DNA of 64,000 nucleotides from Verrucomicrobiota bacterium. GTDB taxonomy: Bacteria; Verrucomicrobiota; Verrucomicrobiia; Limisphaerales; JADLHS01. Position numbers and translations under genes: made by a program. Location: positions 1-64,000 of the forward strand of contig JAKQDQ010000041.1 in assembly GCA_029573725.1 (NCBI GenBank), written 5' to 3'. Positions 1 to 64,000 of this stretch are shown one piece after another (within the stretch, counting starts at the first letter, position 1; every line of letters starts with the position of its first letter). Under the pieces are notes generated by a model. The model was not told where the DNA came from. It worked only from the letters and a program-made list of their open reading frames with translations, and searched no databases.

Positions 1-2
1 CG

Positions 3-3000
3 GTGAGCGGACGATACACGGTGCGGGTGAGTGTCTATTACGAGTATTGGGGTGAGTATCGGTTGCGGGTGAGTTTGGCGCCGGGGTGGTGGCAGTTGGA
101 GAGCGAGGACAACAACACCGTGGCCCAGGCCAATGCTCCCAGTTTTCAATGGGAGGGGAACGCCTTGGAAGCTCAACTGCTCGGTTACATACGTTACGGC
201 GACCCCGGCGATATATTTGCCCTGGGGAATCTGACGCCGGGGGCCGAGGTGCTTCTGCTGCTCCGTCAACCTTTACAGAGCAATCTTCAAGGGCTGCTCT
301 CCATCCTGGACAGCAGCGGTTCGGTGGTGGCCACGAGTGTCGTCGGGCAAACCAATCTGCTGTATAATATTCCGGCGGACGCGTCCGGGGCGTATTACGC
401 CAAAGTCCAGGCTTCAGCCGGGGAAGCCGGTTTATTGGCTCAGTACTTTTTGACAGTGCAGATCACCGATACCGTGCGTCCCTTTGTCACCAGCACGACA
501 TTGCCGTTGGAGGGAAGCACCAATACCACCTTCTTGAAGGGGTTCACGCTGGAGTTTTCCAAGGATTTGTTTCCCGCCAGCGTCAATAATCCGCTGCACT
601 ACGACCTGCGCACGACCGGACCGGACGGCATCTTTGACACTTCCGACGATCTTCACTGGGGATTGGCCACGGAACCCGGCTACGTCAGTGGACTGAGTGT
701 CACCTATGGGTTTGACACGCCGCTGCTCCCGGGAACGTATCGGCTGACCGCAACCACCAACATCCAGGACCGGTTCGAAAATGCCCTGCTGCCCTGGTCG
801 CGGCAGTTTACCGTGGAATCACTGCCCGGTCTTGAGGTGGAAAGTGAACCCAATAATGTGGCGGGCGCCGCCACCTGGCTGAACTTGAGCAGCAGCCAGC
901 CGAATCTGATTTCAGGCGGGGGACGAGGCTACCTGCGCAACGGCAGCGATGTGGATTTCTGGCAATTTGAGGCCGAGGCGGGGGATACGCTGGTTTTAGC
1001 CGCACAAAATCCGGGCGATCCGGGTTCCAGTGGTCTGAGTTATACGTTGTATCGCCCGAATGGCCAGGTGTTGTTCAGTCTGACGGCGGAAAACAACGGG
1101 CAATTACAAACGGCCCCGGTGATATTGGAGACCAATGGCTTGTACTCAGTGCGCGTGAGCACCTGGTATTCCTGGCTCTCCGAGTACCGCTTTCGAATTT
1201 CGCTTTACCGCAACGGTCAGGCGGTTGAGATCGAGCCGAACAACAACATCGCCACGGCCAATGCCTTGACGTTTACGGTTCCGCCTGACGCTCCGGCGAC
1301 GCGTGTGGCCGGCGTGGGGGGATATGTGAAAACGGCGGCCGACCTGGATTATTTCAATCTGGGCGTTGTCAACGCGGGCCAGACCGTCTTCCTGCGCACC
1401 CGGCAACCGGGCAGCAGCCCGCTGATCGGGGTCGTGAGTCTGTACAACGCCAACGGGGATTATGTGACGAAATTCAGCGGTCGCCCCGAGGACAGCGTCG
1501 GCGAGATGCGGATTGAGGAAACGGGGACGTATTACGCCATGGTGCGTTCGCGGGCCGATTCGGCGGGAGTGATGAGCGAGTATCTCCTGGACGTCATCAT
1601 CGCCCCGACGGAGGAGGTGGCGTTTCCGAATCTGCAGGTGACCGGTTTGACAATTCTCACGCCACTGGCCGGGCTCCAAAGTGGAGATCTTTTTTCCTAC
1701 ACTTACACGGTGGCCAATGTCGGCACCCTGGCGACACAGGTGGGGGCCTGGTTCGATCGCGTCTCGCTGTCGTTGAATCCCATCAGTGGTGTGGGAGACA
1801 TCGCGTTATCGCTGTTGTCGCATGCCGGAGTGCTGCAACCCGGCCAGAGCTATGTGGTGACCAATGTCGTGCAATTGCCGGACGGCATTCAAGGGAGCTA
1901 TTTTCTCGTGGCGTCGGCGGATTACACCGACACCGTGAATGAGTTCCTGTTTGAAGATGACAATGAAACCGCGACCGAATCGTCATTTGCGATTGCCCTG
2001 GCGCCATATCCCGATTTGGCGGTCGAAGATCTGCAGGTGAGCGGGCCGGACGGCGCGCAGGGTTACACGGTCAGCTGGCAGACAGCCAATCGCGGCACCG
2101 GCGCCGCGGCAACTTTCAAGGAACGTTTGCTGGTGCGGCATCAACCCACCGCCACCACGCTGTTGGAACAGACGTTCACTAACGCCGGTCCCTTTGCGGT
2201 CGATGCCGGGGTGTCGCGCCAGGCAACCTTTACGGCCACCGCGCCCGGGACGTATCTGGTGGAGGTTACGGCGGATCCGGAACAGGAGATTTTCGAGCAC
2301 GATGGGACCACGCCCCAGGCGGCCAGGTTGAACAACACCGCCAGCAGCACCTTTAACATCATTGCCAACCACCAATTGACGTTGAGCGCGATTCCGGCCC
2401 AGGCCGGCGTCTTGACGGGGGCCGGCACGTACCCGTCCGGGAGCAGTGTGACGGTGACGGCGACCCCCAATACCACACAAGCACCCTATTATTTTGCCAA
2501 CTGGCTGGAAAGCGGACTGGTCCGCAGCGCCAACGCCAGCTACACCTTCACGCTGTTGTCCGATGTGCATTTGCAAGCCGTTTTTGCCCTGCCCACCTAC
2601 ATCGTCAGTGTTTCCAACCAGCCGCCCGTCGCCGGGACGGTGATGGGCGGCGGCACGTACACCTGGGGGGCGACCAACACCCTGACGGCCATCCCGGCGT
2701 TTGGATATGAATTCAGCCACTGGACCGAAGGCAGCTCCTGGGCAACGGCGACGAATCTGGCCGGCACCAATGGGGTGTGGAGCCAGGTGGTGGCGAACAA
2801 TCGTTTCGTGCGCGCTCACTATCGGGAAGCCAATCTGACCCATGTGGTGACGACGGCGACCCAGCCGGGCGGTCTGGCCACGGTGTCGGGCGCAGGCAGT
2901 TATACGAACGGCCAAACGATCGAGATTACCGCTCCGGCCACGGTGACCAATGCGCCGCCGAATTATTATGCGTTCAATCGGTTTACTTTGAATGGTGCGC

Positions 3001-6000
3001 CTTATGCCAATACGAACAGCTTCACGAAGCTCTTCAGCACCACGGACCCGACCAATCTGAACTGGGTGGCGCATTATGACTTTGTTGACCGCACGCCGCC
3101 GGTGATCAGCGGGATCGCCGCCGTGCCGGCGGCGGGTTCCGCTCAAGTGACCTGGCTCACGGACAAGCCAGCCACTTCCCGCGTGGATTATGGGCTGACA
3201 ACGGCTTACGGACAGACAGCGAGCTCGGTGTTGTTGCGCACCAATCACAGCATCGCGTTGAGTGGCTTGGAGGTTTCCACCGAGTACCATTTCCGGGTGC
3301 GTTCCGTGGACGCCGCCGGCAATGAAACCGTGGGTGCCGATCAAAGCTTCACCACTCTGGCCCCGGCCGACCTGGTGGCAGGGGCGGTCACGGTGCCGGC
3401 GGCGGCGCAGTCGGGCACGCTGATTCCCATGACGCTGGTGGTTTCCAACGCCGGTCCCGGCGTGGCGACAGGGCCCTGGCACAACGCGGTATTGGTGGCG
3501 CCGACGAGCGACGGCGCCGGCGCACAAACCCTGGGGGTGTTCAACCTGAACCCTCCGGGCGGCTTGGCCCCGTTGGCATCGTTGGTCGTCACCCAGCATG
3601 TCATTGTTCCCGCGCTGGGTGCCGGAGGACATTATTTCGGGGTTTCGCTGGACAGCGGCAATCAGGTCGAGGAGGTGACCAAGACAAACAACGTCGCGTT
3701 TGCCGCGGCGCCCTTGAATATCGTGGCGGTGGATCTGCAGGTTGCGGCCCTCACCGTCCCGGCGGGGGCCCAATTTGGCCAGGGCATTTCAGTTTCGCTG
3801 GTGGTTTCCAACGCCGGCACCGCGCCGGCCTCGGCCCCGTGGTCGGATGCCCTTTATCTGTCCGCGTCGTCGAACTCGCTGGCAGGGGCCACCTGGCTGG
3901 CTGGCCCCGGCGCGTTGACGGTGCCCCTGGCCCCCGGAGCGCGTTACACCAACGAGTTGAATGTGACTTTGCCGCATACGACGGCCTCCCTGCCGGGCAC
4001 GTATTTTATCGTGGCCGTGGTGGATCAGCAGAAGGTCATTGCCGAATCGGATGAAAACAACAATCTGCGCAGCCAACCGATCGCGCTGACGCTGCCGCCG
4101 TTGCCGGATCTGCAGGTGACGCAAGTGCAGGGGCCGGCCAATGTGTCGCCGGGTGTGCCATTTGTTTTGCAGTGGGCCACCACCAATTCCGGGGCGGCCG
4201 CCGCGGTCGGGGACTGGAGTGAAACGATTTTCCTGGCCACCAACGCGGCCGGGACCGGGAATTTGCTGGAACTGGCCACGCTCCCGCGCTCCGGTGGTTT
4301 GCTCTCCGGCGGCTTTGTGAGCCATACCCAGGCGGTGGTGGTGCCGGTGACGGGACCGGCCGGCAACTTCTGGTTTGCCGTGCTGACGGACAGTCGTGAT
4401 CAAGTGCGCGAAGTTCAGGAGGCGAACAATCTAAGTGTGGCCACCAATCAAATCAGTGTGCCGGCCACCCTTCAGTTGCAATTGTCGGCGGCGCAGGTTG
4501 CGGAGGGCGCCTCGCAACCCCTCCTCGGGACCGTGACCCGGAACGGCGCGCGGACCGCGCCGTTGACGGTCACTCTGGAGCATGGCCGTCCGGACAAGTT
4601 GATCGTCCCCGCTCAGGTGACGATCCCGGCCGGTGCCGCTGCGGCGACCTTCAATCTCATTACCTTGCGGGACGGCATTGCCGACGGTGATCAACTGGTG
4701 ACGTTGCAGGCCACGGCAACCGGCCATGCGAGTGGCAGCGCCAATTTGCTGGTGGTGGACGTGGATCTGCCGCAACTGACCCTCCAGTTCAGCACCAATC
4801 AGGTGGTCAAAGGCAGCACCGTGGCCGGCACCGTCACGCGGGAGGGCGGAACGAACCAGAGCGTCGAAGTCAGTTTCAGCACTGCGGCGACTTCGCGCTT
4901 GATGCTGCCGCTGACCCTCACCATCCCGGCGGGACAGTTCAGCGCATCATTTGCCGCGCTCGCCATTGACAACACGTTTGTCGAAGCGGCCCAGTCCGTG
5001 ACGGCAACGGCGGCGGCGGAAGGTTATCAGCCGGGCAGCGCCGACCTGACGATACTTGACGGACGCTGGCCTGTGGTGACCCTGGCGATTGTTCCCCCGG
5101 TGTTTGCGGAGGGGGCCGGGGCGCAGGCTGCCCAGGCCACCTTGACGCGCTGGCCGGTTTCGCCGCGTCCGTTGGTGGTGGATTTGGAGAGCAGCAACAC
5201 CAATGCCGTGCGGGTGCCCCGCCAGGTCACCATTCCCGCCAACGAAACCAATCTCACCTTCAATGTGGCGGCGGTGGACAATTCCACGGTTGATGGGGAG
5301 AAATCGGTGACGGTGCAGTCCTGGTTTCTGGCGAGCGCGAGCAACGTGCGCCTGGCCGAAGGCGTTCCGGCCCAGGTAACGGTGACGGATGACGATGGTC
5401 CCACGCTGAGTGTTTCGTTCAATCGCGGGGTGGTGACCGAGGGACAGTCGCCCGCAGCGGTGGGCACCATCACGCGGAACACGGGCACCCAGACCAGTCT
5501 TGTGGTCCAGCTCGTTTCCAGCGACTTGACGGAATTGACGGTGCCGGCGACGGTCACCCTTCCGGTGGGGGCCAGCAGTGCCAGCTTCAATGTGACCTCC
5601 GTGGATGACGGGGTGACCGATGGCAACCAACTCGTGACCGTGACGGCGAGCGCCCCGGGCTTTACCTCCGGGAGCGGCCAGATCACGGTGACGGATGTCA
5701 ACCTGCCCGATCTGGTGATTGGCAGCGTTACGGCCCCGGCGAGTGCGACCACGGAAACCTACGTTTCACTTGGCTGGCAATTGTTGAACCAGGGCATCGT
5801 GGCCATGCCTTCCAACGCGATCGTGCAACGCATCTGGCTTTCCACCAATCAACTGATTGGTCCGCACAACGTGCTCGTCGGGCAGGCCGGGTTTAACGGG
5901 CCGCTGCCCGCCGGCGCCGCCATTGGGCAAAGCATCTCCGTCCGAATGCCCCAGGCCGCCGGCCAGTACTGGGTCATCGTGCAGGCGGACGCCATGGATG

Positions 6001-9000
6001 GCGCGGTGGAACTGGATGAGAATAACAATTTCCGGATTGCCAGCGCGCCGATGGTGGTGGGCGCGGCCTACGATGCGGTGGTGCAGACGTCGCTGGAAGC
6101 GGCGCCGGCCGGCACCCCGGTCCCGTTGAGCGGCAGTGCGTTTCTGCCGGGACACCCGGGGAGCAAGCTGCCCTTCGTCCTGGTGAACATCTCCGTGCGC
6201 GTTCGCGGCACGACACGGGTCATTTCCGCCCTGACCGATGCCGCCGGCAATTTTTCCACCACCTGGCAACCCCTGGCGGGTGAAGCGGGATTTTATGAAA
6301 TCGCCGCCAGCCACCCCGGAATTTCCCAGCCAGCGGTCCAGGACAGTTTTTATCTGCTGGGGATGAAGGCCACACCCGCCCAACCCTCGGTGCGCCTGAG
6401 CGAGGGGAGCAGCGTGGCGCAGACGCTCCAACTGCAGAACCTGGCCGATGTGCCCCTGTCGGAATTGACGGTGGCAGTGACAAATGTGCCCGCCAACCTG
6501 GTGGTGACTGCCGGCCTGCAAACCAATTACCTGGCGGGCGAGGCGAGCGTGGAGTTGAATTATGAAATCGCGGCCACGGACGCGTCCTTCACGTCCGGCA
6601 TCCTGGGCCTGCGCATCACCAGCGTGGAGGGCGCGGTGTTGGAGGTGCCGATCCGGGTCACGATTGATCCGTTGGTGCCCCGGTTGGTGGCCTACCCCGG
6701 CAGTTTGCTCGGCGGCATGAAACGGGGCGCGCAACGCATCGTGTCGTTCCAGATTGTAAATGCCGGCGGACTGGAGACCGGCCCGTTGACCCTTTCGCTG
6801 CCTCCGATTGCCTGGATGTCATTGGCTACGCCGAATCCTTTGCCCTCCCTGGCTCCGGGCCAAACCAACACGGTGACGCTGCAGTTGAATCCGCCCGAAG
6901 ATTTGCCCTTGCAGATGCACAACGGCAACCTGGCGATCAACGGCACCGGCACCGGGCTGTCCGTGCCCTTTGCCTTCCGCGCGCTGTCCGAGGCCAAGGG
7001 CGCGTTGCAGGTCATGGCCGCCGATGAATTCACTTACTACTCGGAAGGCGAGCCGCCCCTGACCAACGCCACCGTGCGTGTGCGTGATGCCGTCAGTCAT
7101 CAGGTAATCACCAACGGCGTCACCGATGCGGCGGGACGCTTCTGGGTGCCGGAGCTCATGGAGGGGTATTACGATGTGGAATTGGATGCCGAGCAGCATA
7201 ATGGCTACCGGGGCACGGTGTTTCTGGAAGCCGGCATTACCAACGAAGTGCGGGCGTTCCTGTCCTATCAGGCGGTGCGTTATACCTGGACGGTCGAGCG
7301 CATTGAAATTGAGGATCGTTACCGCATCACCATCGAAACCACGTTTGAAACGGTGGTGCCGGCGCCGGTGGTGACGCTGGACCCGCCCCTGTTGGATGTG
7401 AGCGATCTGACCGTGGTGGGGCAGACGAAGCAGGTGAACGTGAAATTTGAAAATCACGGTTTGATCGCGGCGGACGACGTGAAATGGAGTTTCAGTTCGC
7501 ATCCGTTCTACTCGATTGAACCGTTGATCACGGATCTGGGACGGATTCCCGCCAAGGGCAGTTTGACGATTCCAGTGACGTTGCGGCGCATTGCCGATTT
7601 CAACAGCCTGGCAGGGTTGTCGAGCGGCGGGGTCGCCGGACAGTCGTTGGTTACGGCGCAGACGGGGATTCCTTGCGGTATGCGTGGCGATGCTTCGTGG
7701 GGATTCGAGTGTGGAAATTTTCGAATCGGAGGCGGCACCGCCATAGCCGTCACCGGCGTGACGGGAGATTGCGGCGGCGGCGGTTGGGGCGGTGGTGGCG
7801 GCGGCGGTTGGGGCGGTTGGGGCGGTGGCGGCGGCGGTGGCAGTGGTGGCGGCGGTGTGAACTCCAGTTACTCCAGTCCCTCCATCGCGTTCAAGTTTGG
7901 GTGCGATCCGAAGTGTCTGATCCTCACCGCGCTGGGTTGTATTCCGGGGCCGATCGGTTGTTTTGCGAGCGGTTTTGCCTGTGGTGCCGGGTTGGGGGAA
8001 AATGGCATCACGTTGGGTACCGTGGCGGATTGCGCAGTGGGTGCCGCCGGGTGCTTGATTCCGGGTGCCGGCCTGCCTTCCTGTCTCTACTCGTTGGTGC
8101 GCTGCGTTAGCTCAGGCGGCGGTGGCAGCGGCGCGGGTGGCAGCAGCCCGGCAGCGAATCTCGTGACGCGGATTTATTCCTCTGATGGCGTTACCGGGCA
8201 ATCCGGGAGCGATGATTTGATAGATCATTACAAGCTGGGAGTCCGTGCCATGCTGGACGCCTTCAACGAATTGACCGGTGCGCCGGATGGAGTTTGGTTT
8301 AATCCTGCAGCTGATACGGCCACCGGAGATTGGTACGCCCGGTTCCAGGCCGCAGCCGTGGAAGGCTCGGCGGGCGACCGCTACGTGACTGCGGCGGAAC
8401 GAGAGGATTTGCTGGAGGGAGTGCTGCCGCCGGGAGTGCCGCTCGCGGAATTGCATCGCTTCCTGGATCGTTGGAATCGCACGTTGGACATGATTGCCCT
8501 GGATATTTCCCGTCCTGCCGACGCGCCGCCCGGGGCGAACTTGGACTTCATTGACCTGGTGGTGCTCAAGGAGAAGATGATGCTGGCCGCGCAGTATCAT
8601 GGCGAGGCCGTGGCCGCTGGATTCACCGATCCCATCAACGCCATTGTGGAAACCGCCCGGTTCCGGTCCGAGGCGGAAAGCGGCGGAGTTTGTGCCCGGG
8701 TCAAAATCAAACTGGATCAGGAAGCCGTGCTTAGCCGCGAAGCCTTCAAAGCCACTTTGGAGGTTGAAAACGGCACAACGGAACCCATCGAGGGGATTGC
8801 GATCACGGTCCGCGTGACCGATGGGCAGGGGAACGACCGCAACGAACTGTTTGGAATTGATGCGCCCGAGTTGAGCGGCTTGAGCGATGTGGCCGGGGGC
8901 GGGGTCGTGGCCGGCGGCGCCAAGGGCACCGCCAGCTGGGTTCTGGTGCCCACGGTGGACGCCGCCCCGCTGACGCCCACGGAGTATTTTGTCTCGGGCG

Positions 9001-12000
9001 AATTCCGTTATTCGCTCAATGGAGTGGTGGTGACCATGCCCCTGAGTCCGGTGGCCATCACCGTGAACCCCACCGCCCGGTTGACTCTGGATTATTTCCA
9101 TGAGCGGGACGTGTTTTCCGATGATCCGTTCACGGACGTGGTGGAACCGAGCATTCCCTACAACCTGGCCATCATGGTGAAAAACAACGGGGCGGGTGAG
9201 GCCAAAAATTTCCGGATCACTTCGGCGCAACCGGAGATTGTCGAAAACGAGAAGGGGCTGCTGATTGATTTTCAAATCATCGCCAGCGAGGTGCAGGGAC
9301 AAAATCTCACGCCCTCGCTCACGGTGGACTTTGGGACGATTCCCGCGGGGGGGATTGGTGTCGGCCGCTGGTTGTTGACCTCAACCTTGCAGGGGTTGTT
9401 CATTGATTACAGCGCCACCTTCGAGCACCTGGATAGTCACGGAAATCCGCGCACGTCGTTGATTGACGAGGTGCGCATTCACAAAATGAACCGCCTGGTC
9501 AAGGTGAACGGGCAACATGCGTTCCTGGTCAATGACATCCCGAATTTGCGGGACTTTCCAGACACCCTCTGGCTGAGCGACGGCTCCAGCAATCATGTGG
9601 AGGTAATCACCAATGGTGTGATTACCGGCGTGCTGTCCCCGCAAAATCTGGAAGTGCAACTCAGTGCGGCCTTCCCGGCGGGTTGGGGGTATTTGCGCAT
9701 TCCGGACCCGGGCAACGGGCAGTACCGCCTGAGTGCCGTCACGCGCGCGGACGGCCAGACCATCAATCTGGAGAACGCCTGGGTGACGGACCGGACCTTC
9801 CGCGGCCAGGGGACCCGGCCCATTCGGGAAAACATCCTGCACCTGCTCGATATGGGCGGTCCCGGTACCTACACCCTGGTGTATGCGCTGGTGGACCAGA
9901 CCGATGTCACGCCTCCGGTCAGTTCGGTAGCGGCCTTGCCGCCGCAGAGTAAAACGGCGTTTCCCGTCCAGTGGTCCGGACAGGACGTGGGAAGTGGAAT
10001 TGCAAATTACGACATTTATTACAGCGAGGACGGTGCTCCGTTCCAGCGATGGCTGGGTGGATCAAGCGCCGGAGCCGCCTTGTTCCAGGGCAGCCTGGGC
10101 AAGTCCTATGCCTTCTACAGCGTGGCGACGGATCGGGCCGGCAATCGGGAAGCCGCGCCGGCGGTGCCGCAGGCGCAAACTACGATCGCGTTTTCCAACC
10201 AGCCGCCAGTGTTGGCTCCGATCGCCGATCGGATTGTGGATGCGGGGCAGACGCTGAGTCTGACTCTCGCGGCGACGGATCCGGATGGGGACGGTCTCAG
10301 TTTCTCGCTGGGCAGCGGCACCCCGCCGGGTGTGGTGCTCAACCCGATCAGCGGGGCTTTGACGTGGGTGACCAGTCCCACCCAGGGCGGCACAACGAAT
10401 GCCATCACGGTTATAGCTCGTGACGGTGGGTTACCCCAGATGACCTCGACCCAAACTTTTCTGGTGGTGGTCAAGGCCATTAATCATGCGCCGCTACTGG
10501 CCCCGATAACTGACGTGGTGATTCCCGAAGGCCAGCTACTGACCTTTACCAATGTCGTGACGGATGCCGATCTGCCTGCCCAGCAGCTCACCTTCAGTTT
10601 GGGGCCGAACGCTCCCGCTGGCGCGAGCATCACGCCGCAAGATGGCGTCTTCAGTTGGCGTCCCGATGAAACGCAGGGTGGCACGAATTATTCGATAACG
10701 ATCATCGTGACCGACAACGGCACGCCTGCGTTGACGGCGAGTCAGAGTTTCCAAGTGGACGTGCTGAAGGTGTTGCCGTCCTTCTCGGTGGAAATCGGCT
10801 CTACCGCCGTGTTTTCGAATGGCGCTGGTGGAGTCGCCTTGACGCTGCATTCGCGGGCGGATGTGACCAGCTTGCGGCTGGTGCTGGCCGTGCAGGGACT
10901 CTTGCCGGATGACCCGGGTTCCTCGCGATTGACCAATTTTGCGCTTTCCGGGCTTAGCCCCGAGATTGGCGCCTCCAGTCTGAGCCTGCTGCCCTCAAAC
11001 CGGGTGGAAATCCTCCTGGGCGCACAGCCGGGCGCGTTCCTGCTCGGTGATTTCACGCTGGGACAGCTCAACTTCACGGCGCACTCCGCCCCTGCATCGG
11101 CCGTCGTGGCGTTGACGGGTGAACTGTTGTCGGGCGAGCGTCAAAGTGGCCTGCCCGGTGATGGTGCGGCGCAATCCGGCCGGGTTTTTGTGATCGGCGC
11201 TGAACCGATTTTAGATCTGCAGCGGGATGCCAGCAATCAGGTGCAACTGGTGCTCTATGCCGTTCCCCATCGGAATTATCTCATCGAGCGGACGTCGGTT
11301 GCCTCCCAACCCGCCCCATGGGTCACCGACGCGTTGGTCACGCCGACGGCGCTGCGCACGCTTCTACCTCCGCGCCCCACGACGGACGCCGCGGAGTTCT
11401 TCCGGGCCATGGCCTGGGGCGCATTGCGCATCCGGTCGGTCGGCAACAGTGTCCTGGTCGAGTGGCCGCTGGGATGCAGTCAATGCGTCCTGGAAGAATC
11501 ACCACAGCTGGGTGCCGCCGCGCATTGGACCCGGGTGGCATTGCCTCCCAGCGAGGTGAATGGCCATTATCAGGTGCTCCTGCCCGCCACCGGGACGCAG
11601 CGGTTTTTGCGTCTGGCGTTACCGGAGCTTGACCCGACGGACTTGAACATCCAGCTCGTGGGCACGAACGTGGTGGTGGAATGGTCCTTGTCCTGTGCCA
11701 ATTGTGTCCTTGAAGGCACTGCGGAGTTGGGGGCGTCCGCCCAATGGATTCCCGTGGGCGTAACCCCGACGGTGGTCAATGGGCGGTATCAAGTGATCCT
11801 GCCCGTCAGCGGGGCGAACCGGTTTCTGCGTTTGACGCAGGTGGAGCTTGACCCGACGGATTTGAACATCCAGCTCGTGGGCACGAACGTGGTGGTGGAA
11901 TGGTCCTTGTCCTGTGCCAATTGTGTCCTTGAAGGCACTGCGGAGTTGGGGGCGTCCGCCCAATGGATTCCCGTGGGCGCAACTCCGACGGTGGTCAATG

Positions 12001-12065
12001 GGCGGTATCAAGTGATCCTGCCCGCCGGCGGGGCGAACCGATTTCTGCGTTTGACCCCGCCTTAA
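3..12065 (+). CDS. Giant secreted multi-domain protein, 5'-partial (PPC/CARDB/Calx-beta/Ig-like modules)
   Basis: At least 4020 residues of an exported, presumably cell-surface or extracellular protein. The first residues (SGRYTVRVSV) match the end of an internal PPC-like repeat near residue 382 (NGLYSVRVST), so the window opens inside a PPC module and the real start lies upstream; the GTG at position 3 is only the first in-frame codon. Modules by eye: PPC-like about 30-155, 279-405 and 410-535; Ig-like about 155-270; CARDB-like about 545-785; InlB-B-repeat-like about 790-1025; fibronectin III-like 1030-1118; CARDB 1120-1485; four Calx-beta 1490-1900; CARDB 1902-2015; a carboxypeptidase-regulatory-like module near 2355; a Gly/Trp-rich linker 2589-2619; a Cys-rich hydrophobic stretch 2633-2700; cadherin/Ig-like domains 3400-3595; a cohesin-like region near 3600; and at least three C-terminal modules ending in FLRL. 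No catalytic domain is recognised. Adhesion or matrix scaffolding is inferred only from the architecture. Confidence 0.9.
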   Translation: MSGRYTVRVSVYYEYWGEYRLRVSLAPGWWQLESEDNNTVAQANAPSFQWEGNALEAQLLGYIRYGDPGDIFALGNLTPGAEVLLLLRQPLQSNLQGLLSILDSSGSVVATSVVGQTNLLYNIPADASGAYYAKVQASAGEAGLLAQYFLTVQITDTVRPFVTSTTLPLEGSTNTTFLKGFTLEFSKDLFPASVNNPLHYDLRTTGPDGIFDTSDDLHWGLATEPGYVSGLSVTYGFDTPLLPGTYRLTATTNIQDRFENALLPWSRQFTVESLPGLEVESEPNNVAGAATWLNLSSSQPNLISGGGRGYLRNGSDVDFWQFEAEAGDTLVLAAQNPGDPGSSGLSYTLYRPNGQVLFSLTAENNGQLQTAPVILETNGLYSVRVSTWYSWLSEYRFRISLYRNGQAVEIEPNNNIATANALTFTVPPDAPATRVAGVGGYVKTAADLDYFNLGVVNAGQTVFLRTRQPGSSPLIGVVSLYNANGDYVTKFSGRPEDSVGEMRIEETGTYYAMVRSRADSAGVMSEYLLDVIIAPTEEVAFPNLQVTGLTILTPLAGLQSGDLFSYTYTVANVGTLATQVGAWFDRVSLSLNPISGVGDIALSLLSHAGVLQPGQSYVVTNVVQLPDGIQGSYFLVASADYTDTVNEFLFEDDNETATESSFAIALAPYPDLAVEDLQVSGPDGAQGYTVSWQTANRGTGAAATFKERLLVRHQPTATTLLEQTFTNAGPFAVDAGVSRQATFTATAPGTYLVEVTADPEQEIFEHDGTTPQAARLNNTASSTFNIIANHQLTLSAIPAQAGVLTGAGTYPSGSSVTVTATPNTTQAPYYFANWLESGLVRSANASYTFTLLSDVHLQAVFALPTYIVSVSNQPPVAGTVMGGGTYTWGATNTLTAIPAFGYEFSHWTEGSSWATATNLAGTNGVWSQVVANNRFVRAHYREANLTHVVTTATQPGGLATVSGAGSYTNGQTIEITAPATVTNAPPNYYAFNRFTLNGAPYANTNSFTKLFSTTDPTNLNWVAHYDFVDRTPPVISGIAAVPAAGSAQVTWLTDKPATSRVDYGLTTAYGQTASSVLLRTNHSIALSGLEVSTEYHFRVRSVDAAGNETVGADQSFTTLAPADLVAGAVTVPAAAQSGTLIPMTLVVSNAGPGVATGPWHNAVLVAPTSDGAGAQTLGVFNLNPPGGLAPLASLVVTQHVIVPALGAGGHYFGVSLDSGNQVEEVTKTNNVAFAAAPLNIVAVDLQVAALTVPAGAQFGQGISVSLVVSNAGTAPASAPWSDALYLSASSNSLAGATWLAGPGALTVPLAPGARYTNELNVTLPHTTASLPGTYFIVAVVDQQKVIAESDENNNLRSQPIALTLPPLPDLQVTQVQGPANVSPGVPFVLQWATTNSGAAAAVGDWSETIFLATNAAGTGNLLELATLPRSGGLLSGGFVSHTQAVVVPVTGPAGNFWFAVLTDSRDQVREVQEANNLSVATNQISVPATLQLQLSAAQVAEGASQPLLGTVTRNGARTAPLTVTLEHGRPDKLIVPAQVTIPAGAAAATFNLITLRDGIADGDQLVTLQATATGHASGSANLLVVDVDLPQLTLQFSTNQVVKGSTVAGTVTREGGTNQSVEVSFSTAATSRLMLPLTLTIPAGQFSASFAALAIDNTFVEAAQSVTATAAAEGYQPGSADLTILDGRWPVVTLAIVPPVFAEGAGAQAAQATLTRWPVSPRPLVVDLESSNTNAVRVPRQVTIPANETNLTFNVAAVDNSTVDGEKSVTVQSWFLASASNVRLAEGVPAQVTVTDDDGPTLSVSFNRGVVTEGQSPAAVGTITRNTGTQTSLVVQLVSSDLTELTVPATVTLPVGASSASFNVTSVDDGVTDGNQLVTVTASAPGFTSGSGQITVTDVNLPDLVIGSVTAPASATTETYVSLGWQLLNQGIVAMPSNAIVQRIWLSTNQLIGPHNVLVGQAGFNGPLPAGAAIGQSISVRMPQAAGQYWVIVQADAMDGAVELDENNNFRIASAPMVVGAAYDAVVQTSLEAAPAGTPVPLSGSAFLPGHPGSKLPFVLVNISVRVRGTTRVISALTDAAGNFSTTWQPLAGEAGFYEIAASHPGISQPAVQDSFYLLGMKATPAQPSVRLSEGSSVAQTLQLQNLADVPLSELTVAVTNVPANLVVTAGLQTNYLAGEASVELNYEIAATDASFTSGILGLRITSVEGAVLEVPIRVTIDPLVPRLVAYPGSLLGGMKRGAQRIVSFQIVNAGGLETGPLTLSLPPIAWMSLATPNPLPSLAPGQTNTVTLQLNPPEDLPLQMHNGNLAINGTGTGLSVPFAFRALSEAKGALQVMAADEFTYYSEGEPPLTNATVRVRDAVSHQVITNGVTDAAGRFWVPELMEGYYDVELDAEQHNGYRGTVFLEAGITNEVRAFLSYQAVRYTWTVERIEIEDRYRITIETTFETVVPAPVVTLDPPLLDVSDLTVVGQTKQVNVKFENHGLIAADDVKWSFSSHPFYSIEPLITDLGRIPAKGSLTIPVTLRRIADFNSLAGLSSGGVAGQSLVTAQTGIPCGMRGDASWGFECGNFRIGGGTAIAVTGVTGDCGGGGWGGGGGGGWGGWGGGGGGGSGGGGVNSSYSSPSIAFKFGCDPKCLILTALGCIPGPIGCFASGFACGAGLGENGITLGTVADCAVGAAGCLIPGAGLPSCLYSLVRCVSSGGGGSGAGGSSPAANLVTRIYSSDGVTGQSGSDDLIDHYKLGVRAMLDAFNELTGAPDGVWFNPAADTATGDWYARFQAAAVEGSAGDRYVTAAEREDLLEGVLPPGVPLAELHRFLDRWNRTLDMIALDISRPADAPPGANLDFIDLVVLKEKMMLAAQYHGEAVAAGFTDPINAIVETARFRSEAESGGVCARVKIKLDQEAVLSREAFKATLEVENGTTEPIEGIAITVRVTDGQGNDRNELFGIDAPELSGLSDVAGGGVVAGGAKGTASWVLVPTVDAAPLTPTEYFVSGEFRYSLNGVVVTMPLSPVAITVNPTARLTLDYFHERDVFSDDPFTDVVEPSIPYNLAIMVKNNGAGEAKNFRITSAQPEIVENEKGLLIDFQIIASEVQGQNLTPSLTVDFGTIPAGGIGVGRWLLTSTLQGLFIDYSATFEHLDSHGNPRTSLIDEVRIHKMNRLVKVNGQHAFLVNDIPNLRDFPDTLWLSDGSSNHVEVITNGVITGVLSPQNLEVQLSAAFPAGWGYLRIPDPGNGQYRLSAVTRADGQTINLENAWVTDRTFRGQGTRPIRENILHLLDMGGPGTYTLVYALVDQTDVTPPVSSVAALPPQSKTAFPVQWSGQDVGSGIANYDIYYSEDGAPFQRWLGGSSAGAALFQGSLGKSYAFYSVATDRAGNREAAPAVPQAQTTIAFSNQPPVLAPIADRIVDAGQTLSLTLAATDPDGDGLSFSLGSGTPPGVVLNPISGALTWVTSPTQGGTTNAITVIARDGGLPQMTSTQTFLVVVKAINHAPLLAPITDVVIPEGQLLTFTNVVTDADLPAQQLTFSLGPNAPAGASITPQDGVFSWRPDETQGGTNYSITIIVTDNGTPALTASQSFQVDVLKVLPSFSVEIGSTAVFSNGAGGVALTLHSRADVTSLRLVLAVQGLLPDDPGSSRLTNFALSGLSPEIGASSLSLLPSNRVEILLGAQPGAFLLGDFTLGQLNFTAHSAPASAVVALTGELLSGERQSGLPGDGAAQSGRVFVIGAEPILDLQRDASNQVQLVLYAVPHRNYLIERTSVASQPAPWVTDALVTPTALRTLLPPRPTTDAAEFFRAMAWGALRIRSVGNSVLVEWPLGCSQCVLEESPQLGAAAHWTRVALPPSEVNGHYQVLLPATGTQRFLRLALPELDPTDLNIQLVGTNVVVEWSLSCANCVLEGTAELGASAQWIPVGVTPTVVNGRYQVILPVSGANRFLRLTQVELDPTDLNIQLVGTNVVVEWSLSCANCVLEGTAELGASAQWIPVGATPTVVNGRYQVILPAGGANRFLRLTPP
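11625..12062 (+). repeat. 219-bp in-frame tandem duplication at the 3' end of the giant gene
   Basis: Two copies, 11625-11843 and 11844-12062, each encode 73 residues (3875-3947 and 3948-4020) that begin ELDPTDLNIQ and end RFLRLT plus a short tail. Reading them against each other I count about six base differences in the first 205 or so positions and a cluster of differences in the last nine. A more diverged copy precedes them (about residues 3800-3874). The near identity indicates a recent duplication. Confidence 0.9.
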
Positions 12066-12117
12066 CAGTTGCCTGACCGTCCGCGGGCCGGCGGAATGTT
12101 GACGGCGGACATCTGAG

Positions 12118-12149
12118 GCCGCCCGAAACGCGGATGGGGGTTGGGCGGC
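12118..12149. other. Possible hairpin between convergent genes
   Basis: GCCGCCC at 12118-12124 can pair with GGGCGGC at 12143-12149 across an 18-nt loop, in the 114-bp gap between two convergent genes. There is no T-tract on either side, so an intrinsic terminator is not well supported. Confidence 0.2.
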
Positions 12150-12179
12150 ATCCCCGCGCCAGCCCATTGGGAATCCGGG

Positions 12180-13217
12180 TTACTGTCGGGGCGCCCAAGC
12201 CAGACCATCAGCTCCGCGGCCGACGTCAATCAGCCTGGTCACTTTCCACTCGGCGAGGTTGAGAACGGCGACCTGGCGGCTGGCGTCGCAGGAGATGTAA
12301 GCCTCGCCGCCATCCGGCCGCACGACCACCATTTGCGGGGTGGGTGGCACTGACACGGTGCGCGTCATTTGCAGGGTGGTTAAATCCAGAAGGCCCACCA
12401 GATTGGCGCGCGGCAGGGTGACCACCAGTCCGCGCCCATCCGGCGTGGTTGCCATGCTGTATCCAATGCCGGGCAATTCGACCCATTGCTTCAGCGACGC
12501 GGACGCGGCATCGAGCAAGGCCAGACGCGGTTGGGATTGGTCCGCCGTGAACACCCAGCGATCATCGCGCGTGACACAGATGCGTTGCGCCCCGCCGCCC
12601 ACGGAAATGATTTTGCGCAGTTCACGCCTTTCCAGATCCAGGACGGATACCGTGCCAGGCCCGACGTTGCTGGTGTAACCGCGTTGCCCATCGTGGGAGA
12701 TGGCCAGCATGTGCGACTCGCCTTGTCCCGTGGGAATGGTGCCCACAATTTTCAAGGTGCGGGGGTCCACCACAGTCACGGCATTCAATAGCTCCGTGGT
12801 GATGTAGAGCAAACCATCCTTCGGTCCAATCTGTGCGCAATGCGGTCGCACCCCCTTGCCGAAATCCAGTGTCTGGACGATCTCGCGGCGGTTCAGGTCA
12901 ATGACGCGCAGCAGTTGCCCATCCGAGCCGGGGTGGCCCACTCCCGAATTTCCGTAAATGGGCACGTACGCAAATCGTCCGTCTGGCGAGGCGATGACTT
13001 CGTGCCCGGTCACGCCTTCTTCATCCACGGCGGCGATTTGCTTTCCGGCCTCCACATCCACAAGGCTCAAGGTGTGCTCACCTTTGTTGCATACGAGCAA
13101 CAAGCCGCGCGCTGTTTCCGTCACCGCGGCCCGGGTGACCCCGGCTGCGGCCAACAAAAGCGCTCCGCACACCCAGATCCATGCGTGCCGCCAAACGGGA
13201 TGCCGGCTGAACTTCAT
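12180..13217 (-). CDS. Secreted YVTN-type beta-propeller repeat protein
   Basis: A 345-residue protein beginning MKFSRHPVWRHAW, with a signal peptide (hydrophobic stretch WVCGALLLAAAG, then VTRA). The rest consists of beta-propeller repeats of the YVTN/lactonase-like type: hydrophobic strand, VVDPRTLKIVGTIPTG, then SHDGQRGYTSN, repeated about six or seven times (LLLVCNKGEHTLSLVDVEAG, LRVIDLNRREIVQTLDFG, VSVLDLERRELRKIISVG and so on). Such proteins sit in the periplasm or outside the cell and are usually of unknown ligand. The frame stays open to 13571, but the upstream part is out-of-frame DNA of the ylbF-like gene and I reject it. An intrinsic terminator lies between it and the upstream ylbF-like gene, so it probably has its own promoter. 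Confidence 0.85.
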   Translation of the reverse strand: MKFSRHPVWRHAWIWVCGALLLAAAGVTRAAVTETARGLLLVCNKGEHTLSLVDVEAGKQIAAVDEEGVTGHEVIASPDGRFAYVPIYGNSGVGHPGSDGQLLRVIDLNRREIVQTLDFGKGVRPHCAQIGPKDGLLYITTELLNAVTVVDPRTLKIVGTIPTGQGESHMLAISHDGQRGYTSNVGPGTVSVLDLERRELRKIISVGGGAQRICVTRDDRWVFTADQSQPRLALLDAASASLKQWVELPGIGYSMATTPDGRGLVVTLPRANLVGLLDLTTLQMTRTVSVPPTPQMVVVRPDGGEAYISCDASRQVAVLNLAEWKVTRLIDVGRGADGLAWAPRQ

Positions 13218-13303
13218 GCGCAAACAATTTCGACCCGGCGCGGGGATGTCAATGTCCGTTTTGGTGCGTCTTCCTTCCAGCCGCGTCGGCGCGGTCGGGG
13301 CGG

Positions 13304-13339
13304 AAAAGTAAAAGGCGCGAAGCGGGATCGCTTCGCGCC
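13304..13339 (-). terminator. Intrinsic terminator of the ylbF-like gene
   Basis: A perfect 11-bp stem, GGCGCGAAGCG (13314-13324) with CGCTTCGCGCC (13329-13339), and a 4-nt loop. On the minus strand it is followed by TTTTACTTTT (13313-13304). It lies 17 bp after the stop codon of the ylbF-like gene. Confidence 0.9.
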
Positions 13340-13356
13340 GTGAAAACGGAGCAAAC

Positions 13357-13848
13357 TCAATGGCCGCCGCAACCGCAACCACCGCCGCCGTTGCCGCCAC
13401 CATTGCCGCAGCCACAACCGCAACCGCCGCCGCCATTGCCGCAACCGCAACCACCACCGCCGCCACAACATTGGGAAAAATCTTCCTCGGTGGGCAGGCG
13501 CAGCAGTTCCAGGGTCTTGGTGATATGTTGCGTGACCGTGGCGCGCAGCTCGTGCAGGGCCTGTTGCGCATCCAGAAACCCGCGGGTCACCGGGTTGCTC
13601 AACACCTCCTCCCGTTGCCGCTCAAATTCGCCGATTTCCTCTCCGCTCAACGGCAGGGCGCGGTGCTGTTTCTCGCGCAGTTCCTGTCCCTTCAGCATCA
13701 GGCTTTCGTATTGATTGCGGGACGCATCACTCGTGAGGAACGAATCGATGCTCTGGCGGATGGTGGTGATGTTGGGTTGCGCCAGGATGGTGGTGCATAA
13801 CTCGCGTGTTTTCTCCAGCACGAGATTCTGTTCAGATTCGGTTAACAT
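13357..13848 (-). CDS. YlbF/YmcA-family protein with a Gly/Cys-rich C-terminal tail
   Basis: A 163-residue protein starting MLTESEQNLVLEKTRELCTT. Residues 1 to about 125 are helical and resemble the Com_YlbF family (YlbF/YmcA): a hydrophobic helix pair, a middle ELREKQHRALPLSGEEIGEFE segment, and PVTRGFLDAQQALHELRATV. In Bacillus, YlbF and YmcA work with YaaT in an Fe-S- and FAD-containing complex affecting RNase Y and competence. Whether that role applies here is not known. The oddity is the last 37 residues, which are almost only Gly with nine Cys, three Asn and a final His, suggesting metal or cluster binding or a disulfide/aggregation tail. The frame is open upstream to 13926, but ATG 13848 gives the start that matches the family. 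It lies 96 bp downstream of the rRNA methyltransferase gene and may be co-transcribed with it. Confidence 0.8.
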   Translation of the reverse strand: MLTESEQNLVLEKTRELCTTILAQPNITTIRQSIDSFLTSDASRNQYESLMLKGQELREKQHRALPLSGEEIGEFERQREEVLSNPVTRGFLDAQQALHELRATVTQHITKTLELLRLPTEEDFSQCCGGGGGCGCGNGGGGCGCGCGNGGGNGGGGCGCGGH

Positions 13849-13944
13849 AAATTTTGGATGGGCAACCACCTTGCAGTGGACGACCTCGACCATTAGAGCA
13901 CAGGTTGTCCGGGCTGGCAATCCCACTTTCCAGACGCGGCCGGA

Positions 13945-15165
13945 TCAGCGCACCAGTTCAAACGCAAAGCCCTTCAAATACTCCGTTTCCGGAATCATGG
14001 GAAGAATGGGGTGGTCCAGGCCCTGGGCGTAAGTGGCGATGCGGCGCAGCAGGTGCCGGGTATCGTACGCGGCGGACAGGATGACGTCTTGAAACGTCGT
14101 TGCTCCCACGTGGTGCGAGCAGCAGAAGGTCGCCAGCACACCGCCGGGCTTCAGCAACTTTAACGCCCGGAGGTGAATCTCCTTGTAGCCGCGCAACGCG
14201 TCGCCCACCGAGGCGCGATTTCGGGTAAAGGACGGCGGATCGAGCACGATCAAATCGTAACGGGGAATCACGCGCTCGTGCGGCCGCACGGTGGTCCGGG
14301 CCTTCAACCAATCAAACACATTGGCGGTTTCGGCCGTGACCCGGTCCGTCAGGCCGTTCAAGCCGGCATTGCGCTGCGCCCCCTGCACGACAGCCTCGCT
14401 CTGGTCCAGCAGGTGGACACGCCGCGCGCCGGCCCGGGCCGCGTGGAGCCCGAACCCGCCGAGGAAACTGAAGCAATCCAGCACGTCCGCCCCGGAGGCC
14501 AACGCCCCGACGGCCTGATAATTGGCCTGTTGATCCAGGTACATTCCGGTTTTGTGGCCGCCCAGCAGATCCACCGCAAACTTCAGACCGTTCAACGTCA
14601 CCGTCGTGGAGACGTTGCCGGCGTCCACGGGGGTTGCGGCCCACACCACCCCGTTGGCTTCAGGCAGGCCCTCAAATTTGCGCGCCGCCGCATCACTGCG
14701 CTCCAGAATGATTTTGGGAGACAGCAGCCGGCGCACGGCCGTCACGATCTTTTCCTTGTGACGCTCCATGCCCAGGGCGGAAATTTGCAGGACGACCACG
14801 TCTTCGTATTTGTCCACGATCAGGCCGGATAAAAAATCGCTTTCGGCATTCACCACGCGGAAGGAGGTGGCGCGGGGCAGATGCCGTTGGCGCAATGCCA
14901 GCGCCGCCGCAAGGCGCCCGTCGAAGAACGGCTGATCCAGGGTGATTCGTTCCGGGGCCAGCACGCGCACGCTGATTTTGGATTTGGAATTGTAGCACCC
15001 CACGCCGAGCAGACGCTGGCGATGATCCTTCACCTGCGCCAGTTCTCCATCCGTTGGCGTCGCGGTCTGGCGCAGGATGGAACTGCGGTAAACCCAGGGA
15101 TGCCCGGCGACGATGCGGTACGCTTCGCCCGGTTTGAGGATGAGAGTTGGCAGGGTGGCGCTCAT
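13945..15165 (-). CDS. RlmI-like class I rRNA methyltransferase (PUA domain)
   Basis: A 406-residue protein starting MSATLPTLILKPGEAYRI. E. coli RlmI, which makes m5C1962 in 23S rRNA, is about 396 residues. Residues 5-90 form a PUA domain (RIVAGHPWVYRSSI, RLLGVGCYNSKSKISVRVL). A central region follows (QANYQAVGALASGADVLDCF), then a Rossmann SAM-binding fold with motif I in DVLDCFSFLGGFGLHAARAG and the DPPSF motif IV in YDLIVLDPPSFTRN. FCCSHHV near the C terminus occupies the family's conserved cysteine position. The annotation to the RlmI/RlmK family is firm; the exact base modified is inferred. The reading frame extends upstream to 15399, but ATG 15165 places the PUA domain at the N terminus as in the family. 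It is divergent from the SDR gene across 239 bp that must hold both promoters. Confidence 0.88.
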   Translation of the reverse strand: MSATLPTLILKPGEAYRIVAGHPWVYRSSILRQTATPTDGELAQVKDHRQRLLGVGCYNSKSKISVRVLAPERITLDQPFFDGRLAAALALRQRHLPRATSFRVVNAESDFLSGLIVDKYEDVVVLQISALGMERHKEKIVTAVRRLLSPKIILERSDAAARKFEGLPEANGVVWAATPVDAGNVSTTVTLNGLKFAVDLLGGHKTGMYLDQQANYQAVGALASGADVLDCFSFLGGFGLHAARAGARRVHLLDQSEAVVQGAQRNAGLNGLTDRVTAETANVFDWLKARTTVRPHERVIPRYDLIVLDPPSFTRNRASVGDALRGYKEIHLRALKLLKPGGVLATFCCSHHVGATTFQDVILSAAYDTRHLLRRIATYAQGLDHPILPMIPETEYLKGFAFELVR

Positions 15166-15404
15166 AATTTTGTGATTCCTTGGCAACTTTGCGCCGTCAT
15201 GCGCCGCGCCCCGGAACGCGCTTGGGCACGCCGGGGATGTCGCCCCGCACATCAAGACAGAATGCCCCGCGAAAAGCGAGCCATTAAGCGAACGGTCCGG
15301 CCCGCGCCTGCGCCGGACAGTGTCTGCGTGCGGAGGCGCGGGAGGGTTCGCCGCAATAACTGCTCGCCCCGTCTGGTTGGACTGCTTCATACTCAACACC
15401 CATT

Positions 15405-16211
15405 ATGAAACTCTTCGATCTTACCGGGGAAGTTGCGGTGGTGATTGGGGGCACCGGGGTGCTGGGCGGCGCCCTGGCGGAAGGCCTCGCCCGGGCCGGG
15501 GCGGCCGTGGCGGTTTTGGGCCGCAACGAAACCCGGGGCCGGGCCCGGGCCGACGCCATTCAAGCCGGGGGCGGCACGGCGGCCTTCTTCCGCTGCGATG
15601 CCCTGTCGCGGGAGAGTTTGCGTCAGGCCGGGGGGCAGTTGGAGGCGCAACTGGGGCCCCCGACGATCTTGCTCAACGCTGCGGGCGGCAACGATCCCAA
15701 GGTGACCGTCACCCCGGAGCATCCGTTTGAATCCATTCAACTGACGGATTGGCAGGCCAACTTTGATTTGAATCTGGTCGGCGGGGTGTTGTTGCCTTGT
15801 CAGGAATTCGGTCCGGGCATGGGACGGCGCGGCAAAGGCAGCATCATCAACATCGCGAGCGTCTCGGCGCACCTGCCGCTGTCGCGGGTGGGGACCTATT
15901 CCGCCGCCAAGGCGGCGGTCCTCAGTCTCACGAAATTCCTGGCGCGGGAATGGGCCGCACAGGGTGTGCGCGTCAATTCCATCACCCCGGGATTTTTTCC
16001 CGCCGAGCAAAACCGTGGTTTGCTGTTCCATGCCGATGGCTCGCCCACGCCCCGCACCCAGGCCATTTGGGGACACACCCCCATGCGTCGCTTCGGAGAA
16101 GCCCATGAATTGACAGGGGCCGCCATTTTTCTGGCGAGCGCTGCGGCCAGCGGCTTTGTGACGGGCGCGGACATTTGCGTGGATGGCGGTTTCTTGAGTC
16201 AGACGATCTGA
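15405..16211 (+). CDS. SDR-family oxidoreductase (D-mannonate oxidoreductase-like)
   Basis: 268 residues, a classical short-chain dehydrogenase. The NAD(P)-binding loop is GGTGVLGGAL near residue 15, the NAAG motif appears as LLNAAGGND near 99, the catalytic Ser is in IASVSAHLPL, and Tyr-x-x-x-Lys is in YSAAKAAV. The C-terminal part (NSITPGFFPAEQNRGLL, TPMRRFGE, GFVTGADICVDGGF) matches the subfamily containing YjmF-type D-mannonate (fructuronate) oxidoreductases, which interconvert D-mannonate and D-fructuronate in hexuronate breakdown. No uxuA or other uronate gene is nearby, so substrate assignment is tentative. ATG 15405 is the first start and matches the family N terminus (MKLFDLTGEVAVV). 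Confidence 0.85.
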   Translation: MKLFDLTGEVAVVIGGTGVLGGALAEGLARAGAAVAVLGRNETRGRARADAIQAGGGTAAFFRCDALSRESLRQAGGQLEAQLGPPTILLNAAGGNDPKVTVTPEHPFESIQLTDWQANFDLNLVGGVLLPCQEFGPGMGRRGKGSIINIASVSAHLPLSRVGTYSAAKAAVLSLTKFLAREWAAQGVRVNSITPGFFPAEQNRGLLFHADGSPTPRTQAIWGHTPMRRFGEAHELTGAAIFLASAAASGFVTGADICVDGGFLSQTI

Positions 16212-17047
16212 TGACACGGCGCCGGCTGGCGCAGTGATGCGTGCGACGGGTTTGAAGATCGGCAAATTGGAGGTCCCGCTCCGGGCAGGGCGCAGAAGCT
16301 CAACCCGGCAGCTTGGATGGCTCCAGGCGTCCGTGGGTGCGGGGCGGAACCCAGCCCGAATTCACGCGCTCCCGCCCGGTGTTTCTGATCGAGATTTCTT
16401 TCCAGCGCGCGGGTCAGGCCCGGCTGGTGAATAGGGCCCATCCGGACGGCGGCCGCAGCGGAGCATATCTTTCCGATGATTGTCCGGCTCCGGAAACCGG
16501 AGGCGCAGTGGCGCTGCGGGGCAGCGAGAATTAGTGCGGAGTCAGGGAAATAGCATTGCGTCATGAGCTCAAATTAGTAGAACTTCATCGGATTCGAATG
16601 AGAGCGGCAACGTATCCGGGACATGATGAATGAGTGGACGAAATCTAAACCCGCCCCTTTCCCGACGCAAAACCCGCCCCATGGCACAGGGGCCAGTCAC
16701 CAGCAGGTGAGCCGGGGGTTCCCGCCCCGTCCGTGCAGAACGCAACGCGCCTGGGCGCGGACCAGCTTGCCCGATGGGGACATTGGTCAGCGGAGCCGGT
16801 TCCGGCCAGCAGACCCGGAGACCACATTTGTGGACTACCACCGTACATGGCCGCTCCGGCGCTCCGGCTGTTGGACGGGACTGACGGCGCACGCATTCCG
16901 GGCGGTCCTGACCGGGGACGCGCACCTTGCGTCACGACCGGCCCTCCGGCAACCCGGCTCCACACGCGTCGCGAGTGCTCCCAGCCACCATCCCCAGAGG
17001 GCGCGTCGAATCCAAACGCATTTGCACAGCACTTTCCCGTCGGCACC
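16212..17047. other. Gene-poor stretch between the SDR and FemAB-like genes
   Basis: About 835 bp in which I see no convincing gene, RNA or repeat. The open frames here have low-complexity, Pro/Arg/Gly-rich translations typical of non-coding GC-rich DNA. One of them (from 16733) is fused in frame to the following FemAB-like gene but shows no family similarity before residue 105. It must contain the promoter of the FemAB-like gene, but no good -35/-10 pair stood out. Confidence 0.6.
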
Positions 17048-18145
17048 ATGAATGTTGAACGCGCATCCGCTCCCATGGAAATCAGTGCCACCATCCCAGC
17101 GGAGGAATGGAATCGGTTCCTGGAGTCGGTGCCGGACAGCCACCATTTGCAGACGACCTACTGGGCGGAATTGAAGTCCTTGGCGCATTGGGAAGCCGAC
17201 CGGCTTGCGGTGGTGCAGGCGGACCGGATCGTGGCGGGATTGCAACTGCTGCATCGTCACGTTGCGCGCGTGGGGCGCGTGGGCTATGTGCCTCGCGGAC
17301 CGGTGTTTGCCAGCGGGCAGGAGCACCTGTCCCGGCCGCTGTTGCAGGCGTTGTGGGAACTCGCGGGGAAACGGCGATTGCGCTACCTGACGGTTCAACC
17401 GCCGCGCGGATGCGCGGATTTTGTGCGGGAATTGCCCGGGCACGGATTCACCGCCACTCCCTTTCAAGTCGCGCCCACAGCCACGGTGTTGATTGACCTG
17501 CAACAGCCGCCCGAGGCGTTGCGGGCGCGCATGAACTCCAGTTGTCGCCGGGCCCTCCGCAAGGCGGAAGCCAGCGGATTGCGTGTCCGCAGCGGATCGG
17601 CTGCGGATCTGCCCGCCTTTCACGCGCTCTTGATCGCCAGTGCGAAACGTCATGGCTTCACCCCGCGCGGTTTGGAATATTACGAGCGGATGTGGCGGGT
17701 GTTCGCCGCCACCAATGATATTGTGTTGTTCCTCGCTGAACTGGACGGGGAGACGGTGGCCGGCGAATTGGACGTCGCCTTCGGTGACACTCTCGTCTCG
17801 AAACGCGCGGGTTGGTCCGGCAAACATCCCAAACTTCACCCCAACGAACTGGTGGTGTGGACCGCCATGAATTGGGCCCGTGAGCAGGGGCTCAAATTTT
17901 ATGACATGGAAGGATTCGATCCCGGGTTGGCCCGCAAAGTGGTCAGTGGGGCGGCGGTGACCGCGGCCGACAAGTTGACCCATCACTGGTTCAAGCTGGG
18001 GTTTGGCGGACAGGTTGTCCTGCTGCCGGACAATTACGAAATAGTGCGTCTCCCGGTCGTGGGGGCCCTTCATCGGGTCGTATGGGGACGATGGCTGAGT
18101 CTGGGGCTGAAACGCGAGTTGCTGAGGCGGGCAGGATTGTTGTGA
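17048..18145 (+). CDS. FemAB/GNAT-like aminoacyl- or acyltransferase, copy 1
   Basis: 365 residues, predicted cytoplasmic. The arrangement fits the FemAB/FemX superfamily (two GNAT folds): an N-terminal half with HHLQTTYWAELKSL and GYVPRGPVF, then a second half with RRALRKAEASGLRVRSG near residue 167, FLAELDGETVAGELDVAFG, a KLHPNELVVWTAMNWA segment and GLKFYDMEGFDP followed by HWFKLGFGG. The last motifs correspond to the conserved RPNELLQW...KxYDMxG...FKxxFG pattern of the family. Members add amino acids to peptidoglycan precursors; others occur in exopolysaccharide/PEP-CTERM loci, so the acceptor is unknown. I chose ATG 17048 because the similarity begins just after it; a further ATG lies 27 bp downstream. 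A paralogue follows 100 bp downstream. Confidence 0.8.
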   Translation: MNVERASAPMEISATIPAEEWNRFLESVPDSHHLQTTYWAELKSLAHWEADRLAVVQADRIVAGLQLLHRHVARVGRVGYVPRGPVFASGQEHLSRPLLQALWELAGKRRLRYLTVQPPRGCADFVRELPGHGFTATPFQVAPTATVLIDLQQPPEALRARMNSSCRRALRKAEASGLRVRSGSAADLPAFHALLIASAKRHGFTPRGLEYYERMWRVFAATNDIVLFLAELDGETVAGELDVAFGDTLVSKRAGWSGKHPKLHPNELVVWTAMNWAREQGLKFYDMEGFDPGLARKVVSGAAVTAADKLTHHWFKLGFGGQVVLLPDNYEIVRLPVVGALHRVVWGRWLSLGLKRELLRRAGLL

Positions 18146-18245
18146 GGGAAACGGCGAATTGCTACGGCTTTGAGCGGTTGAATTCCTGTCATGACCGGCA
18201 GTTTGTTGATAACTGAAACTTACAACGGCATGTATTTTGCACGTC

Positions 18246-19400
18246 ATGAGGCTGATGGCTACCTCACCTGAGTCGGGTGACATTCCCAATGCGGACGGTT
18301 TGGGGAGATGGACTACGGTCCTCTCCCTCAACCCCATCACCGATTCGCGTTGGCAGAGGGAACTGGCCAAGCACGACCAGGCGACAGTCTTCCATACCGC
18401 CGCCTGGGCGCGTGTGCTGCAGGCCACCTACGGCTTTCAACCGCTATATCTGAGCCTCCCGACCGACCGCGGCCAAGATGCGCTGCTTCCGCTCATGGAA
18501 GTCCGCCGGCTCCGCGGTGGCCTCAAGGCCGTTTCGCTTCCGTTTACGGACAGTTGCGCACTGCTGCTTCCGGCCGGCGAAGGCCGACCCGACCCCTCCG
18601 CCCTGCAGGCCCGATCCGTTCGACCAGACGCTCCCCTCGGCTCGACGTTCCTGCGCCAGGTCCGTTCCCTCGCCGGGGAGCGCCGGTGGCGCAGCCTCGA
18701 GCTGCGATTGGGACTCGCGGAGCGCGCGGGCGAAGCCGCCTCGGTCCGCTTCTACAACCATGTCATTCCACTGGAGTCCACGGATGCGGCCCAACTGACC
18801 GCTTTACGGCCTGCGGTTCGCCGTTGCCTGAAGAACTGTCAATCGAGCCCGCTCCAGATCACGGTTGGCGCGAGCCTGGAAATGTCCCAGCACTACTACA
18901 CGCTGCATTGCCTGACGCGACGACGACAGGGCGCGCCTCCGCAACCGTGGAAGTTTTTCCGCAATATTCATCAGGAAATCCTCGCGCACGGCATGGGCTA
19001 TGTGGTGCTGGCTTCACTGGGATGCCGTCCGGTTGCCGGCGCCGTGTTTCTGCATTACGGCCGGCAGGCCGCCTACAAGTTCGGAGCCTCGGACCATGCG
19101 TTTCAGAGCCTGCGCCCCAACCACGGGGTGATGTGGACCGGCATTCGGCACGCAGCGCGATTGGGCTGTGTCACGCTGGACCTCGGCCGCACCTCCATCG
19201 AGAACCACGGGTTGCAGCGTTTTAAGAACGGCTGGGGAGCGTTGGAAACCACCCAGGTGTATCATTGCCTGAATCTGGTCACCAACCGCTGGCAAGCCGC
19301 GCCGGATCGGACCTCCGGCTGGCAGACCATGGTGTTTGCGCATCTGCCCTTGTGGGCCAACCGCTGGCTGGGGCGGCTGCTGTACCGGTACGTCGCGTAG
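18246..19400 (+). CDS. FemAB/GNAT-like protein, copy 2
   Basis: 384 residues of the same superfamily as the preceding gene but strongly diverged from it. Recognisable parts are VFHTAAWARVLQATYGFQPLYL near the N terminus (the family's WxxxL pattern), a central acyltransferase-like region, VVLASLGCRPVAGAVFLHYG and YKFGASDHAFQSLRPNHGVM, then GCVTLDLGRTSIENHGLQRF and FKNGWGALE. These are the marks of the FemAB/BioF2-like acetyltransferase proteins that NCBI often labels GNAT family in PEP-CTERM-containing organisms. Substrate unknown. A TTG at 18237 is in frame but ATG 18246 is a better start. The 100-bp gap after copy 1 has no obvious terminator, so the two may form an operon. Confidence 0.75.
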   Translation: MRLMATSPESGDIPNADGLGRWTTVLSLNPITDSRWQRELAKHDQATVFHTAAWARVLQATYGFQPLYLSLPTDRGQDALLPLMEVRRLRGGLKAVSLPFTDSCALLLPAGEGRPDPSALQARSVRPDAPLGSTFLRQVRSLAGERRWRSLELRLGLAERAGEAASVRFYNHVIPLESTDAAQLTALRPAVRRCLKNCQSSPLQITVGASLEMSQHYYTLHCLTRRRQGAPPQPWKFFRNIHQEILAHGMGYVVLASLGCRPVAGAVFLHYGRQAAYKFGASDHAFQSLRPNHGVMWTGIRHAARLGCVTLDLGRTSIENHGLQRFKNGWGALETTQVYHCLNLVTNRWQAAPDRTSGWQTMVFAHLPLWANRWLGRLLYRYVA

Positions 19401-19529
19401 CCTTCGCCCTCGCGCTCCTGTCGTTTAATGCGGACAAATGCCGCAGGCGGGCGGATCCCGGCGCGGCGGATTCCGCGCCGGGATCATGAATTCCTTTTGC
19501 CCGCCCCCGCGCCGGCGTATGCTCGGAGC

Positions 19530-21263
19530 ATGGATTTGACGCCTTTTGGTCGGTTGCCCCCGTTCCAACCGCGCCAGTTCATCCCCGCAGATTTCAGCTG
19601 CACCGATTGGAAGCAAATTGCGCCGTGGTTTGCCGCGCTGGAGCGGCGCGGCGCGCAGGCGAAAACCCCGCATGAACTCGAAGCGGTCCTGCGGGCATGG
19701 AGTGAATTGAGCGCGGCCCTGGACGAGGAAGGGGCGCGCCGCTACATCGCGATGACCTGCCACACGGACCATCCGGAGGCCGAACAGCGCTACCTGCATT
19801 TTGTGGAGCAGATCGAACCGCACCTCAAAGCGCGGCAGTTCCAGTTCGAACGCGCCTGTGTTCAGCACCCGCAGCGGCGGCATTTGCCGGCGTCGCGTTA
19901 CGCGGTGCTGCTCCGCGACCTGCAAAACCGGGTGGCGCTGTTTCGTGAGGAAAATGTCGCGTTGGAAACCGAGGAAACCAGGCTGGGACAGCAGTATCAA
20001 AAGTTGAGCGGGTCGCTTACGGTGTCGTTCCGAGGCGCGGAACATACGCTGGTGGCCATGGGCAAATTTCTGGAGGAGCCGGACCGGCCTCTGCGGCAGC
20101 AGGCCTGGGAACTCGTGGCGCAACGCCGCCTGGCCGAGGCCGGGACTTTTGAGTCCCAGTTGGACCGGCTGGTGGAACTGCGCCAGCAGATCGCGCATAA
20201 TGCCGGCTTCGCCAATTATCGCGATTACGCGTTTCGCGCCAGGGGCCGCTTCGATTATACCCCGCAGCACTGTTTCGATTTTCACGAGGCTGTGGCCCGC
20301 ACGGTTGTGCCGCTCCTGCGGGAACTCCAGGCGCAGCGCCGCCAACAACTCGGGCTGGCCACACTGCGCCCCTGGGACCTGGCCGTGGACCCTTTGCAGC
20401 GTCCTCCCTTGAAACCCTTTTCCAGCGTGGAGGAACTGGTGGCGCGCACCCAACAGATTTTTGACCGGCTCGATCCGCACCTGGCCGCCGGTTTCCAGGA
20501 GTTGCGCAGCGCCGGATTGCTTGACTTGGCAAACCGGAAAGGCAAGGCCCCCGGCGGTTACCAATCCACCCTGAACGAGGCCCGGCTGCCGTTTATCTTC
20601 ATGAACGCCGTCGGCCAAAAGCGTGACGTGGAGGTGCTGCTGCACGAAGCGGGACACGCTTTTCACGCCCTGGCAACCCGGTCCGAGGACCTCCTCCCCT
20701 ACCGCAGCGCCCCGATTGAATTTTGTGAGGTCGCCTCCATGAGCATGGAGTTGCTCGGCAATGAATGCATTGACGTGTTTTACCAGGGCGAGGCCATCCG
20801 GCGCGCGCGCATTGAACACCTGGAAAGCATCATCAGTGTGCTGGGCTGGGTAGCCACGGTGGACGCATTTCAACACTGGCTTTACACCCACCCGGGACAC
20901 ACCCGGGGCCGCCGCGGCGCCGCCTGGAATGAATTGATGGATCGTTTTGGCGGTGACGTGGATTGGAGCGGCTGGACTGCGGCGCGTACGCACCTGTGGC
21001 ATCGCCAGTTGCACATCTTTCTGCACCCATTTTACTACATCGAGTATGGCATCGCGCAACTGGGCGCATTGCAGGTGTGGGCCAATGCCCGGCGTGACCG
21101 GCCGCAGGCGCTGCGCGCCTACCGGGCCGCGCTCGGCCTGGGCGGTTCACGCCCGCTCCCCGAGCTGTTTGCCGCCGCCGGGTGCCGTTTCCAGTTTGAC
21201 GCCCCTGTGCTTGAACCGCTCATGAACTTGGTGCGGGACGAGCTGGCAAAACTTCGGAATTAA
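19530..21263 (+). CDS. M3-family oligoendopeptidase (PepF-like zinc metalloprotease)
   Basis: 577 residues, within the usual 550-600 of oligoendopeptidase F. It hydrolyses short peptides in the cytoplasm. The zinc site is HEAGHAFH with His372, Glu373 and His376. The third ligand is expected in EFCEVASMSMELLGNE about 25 residues later, as in M3 peptidases. Upstream are the long helical substrate-binding region (QQYQKLSGSLTVSF, HNAGFANYRDYAF) and LPFIFMNAVGQKRDVEVLLH. The C-terminal ARTHLWHRQLHIFLHPFYYI and YGIAQLGALQ segments match the family's conserved end. No signal peptide. The frame extends to 19428, but ATG 19530 is the natural start. Confidence 0.92.
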   Translation: MDLTPFGRLPPFQPRQFIPADFSCTDWKQIAPWFAALERRGAQAKTPHELEAVLRAWSELSAALDEEGARRYIAMTCHTDHPEAEQRYLHFVEQIEPHLKARQFQFERACVQHPQRRHLPASRYAVLLRDLQNRVALFREENVALETEETRLGQQYQKLSGSLTVSFRGAEHTLVAMGKFLEEPDRPLRQQAWELVAQRRLAEAGTFESQLDRLVELRQQIAHNAGFANYRDYAFRARGRFDYTPQHCFDFHEAVARTVVPLLRELQAQRRQQLGLATLRPWDLAVDPLQRPPLKPFSSVEELVARTQQIFDRLDPHLAAGFQELRSAGLLDLANRKGKAPGGYQSTLNEARLPFIFMNAVGQKRDVEVLLHEAGHAFHALATRSEDLLPYRSAPIEFCEVASMSMELLGNECIDVFYQGEAIRRARIEHLESIISVLGWVATVDAFQHWLYTHPGHTRGRRGAAWNELMDRFGGDVDWSGWTAARTHLWHRQLHIFLHPFYYIEYGIAQLGALQVWANARRDRPQALRAYRAALGLGGSRPLPELFAAAGCRFQFDAPVLEPLMNLVRDELAKLRN

Positions 21264-21282
21264 AACCGGCCAGGGCGGCCGG
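21258..21282 (-). terminator. Intrinsic terminator for the minus-strand 21302-21904 gene
   Basis: CCGGCC (21266-21271) pairs with GGCCGG (21277-21282) around a 5-nt loop. On the minus strand this is followed by TTTTAATT (21265-21258). The T-tract overlaps the last codons of the convergent M3 peptidase gene. Confidence 0.6.
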
Positions 21283-21301
21283 CGGACCATGCTCCCCGCC
21301 A

Positions 21302-21904
21302 TCAAACACGCGGACGCCCGCGCCGGGTGGTTTTGAACAGCTCCAACTGGGGGCCCTTGAAAAAATCGTAGTTCTTCAAAATCCGGATCGTCTGCAGCAG
21401 ATCGGACTTCTGGTAATTGCGGTTCACCCCCACCGACTGGACCAGGTCGGCGAGCAGGGTGCGAAACGGGATGACCGCATCCACCCCCCGGCTGCGGAGC
21501 AGGAGGATGCTTTTCTCCCGGGCCTCCGCGGAATGGGGCAGGGTGGGCACGATCAGAATTTTCCAGGGCGTCCCGTTCAAACCGAACGTCCGGGCGGCGC
21601 GCTGGAACACCTTGGGGCTTACGAAACGAAAAATCCCGGGAGCTCCCGCCAGGCGCGCCGGGCTGAACGTCTCCGTGTGCCAGCCCTTGACGACCACAAT
21701 GGCGCGTGTGATGCCCGCCAAATCGGCGGAAGTCAGGATGAAAGGCGGGGCGGTTTCACATGGCGTCGCCAGGGGGTTGAACACGTAAAAATCAATGTCC
21801 TCCGTCTCGCGCTGGGTAGGGGTGACGTATTTGCGTTGTTGCCGCACCAGAAACTGGTGCAGCTCAAAATATTCGCGCACGATGCTTTCACTGACGGCGC
21901 TCAT
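21302..21904 (-). CDS. Conserved hypothetical protein downstream of aroB
   Basis: 200 residues, no signal peptide or membrane segment. I do not recognise the family. The protein looks like a mixed alpha/beta domain: a helical N terminus (SIVREYFELHQFLVRQQRKY), a strand-rich middle (RAIVVVKGWHTETFSP, PWKILIVPTLPHSAEAREKS) and a region ending VDAVIPFRTLLADLVQSVGV, then NYQKSDLLQTIRILKNYDFF with a basic tail (KTTRRGRPRV). The overall pattern suggests a nuclease- or Rossmann-like regulator, but that is a guess. It follows aroB by 87 bp on the same strand and is ended by a hairpin terminator, so the two are likely one transcription unit. Confidence 0.75.
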   Translation of the reverse strand: MSAVSESIVREYFELHQFLVRQQRKYVTPTQRETEDIDFYVFNPLATPCETAPPFILTSADLAGITRAIVVVKGWHTETFSPARLAGAPGIFRFVSPKVFQRAARTFGLNGTPWKILIVPTLPHSAEAREKSILLLRSRGVDAVIPFRTLLADLVQSVGVNRNYQKSDLLQTIRILKNYDFFKGPQLELFKTTRRGRPRV

Positions 21905-21991
21905 GGGACGTAACGAGGTCGGTGGCCCGGCCGGCCCGTGGGCGGGATGGGCGGTTCAAAACCGCGCGGAGCGGCGGCTGGCGGGTGGGGA

Positions 21992-23080
21992 TTACGCATG
22001 AGACGTCAACAGCGCTGCTAGATCCGGCGCGGGGACGGGCCGCCCCCAGGCGGCCTTTCCGATGCGGGAGGCCAGTACGAACCGGATTTCCCCGTTGCGC
22101 ACTTTCTTGTCCAGTTGCATTGCCGCCAGCAATCGGCGGCGGGCGGGCGCCGTCAAGCGCACCGTGGTGGGCAGCCCCGCGCGTTTGAGGAGCGCGGTGA
22201 TGCGGGCGGTGTCCGCCGCCGGCAGACTGCTGAATTGCTCGGACAATCTGGCGGCGGCGACCTGGCCAATGGCAATCGCCTCGCCGTGCAGATACGCGCC
22301 ATAGTGCGAAATGGCTTCGAGCCCGTGACCGATGGTGTGGCCGAAATTCAGGATGGCACGCAGTCCGCTTTCGGTTTCGTCCTGGCTCACCACCGCCGCT
22401 TTGATCTCGCAGCACCGGGCGATGACGGGCGCCAGGGTGGCAGCCCGCCGCTGCAAAATCTGGGGCAGATCCCGCTCCAGCCGCTGAAAGAACCGCGCAT
22501 CGTAGATGATGCCGTATTTGATCACCTCGGCCAGACCGGCGCGCAATTGGCGCAAGGGCAGGGTGTGCAGAACCGCCAGATCACAGAGCACCAACCGGGG
22601 TTGATGAAAGGCCCCGACCAGATTTTTCCCCGCCGGCAGATTCACCCCGGTTTTCCCCCCCACTGAACTGTCCACTTGCGCCAGGAGGGTGGTGGGCACC
22701 TGCACCAGCGGCAGCCCGCGCAGGTAGGTGGCCGCCACAAACCCGGCCAGATCACCCACCACACCGCCACCCAGGGCGACGACAAACGAGTGGCGCTCGA
22801 GCCGGTGCGCCGCCAGACGACGATAACAACTCTGCGCGGATTTCAGACTCTTGGCGGTTTCCCCGGCAGGCACAACGATGAGCGCCGGATCAAAGCCGGC
22901 GCGCGAAAGTGAATTGTAGGCGGGCTTGGCATACCAGCGGCCCACGTGAGGATCGGTGATGAGGGCGCAGCGCCTTCCCAGCTTCAGACGCGCACATTCG
23001 ACTCCGAGCTTGCTGATCAATCCGGAGGCGATCTTGATGTCGTAACTGCGGCGACCTAGTGGAACTCTGACAATGCGCAC
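21992..23080 (-). CDS. aroB: 3-dehydroquinate synthase
   Basis: 362 residues, the usual length. Converts DAHP to 3-dehydroquinate, the second step of the shikimate pathway, using NAD and a divalent metal. Diagnostic motifs: GGGVVGDLAGFVAATYLRG (NAD binding and family signature), PTTLLAQVDSSVGGKTGVN, the metal-ligand region ELKAAVV-type sequence CEIKAAVVSQDE, and ILNFGHTIGHGLEA with metal-binding His residues. The start is GTG (23080), giving MRIVRVPLGRRSYDIKI, which matches family N termini; no in-frame ATG is available nearby. No other aro gene is adjacent. Confidence 0.95.
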   Translation of the reverse strand: MRIVRVPLGRRSYDIKIASGLISKLGVECARLKLGRRCALITDPHVGRWYAKPAYNSLSRAGFDPALIVVPAGETAKSLKSAQSCYRRLAAHRLERHSFVVALGGGVVGDLAGFVAATYLRGLPLVQVPTTLLAQVDSSVGGKTGVNLPAGKNLVGAFHQPRLVLCDLAVLHTLPLRQLRAGLAEVIKYGIIYDARFFQRLERDLPQILQRRAATLAPVIARCCEIKAAVVSQDETESGLRAILNFGHTIGHGLEAISHYGAYLHGEAIAIGQVAAARLSEQFSSLPAADTARITALLKRAGLPTTVRLTAPARRRLLAAMQLDKKVRNGEIRFVLASRIGKAAWGRPVPAPDLAALLTSHA

Positions 23081-23746
23081 GGGGGCAAGGATAAGCCCCA
23101 GGCCGGCACTGTCAAAGCGTCTTGTTCCGAAATGGCGTGCCGCGGTAGGAGGGAACGCAAGGGCTGTGCGGCAGGCGCGGGTGGCCGACTGACTCCGGCG
23201 CGCCGCCAGATCTTTTCATACCCTTTTGGCGGGATGCCGCGTTACTTCGGGCGCGAGATTGCGATGTTAAGAGCGTGGTTGGTTGGATCAAGCTCGACTC
23301 GTGCGTGAAGTTTCTTACCCGAGTTACGGTTGCTCAAGATGACACCGGCAGCGTTCGGGTTTGAAGTGTTGCGCCGAAGGATGAGGTGGCCCCTAAAATT
23401 GGATCAGAGGTTAAGATGGACTTTTGCCGGCGGGATCAGTCCGAATCCTGGAAAGTGGTTGTCGCGTGACTGCGCACCTGCGGGCTGCGGTCGCGAATCG
23501 ACAGTGAATAGGACGGCGCGACTGTTTGCTGGCGGCGGTGGAATCAGGTCCGGGGCTGGTGGTGGCAACGCCGCGAACCGTGCAGCAGTTGTCTCCGCAG
23601 CTGCTATTGAAAGCGATTGCGCCGGCGCTGGCATGTATTGCTGCGGATGATCTCGCGCCGTCACCGGCAATTCAAACCACGTCCACAGTTCAACCGGGGT
23701 GAGAACGCATCGTGCCGGGTGCGGGCCTGGCCTCGGGAACGACGGC
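23081..23746. other. Gene-free interval upstream of aroB
   Basis: About 670 bp without a credible gene on either strand. The promoter of aroB must lie at its left end. Around 23385-23410 a stretch reading GGTGGCCCCTAAAATTGGA resembles terminal sequences of some IS3-like elements, but no transposase remnant or partner inverted repeat was found. Base composition is slightly more mixed than in neighbouring genes. Confidence 0.5.
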
Positions 23747-23779
23747 AAAAAACAGGGCGGTCCGTCAACGGGGCCGCCC
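23747..23779 (-). terminator. Intrinsic terminator after the YceI-like gene
   Basis: GGGCGGTCC (23755-23763) pairs with GGGCCGCCC (23771-23779), nine pairs including one G-U, with a 7-nt loop. On the minus strand six T residues follow (23752-23747). It lies 23 bp past the stop codon. Confidence 0.85.
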
Positions 23780-23802
23780 GGCACAGGAACTGGCTGTTCA
23801 GC

Positions 23803-24465
23803 TCAAGAGGCTTTTTTCTTCTCGGCCAGGGTCCACTCGAACTTGATTTTCAGATCGTTGCCCACCTTGATGGTGGTCACCACAAGATTGATGGTGGGCG
23901 GTTGAATGTCGAAGTCGGACAGTTTGATGGGAGTGCTGCCGGCGATTGTGAGTTTGCCTTCCTTCTTTTCGATGGTAACCGGGAAGGTATTGGTGACGGT
24001 TTTGCCGGCAATGGCCAGCGTGCCGGTCGCGTCAAACTCCAACGGTCCGGTGGCGCCCGGCTGGGATTTTGGTTTCAAACTGATCAGCCGGTACTCAAAG
24101 CGTGGATGCTTGTCGGCCTTGACGGCTTTCTGCATGTTTTTGTCCTGCGCAGAATTTCCGCTGCGGTACGTGGCGGCCGGGAGGTTTGCCACGACAGTGG
24201 GGCTGGCCGCCGCACCTCCAGCCAGGGCGGATTCTGGAAATCCGGGGTCGGCCTCGATGTAGCCGCTGATGATCTTCGAGGTCATGGTCCAATCGTGGAT
24301 GGAGGACGTGCCATCAATCGCGCACGAACTGCCGCCGGGCACGGCTTCGTAGCGCACCAGGTCCTGCGCCGTGGCTCCTGCGAGGGCGGCGACAAGCAAA
24401 CAGATGGAGAGGCCCATGAACCGGGCTTTAGGAAATGAGAGGTTCACCGTTGGATTCGTTTTCAT
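23803..24465 (-). CDS. YceI-family periplasmic protein
   Basis: 220 residues with a signal peptide (hydrophobic GLSICLLVAALAGATA, cleavage probably before QDLVRY). The mature part follows the YceI lipocalin-like pattern: CAIDGTSSIHDWTMTSKIIS near the start, an internal ADKHPRFEYRLISLK segment, GTLAIAGKTVTNTFPVTIEK, and FDIQPPTINLVVTTIKVGND near the end. YceI proteins bind isoprenoid or other amphiphilic molecules; the ligand here is not known. The C terminus is basic (AEKKKAS). The ATG at 24465 starts the recognisable signal peptide; the frame is open further upstream without family similarity. Same strand as the ThuA gene, which lies about 200 bp upstream. Confidence 0.85.
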   Translation of the reverse strand: MKTNPTVNLSFPKARFMGLSICLLVAALAGATAQDLVRYEAVPGGSSCAIDGTSSIHDWTMTSKIISGYIEADPGFPESALAGGAAASPTVVANLPAATYRSGNSAQDKNMQKAVKADKHPRFEYRLISLKPKSQPGATGPLEFDATGTLAIAGKTVTNTFPVTIEKKEGKLTIAGSTPIKLSDFDIQPPTINLVVTTIKVGNDLKIKFEWTLAEKKKAS

Positions 24466-24664
24466 GATATTAATATTTCGAACTCGACACAAAATTGGAC
24501 GCAAAAATCAACTGATCATTCAACACGCACCGTCTGCGTTGGCGCAGGCGGCGACTGCCAATCCGGCGAAGCATAGCTTCCGAGGTTCGACGGCCGGTTT
24601 CAATCTGAAATAAATGCGTGGCTCCGGGCGGCGCGACCTTGCGAGCGGAGCGCGCAATTTCCCT

Positions 24665-25582
24665 TCAGTTTTGCAAATCACACGGGGCCAGACCCAGGGC
24701 CCATTGGATGCCCCCCAGAATGTGCTTCTGGTAGGCTTCGGCCACCACCGGTGCATTTTTGATTCCCCCCGGCTGGGCAGGGCTGTTGGGCTCCCAGACG
24801 TCTTCACGGTGTCCCAGCGAGGTGTAAAATACGCGGCCCTTGCCGTACAATTTTGCCCAGGCCACGGGATAGTGCCCGGGGGTCTTGTCGTTGGGATGTT
24901 TGTCGAGGGACAACAGATCACGCACCTTGTCCCGATCATAGTTTTTGAATTGATAAATTTCATCGAACACCGTCCAGGTTGGTGGCAGGTGGCGGCAGGC
25001 GGCGCAGGCGGGGTTGAGGTTGATGGCCTCCACCGAAACCTGCCGTCCATGCGTCTTAAATTCGCCGCCGAGCATCTCGATGAATGCAGGAAAGCCGTGA
25101 AAGGTGTCGGCGGCGGCGTGCATGCCGACGAAAGCCTTCCCGGCACGGATCCAAGCCAGGAATCCCGCCAGGTCGGGAATTGGGAGATCGCCGGTGGTAT
25201 TGGCAAAAATGACGGCATCGTAATTTTGCAACGCCGTCACGCTTAATTTTTCCGCAAGCACCGCCTGGACCGCCGCCTCGTATTTGGCCTTGTCCTGCTG
25301 GCCGTCAGCTCCCTTCAACTCGGGGGCGTTGGGGGAGACGCGGGCGTAGTCCACCGTGAACGAACCGCTTTGTGCGCCGAGCCGGGCAATGACCCTTTCC
25401 GCGGTCTCAATCGAGCTGTGTCGGAAGCCGGTCGTGGTGGTTACCACGAGTACCCGTTTCGGCGGCTGGCTCTGGGCGCAACAAGAAGGGGTGCGACAAC
25501 CCGAGACCAGGAAACCGAGGAGCAGGGTGACCACAAGAATGAGCGACGCAGGCATTCTGCGGCATGAGCGAGGAGTTTTCAT
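24665..25582 (-). CDS. ThuA-domain lipoprotein
   Basis: 305 residues. The N terminus has a basic head, a hydrophobic core (LILVVTLLLGF) and a lipobox-like LVSGC, so it is probably a lipoprotein in the cell envelope. The mature domain is ThuA-like (class I glutamine amidotransferase-like fold): KRVLVVTTTTGFRHSSIETA at the start, YDAVIFANTTGDLP, AWIRAGKAFVGMHAAADTFH with the characteristic GxHAAxD, and HPNDKTPGHYPVAWAKLYGK with GRVFYTSLGH near the end. ThuA-like proteins are abundant in Verrucomicrobia and Planctomycetes and are associated with sugar metabolism, but the activity of most is unproven. Five cysteines follow the lipobox region or lie in the middle (CAAC). Confidence 0.88.
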   Translation of the reverse strand: MKTPRSCRRMPASLILVVTLLLGFLVSGCRTPSCCAQSQPPKRVLVVTTTTGFRHSSIETAERVIARLGAQSGSFTVDYARVSPNAPELKGADGQQDKAKYEAAVQAVLAEKLSVTALQNYDAVIFANTTGDLPIPDLAGFLAWIRAGKAFVGMHAAADTFHGFPAFIEMLGGEFKTHGRQVSVEAINLNPACAACRHLPPTWTVFDEIYQFKNYDRDKVRDLLSLDKHPNDKTPGHYPVAWAKLYGKGRVFYTSLGHREDVWEPNSPAQPGGIKNAPVVAEAYQKHILGGIQWALGLAPCDLQN

Positions 25583-25885
25583 TTATGACGCGCCTAGCAT
25601 GCGCCGGTGCCACACCCGTTAGCGAGAAAAAATCCAGGAAAAAATCATCCCGGCCTCCCCCGGTGAGCCGTCGGCGCCGGCTCCCTCTGGAAAACCGGAC
25701 CACGGCATCTGGTCGAAGTTTGCGGTCGGAACGGCGGCCGGGCAGTCCGTCGACAGCCGGGTGGCGCCGGGGCGGGCCAAAAGATTTCCCCTTCGGACCG
25801 GGCTCCGGGTTTGACACTGCAAGGCGGCCAAGACTAATCTGCCGACCGCCTTCACGTGTGAACCTCGTGGGGCGCCAAACTATTT
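25583..25885. other. Intergenic region upstream of the pilus/secretion operon
   Basis: 303 bp between the divergent ThuA gene and the first ATPase gene. It should hold two promoters; only the plus-strand one (see 25811-25838) was recognised. No gene or repeat seen. Confidence 0.6.
25811..25838 (+). promoter_or_regulatory. Candidate sigma-70 promoter for the pilus/secretion operon
   Basis: Consensus -35 TTGACA (25811-25816), 16-bp spacer, -10-like ACTAAT (25833-25838), about 48 bp before the GTG start of the first ATPase gene. Sequence match only. Confidence 0.4.
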
Positions 25886-27604
25886 GTGGCTGAGAAAGAC
25901 GACTATTTGATTGATATGCTGGTGGATTTGGGGTTCGTGACCCCGGATCAGGTGGCGCAAGCCCGCCAGGAAGCGGAGGCGTCCGGGGTGGGCGTGGTGG
26001 ACTTCATGGTCGCCAACCAGATCGTGCGCCCCGAAGACGTCACTCAGGCCAAAGCCGCGCACTTCGGTGCGGAAGTGGTCAATCTGTCCGCGATGCAGAT
26101 TGCGGATGACGTCATCGCCACGGTGCGCCGGGACATCGCCAAGAAGTACCGCGTCATTCCCGTTTTTAAACATGAAAACACGCTGACCGTGGCGCTGGCC
26201 GATCCGTCCGACATTGCCACCATTGACACGCTCAGTCACTTGTTGCACGTGGACCTGGTGGTGCAGGTGGCTTCCGATGTGGACATCGAGGCGGCCTTGA
26301 ACAAGTACTATGGCGGCCGGGGGGACACGGCGCTGGACACGATGATCCAGGAGATCACGCGGGGCGAGGTGGAAATTGCCGCGCCCACCCAGGACATCAC
26401 CGCCGGCGGCGACAGCGCCACGGCGGACGGAGACGCGCCGCTGATCAAGCTGGTGAACCAGATCATCATTGACGCCTTCAAGATGCGCGCCTCGGATATT
26501 CATTTGGAACCGCTGGCGAAGCGGTTCCGGCTGCGCTTCCGCATTGACGGAATGATGCACGAGGTGAAGGGGCCGCCCAAACGGCTGCAGCCGGCGATCA
26601 TTGCGCGCCTGAAAATCCAGTCCAACATGTCCATTGCCGAACACCGGATCCCCCAGGACGGCCGGATTCAAACCACCGTGGGCGGCGGGAAGCTGATTGA
26701 TTTGCGCGTTTCCTGTCTGCCGACGCAGCACGGTGAATCCATCGTGATGCGTATTTTGGACAAGGAGGGATTGCGCGTCGGGCTCGCGGAGCTGGGGTAT
26801 CTGGCGGATGACCAGCAATTGATTGAAAAGTTGATCAGCCTGCCGGACGGATTGTTTCTGGTCACCGGCCCCACCGGCTCCGGCAAGACCACCACGTTGT
26901 ATTCCTGCCTGCACTTCATCAATCGCCCCGACCGGAAGATCATCACGGTGGAGGACCCGGTGGAGTACGTGCTGGCGGGCATCAATCAAGTGCAGGTGAA
27001 TGAAATCGTGGGGCTGACGTTTTCCGCCGCGCTGCGCTCGATCCTGCGCCAGGCGCCCAACATCATCATGATCGGGGAAATCCGCGATTTGGAGACCGCC
27101 TCCATCGCCATCAACGCGTCCCTGACGGGACATCTGGTGTTTTCGACCCTGCACACGAACGACGCGCCCGGCGCGGTGACCCGCCTGATTGACATTGGGG
27201 TCAAGCCCTTCCTGGTGGCCTCTTCGACCCGCGCCCTGATGGCCCAGCGGCTGGTGCGCAAAGTCTGCGCCAAATGTGGCGCGCCCTGGACCCCGCCGGA
27301 CAACGAACTGAAGGCACTGGACATTGATGCGACGGCCGCCGGGGGCGCGACCTTCCGCAAGGGCAAGGGTTGCGACAACTGCTCCGGAACAGGGTGCCGC
27401 GGCCGGATGGGGATTTTTGAGATTTTTGTCATTGATGACGAGGCGCGCAAGCTGATTTACGACAAGGTGCCAACGGCGGTGCTCCGGTCCCGGGCGCGTG
27501 AGATGGGGATGCGCACCCTGCGCGAAGACGGCATTCGCAAGGTGCTGGCGGGATTGACGACGCCGGACGAGGTCATCCGCGCGACCGTGGGTGATGAGAA
27601 CTGA
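25886..27604 (+). CDS. PilB/GspE-type assembly ATPase, copy 1
   Basis: 572 residues. Hexameric cytoplasmic ATPase that powers pilus or pseudopilus extension. An N-terminal MshEN/T2SSE_N-type domain covers about residues 1-150 (LIDMLVDLGFVTPDQVAQAR, FKHENTLTVALADPSD). The ATPase domain has ASDIHLEP, Walker [14 protein letters not shown] near residue 328, the Asp box and Walker B in IIMIGEIRDLETA near 395, and the His box [18 protein letters not shown] tetracysteine zinc module is formed by CAKCG and CDNCSGTGCRG, as in extension ATPases and not in PilT. The start is GTG; no Shine-Dalgarno is visible. It is the first gene of a same-strand series. Confidence 0.93.
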   Translation: MAEKDDYLIDMLVDLGFVTPDQVAQARQEAEASGVGVVDFMVANQIVRPEDVTQAKAAHFGAEVVNLSAMQIADDVIATVRRDIAKKYRVIPVFKHENTLTVALADPSDIATIDTLSHLLHVDLVVQVASDVDIEAALNKYYGGRGDTALDTMIQEITRGEVEIAAPTQDITAGGDSATADGDAPLIKLVNQIIIDAFKMRASDIHLEPLAKRFRLRFRIDGMMHEVKGPPKRLQPAIIARLKIQSNMSIAEHRIPQDGRIQTTVGGGKLIDLRVSCLPTQHGESIVMRILDKEGLRVGLAELGYLADDQQLIEKLISLPDGLFLVTGPTGSGKTTTLYSCLHFINRPDRKIITVEDPVEYVLAGINQVQVNEIVGLTFSAALRSILRQAPNIIMIGEIRDLETASIAINASLTGHLVFSTLHTNDAPGAVTRLIDIGVKPFLVASSTRALMAQRLVRKVCAKCGAPWTPPDNELKALDIDATAAGGATFRKGKGCDNCSGTGCRGRMGIFEIFVIDDEARKLIYDKVPTAVLRSRAREMGMRTLREDGIRKVLAGLTTPDEVIRATVGDEN

Positions 27605-27649
27605 CGACCGCGCTTAACGAAACAGGAAACGCTCACGACTTTTTAGCCC

Positions 27650-28750
27650 ATGGCCTACTCGATGTCTGATTTGTTGCAGCTGGTGGTGTCTGAAGGTTCT
27701 TCCGACCTGCACATCCGTGTCGGCATTCCGCCCACCATCCGCGTCCACGGGATTTTGCACCGCGTGGAAGGACCGCCCTGCACCCCGGAGGATGCGGAAG
27801 AATTGATGCGCAGCATTACGTCCGACGATCACGTCCAGCAAATCCGCGAACGCGGTGGCGCGGACTTCGGCTTTGCCTTTGGCGACGCGGCGCGGTTTCG
27901 CGTCAGCGCCTTCAAGGAAAAGGGCAATTTTGGCCTGGTATTGCGGCAGATTCCGAACAAGCTGCTCACGATGGAGCAGATCGGCATTCCGCCGTCCACG
28001 CGGGAGTTGCTGTACAAACCCCGGGGGCTGGTCCTGGTCACTGGTCCCACCGGCTCGGGCAAGACCACCACGCTGGCGTCGATGATCAATATCATCAACG
28101 AAGAACGGGATGACGCCCACATCATCACCATCGAGGACCCGATCGAGTATTACCACCATCACAAAAAAGCGGTGGTCACCCAGCGCGAGGTGCACGTGGA
28201 CGTGCCGAATTTTGCCGAAGGATTGCGCCGCGCGCTGCGTCAGGACCCGGACATCATTCTGGTGGGAGAAATGCGGGATCTGGAGACGATCGAGGCGGCG
28301 GTGACGGCGGCGGAAACCGGACACCTCGTCTTCGGCACGCTGCATACCACCGGTGCGGCCAAGACCATTGACCGGCTGGTGAATGCGTTCCCGATCAACC
28401 AGCAGGAAACCATCCGCATTCAGCTTTCAACCGTTTTGCAGGCGGTGATTTCGCAATTGCTGATTCCGCGCGTGGACAAGCCCGGTCGGGTGGCGGTTTT
28501 TGAAGTCATGATCAACACGCCCTCGATTTCCGCCCTCATTCGCGATAATAAAACGTTCCGCCTGCAATCCGACATTCAAACCGGGGCGAAGTACGGCATG
28601 GTGACGCTGGACAGCTTTCTCCTGGACAAATACCAATTGGGCATGATTTCGCGCGACGAAGTCATCACGAAGTCGCAGGACCCGGTCACGATCCAGCAAA
28701 AACTGCAGGAATTGGAGCTGGCGCAGGCCGTGGGCGCCGACAAGAAATAA
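27650..28750 (+). CDS. pilT: PilT retraction-type ATPase
   Basis: 366 residues, slightly longer than the typical 340-350. PilT drives pilus retraction. It has the PilT N-terminal PAS-like domain ([35 protein letters not shown]), Walker [14 protein letters not shown] near residue 132, Walker B in [20 protein letters not shown], and the PilT-specific C-terminal AxxNLIRE-like segment read here as [18 protein letters not shown], followed by [16 protein letters not shown]. It lacks the tetracysteine module of PilB proteins. It is 45 bp after the first ATPase gene and 9 bp before the second. Presence of PilT argues that the locus makes a retractable type IV pilus or a dual-use machine, not only a type II secretion pseudopilus. 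Confidence 0.93.
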
Positions 28751-28759
28751 TTTTCAGCC

Positions 28760-30472
28760 ATGGCCGAAGAAATCTCAAATCCGCTGCTGGCGCTCGTGCG
28801 GGAGCAGGGGCTGGTGGATGACCTGCAATACGAGGAGGTGGTCTCCGAACTCAAGCGCAGCGGCACCTCCGTGTTCCAGCTGCTGCAGGACTTCGAGATC
28901 CTGGATGCGGATTCGATCCTTCAGGCGATGTCGAATCACCTGGGGGCGGAGGTGGTGTCCCTCAAAGGCCGGGAGATTCCGCCCAGTGTGATTGAGACGA
29001 TCCCCGCGGACAAGGCGAAGATGTATCGCTGTGTGCCGGTGGCGCTGGAGGGCGGCACGCTGCAGGTGGCGTTCGAAGACCCGCTGGATCCGAGCAAGAT
29101 CGACGAGCTGGGGTTCGTGGTGAAGAAGGACATCCAGCTGGTCCTGGCCGATCCCGCCGAGATCAACACCGCGCTCGATCATTACTATGGGGAGGAGACG
29201 AGCGAGGACGTCAGCAAACTGCTCGAAGCCCTGGGCGGGGACGATAAAATCACGGAGGAAGCCGTCACGGCGGCGGAATCCGAAAGTGACGAGGATCTGG
29301 TGGCGGGGCTGGCCAACGAGGCGCCAATTGTGCGGTTCGTGAATCTGGTCCTGCTGCAGGCCGTGAAAGACCGGGCCAGCGACATTCATTTCGAGCCGTT
29401 CGAGACCGAGTTCCGGATCCGCTACCGGGTGGACGGGGCCTTGTACGAGATGTCGCCGCCGCCGAAACACCTGGCGTTGCCGGTGGTGTCGCGCATCAAG
29501 GTCATGGCGAACCTCAACATTTCCGAGCGCCGCCTGCCACAGGACGGCCGCATCAATTACAAGCTGGGCAAGCGCGAGATTGATTTGCGCGTCTCCACGC
29601 TGCCGACGCAGTTTGGCGAGTCGGTCGTGTTGCGCGTGCTGGATCGCTCGGCGATCAATCTGGATCTGGACTCGCTGGGCTTCCCCAAGAGCACGCTGGA
29701 TTTTGTCAGTGAGGTGATCCAGCGGCCGAACGGGATTTTCGTGGTCACGGGTCCGACCGGCTCCGGCAAGACGACAACGCTCTACTCGTGTTTGCGCCGG
29801 GTCAACACGATTGATTCGAAATTGTTGACGGCCGAGGACCCGGTGGAATTTGACATTGAAGGCATCATGCAGGTGGCGATCAACGAGGCCCAGGGCATGA
29901 CTTTCGGCAAGGCCCTGCGCTCCTTCCTGCGGCAGGACCCGGACATCATCATGGTGGGGGAAATGCGCGACCTGGAAACCGCGCAAATTGCCATTCAAGC
30001 CTCGCTGACCGGCCACCTGGTGTTGAGCACGCTCCATACGAATGACGCACCGGGAGCGGTCACCCGTCTGGTGGACATGGGCACGGAACCGTTTCTGGTT
30101 TCCTCCACTTTGATGGCGGTGCTGGCGCAGCGGCTGGTGCGGCGCATTTGCAAGGAGTGCAAGACGCCGTTTGAACCGACGGACCAGCAATTGTCCATGT
30201 TGAACCTCTCACCGCACGATCTGGGCGACAAAGTGTTCTATTATGGTCGCGGCTGCTCGGCCTGCAATGACACCGGCTACCGGGGACGAAAGGGGATCTA
30301 CGAATTGCTGGTCTGCGGCGACACCATCCGGTCCATGATTACCGAGCGCGCGCCCACGGTGGTGTTGCGGCAGAAGGCGGTCGAGTTGGGGATGGTGACG
30401 TTGCGCGAGGACGGCTTGCGCAGCATCTTTGACGGTGATACTACTATCGAAGAAGTCGTGAAATACACTTAA
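28760..30472 (+). CDS. PilB/GspE-type assembly ATPase, copy 2
   Basis: 570 residues, a paralogue of the gene at 25886. N-terminal MshEN-like domain ([38 protein letters not shown]), an acidic linker near residues 150-185, then the ATPase: [20 protein letters not shown], Walker [14 protein letters not shown], Walker B in [13 protein letters not shown], His box [17 protein letters not shown], and the zinc tetracysteine CKEC and [11 protein letters not shown]. Both copies therefore keep all catalytic and zinc residues I can check. Lying directly before pilC (13-bp gap), this copy is the best candidate for the partner of that platform protein; the role of the first copy is open. Confidence 0.93.
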
Positions 30473-30485
30473 CCCGGAGTTTGTT

Positions 30486-31796
30486 ATGCCCAAGTTCAGC
30501 TACGTGGCGATGGATCAAAAGGGGAAGGAACAGAAGGGGGTCATCGAAGTCGCCAGCCAAAATGAGGCGATCGGCCGCGTCAAGGAGATGGGCTTGTTCC
30601 CCACCAAGATTGTCGAAGTCACCACGACAAAGGCTGCGAAGGGCGCCCCGAAAAAAAGCGGCGGCAGGGCCGGCGCAGGAAAGAAAAAGGGCGGGGTCAA
30701 CATCAACATCAAAATTCCCGGTCTGGGCGGACGGGTTAAATCCAAGGTTCTCACCACGTTCACCCGCCAGCTGGCCACGCTGGTGGATGCCGGTTTGCCG
30801 CTGCTGCGCGGCATGCGGGTGCTGGAAAAACAGGAGCGCAACGCCACCTTGAAAAGCACCATCGGTGATCTGGCCCTGTCGGTTGAGGGCGGCAGCACGT
30901 TTTCCGAAGCCCTGGCGCAACATCCCAAAATCTTCAACCGGCTTTACGTCAACATGGTGAAAGCCGGCGAGCTGGGCGGCGTCCTGGAGGTGGTGCTGAA
31001 TCGTCTGGCCGAATTCCAGGAAAAGGCCCAGAAGATCAAGGGAAAGGTGATCGCCGCCATGTTTTACCCGGTCGCCGTGCTGGTGGTGGCAATTGCGATT
31101 TTGGGGGTGCTGATCGTGGTGGTGATTCCCAAGTTCAAGGAGGTCTTCGCCGGACTGGGTGAGGGACGTCCCTTGCCCGCGTTCACCACGCTGGTCTTGA
31201 ATATCAGCGACACGGTTCGCCACAACATGGTGGCCACTGCGATTGTGGTTGTCAGCGCCGTGGTCGTTTTCCTGCTGGCGATAAAAACCAAAATCGGCCG
31301 GCGCATCTGGGATAAAATCAAGCTGAAGATGCCGGTGCTGGGACCGGTCATCAGCAAGGTGGCCATCTCCCGCTTCACGCGTACGCTCGGCACGCTGGTG
31401 AGCAGCGGTGTGCCCATTCTGCAGGCGTTGACCATCGTGCGGGATACCTCGGGCAATGTCATCGTTGCCAACGCCGTGATGGCGGTCCATGAAAGCGTGA
31501 AGGAAGGCGAAACCATTACGGCCCCGCTGGAAGCTTCCGGCGTCTTTCCTCCGATGGTCATCTCCATGGTGGACGTGGGTGAACAAACCGGTGCGCTGCC
31601 GGAGATGATGATGAAAATCGCTGACAACTATGATGATGAAGTGGATAACGCCGTGGCGGCCATGACCTCGTTGTTGGAACCCATCATGATCATCTTTCTG
31701 GCGGTCATCGTCGGAAGCATCGTTATCGCGATGTTTCTGCCGCTGATTGACCTCATGAACAATCTGGGTGGCGATGGCGGCGGCGGGGCGGATTAA
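30486..31796 (+). CDS. pilC: PilC/GspF inner-membrane platform protein
   Basis: 436 residues. The polytopic inner-membrane platform that binds the assembly ATPase and the pilin. N-terminal MPKFSYVAMDQKGKEQKGVI is typical. Residues 45-75 form an unusual Lys/Gly/Ala-rich linker. Two T2SSF domains follow: TFTRQLATLVDAGLPLLRG with YVNMVKAGELGGVLE, and ISRFTRTLGTLVSSGVPILQ with VISMVDVGEQTGALPEMM. Membrane segments are at about 196-222 (AAMFYPVAVLVVAIAILGVL), 245-265 and 400-425 (PIMIIFLAVIVGSIVIAMFL). GGAG lies upstream of the ATG. The C terminus is Gly-rich. It is followed by a 138-bp gap that carries a promoter-like sequence for the next unit. Confidence 0.93.
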   Translation: MPKFSYVAMDQKGKEQKGVIEVASQNEAIGRVKEMGLFPTKIVEVTTTKAAKGAPKKSGGRAGAGKKKGGVNINIKIPGLGGRVKSKVLTTFTRQLATLVDAGLPLLRGMRVLEKQERNATLKSTIGDLALSVEGGSTFSEALAQHPKIFNRLYVNMVKAGELGGVLEVVLNRLAEFQEKAQKIKGKVIAAMFYPVAVLVVAIAILGVLIVVVIPKFKEVFAGLGEGRPLPAFTTLVLNISDTVRHNMVATAIVVVSAVVVFLLAIKTKIGRRIWDKIKLKMPVLGPVISKVAISRFTRTLGTLVSSGVPILQALTIVRDTSGNVIVANAVMAVHESVKEGETITAPLEASGVFPPMVISMVDVGEQTGALPEMMMKIADNYDDEVDNAVAAMTSLLEPIMIIFLAVIVGSIVIAMFLPLIDLMNNLGGDGGGGAD

Positions 31797-31860
31797 CCCG
31801 TATTCGGGCCACCCGGTTGGACGTCAGTTGCGATCCTTGGAAAACACTTTAAAAAAACTG

Positions 31861-31888
31861 TTGACGATTTGCCGGTGTGATGTAAATA
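31861..31888 (+). promoter_or_regulatory. Candidate promoter for the TA-like pair and pseudopilin cassette
   Basis: TTGACG (31861-31866), 16-bp spacer, TAAATA (31883-31888), 46 bp before the ATG of the BrnT-like gene, in an AT-rich patch (31840-31930) that contrasts with the GC-rich surroundings. If the BrnA-like protein autoregulates as in known systems, its operator should be here. Confidence 0.45.
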
Positions 31889-31934
31889 CAAAGTAAAGAC
31901 ATTGCATGGGCGAATTATTTACAATTAACTCGAA

Positions 31935-32219
31935 ATGGAGTTCGACTGGAACAATCCGCCTTTTGAAATGGATGGTTCTTTGACGTCGCGAGAGATTGAG
32001 GAATCCTTCGAGGACCCGTTTGCGATCAAATTATTGCCGGATTCCGCGCGGTTCAGCGCCCAAGCCCGGTATTTCAATCTGGGCCGGTCGGCGGGTGGTG
32101 AAGGAATCTTCAGCCTGTATCGCACGAACGGGAAGTTAATCCGCGTGATTTTCGCGCGACCGTTCCAGCCGGAAGAAAGATTTTTCTATCAGCGGAAGGT
32201 GGACCAGACGTTGTCCTGA
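31935..32219 (+). CDS. BrnT-like toxin-family protein
   Basis: 94 residues. BrnT proteins are RelE-fold ribonuclease toxins paired with BrnA antitoxins. The match is in the middle and end: FEDPFAIKLLPDSARFSA, RYFNLGRSAGGEGIFSLYR, and RVIFARPFQPEERFFYQ, which line up with the family's FDDP, RF..IG.S..G..L.VVYT and IRIISARPA.RRER..Y. The N-terminal part is unusual: FDWNNPPFEMDGSLTSREIE lacks the conserved N..KHGV element of typical BrnT. This could be a toxin that has lost activity or been adapted as a regulator, or a diverged subfamily. It is followed 22 bp later by a BrnA-like gene, which supports the family call. The toxin-first order is that of brnTA. Confidence 0.75.
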   Translation: MEFDWNNPPFEMDGSLTSREIEESFEDPFAIKLLPDSARFSAQARYFNLGRSAGGEGIFSLYRTNGKLIRVIFARPFQPEERFFYQRKVDQTLS

Positions 32220-32241
32220 CGGTACCGGAGACGCGAGGCGC

Positions 32242-32520
32242 GTGATGCAGACGATCAGCAGTTGGGAGGAAGTGCCGCTCTTCGACAGCGAAGAGGCGGA
32301 GGCGGAATACTGGTCGGCCAACCGTCCGGATTTGCGGCTGATGGAGACGGCGGTGGTGGGCGGAAGCGAGATGGCGGAATCCGTCACCATCACCTTGCGG
32401 ATGGACCCGCGGATGCTGGCGCGAATCAAGCGGTTGGCGCGGTCGCGGTATCTGAATTATCAAAGCATGATCAAGCAATGGTTGAGCGAACGGATGGAAG
32501 AAGAAATTCGGGAGCGATGA
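32242..32520 (+). CDS. BrnA/CopG-like antitoxin (ribbon-helix-helix)
   Basis: 92 residues. N-terminal part (SWEEVPLFDSEEAEAEYWSA) resembles the acidic toxin-binding region of BrnA/CopG antitoxins (IPKFKSEDEEREFW in typical members). The C-terminal half VTITLRMDPRMLARIKRLAR followed by LNYQSMIKQWLSERMEEEI is a ribbon-helix-helix DNA-binding domain of the CopG/omega type. Antitoxins of this kind bind the toxin and repress their own promoter. The stop is only 12 bp before the ATG of the first pseudopilin gene, and no terminator is visible, so it should be transcribed together with the pseudopilin cassette. Confidence 0.8.
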   Translation: MMQTISSWEEVPLFDSEEAEAEYWSANRPDLRLMETAVVGGSEMAESVTITLRMDPRMLARIKRLARSRYLNYQSMIKQWLSERMEEEIRER

Positions 32521-32532
32521 TTTAAACAGGCC

Positions 32533-33216
32533 ATGAAACCTCCAACGCAACATTCATCCAGGCGGAAAGCGGCGTTCACGCTGATCGAACTGCTCGTGGT
32601 GATTTCGGTCATTGCCATCCTGGCGGCGCTCCTGTTTCCCGCCGGCGCGGCGATTAAACGGAAGGCCACCATCAGCAAAGTGCAGGCGCAATTGCAGCAG
32701 GTGGCGGAGTTGATCGAACGCTACCGGGTGCGGTTCGGGTATTTACCGCCCGATCACCCGGCCGTTCCCGCCCGCAACTCCCTGTATTTCGAACTGATGG
32801 GCAGCACCCGCGAGGGAGCGGCGCCCGCGTTCAATTACACCTCGCTGGATGGTGCCGCCAGAGTTTCGGAAGGGGTTTGCCAGAGTGATTTTGGCGTGGG
32901 GGCCATCTTGAATTGCACCAAGTCCGGTGGCGAAGAAGCCCGGCCCGCGGAGCAATTTTTGAAGCAGTTGCGTCCGGAACAATTCTACGAATATGCCAAT
33001 GGCGGTTCGACAGTGCGGTTGTTGACCTGTTCGGTCCCCTGGCCGGCGGCGGCGGGGCAAATCATTGCCGGGACGCAGGCGAATCCGTGGCGTTATCTGA
33101 AAAATGGCACGAATAATCCGGGCGGCTTTGATTTGTGGGTGGACGTGGTGTTGGGAGGCAAGACCAACCGAATTGGAAATTGGAATTCGGGCGTGCCCGA
33201 AATAGTCTCTTATTGA
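32533..33216 (+). CDS. Prepilin-like protein 1 (GspG-type N terminus)
   Basis: 227 residues with a type IV prepilin leader: basic [20 protein letters not shown], processed by a prepilin peptidase (none in the window) between Ala and Phe, with Glu at mature position 5. The hydrophobic helix ends near residue 40. The soluble part starts with a coiled segment (KVQAQLQQVAELIERYRVRF) and then GYLPPDHPAVPARN, typical of GspG-like pseudopilins, and is otherwise unassigned. It contains three cysteines. First of five prepilin-like genes; 12 bp after the antitoxin-like gene. Confidence 0.9.
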   Translation: MKPPTQHSSRRKAAFTLIELLVVISVIAILAALLFPAGAAIKRKATISKVQAQLQQVAELIERYRVRFGYLPPDHPAVPARNSLYFELMGSTREGAAPAFNYTSLDGAARVSEGVCQSDFGVGAILNCTKSGGEEARPAEQFLKQLRPEQFYEYANGGSTVRLLTCSVPWPAAAGQIIAGTQANPWRYLKNGTNNPGGFDLWVDVVLGGKTNRIGNWNSGVPEIVSY

Positions 33217-33220
33217 CGTG

Positions 33221-33412
33221 ATGAAAGCCGAGCCGAAGATTTTGCAAAATCGCGCGAGCGTGGCCCTGCCGATCCAGTGGCAGGAGGCGGTGTGGTTCCC
33301 CCCGGTGCTGTTGCGGTCGCGTTTGGGTGGTGTGCGCCGGCGGCCCGTGTTTTGGCCGCACCAGATCATTACGGACCCCACCACTTGCCAGGCCCGCGCC
33401 ATTGATATTTAA
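33221..33412 (+). CDS. Small ORF between two pseudopilin genes, unknown
   Basis: 63 residues starting MKAEPKILQNRASVALPIQW, basic, with three Trp (EAVWFPPVLLRSRLGG, VFWPHQIITD). No family recognised, no signal or membrane segment. It fills the only 205-bp gap in this gene series, beginning 5 bp after the previous stop and ending 9 bp before the next start, which favours a real gene over chance. The composition, however, is also compatible with non-coding DNA. Confidence 0.4.
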   Translation: MKAEPKILQNRASVALPIQWQEAVWFPPVLLRSRLGGVRRRPVFWPHQIITDPTTCQARAIDI

Positions 33413-33421
33413 TCGTTGTCT

Positions 33422-34165
33422 ATGAACCCGCACCGCTTTTCCAATAAACCTAAATTGCAGGGCTTTACGCTGATCGAACTGTTGGTGGTGATTGCCATCA
33501 TTGCCATTCTCGCCGCGATGCTGCTGCCGGCCTTGAGCGCGGTCAAGGTCCGGGCGCTGAAGAGTCGCGCGAAGACCGAAATGCAACAGATCGGCACCGC
33601 GCTGACGCAGTACGAGTCCAAATACGGTCGCTTGCCGGTTTTGCCGGGACTCGCTCCGGGAAACAGCGATGTCACCTTTGGCGGCGGGTTGACACCGCTT
33701 CCGCCCAATGTCATCACAGTTGCGACCAATTCGGGGTTGATCGCCGTGTTGATGGATGAGGAGTCCTTCCGGAACGGGAACAAGTCCGCCAACTTCGGCC
33801 ATGTCCTGAATCCCCAGCGGCTGAAACTGCTGCCTGCGCGTCCGGCGGCAGATGATCGCAGCCCGGGCATCGGTCTGGACGGCGAGTACCGCGACCCCTG
33901 GGGGAACGCTTATGTAATTTCATTGGATTACGGCATGGATGGGAAAACCCGGGATGCGGTGTACTCGCGCCGGCTCGTGGCGCAGCAAACGGGCCAGCAG
34001 GGAGTGGGAGGGCTGTTCAATCCGACCGCCGGCGGCAACAGCGACGATTTCGAGTACAACGGCAATTACCTGATCTGGTCCAGGGGACCGGATGGTCAGG
34101 TTTCCACCACGGTGAAATTCAACAACGGAGTGAACAAGGACAATGTCCTTGAGTGGAACAACTAA
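33422..34165 (+). CDS. Prepilin-like protein 2 (GspG-type)
   Basis: 247 residues starting MNPHRFSNKPKLQG, then the cleavage site [10 protein letters not shown] and helix [19 protein letters not shown]. The soluble part begins with KSRAKTEMQQIGTALTQYES and KYGRLPVLPGLAPG, then has GLDGEYRDPWGNAYVISLDY, which is the GspG major-pseudopilin signature (DPWGxxY). The C terminus ends with DDFEYNGNYLIWSRGPDGQV, matching the ending of GspG-like proteins (SxGPDG). A TTG six bases upstream is in frame but ATG 33422 is preferred. Confidence 0.92.
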   Translation: MNPHRFSNKPKLQGFTLIELLVVIAIIAILAAMLLPALSAVKVRALKSRAKTEMQQIGTALTQYESKYGRLPVLPGLAPGNSDVTFGGGLTPLPPNVITVATNSGLIAVLMDEESFRNGNKSANFGHVLNPQRLKLLPARPAADDRSPGIGLDGEYRDPWGNAYVISLDYGMDGKTRDAVYSRRLVAQQTGQQGVGGLFNPTAGGNSDDFEYNGNYLIWSRGPDGQVSTTVKFNNGVNKDNVLEWNN

Positions 34166-34169
34166 GGTT

Positions 34170-34991
34170 ATGCGGGCAGCGCGGCCGCAACGCGGGTTTA
34201 CCCTGATCGAATTGCTGGTGGTGATCGCCATCATCGGGATCCTGGCCGCATTGGTCGCGCCGACGCTTGGCAACATGCGCCAGGCGGATGCCATGCTGGC
34301 CTCGACCCGGCAGATGCAGGATGACGTCGCGCGCGCCCGGCAGTTTGCCATCAGCCAACGAACGACCGTTTACATGGTGTTCTGTCCCTCAAATTTCTGG
34401 GACAATCTCGGGGCCTACCCGAATCAAGCCGCGTACAACAGCCTCAGTCCGGCGGAACGAATCAAAGCCGCGAAACTGTTTGGCAAGCAGTTGAACTCCT
34501 ATACGTTTGTCACGCTGCGCAGCGTGGGGGACCAGCCCGGTCGCGCCTCGCCGCGTTATTTGACCGCCTGGAAAACGCTCCCGGAAGGCGCGATCATTCC
34601 CGCTTGGAAATTCAGACCGTGGGGAGGGGCGCCTCCGGTGTATTTGACCAATTACCTTTCCTACAACCCGGCGCAGTATGAGGTGTACCCGGTGCAGGGT
34701 TTCCGTTACACGAACAACATTCCGTTTCCCTCCGTGGACGGGAGCGTTGGCTTTGCGCTGCCGTACATCGCCTTCAACCATTTGGGGCAGCCGGAAAGCG
34801 GCGAAGACGAATTTATCCCGCTGGCGCGCGGCGCCATTACCTATGCCAAAGACGCCAACCGGATCCCGGTGGCGCAATCTCCCACCGTATTTGAGTCGCC
34901 CCCCGGAAACAGCACCAACGCTTTCACCGTGGTGCAGGTGGACAAAGTGACCGGCCGCGCCCGGCTGGTGCAACAGGAGCTGGTGCCATGA
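34170..34991 (+). CDS. Prepilin-like protein 3 (GspH-like; Verru_Chthon cassette D-like)
   Basis: 273 residues starting [19 protein letters not shown], helix to about residue 32, then TLGNMRQADAMLASTRQMQD and VARARQFAISQRTTVYMVF. The pattern of DDVARARQFAISQRT followed by a beta strand is typical of GspH/FimT minor pseudopilins. The rest is strand-rich and has no catalytic motif; TNYLSYNPAQYEVYPVQGFR and NTFNHLGQPE-like FNHLGQPESGEDEFIPL resemble the ends of such proteins. An ATG at 34143 is in frame and would overlap the previous gene, but 34170 gives the compact leader usual for prepilins. Confidence 0.88.
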   Translation: MRAARPQRGFTLIELLVVIAIIGILAALVAPTLGNMRQADAMLASTRQMQDDVARARQFAISQRTTVYMVFCPSNFWDNLGAYPNQAAYNSLSPAERIKAAKLFGKQLNSYTFVTLRSVGDQPGRASPRYLTAWKTLPEGAIIPAWKFRPWGGAPPVYLTNYLSYNPAQYEVYPVQGFRYTNNIPFPSVDGSVGFALPYIAFNHLGQPESGEDEFIPLARGAITYAKDANRIPVAQSPTVFESPPGNSTNAFTVVQVDKVTGRARLVQQELVP

Positions 34992-35794
34992 TTTTGCCGT
35001 CCCGCACGATCCATTCCGCCCGACCCGGCCGATTGCGGGCGGGGTTCACCATGGTGGAGATTGCGCTGGCGCTGGCCATCATCGGGTTTGCGCTGGTGGC
35101 GATCATCGGTGTTTTGCCCGCCGGTCTGAACGTGCAAAAAAACAACCGTGAGGAAACCATCATCACGCAGGATGCGAATTATCTGATGGACGCGATCCGC
35201 AGCGGCGCGCGCGGGTTGGATGCGCTGACCAACAACATCGTGAGCATCACGAATTACTGGCAAAATTATGACACCAACGTGCCGTTCAACGACCCCTGGA
35301 TTCCGGGGGCGTCCGGCGTGGATGGCTACACGCCGGACGGTTCCCGGGTGACTTCCATCGCCACCCCCAACGATTCGTTCCCCCTGACCAATGGCCTGAA
35401 CATCATGGGCCTGCTCAGCAGGCCCAAGTTTGATTATCTCGGTCGCACCATGGTGCGCAGCAACCATGTCGTGGCGATCTTCCGGTCCATCAGCGGCGCG
35501 GCGGTGGAAAAGTTCCCGCAGACCAATGTGCTGGTGCAGAGCCTCGCCTTCACCTACCGGCTCGTGCCGGAAATCTATCCGCTTGCCCAGGCGGACGTGG
35601 CCACCAATAACGCCTATGCGCAACGGCTGCAAACGCGACTGCATGAGGTGCGGCTCAAATACGCCTGGCCGGTATTGCCGCGCGGCCGGCTGGGCCACGG
35701 GCGGCAGACGTTTCGCACCCTGGTCGGCGGACGGTTGAGCGCCTACCAGCTCAACGGGCAGCCCGTGTACTATTTCAACGCCAACACCTACTAG
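34988..35794 (+). CDS. Prepilin-like protein 4 (GspI-like; Verru_Chthon cassette B-like)
   Basis: 268 residues; ATG overlaps the previous stop by 4 bp. Leader RPGRLRAG-FTMVEIALALA, helix IIGFALVAIIGVLPAGLNVQ, with a Pro-Ala-Gly at the end of the helix as in the Verru_Chthon B-like proteins. The soluble domain holds several Thr-Asn pairs (LTNNIVSITNYW, YDTNVPFNDPW). No catalytic motif seen. The role inferred from order is a minor pseudopilin near the tip. Confidence 0.87.
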   Translation: MILPSRTIHSARPGRLRAGFTMVEIALALAIIGFALVAIIGVLPAGLNVQKNNREETIITQDANYLMDAIRSGARGLDALTNNIVSITNYWQNYDTNVPFNDPWIPGASGVDGYTPDGSRVTSIATPNDSFPLTNGLNIMGLLSRPKFDYLGRTMVRSNHVVAIFRSISGAAVEKFPQTNVLVQSLAFTYRLVPEIYPLAQADVATNNAYAQRLQTRLHEVRLKYAWPVLPRGRLGHGRQTFRTLVGGRLSAYQLNGQPVYYFNANTY

Positions 35795-35801
35795 CTCCGT
35801 C

Positions 35802-36668
35802 GTGCGCACTTTTACCCCCCATTGGATTGGCCTCCGGACGCCCCCGTCCCGGACGGGGCGGGCGTTTTCGCTGCTCGAAGTGCTGGTGGTCGTGGCGCTG
35901 CTTTCGTTCATCATTCTTGGTTTGATGATGATGTTTGGCCAGGTGCAACGCGCCTACAAATTGGGGACGACGCAAGTGGATATCCTGGAAAGCGGGCGGA
36001 TGATTGCCGATCAGCTCAACCGGGAACTGGCGCAAGCCTCCCCTTCACACCGCAGCAACGGCGTCAATTTTTATGCGCGCATCACTTCCGCCCAGCCCTT
36101 GTTGCAAACCCTGCCCGGCGCCCCCTCCACCGAGCGGACCAACCTGCTGGGCGCGCTGTTTTTTCTGACCCGGGAAAACCAACGGTGGACCGGCATCGGT
36201 TATCTGGTGGCGGACACCAATCAAGCCGGCATGGGCGCGTTATACCGTTACGAGACCAATGCGCCGTTTGCCAGTGATCCCGCCCTGCTGTTTGACGAAT
36301 TTACCCGGGCGGGTTTGCCGCAGATGAGCAAAATGGTGGATGGCGTGGTGGAGTTCAAGGTGCGCGCTTTTGATCCCAACGGAGTCTGGCTGACGGGCCT
36401 GAACCGGACGAACATCATTGCCGAGTGGCCCGTGACGCCCGGATTGCTCGGCGTGGGAGAGATGGAATACTATCTCTTCCGCAGCAACGCGATTCCCGCC
36501 TCCGTCGAAGTGGAACTAGGGGTGCTGGAGGACGCGGCGATCGCCCGGGCCCGGGCCTTTCCGACCGCGATTGCGCGCCGCAAGTTTCTGCAGGATCAGG
36601 CCGCCAGCGTCCATGTGTTCCGGACGCGGACCAGCCTTCGCAACGTGGATCCGGTCGCCTACCCATGA
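35802..36668 (+). CDS. Prepilin-like protein 5 (GspJ-like; Verru_Chthon cassette C-like)
   Basis: 288 residues from a GTG start (RTFTPHWIGLRTPPSRTG), leader ending RA-FSLLEVLVVVALLSFII, then MMFGQVQRAYKLGTTQVDIL and ESGRMIADQLNRELAQASPS, the second helix typical of GspJ-type minor pseudopilins. The domain DGVVEFKVRAFDPNGVW and PVTPGLLGVGEMEYYLF near the middle to end fits GspJ-like beta structure. The TGA overlaps the ATG of the next gene (ATGA), indicating translational coupling. Confidence 0.88.
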   Translation: MRTFTPHWIGLRTPPSRTGRAFSLLEVLVVVALLSFIILGLMMMFGQVQRAYKLGTTQVDILESGRMIADQLNRELAQASPSHRSNGVNFYARITSAQPLLQTLPGAPSTERTNLLGALFFLTRENQRWTGIGYLVADTNQAGMGALYRYETNAPFASDPALLFDEFTRAGLPQMSKMVDGVVEFKVRAFDPNGVWLTGLNRTNIIAEWPVTPGLLGVGEMEYYLFRSNAIPASVEVELGVLEDAAIARARAFPTAIARRKFLQDQAASVHVFRTRTSLRNVDPVAYP

Positions 36669-39600
36669 GAGTTTTCGTCCATCTTCCCTCAGCAGTCCGG
36701 CGCGCGCGGCAACAGGGCGTGGCGCTGGTGGTCACCATCGTGTTGCTGGCGGTCATCACCTTTCTGGCGGTGGTGTTCCTGGCGTTGACGGGGCGGGAAT
36801 CCGGCGCGGTGAAGGTGTCGGTCAATCAAAGCTTGGCACGGCAGTCAGCGGAGGCGGGTTTCGAACGGGCCAAGGCGCAGTTGTTGGCGCGGATTCTGGC
36901 CACCACCAACGCGGCGGATTTCAGTTTGCTGGTGTCCACCAACTTCATCAATCCGTACGGCTTTGATGCGGGAGCGGTCAACCAATTGACCAACGTCAAC
37001 TATGATTACCAGCGCAGCGGCGCGCCCCTCAATGCCGCGCAATTTCAACGGTTGTTGACGAACTTGTTCTATGACCCGCGTCCGCCGGTCTATGTCACCA
37101 ACCGCGCCTTCGCCAACAGCAACGAGTTTCGCTACTACGTGGACTTGAACCGTAATGGCCGGCCGGAACGGACCGGTTATCAACCCCTGACCAATGCGTT
37201 GGGGCAGGTGATGCTGTCGCCCACCAACGCCAGTGTGTACCAGACCGACTACCTGGTGGGCGATCCGGAATGGATCGGGGTGCTGGATCGCGCCAATTTA
37301 TCGCATGGGCCGGATAATCCCTTTCTGGCCCGCTACGCCTTCCTGGTGCAGCCGATCGGCAATTCGTTGGACCTGAACCATGTTCACAACAACGTCAAGG
37401 CGTTGCCGCAAAACGGCTTCTTCCGGAATCAAGGGGTGGGCACCTGGGAACTTAATCTGGCGGCATTTCTCCGCGATTTGAACACCAATTATTGGACCTA
37501 TAATCTTTACGCCACCAACACCTACCCAGGGCTGGCCAGCACGGGCACGGCCTTTGATGACGCCTGGAGTTTGTGGCGCTGGCGCATGGGCGCGGTCGGG
37601 CAGAACAGCCTGCTGGGCCTCTTCGGAATCAACGGCGTCAATGCCCTGACCACGGATTTTTCCGACGCCTACGGGGCGGGGCCGCTGATGACCGATCCGT
37701 ATGGCGCGGGCTACCGACGGGACCCGGACCAAGTGAATGGCACCCCCACGAGGCCCTGGCCGGGAGGGGATGCGGAAAATCACTTCTATTCGACGCAGGA
37801 CCTGTTTGATCCGGTCAAGGCCCGGTGGGGCACGCCCTACGGAATCCCGGACCGGCTGAGCGCTTCCGGCACCAATGTCAGCACCTACGATCAAAGCACT
37901 TATTACCGGTTGCTGGCGCAGTTGGGCACGGATTCCGCACCGGAAGACGCGGAAAAGCTCAATCTCAACTACGTCAACGTGGGGGGAGTGTCGGCGACCA
38001 ACTTCATCGCATGGACGGCTGTGCCACGCATTCAGGCGCACTTCGGCCCGACCATGAATGCGGCGGTGTTGTTCTTCACGAACGCGGCGGACCGCCTCCT
38101 GCGCGCCTACTCGACCGAATGGCTGACCGCGGATTATCCGGTTTACACGAATCTCTTCGGCATGGACTACGCCTTCGGGGTGACCAACATCCCGGTCGTC
38201 ATCAGCAATCAGTTTGTGTATTCATCGGCGGTGCATCGGCTGCTGCAAGTGGCGGCGAACCTCTGGGATACCAAACCCAATGGGCGCGCGATACAGGGCC
38301 TGCCCACAATCTTCCGCCCGTTGTTTCGCGCCGACCCGGTGGGCACGAATGTTTATATCTCCGGATTTGTGGAGGTGGACAACGCGCGGCAAATCAGCGG
38401 CCTGCCGATCCTGGACCTCCAGGCCACCAACAACCCCGCCGCCGCCATCGGCAACGGCAACGTCATGGTTTTTGGCGCGCCTCCGGTGGTGGGCGTCCAC
38501 AAGGGGTTGCCCAATTTCAATGAGTTCTCCGCTGCGCCCACATTGACCATGACGCGCAAACTGATGATCCGGAAATCCGCCGCGAACCGGCTGGTGGAGA
38601 CAAACCAGTTCTTCACCATGTCGGTCCTCATGCCTTCGGCGGCGGAGTTCTGGAATTCCTACGCCACCAACTACTCGCGGCCCGTCATTGTTTTGGTGAC
38701 CAACCGGACGACCATCGGCCTGACCAATGATCTGGATCTTGGAGTGCGGTATGTGCAGACCTTTGTCACCGGAGGGCGCTATGCGACCAATGACTGGGCG
38801 CGCGCGGTGGACAAGGACCCGCGCTCGTTCGTGGTACCCATGTACACCAATGTTCCCTTTTTGCCCGTTGTGGGCTATGTCACCTTGCCGGCCTACCGGA
38901 GTGGGTTTGTGAGTGCGACCAACACGGCCCTTTATGATCCCAGCCCGGATTTGCGCATGCCCCGCTGGGGGATTGCCATCACCAACCGCGTGCATGCGAT
39001 GATTTTGGAGGCGGGCACGGACCGCATCATTGATTATGTGCTGCTCGGCAACATGGTTTACCAAACCAACTGGACCGAGGCCATCTGCACCGCGGAAACC
39101 GGCGCCGGTGACGCCTTTGACATGCTCTGGGCGACCAACCTGCTCGATGCCACCCGGATTTCCGGCCGGATCGGGGTCCTGCAGCAGATCAACATTTCCC
39201 GCGGTTCGTCGGCGGGCATCCCTCTGAATGATGGGCGCTGGCGATCATTCGGGAAGTTCGAGCCGAATGATCCGGAACGGGCCGCGTGGAACTTTAATTT
39301 ATTTTTAACCACCACCACCACCAACTTGACGCAGCCGGTGCCGTTCACTCCCACGGCCCAGATTTACGTGCCAATGATCTGGGAGGCCGGTGATCCGCTG
39401 GTACACTATCTCGCCGAGGACCTGTACGACCGCCGGCGTTCCGGTTTCGCGCAACCCGGCGTGCCGCCCAATCCCTCCGGTGTCAGCACGAATGCCAAAT
39501 GGGGCAGCATTGGAGGAATGAATGAGCGCTACCTGCCCTGGCCCACCAGCTCCTCCAAGGCGTCCAGCGATCCGAATGCGTTTAATCCCTCGGTCAAGGA

Positions 39601-40552
39601 CCCCATGGTGACCAGCGCGGACGCGTGGGATTTCCCGACCAATGCGCTGCCGACCATTGGCTGGCTGGGGCGGGTGCATCGCGGCACCCCCTGGCAGAGC
39701 ATTTACTTGAAAGCCTCGGATGTGGGGCTGACGAATCACGCGCCCTCCCCGACCGTGTGGGCACGGAATGCGTTGTTCCAAAAAGCTGCGGAACGGTGGG
39801 TGGATTGGGCCGGTGGCCGGACGGTGGAAGGCGGATTTTACAATCGCCCGGTCGCCGACCGCCTGCTGTTTGATGTTTTCACCACCGCCCTCGGCGACGA
39901 CGCCTCGCGCGGCCGTCTCTCCATTAATCAATCCGGACTGGCCGCCTGGTCGGCGGTGTTCAGCGGCGTGCCGGTGTTGACCAACATCATTGAGAACCGG
40001 CCGTCAGCGCGCATGCAATTTGCCGCGGAGGTCATTCAGCCGGCCGGGGTTTATGATGCGCAAGCCACCAATCTTTGGCCGCCGCTGGTGCGGTTGGTGG
40101 ACGGAATTAATCGCACCCGGTCCAACACCAATTATTTCCGTGGCGGCACGTTTGAGCACCTGGGCGATATTTTGGCCGTGCCGGAGTTGACGGATGCTTC
40201 ACCGTTTCTGAACTTGAAGCCGGGCAGTGCCGGGCTGCAGCGGGGGCTCAACGACGCGGTGTATGAATGGTTGCCGCAACAGGTCATGTCCCTGTTGCAA
40301 CTCGGCCCGCCCCGGTTTGTCATCTACGCCTACGGTCAGGCGCTGCAGCCCGCTCCCGATTCCATCCTGGCGGGAGGAAGTTATTCCGGTTTGTGCACGA
40401 ATTACGCGATCACCGCCGAACAGGCCGTTCGCGCGGTGGTGCGCATGGAGGGCAGTCCTGATCCGCGGAACACCAGCACGAACCTGCCCGCGGCCCGCCG
40501 GTATCCGCCCCGGATCGTGGTGGAGAGTTTCAATTATCTCGGACCGGAATGA
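36665..40552 (+). CDS. Giant PilX/GspK-like membrane-anchored protein (Verru_Chthon cassette A-like)
   Basis: 1295 residues. N terminus is PilX/GspK-like: RRARQQGVALVVTIVLLAV with helix VTIVLLAVITFLAVVFLALT (about residues 22-45), then SVNQSLARQSAEAGFERAKA, the segment that follows the helix in PilX and GspK. There is no prepilin GFTLIE motif but a G-VALVV cleavage is possible. PilX and GspK are about 200-330 residues, so the remaining 950 or more residues are an extra domain with no family I can name; the only known relatives I think of are the A proteins of Verru_Chthon pseudopilin cassettes. By my count there are about 35 Thr-Asn dipeptides, five times what random order would give. The ATG overlaps the previous stop; the open frame to 36425 is rejected. 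Confidence 0.85.
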   Translation: MRVFVHLPSAVRRARQQGVALVVTIVLLAVITFLAVVFLALTGRESGAVKVSVNQSLARQSAEAGFERAKAQLLARILATTNAADFSLLVSTNFINPYGFDAGAVNQLTNVNYDYQRSGAPLNAAQFQRLLTNLFYDPRPPVYVTNRAFANSNEFRYYVDLNRNGRPERTGYQPLTNALGQVMLSPTNASVYQTDYLVGDPEWIGVLDRANLSHGPDNPFLARYAFLVQPIGNSLDLNHVHNNVKALPQNGFFRNQGVGTWELNLAAFLRDLNTNYWTYNLYATNTYPGLASTGTAFDDAWSLWRWRMGAVGQNSLLGLFGINGVNALTTDFSDAYGAGPLMTDPYGAGYRRDPDQVNGTPTRPWPGGDAENHFYSTQDLFDPVKARWGTPYGIPDRLSASGTNVSTYDQSTYYRLLAQLGTDSAPEDAEKLNLNYVNVGGVSATNFIAWTAVPRIQAHFGPTMNAAVLFFTNAADRLLRAYSTEWLTADYPVYTNLFGMDYAFGVTNIPVVISNQFVYSSAVHRLLQVAANLWDTKPNGRAIQGLPTIFRPLFRADPVGTNVYISGFVEVDNARQISGLPILDLQATNNPAAAIGNGNVMVFGAPPVVGVHKGLPNFNEFSAAPTLTMTRKLMIRKSAANRLVETNQFFTMSVLMPSAAEFWNSYATNYSRPVIVLVTNRTTIGLTNDLDLGVRYVQTFVTGGRYATNDWARAVDKDPRSFVVPMYTNVPFLPVVGYVTLPAYRSGFVSATNTALYDPSPDLRMPRWGIAITNRVHAMILEAGTDRIIDYVLLGNMVYQTNWTEAICTAETGAGDAFDMLWATNLLDATRISGRIGVLQQINISRGSSAGIPLNDGRWRSFGKFEPNDPERAAWNFNLFLTTTTTNLTQPVPFTPTAQIYVPMIWEAGDPLVHYLAEDLYDRRRSGFAQPGVPPNPSGVSTNAKWGSIGGMNERYLPWPTSSSKASSDPNAFNPSVKDPMVTSADAWDFPTNALPTIGWLGRVHRGTPWQSIYLKASDVGLTNHAPSPTVWARNALFQKAAERWVDWAGGRTVEGGFYNRPVADRLLFDVFTTALGDDASRGRLSINQSGLAAWSAVFSGVPVLTNIIENRPSARMQFAAEVIQPAGVYDAQATNLWPPLVRLVDGINRTRSNTNYFRGGTFEHLGDILAVPELTDASPFLNLKPGSAGLQRGLNDAVYEWLPQQVMSLLQLGPPRFVIYAYGQALQPAPDSILAGGSYSGLCTNYAITAEQAVRAVVRMEGSPDPRNTSTNLPAARRYPPRIVVESFNYLGPE

Positions 40553-40606
40553 GTTCATTGTGGTTCATCGCGGGTTGAGGGCGGGTCAAAGTCGGAAGGA
40601 ACAATT

Positions 40607-43600
40607 ATGCGTCGTCGAATTTCGATTTTAGCCGGGTTCGCCATGCTGGCGGGGCTGGGGGTGTTCTGGTGGCAGACGGAGCGCGCCCCGCGGGCGGAGC
40701 AGGAAATATCCCCGGCGCATTCCCCGGCGCATGCAGCCACGACGCCCCGGGTTCACCCGGCGCGGATTTTGCACACGGTGGAGAGCGCGTCGCAGGCCCC
40801 CGACTTGTTCAGTGTCCCGGTCCGGGGACGCAGTCGCACCAACTTGCTGGCGTACCGCCTGCAGAACACCCGGATGCCGCTCAGTCAGCTGGTGCGGGAT
40901 CCGCACGCCATTTTGCTCGAAAACGCCTTGATCGATACGCGGCAACCGCTGCCCGATCAACTGCCGCCCAGCCTGCGTGCCGGTGGTGACCCGGGCAGTT
41001 ATGTGGTGCAGGCCACGGGCCTGGTGGATGACGCGTTTCGCGCGCGGTTGAGCGGAGTCGGAGCGCAGATTGTTTCCTACATTCCCAACAACGCCTATCT
41101 CGTGCGCGCGAGTGCGGCAGCTGCGCGCCAGTTGCAAACCCAGCCCGGCGTTCAAGCCGTCCTGCCCTTTGCCCCGGTGTACAAGCTGAAATCGGAATTG
41201 CTGGCTTACGCGCTGGATGCCGAACCGCTCCCCGCAGGTGCGCGCTTGAATGTGTTGATCTTTCCGGGCGCGGAAGCCGGGGTCCGGGAGGATTTGCAGC
41301 AGCGGGATGCGGTGGTTTTGGCGGAAGAACGCAGCCCGTTCGGTCTGGTGGTGACGGTGGCGGCGGATCCCGATTGGCTGGCGCTGGCCCGGTCGCCAGG
41401 GGTGCAATTGGTGGAACTTGCCCATGCTCGCCAGCCGGCCAACGATTTGAGCCGGGCGCGGCTGGCCGTGACGGAGGACCCGGTGACGGAAACCAATTAC
41501 CTTGGGTTGACGGGGCAGGGCGTCCGCGTGGGCGTCAATGATTTCGGTGTGGACGCGACCCATCCCGATCTGGCCAGCCGCGTTTTCGGGGCCGATCCCG
41601 GCGTGTTAGTGGACCTCCGGGGGCACGGCACACACGTGGCCGGCAGCATTGCCGGAAACGGCCAGATGTCGCTGACCGTCTCCAATGCCTTCGGCTCGAT
41701 CAATCCCGCGACGACCAACCAATTCCGCGGCATGGCCCCGGAAGCCACGTTGTTTTCCCAGGCGGTGGACCAGGCCTCGGACGCCGAATTGCAGCAACTG
41801 ACCGCTGGAACGAACGTCTTCATTTCGAACAACAGCTGGGGGTACAGGGGTGATCATACCTACAGCCTGGCCGCCGCGAGCTACGACGCGGCGGTGCGGG
41901 ATGCCCTGCCCGGGGTGACCGGATCCCAGCCAGTTTTGTTTGTGTTCGCCGCGGGCAACGACGGCCAGGGTGGGGATAACGGATTGGGCGGCCGTTCCGG
42001 CACGATCTGGTCGCCGGCCACGGCCAAAAACGTGTTGACGGTGGGCGCCGTCGAGCTGGAACGGGACATTACCAATGAGGTCCACCAGATCACCGGCACC
42101 GGAAACACCACCTCGACCAACGTCACGACGCCCTGGAAGGAAATGACCAGTTCGGGGAATCAGGTGGCGCGCTTCTCCAGTCGCGGCAACGTGGGGGTGG
42201 GAATCGAGGGGGATTTCGGCCGGGTGAAACCCGACGTGGTGGCGCCGGGGACGTTTGTGATTTCAACCCGGTCGAGCCAGTGGGATGAACTGGAATACTA
42301 TAATCCGACGAACCGGCATAATACGACGTTAACCGACCAGTCGCTTTCGGCGGGGAACGGCAGGGATTACGTGTTGTTTCTGCCGGCCAATGCGGTGGGA
42401 TTCAGTATTTTGCTCAGTCCGAACCTGAATTCACCCACGCCGTTTCCCGACCTGCCCATTTATGTGAAAAAGGACGGTTTGGCGACGCCGGGAAACCATG
42501 ACATTGCGCGGACCAACGTGGTGGTCGTGCCGCCGGATCTGCCGGATTTGGGCGGTGCCGTGGGGCAAAACTGGTCCTACCGGATTGTTAATGCCACGTC
42601 CAACACCGTGGTCTTTGATTTGCATACGGTCGTCGTGACGACCAACGACCTGGGAGATTATTTCCAGGTGCTGAGCAATCTCAACAACTCGATCACAAGC
42701 ACCAATGGCGCGGGCCCCCACTATTACCGGTATGAATCCGGGACGAGCATGGCCGCCGCGCACGCCTCGGGAGTTCTGGCACTGATGCAGGGGTTCTTCG
42801 AGCAAAACCTGCATCGCACCAACAGCCCCGCACTGATGAAGGCGTTGCTGATCAACGGGGCGCGGTCGGCGGGCAACCTCTACGATTTCCAGGCGCGCAG
42901 CGCGCTCAACTTTCAGGGGTGGGGCATGGTCAAGCTGGACAGCACGCTGCCTCCCGGGATCACCAACGCCTTCAACCTGAACCAGCCCAACTCGGTCCTG
43001 GCCTTCGACCAGTCACCGGACGCGGCCCTGGCCACCGGAGACAGTGTGACCCGCTTTGTGTCCCTGGATGAGGACGGGCGCTTTCTTTCCCTGCGGGTCA
43101 CACTGGCCTGGACCGATCCGGCGGGGAACCCCGCAGCGGGGGTTAAACTGGTGAACGATCTGGACTTGATCGTGACCAATTTGGACACCGGCGACATTTA
43201 TCTCGGCAACGACATGGCGTCCGGCAGTCTTGACACCTCGCCGTGGGATACAAACGATCCACCAAACTTCGACGTCGTCAACAACGTGGAAAACGTGTAT
43301 TTGTCGCCCGAACTCGGGACAAATTATTCCATCACGGTGCGGGCGCGCGCGGTCAACGTCAACGCGGTAACCGCCCATCCCGATGGTACGGTGCAGGATT
43401 ATGCACTGGTCATTTCCTCCGGCGAGGGCGAATGGCCGACGTCATTGACCATGGATGCGGGCCGGACGCTGCTGTCGGTCGCTCCCCCGGTGGTGACCTA
43501 CGTGAGCAATTCCTTGAACGTGGCCACTTTCTCGAGCGGCACGCTGGTGGGACAGCACGTGGGGGCAAATACGCCGCTGCGGGGCACCACCGCGGGCATG

Positions 43601-46600
43601 ACCAACCAGTGGCGGTTTTACATGATGAGCAACAACACGAGCTTCACCAACGCGTCGTTCCTCATTTCCCAGCAACGCACCCTGGCGACGCCCCGAATGG
43701 GGGTGTTCTCCGCAGTGGACGGGGAATCCACACGGCGCTACGCCGATCTGGATTTGTATGTTTCCACACAGCCGGGATTGACCAATTTGGACCCGGCGGT
43801 GCTGGCGACGGCGGAGGTTTCCTTGAGCCGCAACGAGCTCAGCGGTGACGAGTTTGTGAGCTACAGCAACTCCACGATGGGGGCAATCTACTACATCGGG
43901 GTGAAGTCGGAAGACCAGCAAGCCGCGGAGTTTGAGCTGTGGGGGATTTTCAGCGAATTGCCGCTGGGCACCGAGGACGCCAATGGTTTCGTGGCCGCGT
44001 ATCCGATGCTGGGCTACGACATTCCCGATGGGAGCCCCGAGCTGCCGCGGGGCACGCGGTTCGTGGCGATCACCCGCGCTTCCCTGACCGGCGTCAATGA
44101 ATCCATCCGCCGCGTGTTGATCACGAACAACGTCACGCACGAACGCTACGGGGACATCATTGCCACCGTGGATCATAATTCAAGGGCAATAACTTTTGAC
44201 AACCACCGGAGTGTGCCCAATCCGCCCTACAACGATCCGCCCGGACCTTATGCATTCCTTTATGACGACAGTGGCGAGGGGGATTTCGCCTACGCGATTC
44301 CGCCTGCCGGCCCCGGCACCTTCGAGGATTTCATGGGGGAGGCTCCCGGCGGCACGTGGTATTTCACCTATAGCGACGATGCGCTGACGCAGACCGGGCG
44401 CGTGAACACCGTGGCGATCCGTCTGGACCGGCAATGCGAAGCGGATTGCGACATCACCAACAATGTTGCGCCGCTGGGGTGGCGTCATTTCTCGCGGAAC
44501 GTGCCGGTGGAGGCCACAAATTTGACAATTTGCGTGGATATCATCACGGCCAACAATCCCAGGCCGCTGGAGCTGTACGTGCGCAAGGGGCAGCGACCGA
44601 CCCGGGAGGCCTATGATTTCAAAAAGGTCATTGTCCCGCCCGGCGGTTGTTTGACGATCGACAACACGTCGTTGCCGCCGTTGTCGGGCGGCCGTTATTT
44701 CATCAGCATTTACAATCCGAACAATACCAGCCAGACCTTCGTGTATCGCAGTCTCATCCAGGTGGGCCCGCCGCCGCAGTCCATTCCGATTGGATCAAGC
44801 GGCAGGCAGGGGTTGCTGGATGATGCCGTCACCAACTATGCCATTTTCATCACCAACACCCTGCCGCTGGCGGAAATGGACGTCGCGCTCCGGTTGGATC
44901 ATCCGCGGGTTTCAGATCTGGCGCTGACCCTGATCAGTCCGAAGGGGACGCGGATTTTGCTGGCGGAAAATCGTGGCGGAACGGATGCCGGCGGGTTTGG
45001 CAGCACGATGACGGTGACCAATTTCGTTCCGGTTGCGACCGATGGCGGCTCTGCCAGCAACTCGGTGGTCATTGATACCGGGGCGGTTTCCGGGAGCATG
45101 ACGATTGATTACAACTTCCGCCGGCTGCCGGATCAGATGACCGTGTATTATGAAGGCGGCCAGATTTTCAATTCCGGCATGGTCAGCGGGGTCGGCGAAG
45201 TGACTGTGAACTACGGGCCCGGACGCTCGACGCTGGTCGAGATCCGGATCAATGAATTTGGGAATGCGGAAACCAACACCGTTTGGGAATATACGGCGAG
45301 TTCCATTGGCCGCCTGCACAGTCATCTGATTTTTACGGATAACACGAACAAGACCACCACGCCTATCAAGTTCGCGCCGCCGCCGTTCCGGGGGCCGGCT
45401 GGATCGAGTTATCTCCTGAGCGATTTTGAATTTCCCACGGTGGCGCAAGGCTACCCCGCACCGACGGTCGGCGTGCCGGACGGGTGGAATGTGGGGATGG
45501 GTACCGTGGCGGTAATCACAAATATCGCGTACACCGGAACGAACGCCCTGGTCCTGGGTGATGGCCGGATTCAACGAACGTTGGCCACAACGCCGGGCCG
45601 ATCCTACCAACTGGGCTATGCGTACCGGAAGGCGCCGACGGCGGATGGAATCATCAGCTGGTGGCGTGCGGAAAACACCCCGTTTGACAGCGTGGGCGGA
45701 AATCACGCCGTCCTGCACGGTGGAGTCACTTACGGTCCGGGCAGGGTCGGGCAGGGCTGGTATTGCGATGGCAATCCGGGTTCCTACATCGAGATCGCAA
45801 ATCGTCCGTCGTTGAATCTGGTGAACGAGTTCAGTCTTGAGCTTTGGTATCAGGATACCAGACCCACACCGGACGCTTTCGGGTTGATCGCCAAGCGCGG
45901 GGGGCCGACCGATCCCTGTAATTACGGGATCAACATCCTGTCAACCGGCGTGGGGCCTTATTACAATGATCCCAATTTTGCAGGCGCGGGAGATGATGCG
46001 GGGGATTTCGAGGCGTCCCGCTACCTGCCCGTGCCCGGCAAAAATGCGTTCCATCATTTGGCGGCAACTTTTCGCCAGCTGGCCGGCGGGTTCGTTGAAT
46101 TAAACACTTATATTGATGGCGTTCCGGTGCGGAATCGAACCCTGCCGGGAAATTTGAGCGACACCCTGAACTCCGCGCCGGTGACTATCGGGGCCTCCAC
46201 TCCGACCGGGGAATTTTTCCAGGGGATTTTGGATGAAGTGACCCTGTACGGCCGGGCCTTGTCGGCCGCAGAAGTTCAGGCCATTTTCGACGCCGGCGCC
46301 GCAGGCAAGTGTGGCATGGCCATCCCGCCGGCAGCCTGCACTCCGGGGTTGGGGGCGCAACTCTACATTCCCGGTGCCGCCACGAACACCTTCACTGGCG
46401 GAAGCGATTGGCGGCTGGGTGGACTATTCTTTACCGCTACCAGCAATTTGACCACGGTTCACTTGGGGCCGGTGGAAACCAATTCATCCTCCGAGGTCTT
46501 GATGGATCACTTCACCGTCACGGAAGCCGGCGGTGCGCGTTACGTGCTGCCGGAGGAATCCCTGAAACTGTTGACCGGCGAAAGCGCGTATGGACTGTGG

Positions 46601-47887
46601 CAGCTGGAGATTCTCGACACGCGCACGGGAGCCACCAACAACGTGGCGCTGCTGGACTGGCAGTTGCAATTCATCCTGCAAACCAACACCCCGGCGCCGA
46701 AGGTCTTGCCTCCGGGAGAGCCCCTGGAGCAGGAGATCCCGGCGGGGCAGATCATTTATTACGCGGTGGATGTGCCGCCGTTTGCCCGGTTTGCCACGAA
46801 CGTGTTGTTCCGGGCAGCGCCGGGTTTGAACTTCTATTTCAATCAGACCACCCCGCCGGCCTTCGGCGCCACCAACGTCAACGACGTGGTTTTTGCCTTG
46901 AACGCCGCCAATCACACGGAAGTGCTCAGCGCTCCGAGCATCGTGCCGCCCACCAGCACCAAGGCAACCCTGCTGCCGGGCCGGCGTTATTACCTGGCAG
47001 TGGAAAATCCCAATCCGATCAACGCCACATACATCATTTACGTGGACTTCGATTTGGCGACATTCCCGCCCACGGTGGATTTGACGAACGGCATACCGTA
47101 TTGCACCGTCAATCCATTGCCGTTCTCGCTGGACTACTACCATTTCGCGGTTTCCGCGGGGGCCGCGCGCGCTCAATTCGAGCTGCGCGACTTGAGTGGT
47201 GATATGACACTGGTCCTGCGTCGTGAGTTGCCTCCCACACTCGCGGTGTTTGACTATCTGAGCGCGAATGTCCATACCAACGACGAAATCCTTACCGTGT
47301 TCGATTTCAGCCAGCCGGTGCCGCTGACTCCGGGGGACTGGTACTTCGCCGCCGCCAATCTCACGGCCGGTCCGGTGAGCTATTGTGCGACGGCACGGGA
47401 ATGGAACCAGCATGGGACGAACATCGTTATCACCAATGTTTTCCTGGGTTCAAACAGCCTCTGTCTGACCTGGACCTCACTGGAGGGCGCGCCTTACGTT
47501 GTCGAAGGCGTGACCAATCTGAACAGTTCCGATTGGGTGGCGGTGTCGCCGACGGTGTATGGCACGGGTGGGGCAACCACCCATTGCGTGCCGCTGCCTT
47601 CACCCTATCAATTCTTCCGCGTGCGTGAAGGTCAGGCGTTGTCCACCTTTGTCCCCCCACCGGTGATCCTGCGGATTCTCAAGCGCTTCAACGGCATCGA
47701 GATCACCTGGAGCGGTCCGCCAGGCCGGCAGTATCAGGTGGAGTGGTCGCCGCAGTTGTCTCCGCCGGTCTGGACGGCGTTTCCGGGCGTGGTAACCTCG
47801 GCCACCGGGGTTTATCAGTACCTGGACGATGGCACGACGACTGGCGCGTACAACACGGTGTACTATCGGCTCGTCCTGTTGCCGTGA
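40607..47887 (+). CDS. Giant subtilisin-like serine protease (S8) with LamG-like and P-like domains
   Basis: 2426 residues. The N-terminal stretch RRRISILAGFAMLAGLGVFW is a signal peptide or anchor. After a propeptide-like region (about 40-290) comes the subtilase domain: Asp312 in VGVNDFGVD, His340 in RGHGTHVAGS, and Ser714 in ESGTSMAAAHAS; the FVFAAGNDGQGG region holds the oxyanion Asn. A beta-rich insertion lies before Ser714. Downstream I see proprotein-convertase P-like domains, a LamG/concanavalin-like domain around residues 1680-1890 (GIISWWRAENTPFDSVGGNH, ELWYQDTRPTPDAFGLI, LYGRALSAAEVQAIFDAG) and two terminal modules ending FFRVRE and YYRLVLLP. AAGGAA precedes ATG 40607. It lies 54 bp after the PilX-like gene, so it may be the cargo or partner of the pseudopilus. 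Confidence 0.9.
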   Translation: MRRRISILAGFAMLAGLGVFWWQTERAPRAEQEISPAHSPAHAATTPRVHPARILHTVESASQAPDLFSVPVRGRSRTNLLAYRLQNTRMPLSQLVRDPHAILLENALIDTRQPLPDQLPPSLRAGGDPGSYVVQATGLVDDAFRARLSGVGAQIVSYIPNNAYLVRASAAAARQLQTQPGVQAVLPFAPVYKLKSELLAYALDAEPLPAGARLNVLIFPGAEAGVREDLQQRDAVVLAEERSPFGLVVTVAADPDWLALARSPGVQLVELAHARQPANDLSRARLAVTEDPVTETNYLGLTGQGVRVGVNDFGVDATHPDLASRVFGADPGVLVDLRGHGTHVAGSIAGNGQMSLTVSNAFGSINPATTNQFRGMAPEATLFSQAVDQASDAELQQLTAGTNVFISNNSWGYRGDHTYSLAAASYDAAVRDALPGVTGSQPVLFVFAAGNDGQGGDNGLGGRSGTIWSPATAKNVLTVGAVELERDITNEVHQITGTGNTTSTNVTTPWKEMTSSGNQVARFSSRGNVGVGIEGDFGRVKPDVVAPGTFVISTRSSQWDELEYYNPTNRHNTTLTDQSLSAGNGRDYVLFLPANAVGFSILLSPNLNSPTPFPDLPIYVKKDGLATPGNHDIARTNVVVVPPDLPDLGGAVGQNWSYRIVNATSNTVVFDLHTVVVTTNDLGDYFQVLSNLNNSITSTNGAGPHYYRYESGTSMAAAHASGVLALMQGFFEQNLHRTNSPALMKALLINGARSAGNLYDFQARSALNFQGWGMVKLDSTLPPGITNAFNLNQPNSVLAFDQSPDAALATGDSVTRFVSLDEDGRFLSLRVTLAWTDPAGNPAAGVKLVNDLDLIVTNLDTGDIYLGNDMASGSLDTSPWDTNDPPNFDVVNNVENVYLSPELGTNYSITVRARAVNVNAVTAHPDGTVQDYALVISSGEGEWPTSLTMDAGRTLLSVAPPVVTYVSNSLNVATFSSGTLVGQHVGANTPLRGTTAGMTNQWRFYMMSNNTSFTNASFLISQQRTLATPRMGVFSAVDGESTRRYADLDLYVSTQPGLTNLDPAVLATAEVSLSRNELSGDEFVSYSNSTMGAIYYIGVKSEDQQAAEFELWGIFSELPLGTEDANGFVAAYPMLGYDIPDGSPELPRGTRFVAITRASLTGVNESIRRVLITNNVTHERYGDIIATVDHNSRAITFDNHRSVPNPPYNDPPGPYAFLYDDSGEGDFAYAIPPAGPGTFEDFMGEAPGGTWYFTYSDDALTQTGRVNTVAIRLDRQCEADCDITNNVAPLGWRHFSRNVPVEATNLTICVDIITANNPRPLELYVRKGQRPTREAYDFKKVIVPPGGCLTIDNTSLPPLSGGRYFISIYNPNNTSQTFVYRSLIQVGPPPQSIPIGSSGRQGLLDDAVTNYAIFITNTLPLAEMDVALRLDHPRVSDLALTLISPKGTRILLAENRGGTDAGGFGSTMTVTNFVPVATDGGSASNSVVIDTGAVSGSMTIDYNFRRLPDQMTVYYEGGQIFNSGMVSGVGEVTVNYGPGRSTLVEIRINEFGNAETNTVWEYTASSIGRLHSHLIFTDNTNKTTTPIKFAPPPFRGPAGSSYLLSDFEFPTVAQGYPAPTVGVPDGWNVGMGTVAVITNIAYTGTNALVLGDGRIQRTLATTPGRSYQLGYAYRKAPTADGIISWWRAENTPFDSVGGNHAVLHGGVTYGPGRVGQGWYCDGNPGSYIEIANRPSLNLVNEFSLELWYQDTRPTPDAFGLIAKRGGPTDPCNYGINILSTGVGPYYNDPNFAGAGDDAGDFEASRYLPVPGKNAFHHLAATFRQLAGGFVELNTYIDGVPVRNRTLPGNLSDTLNSAPVTIGASTPTGEFFQGILDEVTLYGRALSAAEVQAIFDAGAAGKCGMAIPPAACTPGLGAQLYIPGAATNTFTGGSDWRLGGLFFTATSNLTTVHLGPVETNSSSEVLMDHFTVTEAGGARYVLPEESLKLLTGESAYGLWQLEILDTRTGATNNVALLDWQLQFILQTNTPAPKVLPPGEPLEQEIPAGQIIYYAVDVPPFARFATNVLFRAAPGLNFYFNQTTPPAFGATNVNDVVFALNAANHTEVLSAPSIVPPTSTKATLLPGRRYYLAVENPNPINATYIIYVDFDLATFPPTVDLTNGIPYCTVNPLPFSLDYYHFAVSAGAARAQFELRDLSGDMTLVLRRELPPTLAVFDYLSANVHTNDEILTVFDFSQPVPLTPGDWYFAAANLTAGPVSYCATAREWNQHGTNIVITNVFLGSNSLCLTWTSLEGAPYVVEGVTNLNSSDWVAVSPTVYGTGGATTHCVPLPSPYQFFRVREGQALSTFVPPPVILRILKRFNGIEITWSGPPGRQYQVEWSPQLSPPVWTAFPGVVTSATGVYQYLDDGTTTGAYNTVYYRLVLLP

Positions 47888-48780
47888 CGCCCATCCTGGT
47901 CCTCGCCCTGAATCCGTCCATGGATGTGGAGTGGCGGGTGAAGGAGGTGTTGTGGGAGGAGAAAAACCACATTGATTCCGAGCGCCGTTGGGCCGGCGGC
48001 AAAGGAATCAATGTGGCGCGCTGGCTGGGTTGGCTCGGTGGCAAGCCAAAGCTGCTGCTTCCCCTGGGTGGGGCGGCCGGGAAGGAACTGACGGGCTGCC
48101 TGCAGCGGGAAATTTCATCCGCCAACGTCGCGATCATTCCGATCCGCACTGCGACCCGGATAAATATCATTGTCACCACCACAGCGGGCCGCCAGATGCG
48201 CTTTAATCCGTCCGGTCCCCGGCTCATCCGGGCGGAGTGGAGGCGTCTGCAGCTTGCCACCCGGAAACTTTCCTCACCTGGAGGACTGTTGGTGCTGTCG
48301 GGCAGCCTGCCGCCGGGAGTGCCCAATGATGCCTATGCCCGGCTCATCCGCCAGGCCAGGAAAACCGGGGTTGGAACTCTGCTCGACTGCGATGGCACGC
48401 CATTGCGGAGTGCGGTGGCGGCGCGCCCATTCCTGGTAAAACCAAATGAACACGAACTGACCCAGTGGTGGGGACGCGCAGTGCGTTCGGAGGCACAGGC
48501 ACTGCAGGCAGCCCGGGCGATGTCCGAGGCAACCGGCGGGTGGGTGCTGGTTTCACGGGGCGGCAAACGGGGACTCTTGGTGAACCGTCCGGAGGGTTTT
48601 CAACAGTTTGCTGCCCCGCCTCGGGGTAATCCGTGCAATCGGGTCGGCGCGGGAGATGCGCTCCTGGCGGCGGTGGCCCGCGAGATCCAGCTGGGAAGCA
48701 CCCCGCTCCAATGGTTGCATCAAGGTTTGCGGGTTGGGGCGCGCGCCACGCAATTGCCGGCCGGTCACCTTCCGGCATGA
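47884..48780 (+). CDS. PfkB-family sugar kinase (1-phosphofructokinase/tagatose-6-phosphate kinase type)
   Basis: 298 residues from GTG 47884, which overlaps the subtilase stop codon (GTGA). The protein starts TPILVLALNPSMDVEWRV, as FruK/LacC proteins do (TLTLNPALD). PfkB signature 1 is RWAGGKGINVARWLGWLGG; signature 2 is NRVGAGDALLAAVA with the catalytic Asp of GAGD. GSLPPGV (LSGSLPPGVPNDAY) is also present. These enzymes phosphorylate fructose-1-phosphate or tagatose-6-phosphate with ATP; which one cannot be told. It is odd to find a sugar kinase translationally coupled to a surface protease; the frame is open upstream to 47743 but that would overlap the protease by 145 bp. Confidence 0.88.
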   Translation: MTPILVLALNPSMDVEWRVKEVLWEEKNHIDSERRWAGGKGINVARWLGWLGGKPKLLLPLGGAAGKELTGCLQREISSANVAIIPIRTATRINIIVTTTAGRQMRFNPSGPRLIRAEWRRLQLATRKLSSPGGLLVLSGSLPPGVPNDAYARLIRQARKTGVGTLLDCDGTPLRSAVAARPFLVKPNEHELTQWWGRAVRSEAQALQAARAMSEATGGWVLVSRGGKRGLLVNRPEGFQQFAAPPRGNPCNRVGAGDALLAAVAREIQLGSTPLQWLHQGLRVGARATQLPAGHLPA

Positions 48781-48837
48781 AATCGTTGTCCTCACCTTCG
48801 GGCTTTTTCCGATCCGGCCTTTTGCTTAAATTTCCCT

Positions 48838-49455
48838 GTGATCGCTCTGCTTGATTACGGTTCCGGCAATTTGCGCAGCGTGCATAAGGCCCTGAACCAG
48901 GCCGGGGCCGCCGTTCGCGTGGTCCGGACGCCGCTGGAGATGAAAGGCGCCGCCGGGGTGGTGCTGCCCGGTGTCGGCGCGTTTGACGATTGCCTTCATG
49001 CCCTGGCGCGGCAGGAACTGCTGACTGCTTTGCAGGATTTTATCCAATCCGGCCGTCCCTTTCTGGGCATTTGCGTTGGCTATCAGGCGTTGTTTGAACG
49101 CAGCGAGGAATTCAACAGTTGTGCGGCGGGATTGGGCGTGCTGGCCGGCAAGGTCGTCCGCTTTGCCCCCGCTGCGGGGGTGAAGGTCCCCCAGATCGGT
49201 TGGAACCAAATTGAGATCATTCGTCCGGACTGTCCGCTTTATCGCGGCATTGCCAGTGGCAGCTACGTTTATTTTGTTCACAGTTTTTTTCCGCGGCCCA
49301 CCGATCCGGGCGTGGTGGCCACCCGGACGGAATACGGGGAGACCTTCGCTTCTTCGGCGTGGCACAACAATGTTTTCGCCACGCAATTTCATCCCGAGAA
49401 AAGCCAGCGGGTCGGATTGCAACTGCTGAAAAATTTCGTTGCGCTGACGCAATGA
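48838..49455 (+). CDS. hisH: Imidazole glycerol phosphate synthase glutaminase subunit
   Basis: 205 residues, usual size. HisH hydrolyses glutamine to feed ammonia to HisF in histidine biosynthesis. Triad: nucleophile Cys in GICVGYQ, His and Glu in ATQFHPEKS. N terminus MIALLDYGSGNLRSVHKAL and PGVGAFDDCLH are typical; VPQIGWNQI is the conserved interface with HisF. The start is GTG. The next in-frame ATG would remove part of the core. hisF is not in the window, so the gene is separated from its partner. Confidence 0.95.
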   Translation: MIALLDYGSGNLRSVHKALNQAGAAVRVVRTPLEMKGAAGVVLPGVGAFDDCLHALARQELLTALQDFIQSGRPFLGICVGYQALFERSEEFNSCAAGLGVLAGKVVRFAPAAGVKVPQIGWNQIEIIRPDCPLYRGIASGSYVYFVHSFFPRPTDPGVVATRTEYGETFASSAWHNNVFATQFHPEKSQRVGLQLLKNFVALTQ

Positions 49456-49465
49456 TTTTCCCGGC

Positions 49466-49493
49466 TTGGCAAGCCGTCAGGCTTTGCTACGTT
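49466..49493 (+). promoter_or_regulatory. Candidate promoter of the superoxide dismutase gene
   Basis: TTGGCA (49466-49471), 16-bp spacer, TACGTT (49488-49493), 37 bp before ATG 49530. A GGAGA ribosome-binding site (49519-49523) lies 6 bp before the ATG. Confidence 0.45.
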
Positions 49494-49529
49494 AAAAGCG
49501 GTTATTAAACTGATTATTGGAGAAACATT

Positions 49530-50144
49530 ATGGCATTTGAACTACCGAACCTTCCCTATGACAAGTCCGCGTTGGAGCCGCATCTCGATGCGCAAACCAT
49601 GGAAATCCACCATGATCGGCATCACAAGGGCTACGTGGATAATTTGAACAAGGCAATCGCCGGCCAGGCGGAGCTTGAAGCCAGATCGCTGGAGCAACTG
49701 CTTCAGAACCTGGGAGCTGTACCAGAGGCGGTCCGCGGCGCGGTGCGCAACAATGGCGGCGGACATTGGAACCACTCCTTCTTTTGGAAGATCATGGCGC
49801 CGAATGCCGGCGGCGCGCCTGATGGCAGGTTGGCTGACGCCATCAAAGCTGCGTTTGGCAGTTTTGATGAGTTCAAGGCAAAATTTGAGGCGGCCGGATT
49901 GAAGCGGTTTGGCAGCGGCTGGGCGTGGCTGGTTTCACATAACGGACAATTGGAAGTGGTCTCCACCGCCAACCAGGACAACCCGCTCATGGGCCGGGCG
50001 ATTGCCGGTTGTGAAGGTCAACCGCTGCTGGGTGTGGATGTGTGGGAGCACGCGTACTATCTCAAGTATCAGAACAAGCGTGGAGACTACCTGAAGGCGT
50101 TTTGGAACGTCGTCAATTGGGCTGAAGTCGCCAAACATTATTAA
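49530..50144 (+). CDS. sodA: Superoxide dismutase, Mn-type (Fe/Mn family)
   Basis: 204 residues. Converts superoxide to H2O2 and O2. Metal ligands: His27 in EIHHDRHH, the His in [13 protein letters not shown], and Asp and His in [15 protein letters not shown]. The GGGHWNH form and the Gln in TANQDNPL are characteristic of Mn-using enzymes (Fe enzymes keep the key Gln elsewhere). No signal peptide, so cytoplasmic. A good ribosome-binding site, promoter and terminator show a monocistronic gene. Confidence 0.96.
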
Positions 50145-50171
50145 CCCGCATTCCGGCTCAGTGCCGCGGCC

Positions 50172-50210
50172 ACCGCGCCAGCCAGCGACTGGCGCGGTTT
50201 TCGTCTTTTT
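50172..50210 (+). terminator. Intrinsic terminator of sodA
   Basis: ACCGCGCCAG (50172-50181) pairs with CTGGCGCGGT (50189-50198), 7-nt loop, followed by TTTCGTCTTTTT (50199-50210). It lies 27 bp past the stop codon. Confidence 0.92.
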
Positions 50211-51212
50211 ATGGTCAGGGCAGATCGCACACTCACCCCGCTTTCCAACGCCGACCGGATTGTACCGGCGCGTCATGACGGGCGGCGCGTGATTCGGATT
50301 CAGGGGGAGGAAACAGGTTGTGCGGGGTGGCGACCCGGCGTTTGCATTTGATTCTGCCCGGCGTTGAGTCAATGCCGCCGAACGCCGCGCCCAGCTGGTC
50401 TTCATCAAACGCGGACTATCCGATGGAGCGCCTGAATTGAAGCTGGCGGTACGCGGCGGGCACAATCCTCTGGCGCGGCAGCCGAATCACCATCGGAGCT
50501 GCGCAATTCTCCAATATCCCCGGAGAAACCCGATGGAGCGGCGGGGCTGGTGCCGCCCAACCGATGAGCTTTGGGTGCGCGGGGCGGAAAATTTACACTG
50601 ATTCCCATGGTCACACCTGCCGATCGGAAATGGAATTCGTCGCCCGCATGGAGGAGAATGTGGATACGGTGGCGCGGCGTTGGTGGCAGAACCGTCGCAG
50701 GATTTACATTGTCCGCGCGCAAGATTTCCGACCCACCCCGGTGCTGATCAATGCTGAGACCGTCATCACGGAGCTGAAGGTGGGGAAAAACGGGTCGGCA
50801 CGTTCCACCCCATGGTCCGTGAATTAAGGAATATTCAGCCACAGAACGGCGTCATTGGGCTGCGCTTCTGCTTTTCTCCCGGGCATGACGTCATGATTCA
50901 GGCCGAGGAAATCCTACCGCCACCAGCGCCGGACCCTGGACACCAGCAATGGCTCGATCCCGGATTCGGAGAGCAGGTGGAAGGGAAGAGGCCCGTCCCA
51001 GGCATCACTTTGACGTTCTTAAAGCCAAAATTTGGATGCAGGCGAGGGACGCAGTCCGGGTAACTACGGAGTTTGTGTGGAATAAGGAAATTTTGTGGCC
51101 AAGCGCGATCGAAATTTCTTGCAATTTCCGCAGTGTGGGTGTTGAATTGACGCAGCTAGACAGTAGCCCAAACCCAGTGAAGTAATGGAGCGATGCTAGC
51201 CCTATAACAACT
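50211..51212. other. About 1 kb without a recognised gene
   Basis: Between the sodA terminator and the PEP-CTERM gene. Short open frames exist (for example 50564-50827 and 50812-51063), but their translations are Pro/Arg-rich, lack family similarity and have no good ribosome-binding site. The last 150 bp are more AT-rich and should contain the PEP-CTERM promoter. No repeats or RNA gene seen. Confidence 0.55.
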
Positions 51213-52004
51213 ATGAAGAAGTCGTCTATATTCATTTCTAGCATCAGAATTGGAAGTGGAGTTTTGACCATTGGTTTGCTGCTGGCGACCGCGTCGATTA
51301 CCGGCAACGCTGCCACCAATTACGGAAATTTCACCGGAAGCTCGGTCGAATTTCAAGGGGTGACGGAGTCTTCCGGAACGGATCCAGGACCGCTCTTTGG
51401 GGCGCCGACGATTACCGGTGACACCTTGGATTTTAATCCCCAAGGATTCACCGCTTATTCCAGTGGCGGTGGAGTGGACCTGACGGATGGTCAGCTGAAT
51501 TTCCTGGTGAAAGCGTTGGACGGATTCGCCATCACCGAGTTGCGATTTTCTGAATTGGGGGACTTCACCCTGGCAGGAACGGGAACCGCCAGCACCAAAG
51601 TGGCAGTCGCAGCCTCATTCTTCTTCGACATTCTCAGTGTGGATGGGGTCAGCATCAATCCTGTTACAGTTACGGGCAACATGACCTTTGCTCCCAACGC
51701 CAATGGGCAGTTCGATCTGATTAGCAACGCTGGCATCGGTTCCCTCTGGTCAGGGGGAATCAACTTTGACATCAACAGCGCGTTGACGGCGAATGGCATT
51801 CCTTTCCAAATCGGAGCGACGGAAGTGCGGGTGAACCTGGATAATACTCTGCTGGCGGTAAGCGAAAGCGGTTCAGCAGCGTACATCGCCAAGAAAGATT
51901 TCAAAGGATTCGGGCTGACTGCAATTGTGCCGGAGCCCTCCTCGATGGCGATTGCCTTGCTGGGGGCTGCCGCCCTGTTCGGATTTGGCAAGCGGAAGCT
52001 GTAA
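51213..52004 (+). CDS. PEP-CTERM sorting-domain protein
   Basis: 263 residues. Signal peptide MKKSSIFISSIRIGSGVLTI with ATASITGNAA, cleavage probably before TNYGNF. The mature body is Gly/Thr/Ser-rich beta structure. The C-terminal VPEPSSMAIALLGAAALFGF, then GKRKL, is a textbook PEP-CTERM signal: VPEP, a hydrophobic helix, then a basic end. Exosortase recognises the PEP motif and attaches the protein to an envelope component or releases it. No exosortase gene is in this window. No clear Shine-Dalgarno precedes ATG 51213. The function of the body is unknown. Confidence 0.92.
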   Translation: MKKSSIFISSIRIGSGVLTIGLLLATASITGNAATNYGNFTGSSVEFQGVTESSGTDPGPLFGAPTITGDTLDFNPQGFTAYSSGGGVDLTDGQLNFLVKALDGFAITELRFSELGDFTLAGTGTASTKVAVAASFFFDILSVDGVSINPVTVTGNMTFAPNANGQFDLISNAGIGSLWSGGINFDINSALTANGIPFQIGATEVRVNLDNTLLAVSESGSAAYIAKKDFKGFGLTAIVPEPSSMAIALLGAAALFGFGKRKL

Positions 52005-52022
52005 CCTCCTGTTTCACCAACC

Positions 52023-52053
52023 AGCGCGCGGCCTCCGGGCGGCGCGCTATTTT
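52023..52053 (+). terminator. Intrinsic terminator after the PEP-CTERM gene
   Basis: AGCGCGC (52023-52029) pairs with GCGCGCT (52042-52048), 12-nt loop, followed by ATTTTGTT. It lies 19 bp after the stop codon. Confidence 0.65.
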
Positions 52054-52102
52054 GTTGTCGTCCGGCCCTTGTTGCTTGAATTCCGGAATGCAGAGCTGAG
52101 GA

Positions 52103-53188
52103 TCAATTCCCAAATGGCAGGTGGAGCTGGCTGGCACGAACTTCAACCAGCCCGCTGACGCCCAGCCCCAACAGGCGCAACGGCCGGCTGACGAGTCTCT
52201 CCCGCGCCAACAACCAGCAGCCAAGCCGAAAGAGATCCCGCGCTTCGGTGAGTGGTTCTTCCAGCGAGATCTGCCGGGTCAGGGTGGTAAAATCACCGTA
52301 ACGAATCTTTACTTGCACCGTCCGTGCGGCCAGGCGGTGTTGCCCCAGGCTGTGCGCGACGTCCTCCGCAAGCCCCTTCAGACAGGTGCGCAGTGTTGGA
52401 CGATCTTCGGTGTCACGAGCAAACGTGTTTTCACTGCTGATGCTTTTGACCTCTTCGTCAACCTCCAGAGGGCGTTCGTCAATGCCAAAGGCAAAGCGGC
52501 GCAGTTCCGTTCCCCACGCGCCGACAATCGCGCGCAAATCTCCCGGGTGATTTTGCAAGTCCTCAATGGTATGGAGGCCGGCGCGATGCAGATGTTCTTC
52601 GGTGATTTTTCCGACTCCGTGCAGCGCCCGAACGGGCAGGGGTTTCAGAAACTCCACTTTCTCGGACTCGCGGATCAGCGTCAGTCCGTCAGGTTTTTGG
52701 TGGTCGCTCGCCAGTTTGGCAAGGAGTTTGTTCGGGGCAATTCCGATGGAGACGGTGAGTTGGCGCGCCGCCAGAATTGCCGTTTTGAGGGACCGGGCAA
52801 GGGGCAGTGCGCGTTCCAGGCTGGCGTCGGCCGTTTCACCCTGGTGCCGGGCGGAAACATCGGTGTACGCTTCGTCTATTGAGACCTGTTGGATCAGGTC
52901 CCCGGCCTGATCCCGGACAATTCCCATGATCTGTCGTGATTCAGCGCGATACGCCTCCATCCGCGGGCGCAGAAAAATTCCGTGGGGACAGAGGCGCCGG
53001 GCGGTAATGGTGGGCATGGCTGATTTCACTCCGAATCGGCGCGCCTCATAACTCGCTGCGCACACGACGCCCCGTTGCGCGGGGGGCGCGCCGACAATGA
53101 CTGGCCGGCCTTTGAGCGCCGGATGATCACGTTGCTCGACAGAGGCGTAAAACGCGTCCATATCGAGGTGGAGAAAAACCCGGAACAT
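52103..53188 (-). CDS. dinB: DNA polymerase IV (Y-family translesion polymerase)
   Basis: 361 residues, as for DinB. Catalytic acidic residues: Asp9 in HLDMDAFYASVEQRD and Asp105/Glu106 in VSIDEAYTDVS. KLASDHQKPDGLT and the thumb motif RALHGVGKITEEHLHRAG are also typical. The C-terminal end QLHLPFGN is a beta-clamp-binding motif of the QL.LF type. Expected role is error-prone bypass of lesions. It begins 21 bp downstream of the acnA stop on the same strand, so transcription from the acnA promoter is likely; no LexA-like box was seen in front of it. Confidence 0.94.
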   Translation of the reverse strand: MFRVFLHLDMDAFYASVEQRDHPALKGRPVIVGAPPAQRGVVCAASYEARRFGVKSAMPTITARRLCPHGIFLRPRMEAYRAESRQIMGIVRDQAGDLIQQVSIDEAYTDVSARHQGETADASLERALPLARSLKTAILAARQLTVSIGIAPNKLLAKLASDHQKPDGLTLIRESEKVEFLKPLPVRALHGVGKITEEHLHRAGLHTIEDLQNHPGDLRAIVGAWGTELRRFAFGIDERPLEVDEEVKSISSENTFARDTEDRPTLRTCLKGLAEDVAHSLGQHRLAARTVQVKIRYGDFTTLTRQISLEEPLTEARDLFRLGCWLLARERLVSRPLRLLGLGVSGLVEVRASQLHLPFGN

Positions 53189-53209
53189 TCCCGTTACGGT
53201 GCCGGCCCT

Positions 53210-56098
53210 TCAAGCCTTTCCAAGCAACTGGCGCAGCACGTAAGGCAAAATTCCGCCGTGCCGGTAATAGTCAATTTCGATGTGGGTATCAATCCGGCAG
53301 CGTACGGGAATGGGTTCGACGCTGCCATCCGTGCGCGTGATGTTCAGGGTCAAATCCTGCTGCGGCTGCAGCGCCTCGCTCAAGCCGGCAATGGCGTAGT
53401 GTTCCGTGCCGTTCAGCTGCAGGGTTTGCGGGGTCACGCCGTCCTTGAATTGCAGTGGCAGCACGCCCATGCCGATCAAATTGGAACGGTGAATGCGTTC
53501 GAAACTTTGCGCGACGACCGCCTTCACGCCCAGCAGCTTGGTGCCTTTGGCGGCCCAGTCGCGACTGGAGCCTGTTCCGTATTCCTGCCCTGCGAGAATG
53601 ATCAGGGGCACTCCGTCGGCCTTGTAAGCCAGGCTGGCATCGTAAATGAAGGTTGGCTTTCCAGCGGCCACCTGGATTGGTTTATCGGGGGCCGGGACTT
53701 CACGATCGCCAAAATAAATCGTGTAGCCCCCTTCGATGCCCGGACACAGCAGATTCTTGATGCGGACATTCGCGAACGTTCCCCGTGTCATCACCCGATC
53801 GTTGCCGCGCCGCGATCCGTAACTGTTGAAATCGGCCTGGAGTACGCCATTCTCCGTCAGGTATTTGCCGGCGGGCGACGTTTTCTTGATGGAGCCCGCC
53901 GGCGAGATGTGATCGGTGGTGACACTGTCCGCAAAGACCGCCAAGGCGCGCGCGCCAGTAATCGGCTGGATGCTTTCCGGCTCCAGCGCAAAGTTTTCAA
54001 AGAAGGGCGGTTCCTGAATATAGGTGGATTGGGCATCCCATTCATAGGCGTTGCCGGTGCTGACAGGGATTTCGTTCCACTTGGGATTTTGAGCCACAAA
54101 ATCCCGGTACAACTTCCGAAATACTTCCGGCTTCAAGGCGGATTCCATGGCTGCGCGGACTTCGTGCAGAGTCGGCCAGATATCGGCCAAATAAACCGGG
54201 TTGCCGTCCTTGCCTTTGCCGAGCGGTTCACAACTCAGGTCAATATCCACCCGGCCGGCCAGCGCAAACGCCACCACGAGGGGAGGCGACATCAGAAAAT
54301 TGGCCTTGATGTTCTGGTGAATCCGCGCCTCAAAGTTGCGGTTGCCGGACAACACCGCGGCCACCACCAGGTCGTTTTTCACGACTGCATCTTCGATGGC
54401 CGGATGCAACGGACCGGAGTTGCCGATGCATGTGGTGCAGCCGTAGCCGACCAGGTTGAACCGCAGCTTGTTCAAGTATTTTTGCAAGTTGGTTTTCTTC
54501 AGGTAATCGCTGACCACCCGGGAGCCCGGAGCCAATGACGCCTTGACGGCCGCGGGCACTTTAAGTCCACGCTCAACGGCCTTTTTGGCCAGCAATCCCG
54601 CCGCCAGCATCACACTCGGGTTGGAGGTGTTGGTGCAGCTCGTAATCGCAGCAATCACCACGGAACCGTGATGCAGCCTGGCTTTGATGGCCGGGGCATG
54701 GGCTGCAATAAAGTCCGGCGCGGGCCGGTTCACAACCATTTCGCGTTCGGTGGCCGGGTTTGTGCCGGCGGCCAGGGCCTGCTGCTGTATGACCGGGGAC
54801 TCGCTGCCGCCGCCCGGATGATAATCCCCGTCGGACGCAACCGTCACGGTGGTGGCGTAGGCGCTGCGGGCCTTCCCAAAGCCGTTTTCCGTGAGCGGCC
54901 GTTGAAAGGCGGCGAAAAACTCGCGACGCAGGTTGGCCAATTCGATCCGATCCTGTGGCCGCCGCGGTCCGGCAACGCTCGGAGTGATCGTGCCCAGATC
55001 CAGCTCCACCACCTGCGAATAGTCAATCTCGCCCAGGTCGGGCATGCCCCAAAGGCCCTGAGCCCGATAATAGTTTTCGTAGAGCTTGCATTCCCCGTTC
55101 GTGCGTCCGGTGGTGCGCAAGTAGTTGAGGCATTCCTGGTCAATCGGGAAAAAGCCCATCGTGGCGCCATATTCCGGAGCCATGTTGCCGATCGTGGCTC
55201 GATCCACCACGGGCAGGGCGGCCGCTCCCGGGCCAAAAAACTCGACAAACTTGCCAACGACCTTGGTCTTGCGCATGAGCTGCGTAATCGTAAGGGCGAG
55301 ATCGGTGGCGGTCACCCCCTCCTTCAGCGTCCCCGTCAGATGCACACCGACAACATCCGGAGTCAGAAAATAAACCGGCTGGCCCAACATGCCGGCCTCG
55401 GCCTCGATCCCCCCGACGCCCCAGCCGACAATGCCCAAACCGTTGATCATGGTGGTATGCGAATCAGTGCCCACCAGGGAGTCGGGGTAGTACACGCCGT
55501 TGGCGCTCAATACGCCTTTTGCGAGGTATTCCAAGTTGACCTGATGAATGATGCCGATGCCGGGCGGAACCACTTTGAACGTGTCAAACGCCTGCATGCC
55601 CCATTTCAGGAACTGGTAACGCTCGCGGTTGCGGTGAAATTCCAGGTCCAGGTTCCGCTGCATGGCCAACTGTGTGCCTGCAAAATCCACCTGCACGGAG
55701 TGGTCCACAATGAGATCCACCGGCACCAGTGGTTCAACGATTTTCGGATCTTTGCCGAGCCGCGCCACCGCACTGCGCATGGCGGCCAGATCCACCAGCA
55801 ACGGCACTCCGGTGAAGTCCTGCAACACGATGCGCGCCACCACGAACGGAATTTCTTCGGTGCGTACCGCCGTGGGTTGCCAGCCGGCCAGCGCGCGGAC
55901 GGCTTCGGCGGTAACGCGGGTGCCGTCGCAGTTGCGCAACACCGATTCCAACACCAGCCGGAGGGAGACCGGCAGCCGCGAAATCGGCCCCAGACCGGCT
56001 TTTTCCAGCGCCGGCAACGAGTAAAAATTTCCCTCCCTGCCCGTGCCGGGATCAAAAGTGCGAAGTGTTTGCGAATCAAACGGGTTTGCGTTGCTCAT
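53210..56098 (-). CDS. acnA: Aconitate hydratase A
   Basis: 962 residues, somewhat longer than E. coli AcnA (891). Interconverts citrate and isocitrate in the TCA cycle using a [4Fe-4S] cluster. Cluster cysteines: [11 protein letters not shown] and [15 protein letters not shown]-terminal [18 protein letters not shown] and [19 protein letters not shown] fit the family; the C-terminal swivel domain contains [20 protein letters not shown] and [16 protein letters not shown]. The main length difference is probably in loops. ATG 56098 is followed by [14 protein letters not shown]. It is the first gene of an acnA-dinB unit. No IRE-like or iron-regulated element was recognised upstream. Confidence 0.95.
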
Positions 56099-56350
56099 AA
56101 AAAATCAGACCGGAATGCAGTTTGCGTTCCGATAAACTGTGAGGATTACCGGAGGTGTCGTCAAGTTTAGTAAATCCGGCGCGCAACGATTTGCCGCTCC
56201 ACGTCATCCGGTAACCGGTGGAAATCGTGAAAGCCGCCGGGAGCGCGCGGGCGGATTTGTCCGGCATCGTGAGGGGGCTGATGACGAAAAGGAGATTGGC
56301 CGGATTATGGGGGGCGCCGGCCGCCGGCCGCAGCTTTGGAGGGCGGGAAT

Positions 56351-57094
56351 TTATTTCGGTGTTCGCATGGAGCGCACGCTCCAATCAAAAAACAGGTATT
56401 GCCGGGTGGCGGGTGCGGGACCGCCATGCACCGGTCGCGCGGGAATATAATTCATGTAGGTGGCGCTGGTGATTCCCAGGCTGGTCAGCAGTTGCTGGTC
56501 GCAATCCGTCATCGCCCAGTTATCCGAGCGGCGGAGAATGGATGAAGCCTTTTTGGGCGCCGCCACGGGATTGTCCGGGCGGCCGAAGGGAAAGACGATG
56601 ACATTCAGGCCGGTGCCGGGATCGTTGGTTACGGTGCTTAGGGAAAAATAACTGACGGGAACAAAGAGGGGCGGATTGGGCGTCACCTTGGGCAGAACCC
56701 GATAAGAGGCGGGGCAGATGGCGACCGCGGCGGTGCGGGTGATGGTGGTGGAGGGAGGGGGATAGGCCAGGTAGGAGGCGATATAGGCTGCCAAAGCTCC
56801 ATTGTAGCGGTTGGGGCCATTCACGCCGGTGTCGCGGTAGGTGAAAAACATTCCGGTCCAGCACGGACCGGGCAGGAGGTCGTTGTTATCCATCGTGTAC
56901 ATTTCGATGGCCAGGCCGACCTGTTTGAGATTGCTGGTGCAGTTGACCTGGAACGCCTTTTGTTTGGCTCTGGCGAGGGCCGGCAACAGCATGGCGGCGA
57001 GGATCGCAATAATTGCGATGACCACCAGGAGTTCGATCAAAGTGAAGGCGCGCCCGGAGGGGCCGGAGGGAAGTGGTTGTGGCGGCGTGCCCAT
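56351..57094 (-). CDS. Stand-alone prepilin-like protein (DUF1559-type relative) A
   Basis: 247 residues starting [16 protein letters not shown], then [20 protein letters not shown], helix to [20 protein letters not shown], then [20 protein letters not shown]. This is the N-terminal pattern of the large DUF1559/xxxDG pseudopilin-like family of Planctomycetes and Verrucomicrobia. The usual C-terminal H-X9-DG motif is altered: [20 protein letters not shown] has Asp-Trp in place of Asp-Gly. A start at 57118 ([11 protein letters not shown]) is possible but 57094 has a GGTGG-like site before it. Secretion through a pseudopilus or simple membrane anchoring is unknown for this family. Only 72 bp separate it from the next gene, on the same strand. 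Confidence 0.85.
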
Positions 57095-57166
57095 AATTCC
57101 ACCGGCAATATACTGCATTGCCGGAAAATGTCCGTGGTCAAGTGTGACATTTTGATGCGGGTGGGG

Positions 57167-57964
57167 CTACCACAGACCGAAGTAGAGCACGTAGGAGGAA
57201 GCATAATTGGTTTTCATCTGCTTCAACGTGGACCAACGCGCCGAGCCGTCGAGGTACAGCACGTTTCCTCCGACCGCCCCGGCGCGAACCGCCGTCAGAT
57301 TGGCCCGGGTAAACGTGGCCCCATTTACCTGGTAAGGTCCGGATTTGGTGTGCGGCGCCATGGTGAGCGTGTCTCCCCAGTGATTGGCATCGGCAACGAT
57401 GGAGTTGGTGGGGGAATCGGTCAGCCGCGTCGAAACGCGCCAGGACCTTGAGTCGGCGAGGTTGTAAGAGGGCAGTTTGGCGTCGCAAAGATAATTATAG
57501 CCGATCAGATAACCATACGTGCCGCTGTAGCGCGTCTGGGTGCCGAACGTAAAGTTGGGGCAGTCCATGATTTTGAAGTTGCCCGTGTAGCTGATCAGGT
57601 TCGTGTAGGTGTCCCGGTTGATGCGGATGGAGTGCCACTCGCCGTTGTTGTCGCGTCCGCTGGGCAGTTTTTGCTGGAATTCATTGCCGTACATGTGGAT
57701 GGACAGGCCGACCTGACGCAAGTTGCTGACGCAGGCGATGCGTTTGGCCTTTTCTTTGGCACTGGCCAGCGCGGGCAGAAGCATGGCCGCCAAAATTGCA
57801 ATGATGGCGATGACCACCAGCAACTCGATCAGGGTAAACGCACGCCGATTCCGGTGGCGCAAGGCCGACCCGCCGCGGCAACCCGGGTGTGCCTCGTCGT
57901 GCAGTGCGCAACGCAGGCTGCGGCTCGGCCCGTTGGCCTGATTCGTGGCATGGCACTTCATCAT
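57167..57964 (-). CDS. Stand-alone prepilin-like protein (DUF1559-type relative) B
   Basis: 265 residues. Unusually long leader of about 42 residues ([29 protein letters not shown]), then [40 protein letters not shown] and [20 protein letters not shown]. The C-terminal [20 protein letters not shown] is the DG-type motif of the family. Paralogous to the gene at 56351-57094 (same helix and SNLxQVGL pattern) and likely in one unit with it (this gene is first). No assembly genes are nearby. Confidence 0.85.
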
Positions 57965-58095
57965 GAATTCAGCGCTTACGGATTATCTTTGACGCTCCGA
58001 GCCCATTGGTAAAGTTCAAATCCTCGGGGCCTCGCAAAAAATGGGCGTTGTTGACGCCGCCAGAAATGCCGGCCGGGGTCCGCATGGTAACGGGC

Positions 58096-58130
58096 AAAAA
58101 GAAACCGGGGCGGCTGCCACCCCGGTTTCT
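58096..58130 (-). terminator. Intrinsic terminator of the 58153-60243 gene
   Basis: AGAAACCGGGG (58100-58110) pairs with CCCCGGTTTCT (58120-58130), 11 perfect pairs, 9-nt loop. On the minus strand a run of T follows (58100-58096). It lies 22 bp past the stop codon. Confidence 0.9.
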
Positions 58131-58152
58131 CCACCCATCCATGAGCGAAGTC

Positions 58153-60243
58153 TTAGTCCGCCAGCCGGAAAAACCGGACGGGCTCCGAGAAGTTGTTCGT
58201 CCACGGACTCAGGAACGCGCCGCTGGTGATGTTCGTCCAAACATTGGGACTGATCGTCTGCGGGACGGTGACATACGGTCCGCTGGCAGCGGTTGCGGAT
58301 TGCAAGCGATGTCCGCCTTCCCAGTTCAAAACGACTCCGGCGTCAGTCTTGACGACGCTCAAGGTCGGTGCCGCTGGCGGCGGCGGTGGCGTGGCCCCCA
58401 CCGGCTGCATCAACAGGCGGAAGGAAATCGGTTCATTCAGATTAACCTGCGGATTGTTGACCCCGGAGGTGGTCAAACGCAACCAGGCCGTGCTTTTATT
58501 GCCCACCCACTGGAAGCTGACCCGGAAGGACTTCGTGCCCGTGTCCGCAGCTTGACTGGAAACGGCGCCGATATTGGGTGCGTCTATGAGGTTGGCAGAA
58601 GTGGAGCCGGAGAATCTGGGCACCCGGAAGCCATAGTCCGTCGAACCGGCGGGAGCGGTTTCAAACGTCTGAAACGTCGTGTCGCCGTTTTTCAGATTGT
58701 CAATGTAGAGATTAAACGGACCGGTATCACCCGGATCGTCCACGGTGAACGCGATGGCCTCCAGGATACCCCAGTTGCCGGGCAGGTTGTTGGTGTTGGA
58801 TGCCGATGGGTTCCATTGGATCGAGGGGCCGGATTGCGCAGTTTTCAGCAACACCGCGTCCGCGGCCTCGGGGTCGTAAATCCAGGCGTTGTTCGCGTCG
58901 TGATACTGGTTGCCCGTAACGTCCACGTATTCAAAGAAGCCCGCACCCCAATAGCTGCGCAACAGACGGTAGCCATCAGCGCCGGCAACCGCATCCCAGG
59001 CCCAATTCACGGCGAAGACGTCATTGCTGGTAACGGTGGCCGACTGTGCCGGTGTTTCGGAGTAAATCACCAGACCGTTGGGCAGGGTGCGGTAGGCAAA
59101 AACCTGAAGGTCCACGATATCCGTCGGATTGTATCCTGACTCAGAAGTCGTGCTGGCGACGAGGCCCGTCGCATCACCAACGGTGGCGAGGCTGCCGCGA
59201 TCGAACGTCACGGTTTGCCAGTCGTTGCTCGGGTAAACAATCGGCGCGTTAATAGGGGCGCCTCCACTCATATCCGTGGCGCCAAGGAAGTGGATGTTGC
59301 CGCTGCTGGAAATCCCTGGATCACCGATGGGGCCTTCGCTGGTGGTCTCCCGGATGCTCAAGGCGATACGAACGGTCGGATTGGCGCCGCCACCCACCAA
59401 CAGCCCGGTGTTGGCCTCAGGGAGACAGCCTTCCTGTCCGTTTACGGTTTGGGTGGCTACCACGCGCGCCCCCTTCACCAGACCCGAAACGGGAACCGCG
59501 TTATTGCCGGCGGAAATGTCCGTGGTTTTCTCTCCCACTTGCACCAGGCCGTTGCCGCTGTCCTGATACACCCGGATGCTCGTTGCACTGGCATCAATTC
59601 CCGCAACGGTGACTTGCGCCGAAGAGGCGCCGGCCGGACCGATCACCGTCGCCACCGGCACCGCCAGGCACGGCTCAACCAAGGTGAACCGCCAGGCATC
59701 AAAAATCATGCGATTCCCATCAGAGGCGGTGATTCTTCCGCTCTGGTAGCGGAACTTGATCACAGGCGTGGAACTGTTTACGTCGTTGGTGAGATAACCC
59801 ATGTGTTGCCAAACATTCGCCGGGCTGCCAAATTTTCTTTGAAATTTGTCGGTTTCCGTGAACGAGAGGGTGGCGTAGTCGGCACTGACGGAAAAGACGA
59901 CGTCGGTGCTGGTGTTTCCGGCCAGACTGTTGAAGTTGTAACTGATTTCGTAGGTGCCTCCGGGCGTGCCCAGCACCGGCATCAAATCCGCGCCTGCATT
60001 GGGATCGTCAATTATCGCCCCGCCAATGTAACACCGGGTCGTAGTGCCTCCGGTTGCCGGCCGTCCCGGCGCCGTCCCTTTTGCGCCGTAGTCGCCAAAG
60101 GGAATGATGTACTCGATGTAAGTACCGTCGTTTTGCGGACCGGTACCCGTCGGGTTGGGGCGGGAGGTGATGTAAACCACATCTGCCCCGGCATAGCCCG
60201 TCACGAGCGCGATTACTGCAGTAGTAAGGAGTGTTTTCTTCAT
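58153..60243 (-). CDS. Secreted 696-residue protein with a golvesin-like region and FFRL-type C terminus
   Basis: 696 residues starting MKKTLLTTAVIALVTGYAGA, a clear signal peptide, cleavage before DVVYITSRPN. Residues about 30-190 resemble golvesin/CBD-like jelly-roll domains (GGTYEISYNFNSLAGNTSTD, NVWQHMGYLTND, RMIFDAWRFTLVEP). Then Ig- or fibronectin-like modules (VATVIGPAGASSAQVTVAGI, DVFAVNWAWDAVAGADGYRL), a beta-rich region with VDDPGDTGPFNLYIDNLKNG, a Pro-rich linker (VGATPPPPPAAPTLSVV), and the last 55 residues, VVLNWEGGHRLQSATAASGP and VRFFRLAD, the FFRL-type C-terminal module shared with other exported proteins here. Function not known; polysaccharide or surface binding is only inferred. 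The frame is open upstream to 60750, but signal peptide and promoter support 60243. Confidence 0.82.
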   Translation of the reverse strand: MKKTLLTTAVIALVTGYAGADVVYITSRPNPTGTGPQNDGTYIEYIIPFGDYGAKGTAPGRPATGGTTTRCYIGGAIIDDPNAGADLMPVLGTPGGTYEISYNFNSLAGNTSTDVVFSVSADYATLSFTETDKFQRKFGSPANVWQHMGYLTNDVNSSTPVIKFRYQSGRITASDGNRMIFDAWRFTLVEPCLAVPVATVIGPAGASSAQVTVAGIDASATSIRVYQDSGNGLVQVGEKTTDISAGNNAVPVSGLVKGARVVATQTVNGQEGCLPEANTGLLVGGGANPTVRIALSIRETTSEGPIGDPGISSSGNIHFLGATDMSGGAPINAPIVYPSNDWQTVTFDRGSLATVGDATGLVASTTSESGYNPTDIVDLQVFAYRTLPNGLVIYSETPAQSATVTSNDVFAVNWAWDAVAGADGYRLLRSYWGAGFFEYVDVTGNQYHDANNAWIYDPEAADAVLLKTAQSGPSIQWNPSASNTNNLPGNWGILEAIAFTVDDPGDTGPFNLYIDNLKNGDTTFQTFETAPAGSTDYGFRVPRFSGSTSANLIDAPNIGAVSSQAADTGTKSFRVSFQWVGNKSTAWLRLTTSGVNNPQVNLNEPISFRLLMQPVGATPPPPPAAPTLSVVKTDAGVVLNWEGGHRLQSATAASGPYVTVPQTISPNVWTNITSGAFLSPWTNNFSEPVRFFRLAD

Positions 60244-60376
60244 ATGACTCTCATTGGTATAAGTTTCACGACCTGAAAAGCGATTTCGAATTGCCGGCTT
60301 TGGTTCCGGTTCTTTCAGCAGCGAGTCCGAATTATTAGTTATTAGGGTTTTGGATTTTCGATTCGTTCGGCTAAAG

Positions 60377-60404
60377 CTTATACGACAATGTTGTTTCGTT
60401 GCAA
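60377..60404 (-). promoter_or_regulatory. Promoter of the 58153-60243 gene
   Basis: On the minus strand TTGCAA (60404-60399), 16-bp spacer, TATAAG (60382-60377). This is the best promoter-like match in the window; it predicts a leader of about 125 nt. It lies in the 234-bp divergent region shared with the histidine kinase gene. Confidence 0.6.
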
Positions 60405-60477
60405 TGCTCGAACGTAACATATTCATGTAACAATGATAAGCTGTCGCACGCGCAATTGCTGAAAATCTACGGTTGTT

Positions 60478-63471
60478 ATGTCGTTTGCCCGGATGGTCAT
60501 CGTGGGGCGTCCTGGCCGGCGCCTCCGGCAATTTGTTGGCGGCTGCTGGTTGCTGGGTTGCTCCCTGGCTGCCGTGGCCGCGCCTCCCAGTTGGCCGGCG
60601 TACTACGACTTGCGCGTCTGGCAAACGGATGAGGGGCTGCCCCGGAACACGGTCACCGCCCTGGCGCAAGCGCCGGATGGGTATCTCTGGGTGGGTACCC
60701 GCGGAGGGTTGCGGCGCTTTGACGGGGTACGATTTACCGCGGCCGGCCATCCGGATGCGGCGTATCTGGATCAGACCGCCATTACTGCCTTATGCACCAC
60801 GCACGATGGCGCGTTATGGGTGGGGTGCGAGGCGCGGGGACTGACCCGGCTGGCCACGGCATCGGTCCAGGCTTTCACCCAAACCAATGGGCTGACCGAC
60901 AATCAGGTGCAATGCTTGTTCGCCGCTCAGGATGGAACTTTATGGATCGGCAGCGAGACGGGCTTGACATGTTTCCGCGATCAGAAGTTCACGGTCGTGT
61001 CCACCGCCTGGCCGCTGCGGAATAACTCGGTCAAATCCCTGGCGGAATCGCCCGGCGGCATCCTGCGGGTCGCCACCGTGACCGGACTGATCAGCATTGA
61101 CGCGCACGGCCGGGTGCAGGTGGATAATTTTGATCTCGGACCGCTGCGCGGAATTTTGAAGGCCGTCTGGAGCGACCACGCGGGGCAGCTTTGGCTGGGC
61201 GCAACTGATGGTTTGTCCTGTCTGGCCAGGGGGCGACGCACTGATTTTGCTGAAAATCAGTCGTTGCCGGAGAGAATCATCACCGCCATCCGCGAAGACC
61301 GGCTGGGACAATTGTGGGTGGGCACCTATGGCGGCTTGATGCGACGTGTGAACGGGCAGGTGCGCGCCTGGGCGCGGAGCAAGGCGGGAATCAATGACAT
61401 GGTGAACACGATTTACGAGGATCGAGAACGGAATTTGTGGGTCGGTGGACGCGATGGTTTGTATCGCTTGACTCCGACACGTTTCGTCTCTTTGACCACC
61501 CAGGACGGCCTGAGCTACAACAACGTGACTTCGGTCTGCCAGGACCGCGCGGGGAACATGTGGTTTGGGACCTGGGGTGGCGGCGTGAATCGCTGGCGCG
61601 ATGGTCAGTTCACAATCGTAACCGAAACCAATGGGTTGACCCACGACACCGTATTGTCGCTTTGGCCCAAGCGGGATGGGAGCCTGCTGGTTGGGATGGA
61701 TACACCTGGCGGGGTCAACCAGCTGACCGGTGACCTGACCAACGTCTTTCAGCAGAACCACGAGCTGATTCCCGCCCTCGTGCGGGTGATTTACGAGGAT
61801 CGCCGCGGGACAACCTGGGTGGGCACGGCCCGGGGCTTGAACGCCCTGCGCGGTGACCGGGTGGATGCCTACACCGGGGCAGATGGACTTGTGGGCAGCA
61901 ACATCACGGCGCTTTGTGAAAGCCGCTCCGGCCGGTTGTGGGTCGGAACGGAAGCGGGCTTGTGCTATGCCGACGAAGCGTCACCGCGGAAATTCGCTAC
62001 GGCGCAGGGAGTGCCGGAGGGGTACATCAACACCCTGTACGAAGACGCGGCGACCAATTTGTGGATCAGCATCCGCGGAGTGGGGGTCAGCCGTTACCGC
62101 GATGGAGCGGTCGCCACCTACGGCCTGCGCGAAGGACTGGCCAGTGACGAGGTGTTCGAGATCTTGGAGGACGATGCCGGCAATTTCTGGATGAGCGGCC
62201 TGCGCGGGATTTTTCGGGTCAGCCGCTGGCAATTTGACGACCCCGCCTTCACCCAGGCCCGCCAGCTTCGCTGCACCGTGTTTGGCCCGGAAGACGGCTT
62301 GGCCACGGCCCAGTGCAACGGGGTGGCCCGGCCGTCAGGATGGAAAAGCTCGGACGGGCGACTGTGGTTCGCCTCCATCCGGGGCGCGCTGATCGTCGAG
62401 CCGGGAATCAAATTAAACGCGTTGCCACCGCGGGTTGTGATCGAGGAGGTGACGCGGGATCAGCAGGTTTTACCGCGCACCACCGGGGCGCGCCCTGGCC
62501 GGGAGGGGGTGCGGGTGCCGCCCGGGCGGGGGCGTTTGGGGATTCACTTTACGGCGCTCAGTTTGCAGGCAGCCGAGAAAAACGAGTTCCGCTATCGCGT
62601 GGCCAAACTGGACCCGCAGTGGATTGAGGCGGGGCACCAACGGGTCGCCTACTTTGACGCCCTGCCTCCGGGGCGTTACGAATTCGAGGTGCTGGCCAGC
62701 AACAATGACGGCATCTGGGCGACGGACAGCGCCCGCCTGCTCCTGGAGGTTCTGCCGTACTTCTGGCAGACATGGTGGTTCCGGGTGAGCGTGGCGGCGC
62801 TGCTCCTGACCGCCGTTGGCGCGCTGTATCGGGTGCGCGTCGCCCGCCTGCGCGGATTGGAAGATTTGCGCCGCAAGATCGCCGCGGATTTGCATGACGA
62901 TATCGGTTCGCGTTTGACCAAGCTCGCCATGTTGACCGACTCTGCGACCCGCGAAATGCCGCCGGACCACCCCCAGCAGGTCTCCCTGCAAAGGATTTCC
63001 GGCGCCGTGCAGGAAATGACGCGGGCGATGGATGAAATCGTTTGGACGGTGAATCCCCGCAATGATACGCTCGACAGCCTGGCCAATTATATTTTTCATT
63101 ACGCGCAGGAATATTTTCAACATACGCATGTGCGTTGTCGTTTGCAGCTCCCGCCAGTGTTGCCGGACGTGCGGATTTCCACCGGACAAAGGCACAACCT
63201 GTTCATGGCGGTCAAGGAGGCGCTGAACAACGTGCTCAAACATGCCGCAGCCACGGAGGTGCAGGTGAGCCTGGAGGTGACCAGCAGTGCCCTGACACTG
63301 ACGATCGTGGACAACGGCCGCGGACACGGAAAGACCGCGGCGGATCCCACCGGTGTCGGGGTGCAAAGCATGCAGCAGCGCCTGGCCAGGATCGGGGGAC
63401 AGTTCGAGATGAAGGGCAACGTCGCGGGAGGCACGGCGGTCACCCTGCGCCTGCCGGGAGATTGGTCGTGA
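60478..63471 (+). CDS. Propeller-type two-component histidine kinase (Reg_prop/Y_Y_Y/HisKA_3)
   Basis: 997 residues. Signal peptide (RQFVGGCWLLGCSLAAVAAP), then a periplasmic sensor of two seven-bladed propellers made from Reg_prop repeats such as GYLWVGTRGGLRRFDG, DGTLWIGSETGLTCF and RLGQLWVGTYGGLMR (to about residue 660), then a Y_Y_Y domain (LGIHFTALSLQAAEKNEFRY, PGRYEFEVLASNNDGIW). One transmembrane helix is at about 766-788 (WWFRVSVAALLLTAVGAL). The cytoplasmic part has the HisKA_3 H-box with His806 in ADLHDDIGSRL and an HATPase_c domain (KEALNNVLKHA, DNGRGHG, GVGVQSMQQRL). It has no receiver or AraC domain on the same chain; the receiver is the next gene. In Bacteroidetes such sensors detect polysaccharide fragments; the ligand here is unknown. 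Confidence 0.92.
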   Translation: MSFARMVIVGRPGRRLRQFVGGCWLLGCSLAAVAAPPSWPAYYDLRVWQTDEGLPRNTVTALAQAPDGYLWVGTRGGLRRFDGVRFTAAGHPDAAYLDQTAITALCTTHDGALWVGCEARGLTRLATASVQAFTQTNGLTDNQVQCLFAAQDGTLWIGSETGLTCFRDQKFTVVSTAWPLRNNSVKSLAESPGGILRVATVTGLISIDAHGRVQVDNFDLGPLRGILKAVWSDHAGQLWLGATDGLSCLARGRRTDFAENQSLPERIITAIREDRLGQLWVGTYGGLMRRVNGQVRAWARSKAGINDMVNTIYEDRERNLWVGGRDGLYRLTPTRFVSLTTQDGLSYNNVTSVCQDRAGNMWFGTWGGGVNRWRDGQFTIVTETNGLTHDTVLSLWPKRDGSLLVGMDTPGGVNQLTGDLTNVFQQNHELIPALVRVIYEDRRGTTWVGTARGLNALRGDRVDAYTGADGLVGSNITALCESRSGRLWVGTEAGLCYADEASPRKFATAQGVPEGYINTLYEDAATNLWISIRGVGVSRYRDGAVATYGLREGLASDEVFEILEDDAGNFWMSGLRGIFRVSRWQFDDPAFTQARQLRCTVFGPEDGLATAQCNGVARPSGWKSSDGRLWFASIRGALIVEPGIKLNALPPRVVIEEVTRDQQVLPRTTGARPGREGVRVPPGRGRLGIHFTALSLQAAEKNEFRYRVAKLDPQWIEAGHQRVAYFDALPPGRYEFEVLASNNDGIWATDSARLLLEVLPYFWQTWWFRVSVAALLLTAVGALYRVRVARLRGLEDLRRKIAADLHDDIGSRLTKLAMLTDSATREMPPDHPQQVSLQRISGAVQEMTRAMDEIVWTVNPRNDTLDSLANYIFHYAQEYFQHTHVRCRLQLPPVLPDVRISTGQRHNLFMAVKEALNNVLKHAAATEVQVSLEVTSSALTLTIVDNGRGHGKTAADPTGVGVQSMQQRLARIGGQFEMKGNVAGGTAVTLRLPGDWS

Positions 63472-63544
63472 CAAGCCCCGCTGCCGCAGACATCTTCGTG
63501 GCCGTGGCAGACCACAGGTCATTTGCCGCCAGCTAGCACTGTTC

Positions 63545-64000
63545 ATGGTGGAGAAACCAGACAAGCGGATCAGGGTGTCCCTCATCGAGGATGACGAATG
63601 GATTCGCGAAAATCTTGCCGCGCAGATCAACCGTCGGAAAGGTCTGGCCATCGGAAAATGTTACGCCACGGCGGAAGCCGCCCTGGGCACGATTGCCGCC
63701 GAGCCGCCGGAGGTGGTGTTGGTGGATATCAATCTGCCGAAGATGAACGGGATCGAGTGTGTCCGCAAAATCAAGGCGCTGCTGCCGGAGACCCAGATCC
63801 TGATGCTCACCGCCTACGAGGACAGCGAAAAAATATTCAAATCCCTCCTGGCGGGCGCGAGCGGTTATTTGCTGAAGCGCACCCCGCAGAACGAAATTTT
63901 GCAGGCGATTGAAGACGTTTACCGCGGCGCGTCCCCCATGTCCGGCCACATCGCCCGCAAGGTGGTGCAGTATTTCAATCAGCGCGGAGTCAGCGAGGAT
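63545..64000 (+). CDS. Response regulator, NarL/FixJ type, 3'-partial
   Basis: 152 residues before the window ends. The receiver domain starts RIRVSLIEDDEWIRENLAAQ with the acidic pair, has the phosphoacceptor Asp61 in VLVDINLPKMNG, Thr in MLTAYED and Lys in GYLLKRTPQNE. The end AIEDVYRGASPMSGHIARKV is the linker that precedes the LuxR-type helix-turn-helix in NarL/FixJ proteins, so a DNA-binding domain is expected beyond position 64000. It lies 73 bp after the histidine kinase gene and should be its partner. The gene is missed by a simple complete-ORF search because it runs off the end. Confidence 0.9.
   Translation, partial: MVEKPDKRIRVSLIEDDEWIRENLAAQINRRKGLAIGKCYATAEAALGTIAAEPPEVVLVDINLPKMNGIECVRKIKALLPETQILMLTAYEDSEKIFKSLLAGASGYLLKRTPQNEILQAIEDVYRGASPMSGHIARKVVQYFNQRGVSED

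Follow-up and report, generated by a model that had tools for sequence, protein, structure and literature searches.

To our knowledge, how Verrucomicrobiota bring their large enzymes and adhesins through the outer membrane, or onto it, is largely an open matter. The window analysed here, namely the first 64 kb of contig C57 in a 4.28-Mb assembly of 187 contigs, raises the question of whether large exported proteins of this phylum share a C-terminal domain that sorts or anchors them. An earlier note on this DNA had pointed to modules of similar design at the ends of a giant protein, a subtilase and a secreted 696-residue protein, and had proposed a sorting or anchoring role with the logic of type IX secretion. 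Translation and profile search located the copies on all three proteins where they had been noticed, and profile search found no further module ORFs in the 64-kb window. The features are given below, with module coordinates taken from a profile that was trimmed at the R-L of the end motif and that included the window copies.

3 to 12065, plus strand: giant host ORF of 4020 aa, with CARDB and other sandwich domains and the module at its C-terminal end
11205 to 11405, plus strand: giant ORF, degenerate fourth module copy, a weak match (E = 0.03 with the core profile, E = 0.0083 with a profile lacking the window copies)
11418 to 11615, plus strand: giant ORF, module copy 1, profile match
11631 to 11834, plus strand: giant ORF, module copy 2, profile match
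11847 to 12053, plus strand: giant ORF, module copy 3, terminal with the stop 3 residues on, profile match, modelled
40607 to 47887, plus strand: S8 subtilase host ORF of 2426 aa, with LamG and P-domains followed by two modules at the end
47417 to 47623, plus strand: subtilase, module copy 1, profile match
47651 to 47872, plus strand: subtilase, module copy 2, terminal with the stop 4 residues on, profile match
58153 to 60243, minus strand: 696-aa host ORF with a textbook N-terminal signal peptide, MKKTLLTTAVIALVTGYAGA
58162 to 58383, minus strand: 696-aa protein, divergent module copy, terminal with the stop 2 residues on, profile match

The giant ORF is truncated at its 5' end by the start of the contig, and its last two copies (11631 to 12053, plus strand) are 96% identical in protein, as expected of a recent tandem duplication. 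The N-terminus of the subtilase contains a hydrophobic segment in which no clear cleavage site can be recognised. Adjoining the gene of the 696-aa protein, and overlapping the upstream end of its longest frame, is a two-component regulator of 997 aa (60478 to 63471, plus strand) that combines Reg_prop propeller repeats with a Y_Y_Y domain and a histidine kinase.

The likeness among these C-terminal ends proved to be real, but calling it similar design understated it, for the copies are homologous members of one family. When training was limited to copies lying beyond the window, the resulting profile gave E = 6.5e-23, 1.1e-22 and 9.4e-6 for the three ORFs concerned, and a profile built from the window copies alone recovered 46 of 62 other copies (E <= 0.01). 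Two-fold cross-validation recovered 67 of 68 copies while none of 505 shuffled sequences scored with the module profile, which rules out chance likeness. Judged by these profile comparisons, all the modules are homologous. This holds even for the copy of the 696-aa protein, which is the weakest member of the family and whose structural model, with a pLDDT of only 74, is unreliable.

Searching the whole genome with profiles made from the copies, as the earlier note had suggested, revealed a real family far larger than the three proteins it had named. A 14-copy profile gave 73 genome matches at a permissive limit, and a 68-copy profile gave 108 at E <= 0.01. When host ORFs taken from the surrounding DNA were searched for all copies, at least 101 distinct module ORFs were obtained, 100 of them with a core hit. 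The module is about 68 residues long. Across 98 aligned tails, the end motif [FY][FY]R[LVI] has F or Y at its first position in 99%, mostly Y or F at the second and Arg in 96%, followed by L, V or I; a mid-module Trp is present in 90%, and the third strand carries L or V followed by Q or E. The signature first described from the window (V.WE, Q/LE, W and a final aromatic-aromatic-Arg-Leu) therefore agrees closely with that of the family.

The module is nearly always C-terminal. In 93 of 100 ORFs, no more than 15 residues lie between its last copy and the stop codon, and in 83 no more than 6 (mode, 3 residues); about 50 of 55 copies from other genomes end within 10 residues of the stop. Among the seven non-terminal ORFs of this genome, six (L076, L077, L250, L260, L261 and L268) have clearly internal copies only, which may be genuine or may reflect frameshifts or read-through ORFs, while the seventh, L259, ends in a diverged module copy that the profile shortened; six ORFs of this genome carry multiple copies. 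The module profile was trained on terminal copies yet detects internal ones, and therefore the terminal excess is not a search artefact. Nor does any small sandwich domain come last in this genome, as fn3 domains, used as a control for that possibility, took the last place in just 1 of the 11 cases that could be read.

Most carriers also appear to be exported, as had been anticipated. Signal-peptide-like N-termini were found in 51 of 58 module ORFs compared with 50 of 135 further long ORFs drawn from these loci and from the window, a contrast that carries more weight than the raw fractions because the signal-peptide rule is crude (a heuristic that picks the most favourable start within 160 codons). 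When starts were restricted to ATG, the same rule was passed by 65 of 96 module ORFs. The carriers are long, with a median of about 915 aa, and beta-rich, and short ORFs of about 150 to 280 aa bear the module as well. Their passengers are very diverse, including subtilase, LTD/CotH, LamG, Ig, CBM6, PATR and also PA14 domains, and the same tail is thus common to many unrelated exported proteins (101 ORFs).

The terminal copy of the giant ORF was modelled with AlphaFold2 together with 24 relatives, giving six strands with a mean pLDDT of 91.8; in the model the strands span residues 4-9, 12-18, 25-29, 46-48, 51-57 and 64-68, and the last one is formed by RFLRL. Foldseek returned no match in the PDB better than E = 0.059. 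The best VIA-align rows were fn3/cytokine-receptor domains (Z 6.7, rmsd 2.9, 67 residues) and CBM56 (Z 6.1), Z values of a size that may reflect only a common arrangement. No type IX CTD was among the best Foldseek and VIA-align rows listed, which excludes nothing. The model thus suggests an Ig/fn3-like sandwich with one strand fewer than usual, and the missing strand would correspond to fn3 strand G. Folds of the fn3 type are often merely adhesive, which counts against a sorting function. The module could be an accessory adhesive or binding beta-sandwich of the fn3/CBM type that spread onto the ends of secreted proteins by fusion and binds glycans or the cell's own matrix with no role in export. 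Such an origin would agree with fn3/cytokine-receptor domains and CBM56 as the closest folds, with the LamG, CBM6, Ig and PA14 domains of the passengers and with the tandem copies, which are also seen among binding modules. However, binding modules have no need for the last position, and the fn3 domains of this very genome rarely take it (1 of 11). We consider this explanation rather unlikely.

The extreme C-terminus turned out to be constrained as well. As a rule, 2 to 6 residues separate [FY][FY]R[LVI] from the end of the protein. Pro occupies the last position in 49 of 93 module ORFs (53%) compared with 26 of 213 controls (12%; Fisher p 2.7e-13), with equal overall Pro content in the two sets (6.6 versus 6.4%); among 51 ORFs from other genomes the share with a final Pro is 49%. 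A hydrophobic last residue occurs in only 6 of the 93, most of the ORFs ending in Pro or a polar residue. This terminal proline is absent from the earlier note. From sequence, the pattern fits either a signal that is read out or a shield from proteases that read C-termini. The latter would make the module a C-terminal cap, a small fold closing long, beta-rich passengers and protecting them from periplasmic proteases that recognise nonpolar C-termini. Both the rarity of hydrophobic last residues and the length and beta-rich nature of the carriers are in keeping with a cap. By contrast, the module is also found on the short ORFs and on unrelated passengers, and its near-invariant Arg-Leu exceeds what a cap would need, making this an improbable explanation.

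A known family does not account for the module. In a Pfam and NCBIfam scan of 68 copies only scattered hits at chance level were obtained and no model covered the module, so that this explanation was rejected; PF00041 (fn3) matched 1 of the 68 copies at E = 0.052, short of its curated cut-off. A PDB sequence search gave weak matches to glucanase/chitosanase domains and fn3 domains. Searches of the open-access literature turned up no description of the module, and an earlier account may exist outside it. No copy among the 68 matched PF07589, the tails ending in FFRLxx without a hydrophobic helix.

Type IX secretion, to which the module had been likened, was considered separately. Its tails are described as Ig-like seven-strand domains restricted to Bacteroidota (PMC10202324). 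The module might be a divergent type IX CTD served by a cryptic type IX machine in Verrucomicrobiota, since position is the same, length is similar and both have an Ig-like sandwich, in the module a predicted one (PMC10202324). However, PF18962, TIGR04183 and TIGR04131 matched 0 of 68 copies, and a search of the genome for Por_Secre_tail was negative at E <= 1; membership was rejected on these profiles. SprA_N had no match in 288 genomes, though the control genomes were equally silent, and type IX systems are described as confined to another phylum. We therefore regard a type IX origin as very improbable. The two sequence-level objections named in advance, frequent copies in the middle of proteins and presence in cytoplasmic proteins, were checked and not borne out. 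Of the role first proposed for the module, the sorting or anchoring part is supported by the C-terminal position, the signal peptides and the exchange with PEP-CTERM described below, while the likeness to type IX extends only to logic and general fold.

The genome offers a natural swap test, in which passengers of PEP-CTERM proteins were compared with those of module proteins. It encodes one exosortase and has 18 PEP-CTERM matches, 17 of them over the cut-off. Contig C150 encodes both L175, a PEP-CTERM protein of 297 aa, and L069, a module protein of 721 aa, and the two are 61% identical across 233 aa. In L175 the likeness stops at '..ELLVLGGPNAQGILP', followed by 'IPEPATVSLGLVGWLAFAGMWRRRRG-stop', and in L069 at '..EIAALGGPKAGGIFP', followed by the module; the L175 tail scores 19.7 bits against a cut-off of 20.7 and has the full PEP, the hydrophobic stretch and the basic end. 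L175 is also paired with the module protein L085, and L158, the top-scoring PEP-CTERM protein, is related in the same manner to the module proteins L108, L243 and L253. In the L158 pairs and in L175/L085, the module begins 10 to 24 residues past the point where homology ceases, while other pairs of PEP-CTERM and module proteins have additional domains in between. None of the PEP-CTERM proteins found in the genome carries a module. Both kinds of tail are also present in the window, where a PEP-CTERM protein is encoded at 51213 to 52004 (plus strand) with its tail at 51927 to 51995.

Such alternation is the pattern expected of interchangeable anchors, and as computational evidence it provides the strongest functional hint that the module belongs to the sorting or anchoring class of tails. 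A cap would not predict that homologous passengers with PEP-CTERM do without the module, and an adhesive sandwich would leave unexplained the exclusion from PEP-CTERM proteins as well as the constrained last residues and the terminal proline.

Across the phylum, at least 127 of 288 genomes matched the module (E <= 0.001, with the best 19 candidates scored per genome), and 161 of 288 were without a match among the candidates scored, indicating a patchy spread. Matches per genome range up to at least 19, and the phylum counts are lower bounds. The named relatives retrieved with a consensus query were nearly all labelled Verrucomicrobia, which suggests that the host bacterium belongs to Verrucomicrobiota. 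A mobile-element origin was rejected upon finding no match in plasmid, phage and viral-contig collections, a search of limited sensitivity with one consensus query. Comparison of CotH/LTD proteins across the phylum was only partly informative, their ends being the module, diverged versions of it or another block. CotH proteins at four loci in other genomes of the phylum, all of one family (L196, L197, L198 and L208), share a different end block, '..GVYTA.V.G....G..L(V/L)E(V/I)YE(V/I)..', perhaps another C-terminal module.

Exosortase was found in 124 of 127 module-positive genomes versus 90 of 161 module-negative ones, both sets resting on the lower-bound scoring of the module. This co-occurrence is strong and probably caused by lineage, with lifestyle or mechanism as the other candidate causes. 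It is no evidence of a joint mechanism because related genomes are not independent and because one entire genus within the same class encodes exosortase and lacks the module. Exosortase was thus rejected as a partner, the module also being without PEP-CTERM features.

A partner encoded nearby, in the style of PorP/SprF for type B CTDs, was rejected too, the commonest family adjoining module genes occurring at 6 of 99 loci as a raw count. This family is prepilin-like and sits at L055, L059, L063, L104, L245 and L247. In the window, a type IV pilus/type II-like cluster (25886 to 40552, plus strand) lies directly upstream of the module-bearing subtilase, which starts 54 bases past the end of the ORF following the type IV pilus/type II-like and prepilin-like genes. 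The cluster comprises two PilB/GspE ATPases together with PilT and PilC/GspF, a group of four or five prepilin-like proteins, some of which resemble Verru_Chthon cassette proteins B, C and D, and an ORF of 1375 aa whose N-terminal part includes a hydrophobic segment. Five secretins are encoded in the genome. They and the pilus-like genes upstream of the subtilase are no more than leads towards a receptor.

We favour, as the somewhat probable reading, that the module is a domain which sorts or anchors exported Verrucomicrobiota proteins by their C-terminus, and it probably serves as a hitherto undescribed tag by which proteins come to lie outside the cell. Carriers would reach the periplasm via the heuristically predicted signal peptide, and there the last 68 or so residues, going by sequence and model, would fold into a six-strand Ig/fn3-like sandwich ending in [FY][FY]R[LVI]. 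A putative outer-membrane receptor or translocon may then recognise the folded end, upon which the passenger would be put or held on the surface, or released. This route would run parallel to the PEP-CTERM/exosortase route, the two alternating on homologous passengers, and the module would resemble a type IX secretion tail in its mode of action without being one. Against a sorting role stand the six ORFs with internal copies only, the six with multiple copies, the patchy spread in the phylum and the other ends of some CotH homologues. More tentatively, and with doubt prevailing, the module could belong to an as yet undescribed system of Verrucomicrobiota that is dedicated to outer-membrane secretion or surface attachment, evolved independently of type IX, parallels PEP-CTERM/exosortase and reads a six-strand C-terminal domain on up to about 100 proteins per genome. 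This genome has no type IX tails, and neither Pfam nor NCBIfam covers the module. A common tail would gather about 100 proteins per genome that are so far uncharacterised into a single class of cargo open to testing. The module may also be a handle for finding the machinery, as PEP-CTERM was for exosortase.

Compared with known systems, fn3 (PF00041) is the nearest fold class by structure comparison and has similar strand signatures, whereas the module is distinguished by its length of about 68 residues, its six predicted strands and its almost always C-terminal position, which the fn3 domains of the genome do not share. GlyGly-CTERM with rhombosortase is another many-to-one C-terminal processing signal of Gram-negative bacteria (PMC3237569), and in this respect the putative tag resembles it. 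The GlyGly-CTERM tail is short and rich in Gly and includes a transmembrane helix; the module has neither the Gly-rich stretch nor the helix. PEP-CTERM/exosortase (PF07589/PF09721), first noticed in Verrucomicrobium spinosum (PMC1569441), is like the module in being C-terminal on proteins with signal peptides, in its many occurrences per genome and in occupying the same slot on homologous passengers; by contrast, the module is a folded domain without the Pro-Glu-Pro motif, the transmembrane helix and the basic cluster. Relative to the type A CTD of type IX secretion (PF18962/TIGR04183), the module has six predicted strands rather than seven, ends in [FY][FY]R[LVI]x(2-6), belongs to another phylum and lacks a profile match, and no type IX machinery was found with it, SprA having been tested without a working positive control. 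The two nevertheless resemble each other in that one small C-terminal sandwich serves many unrelated exported passengers, with a signal peptide at the opposite end and tight spacing to the stop codon.
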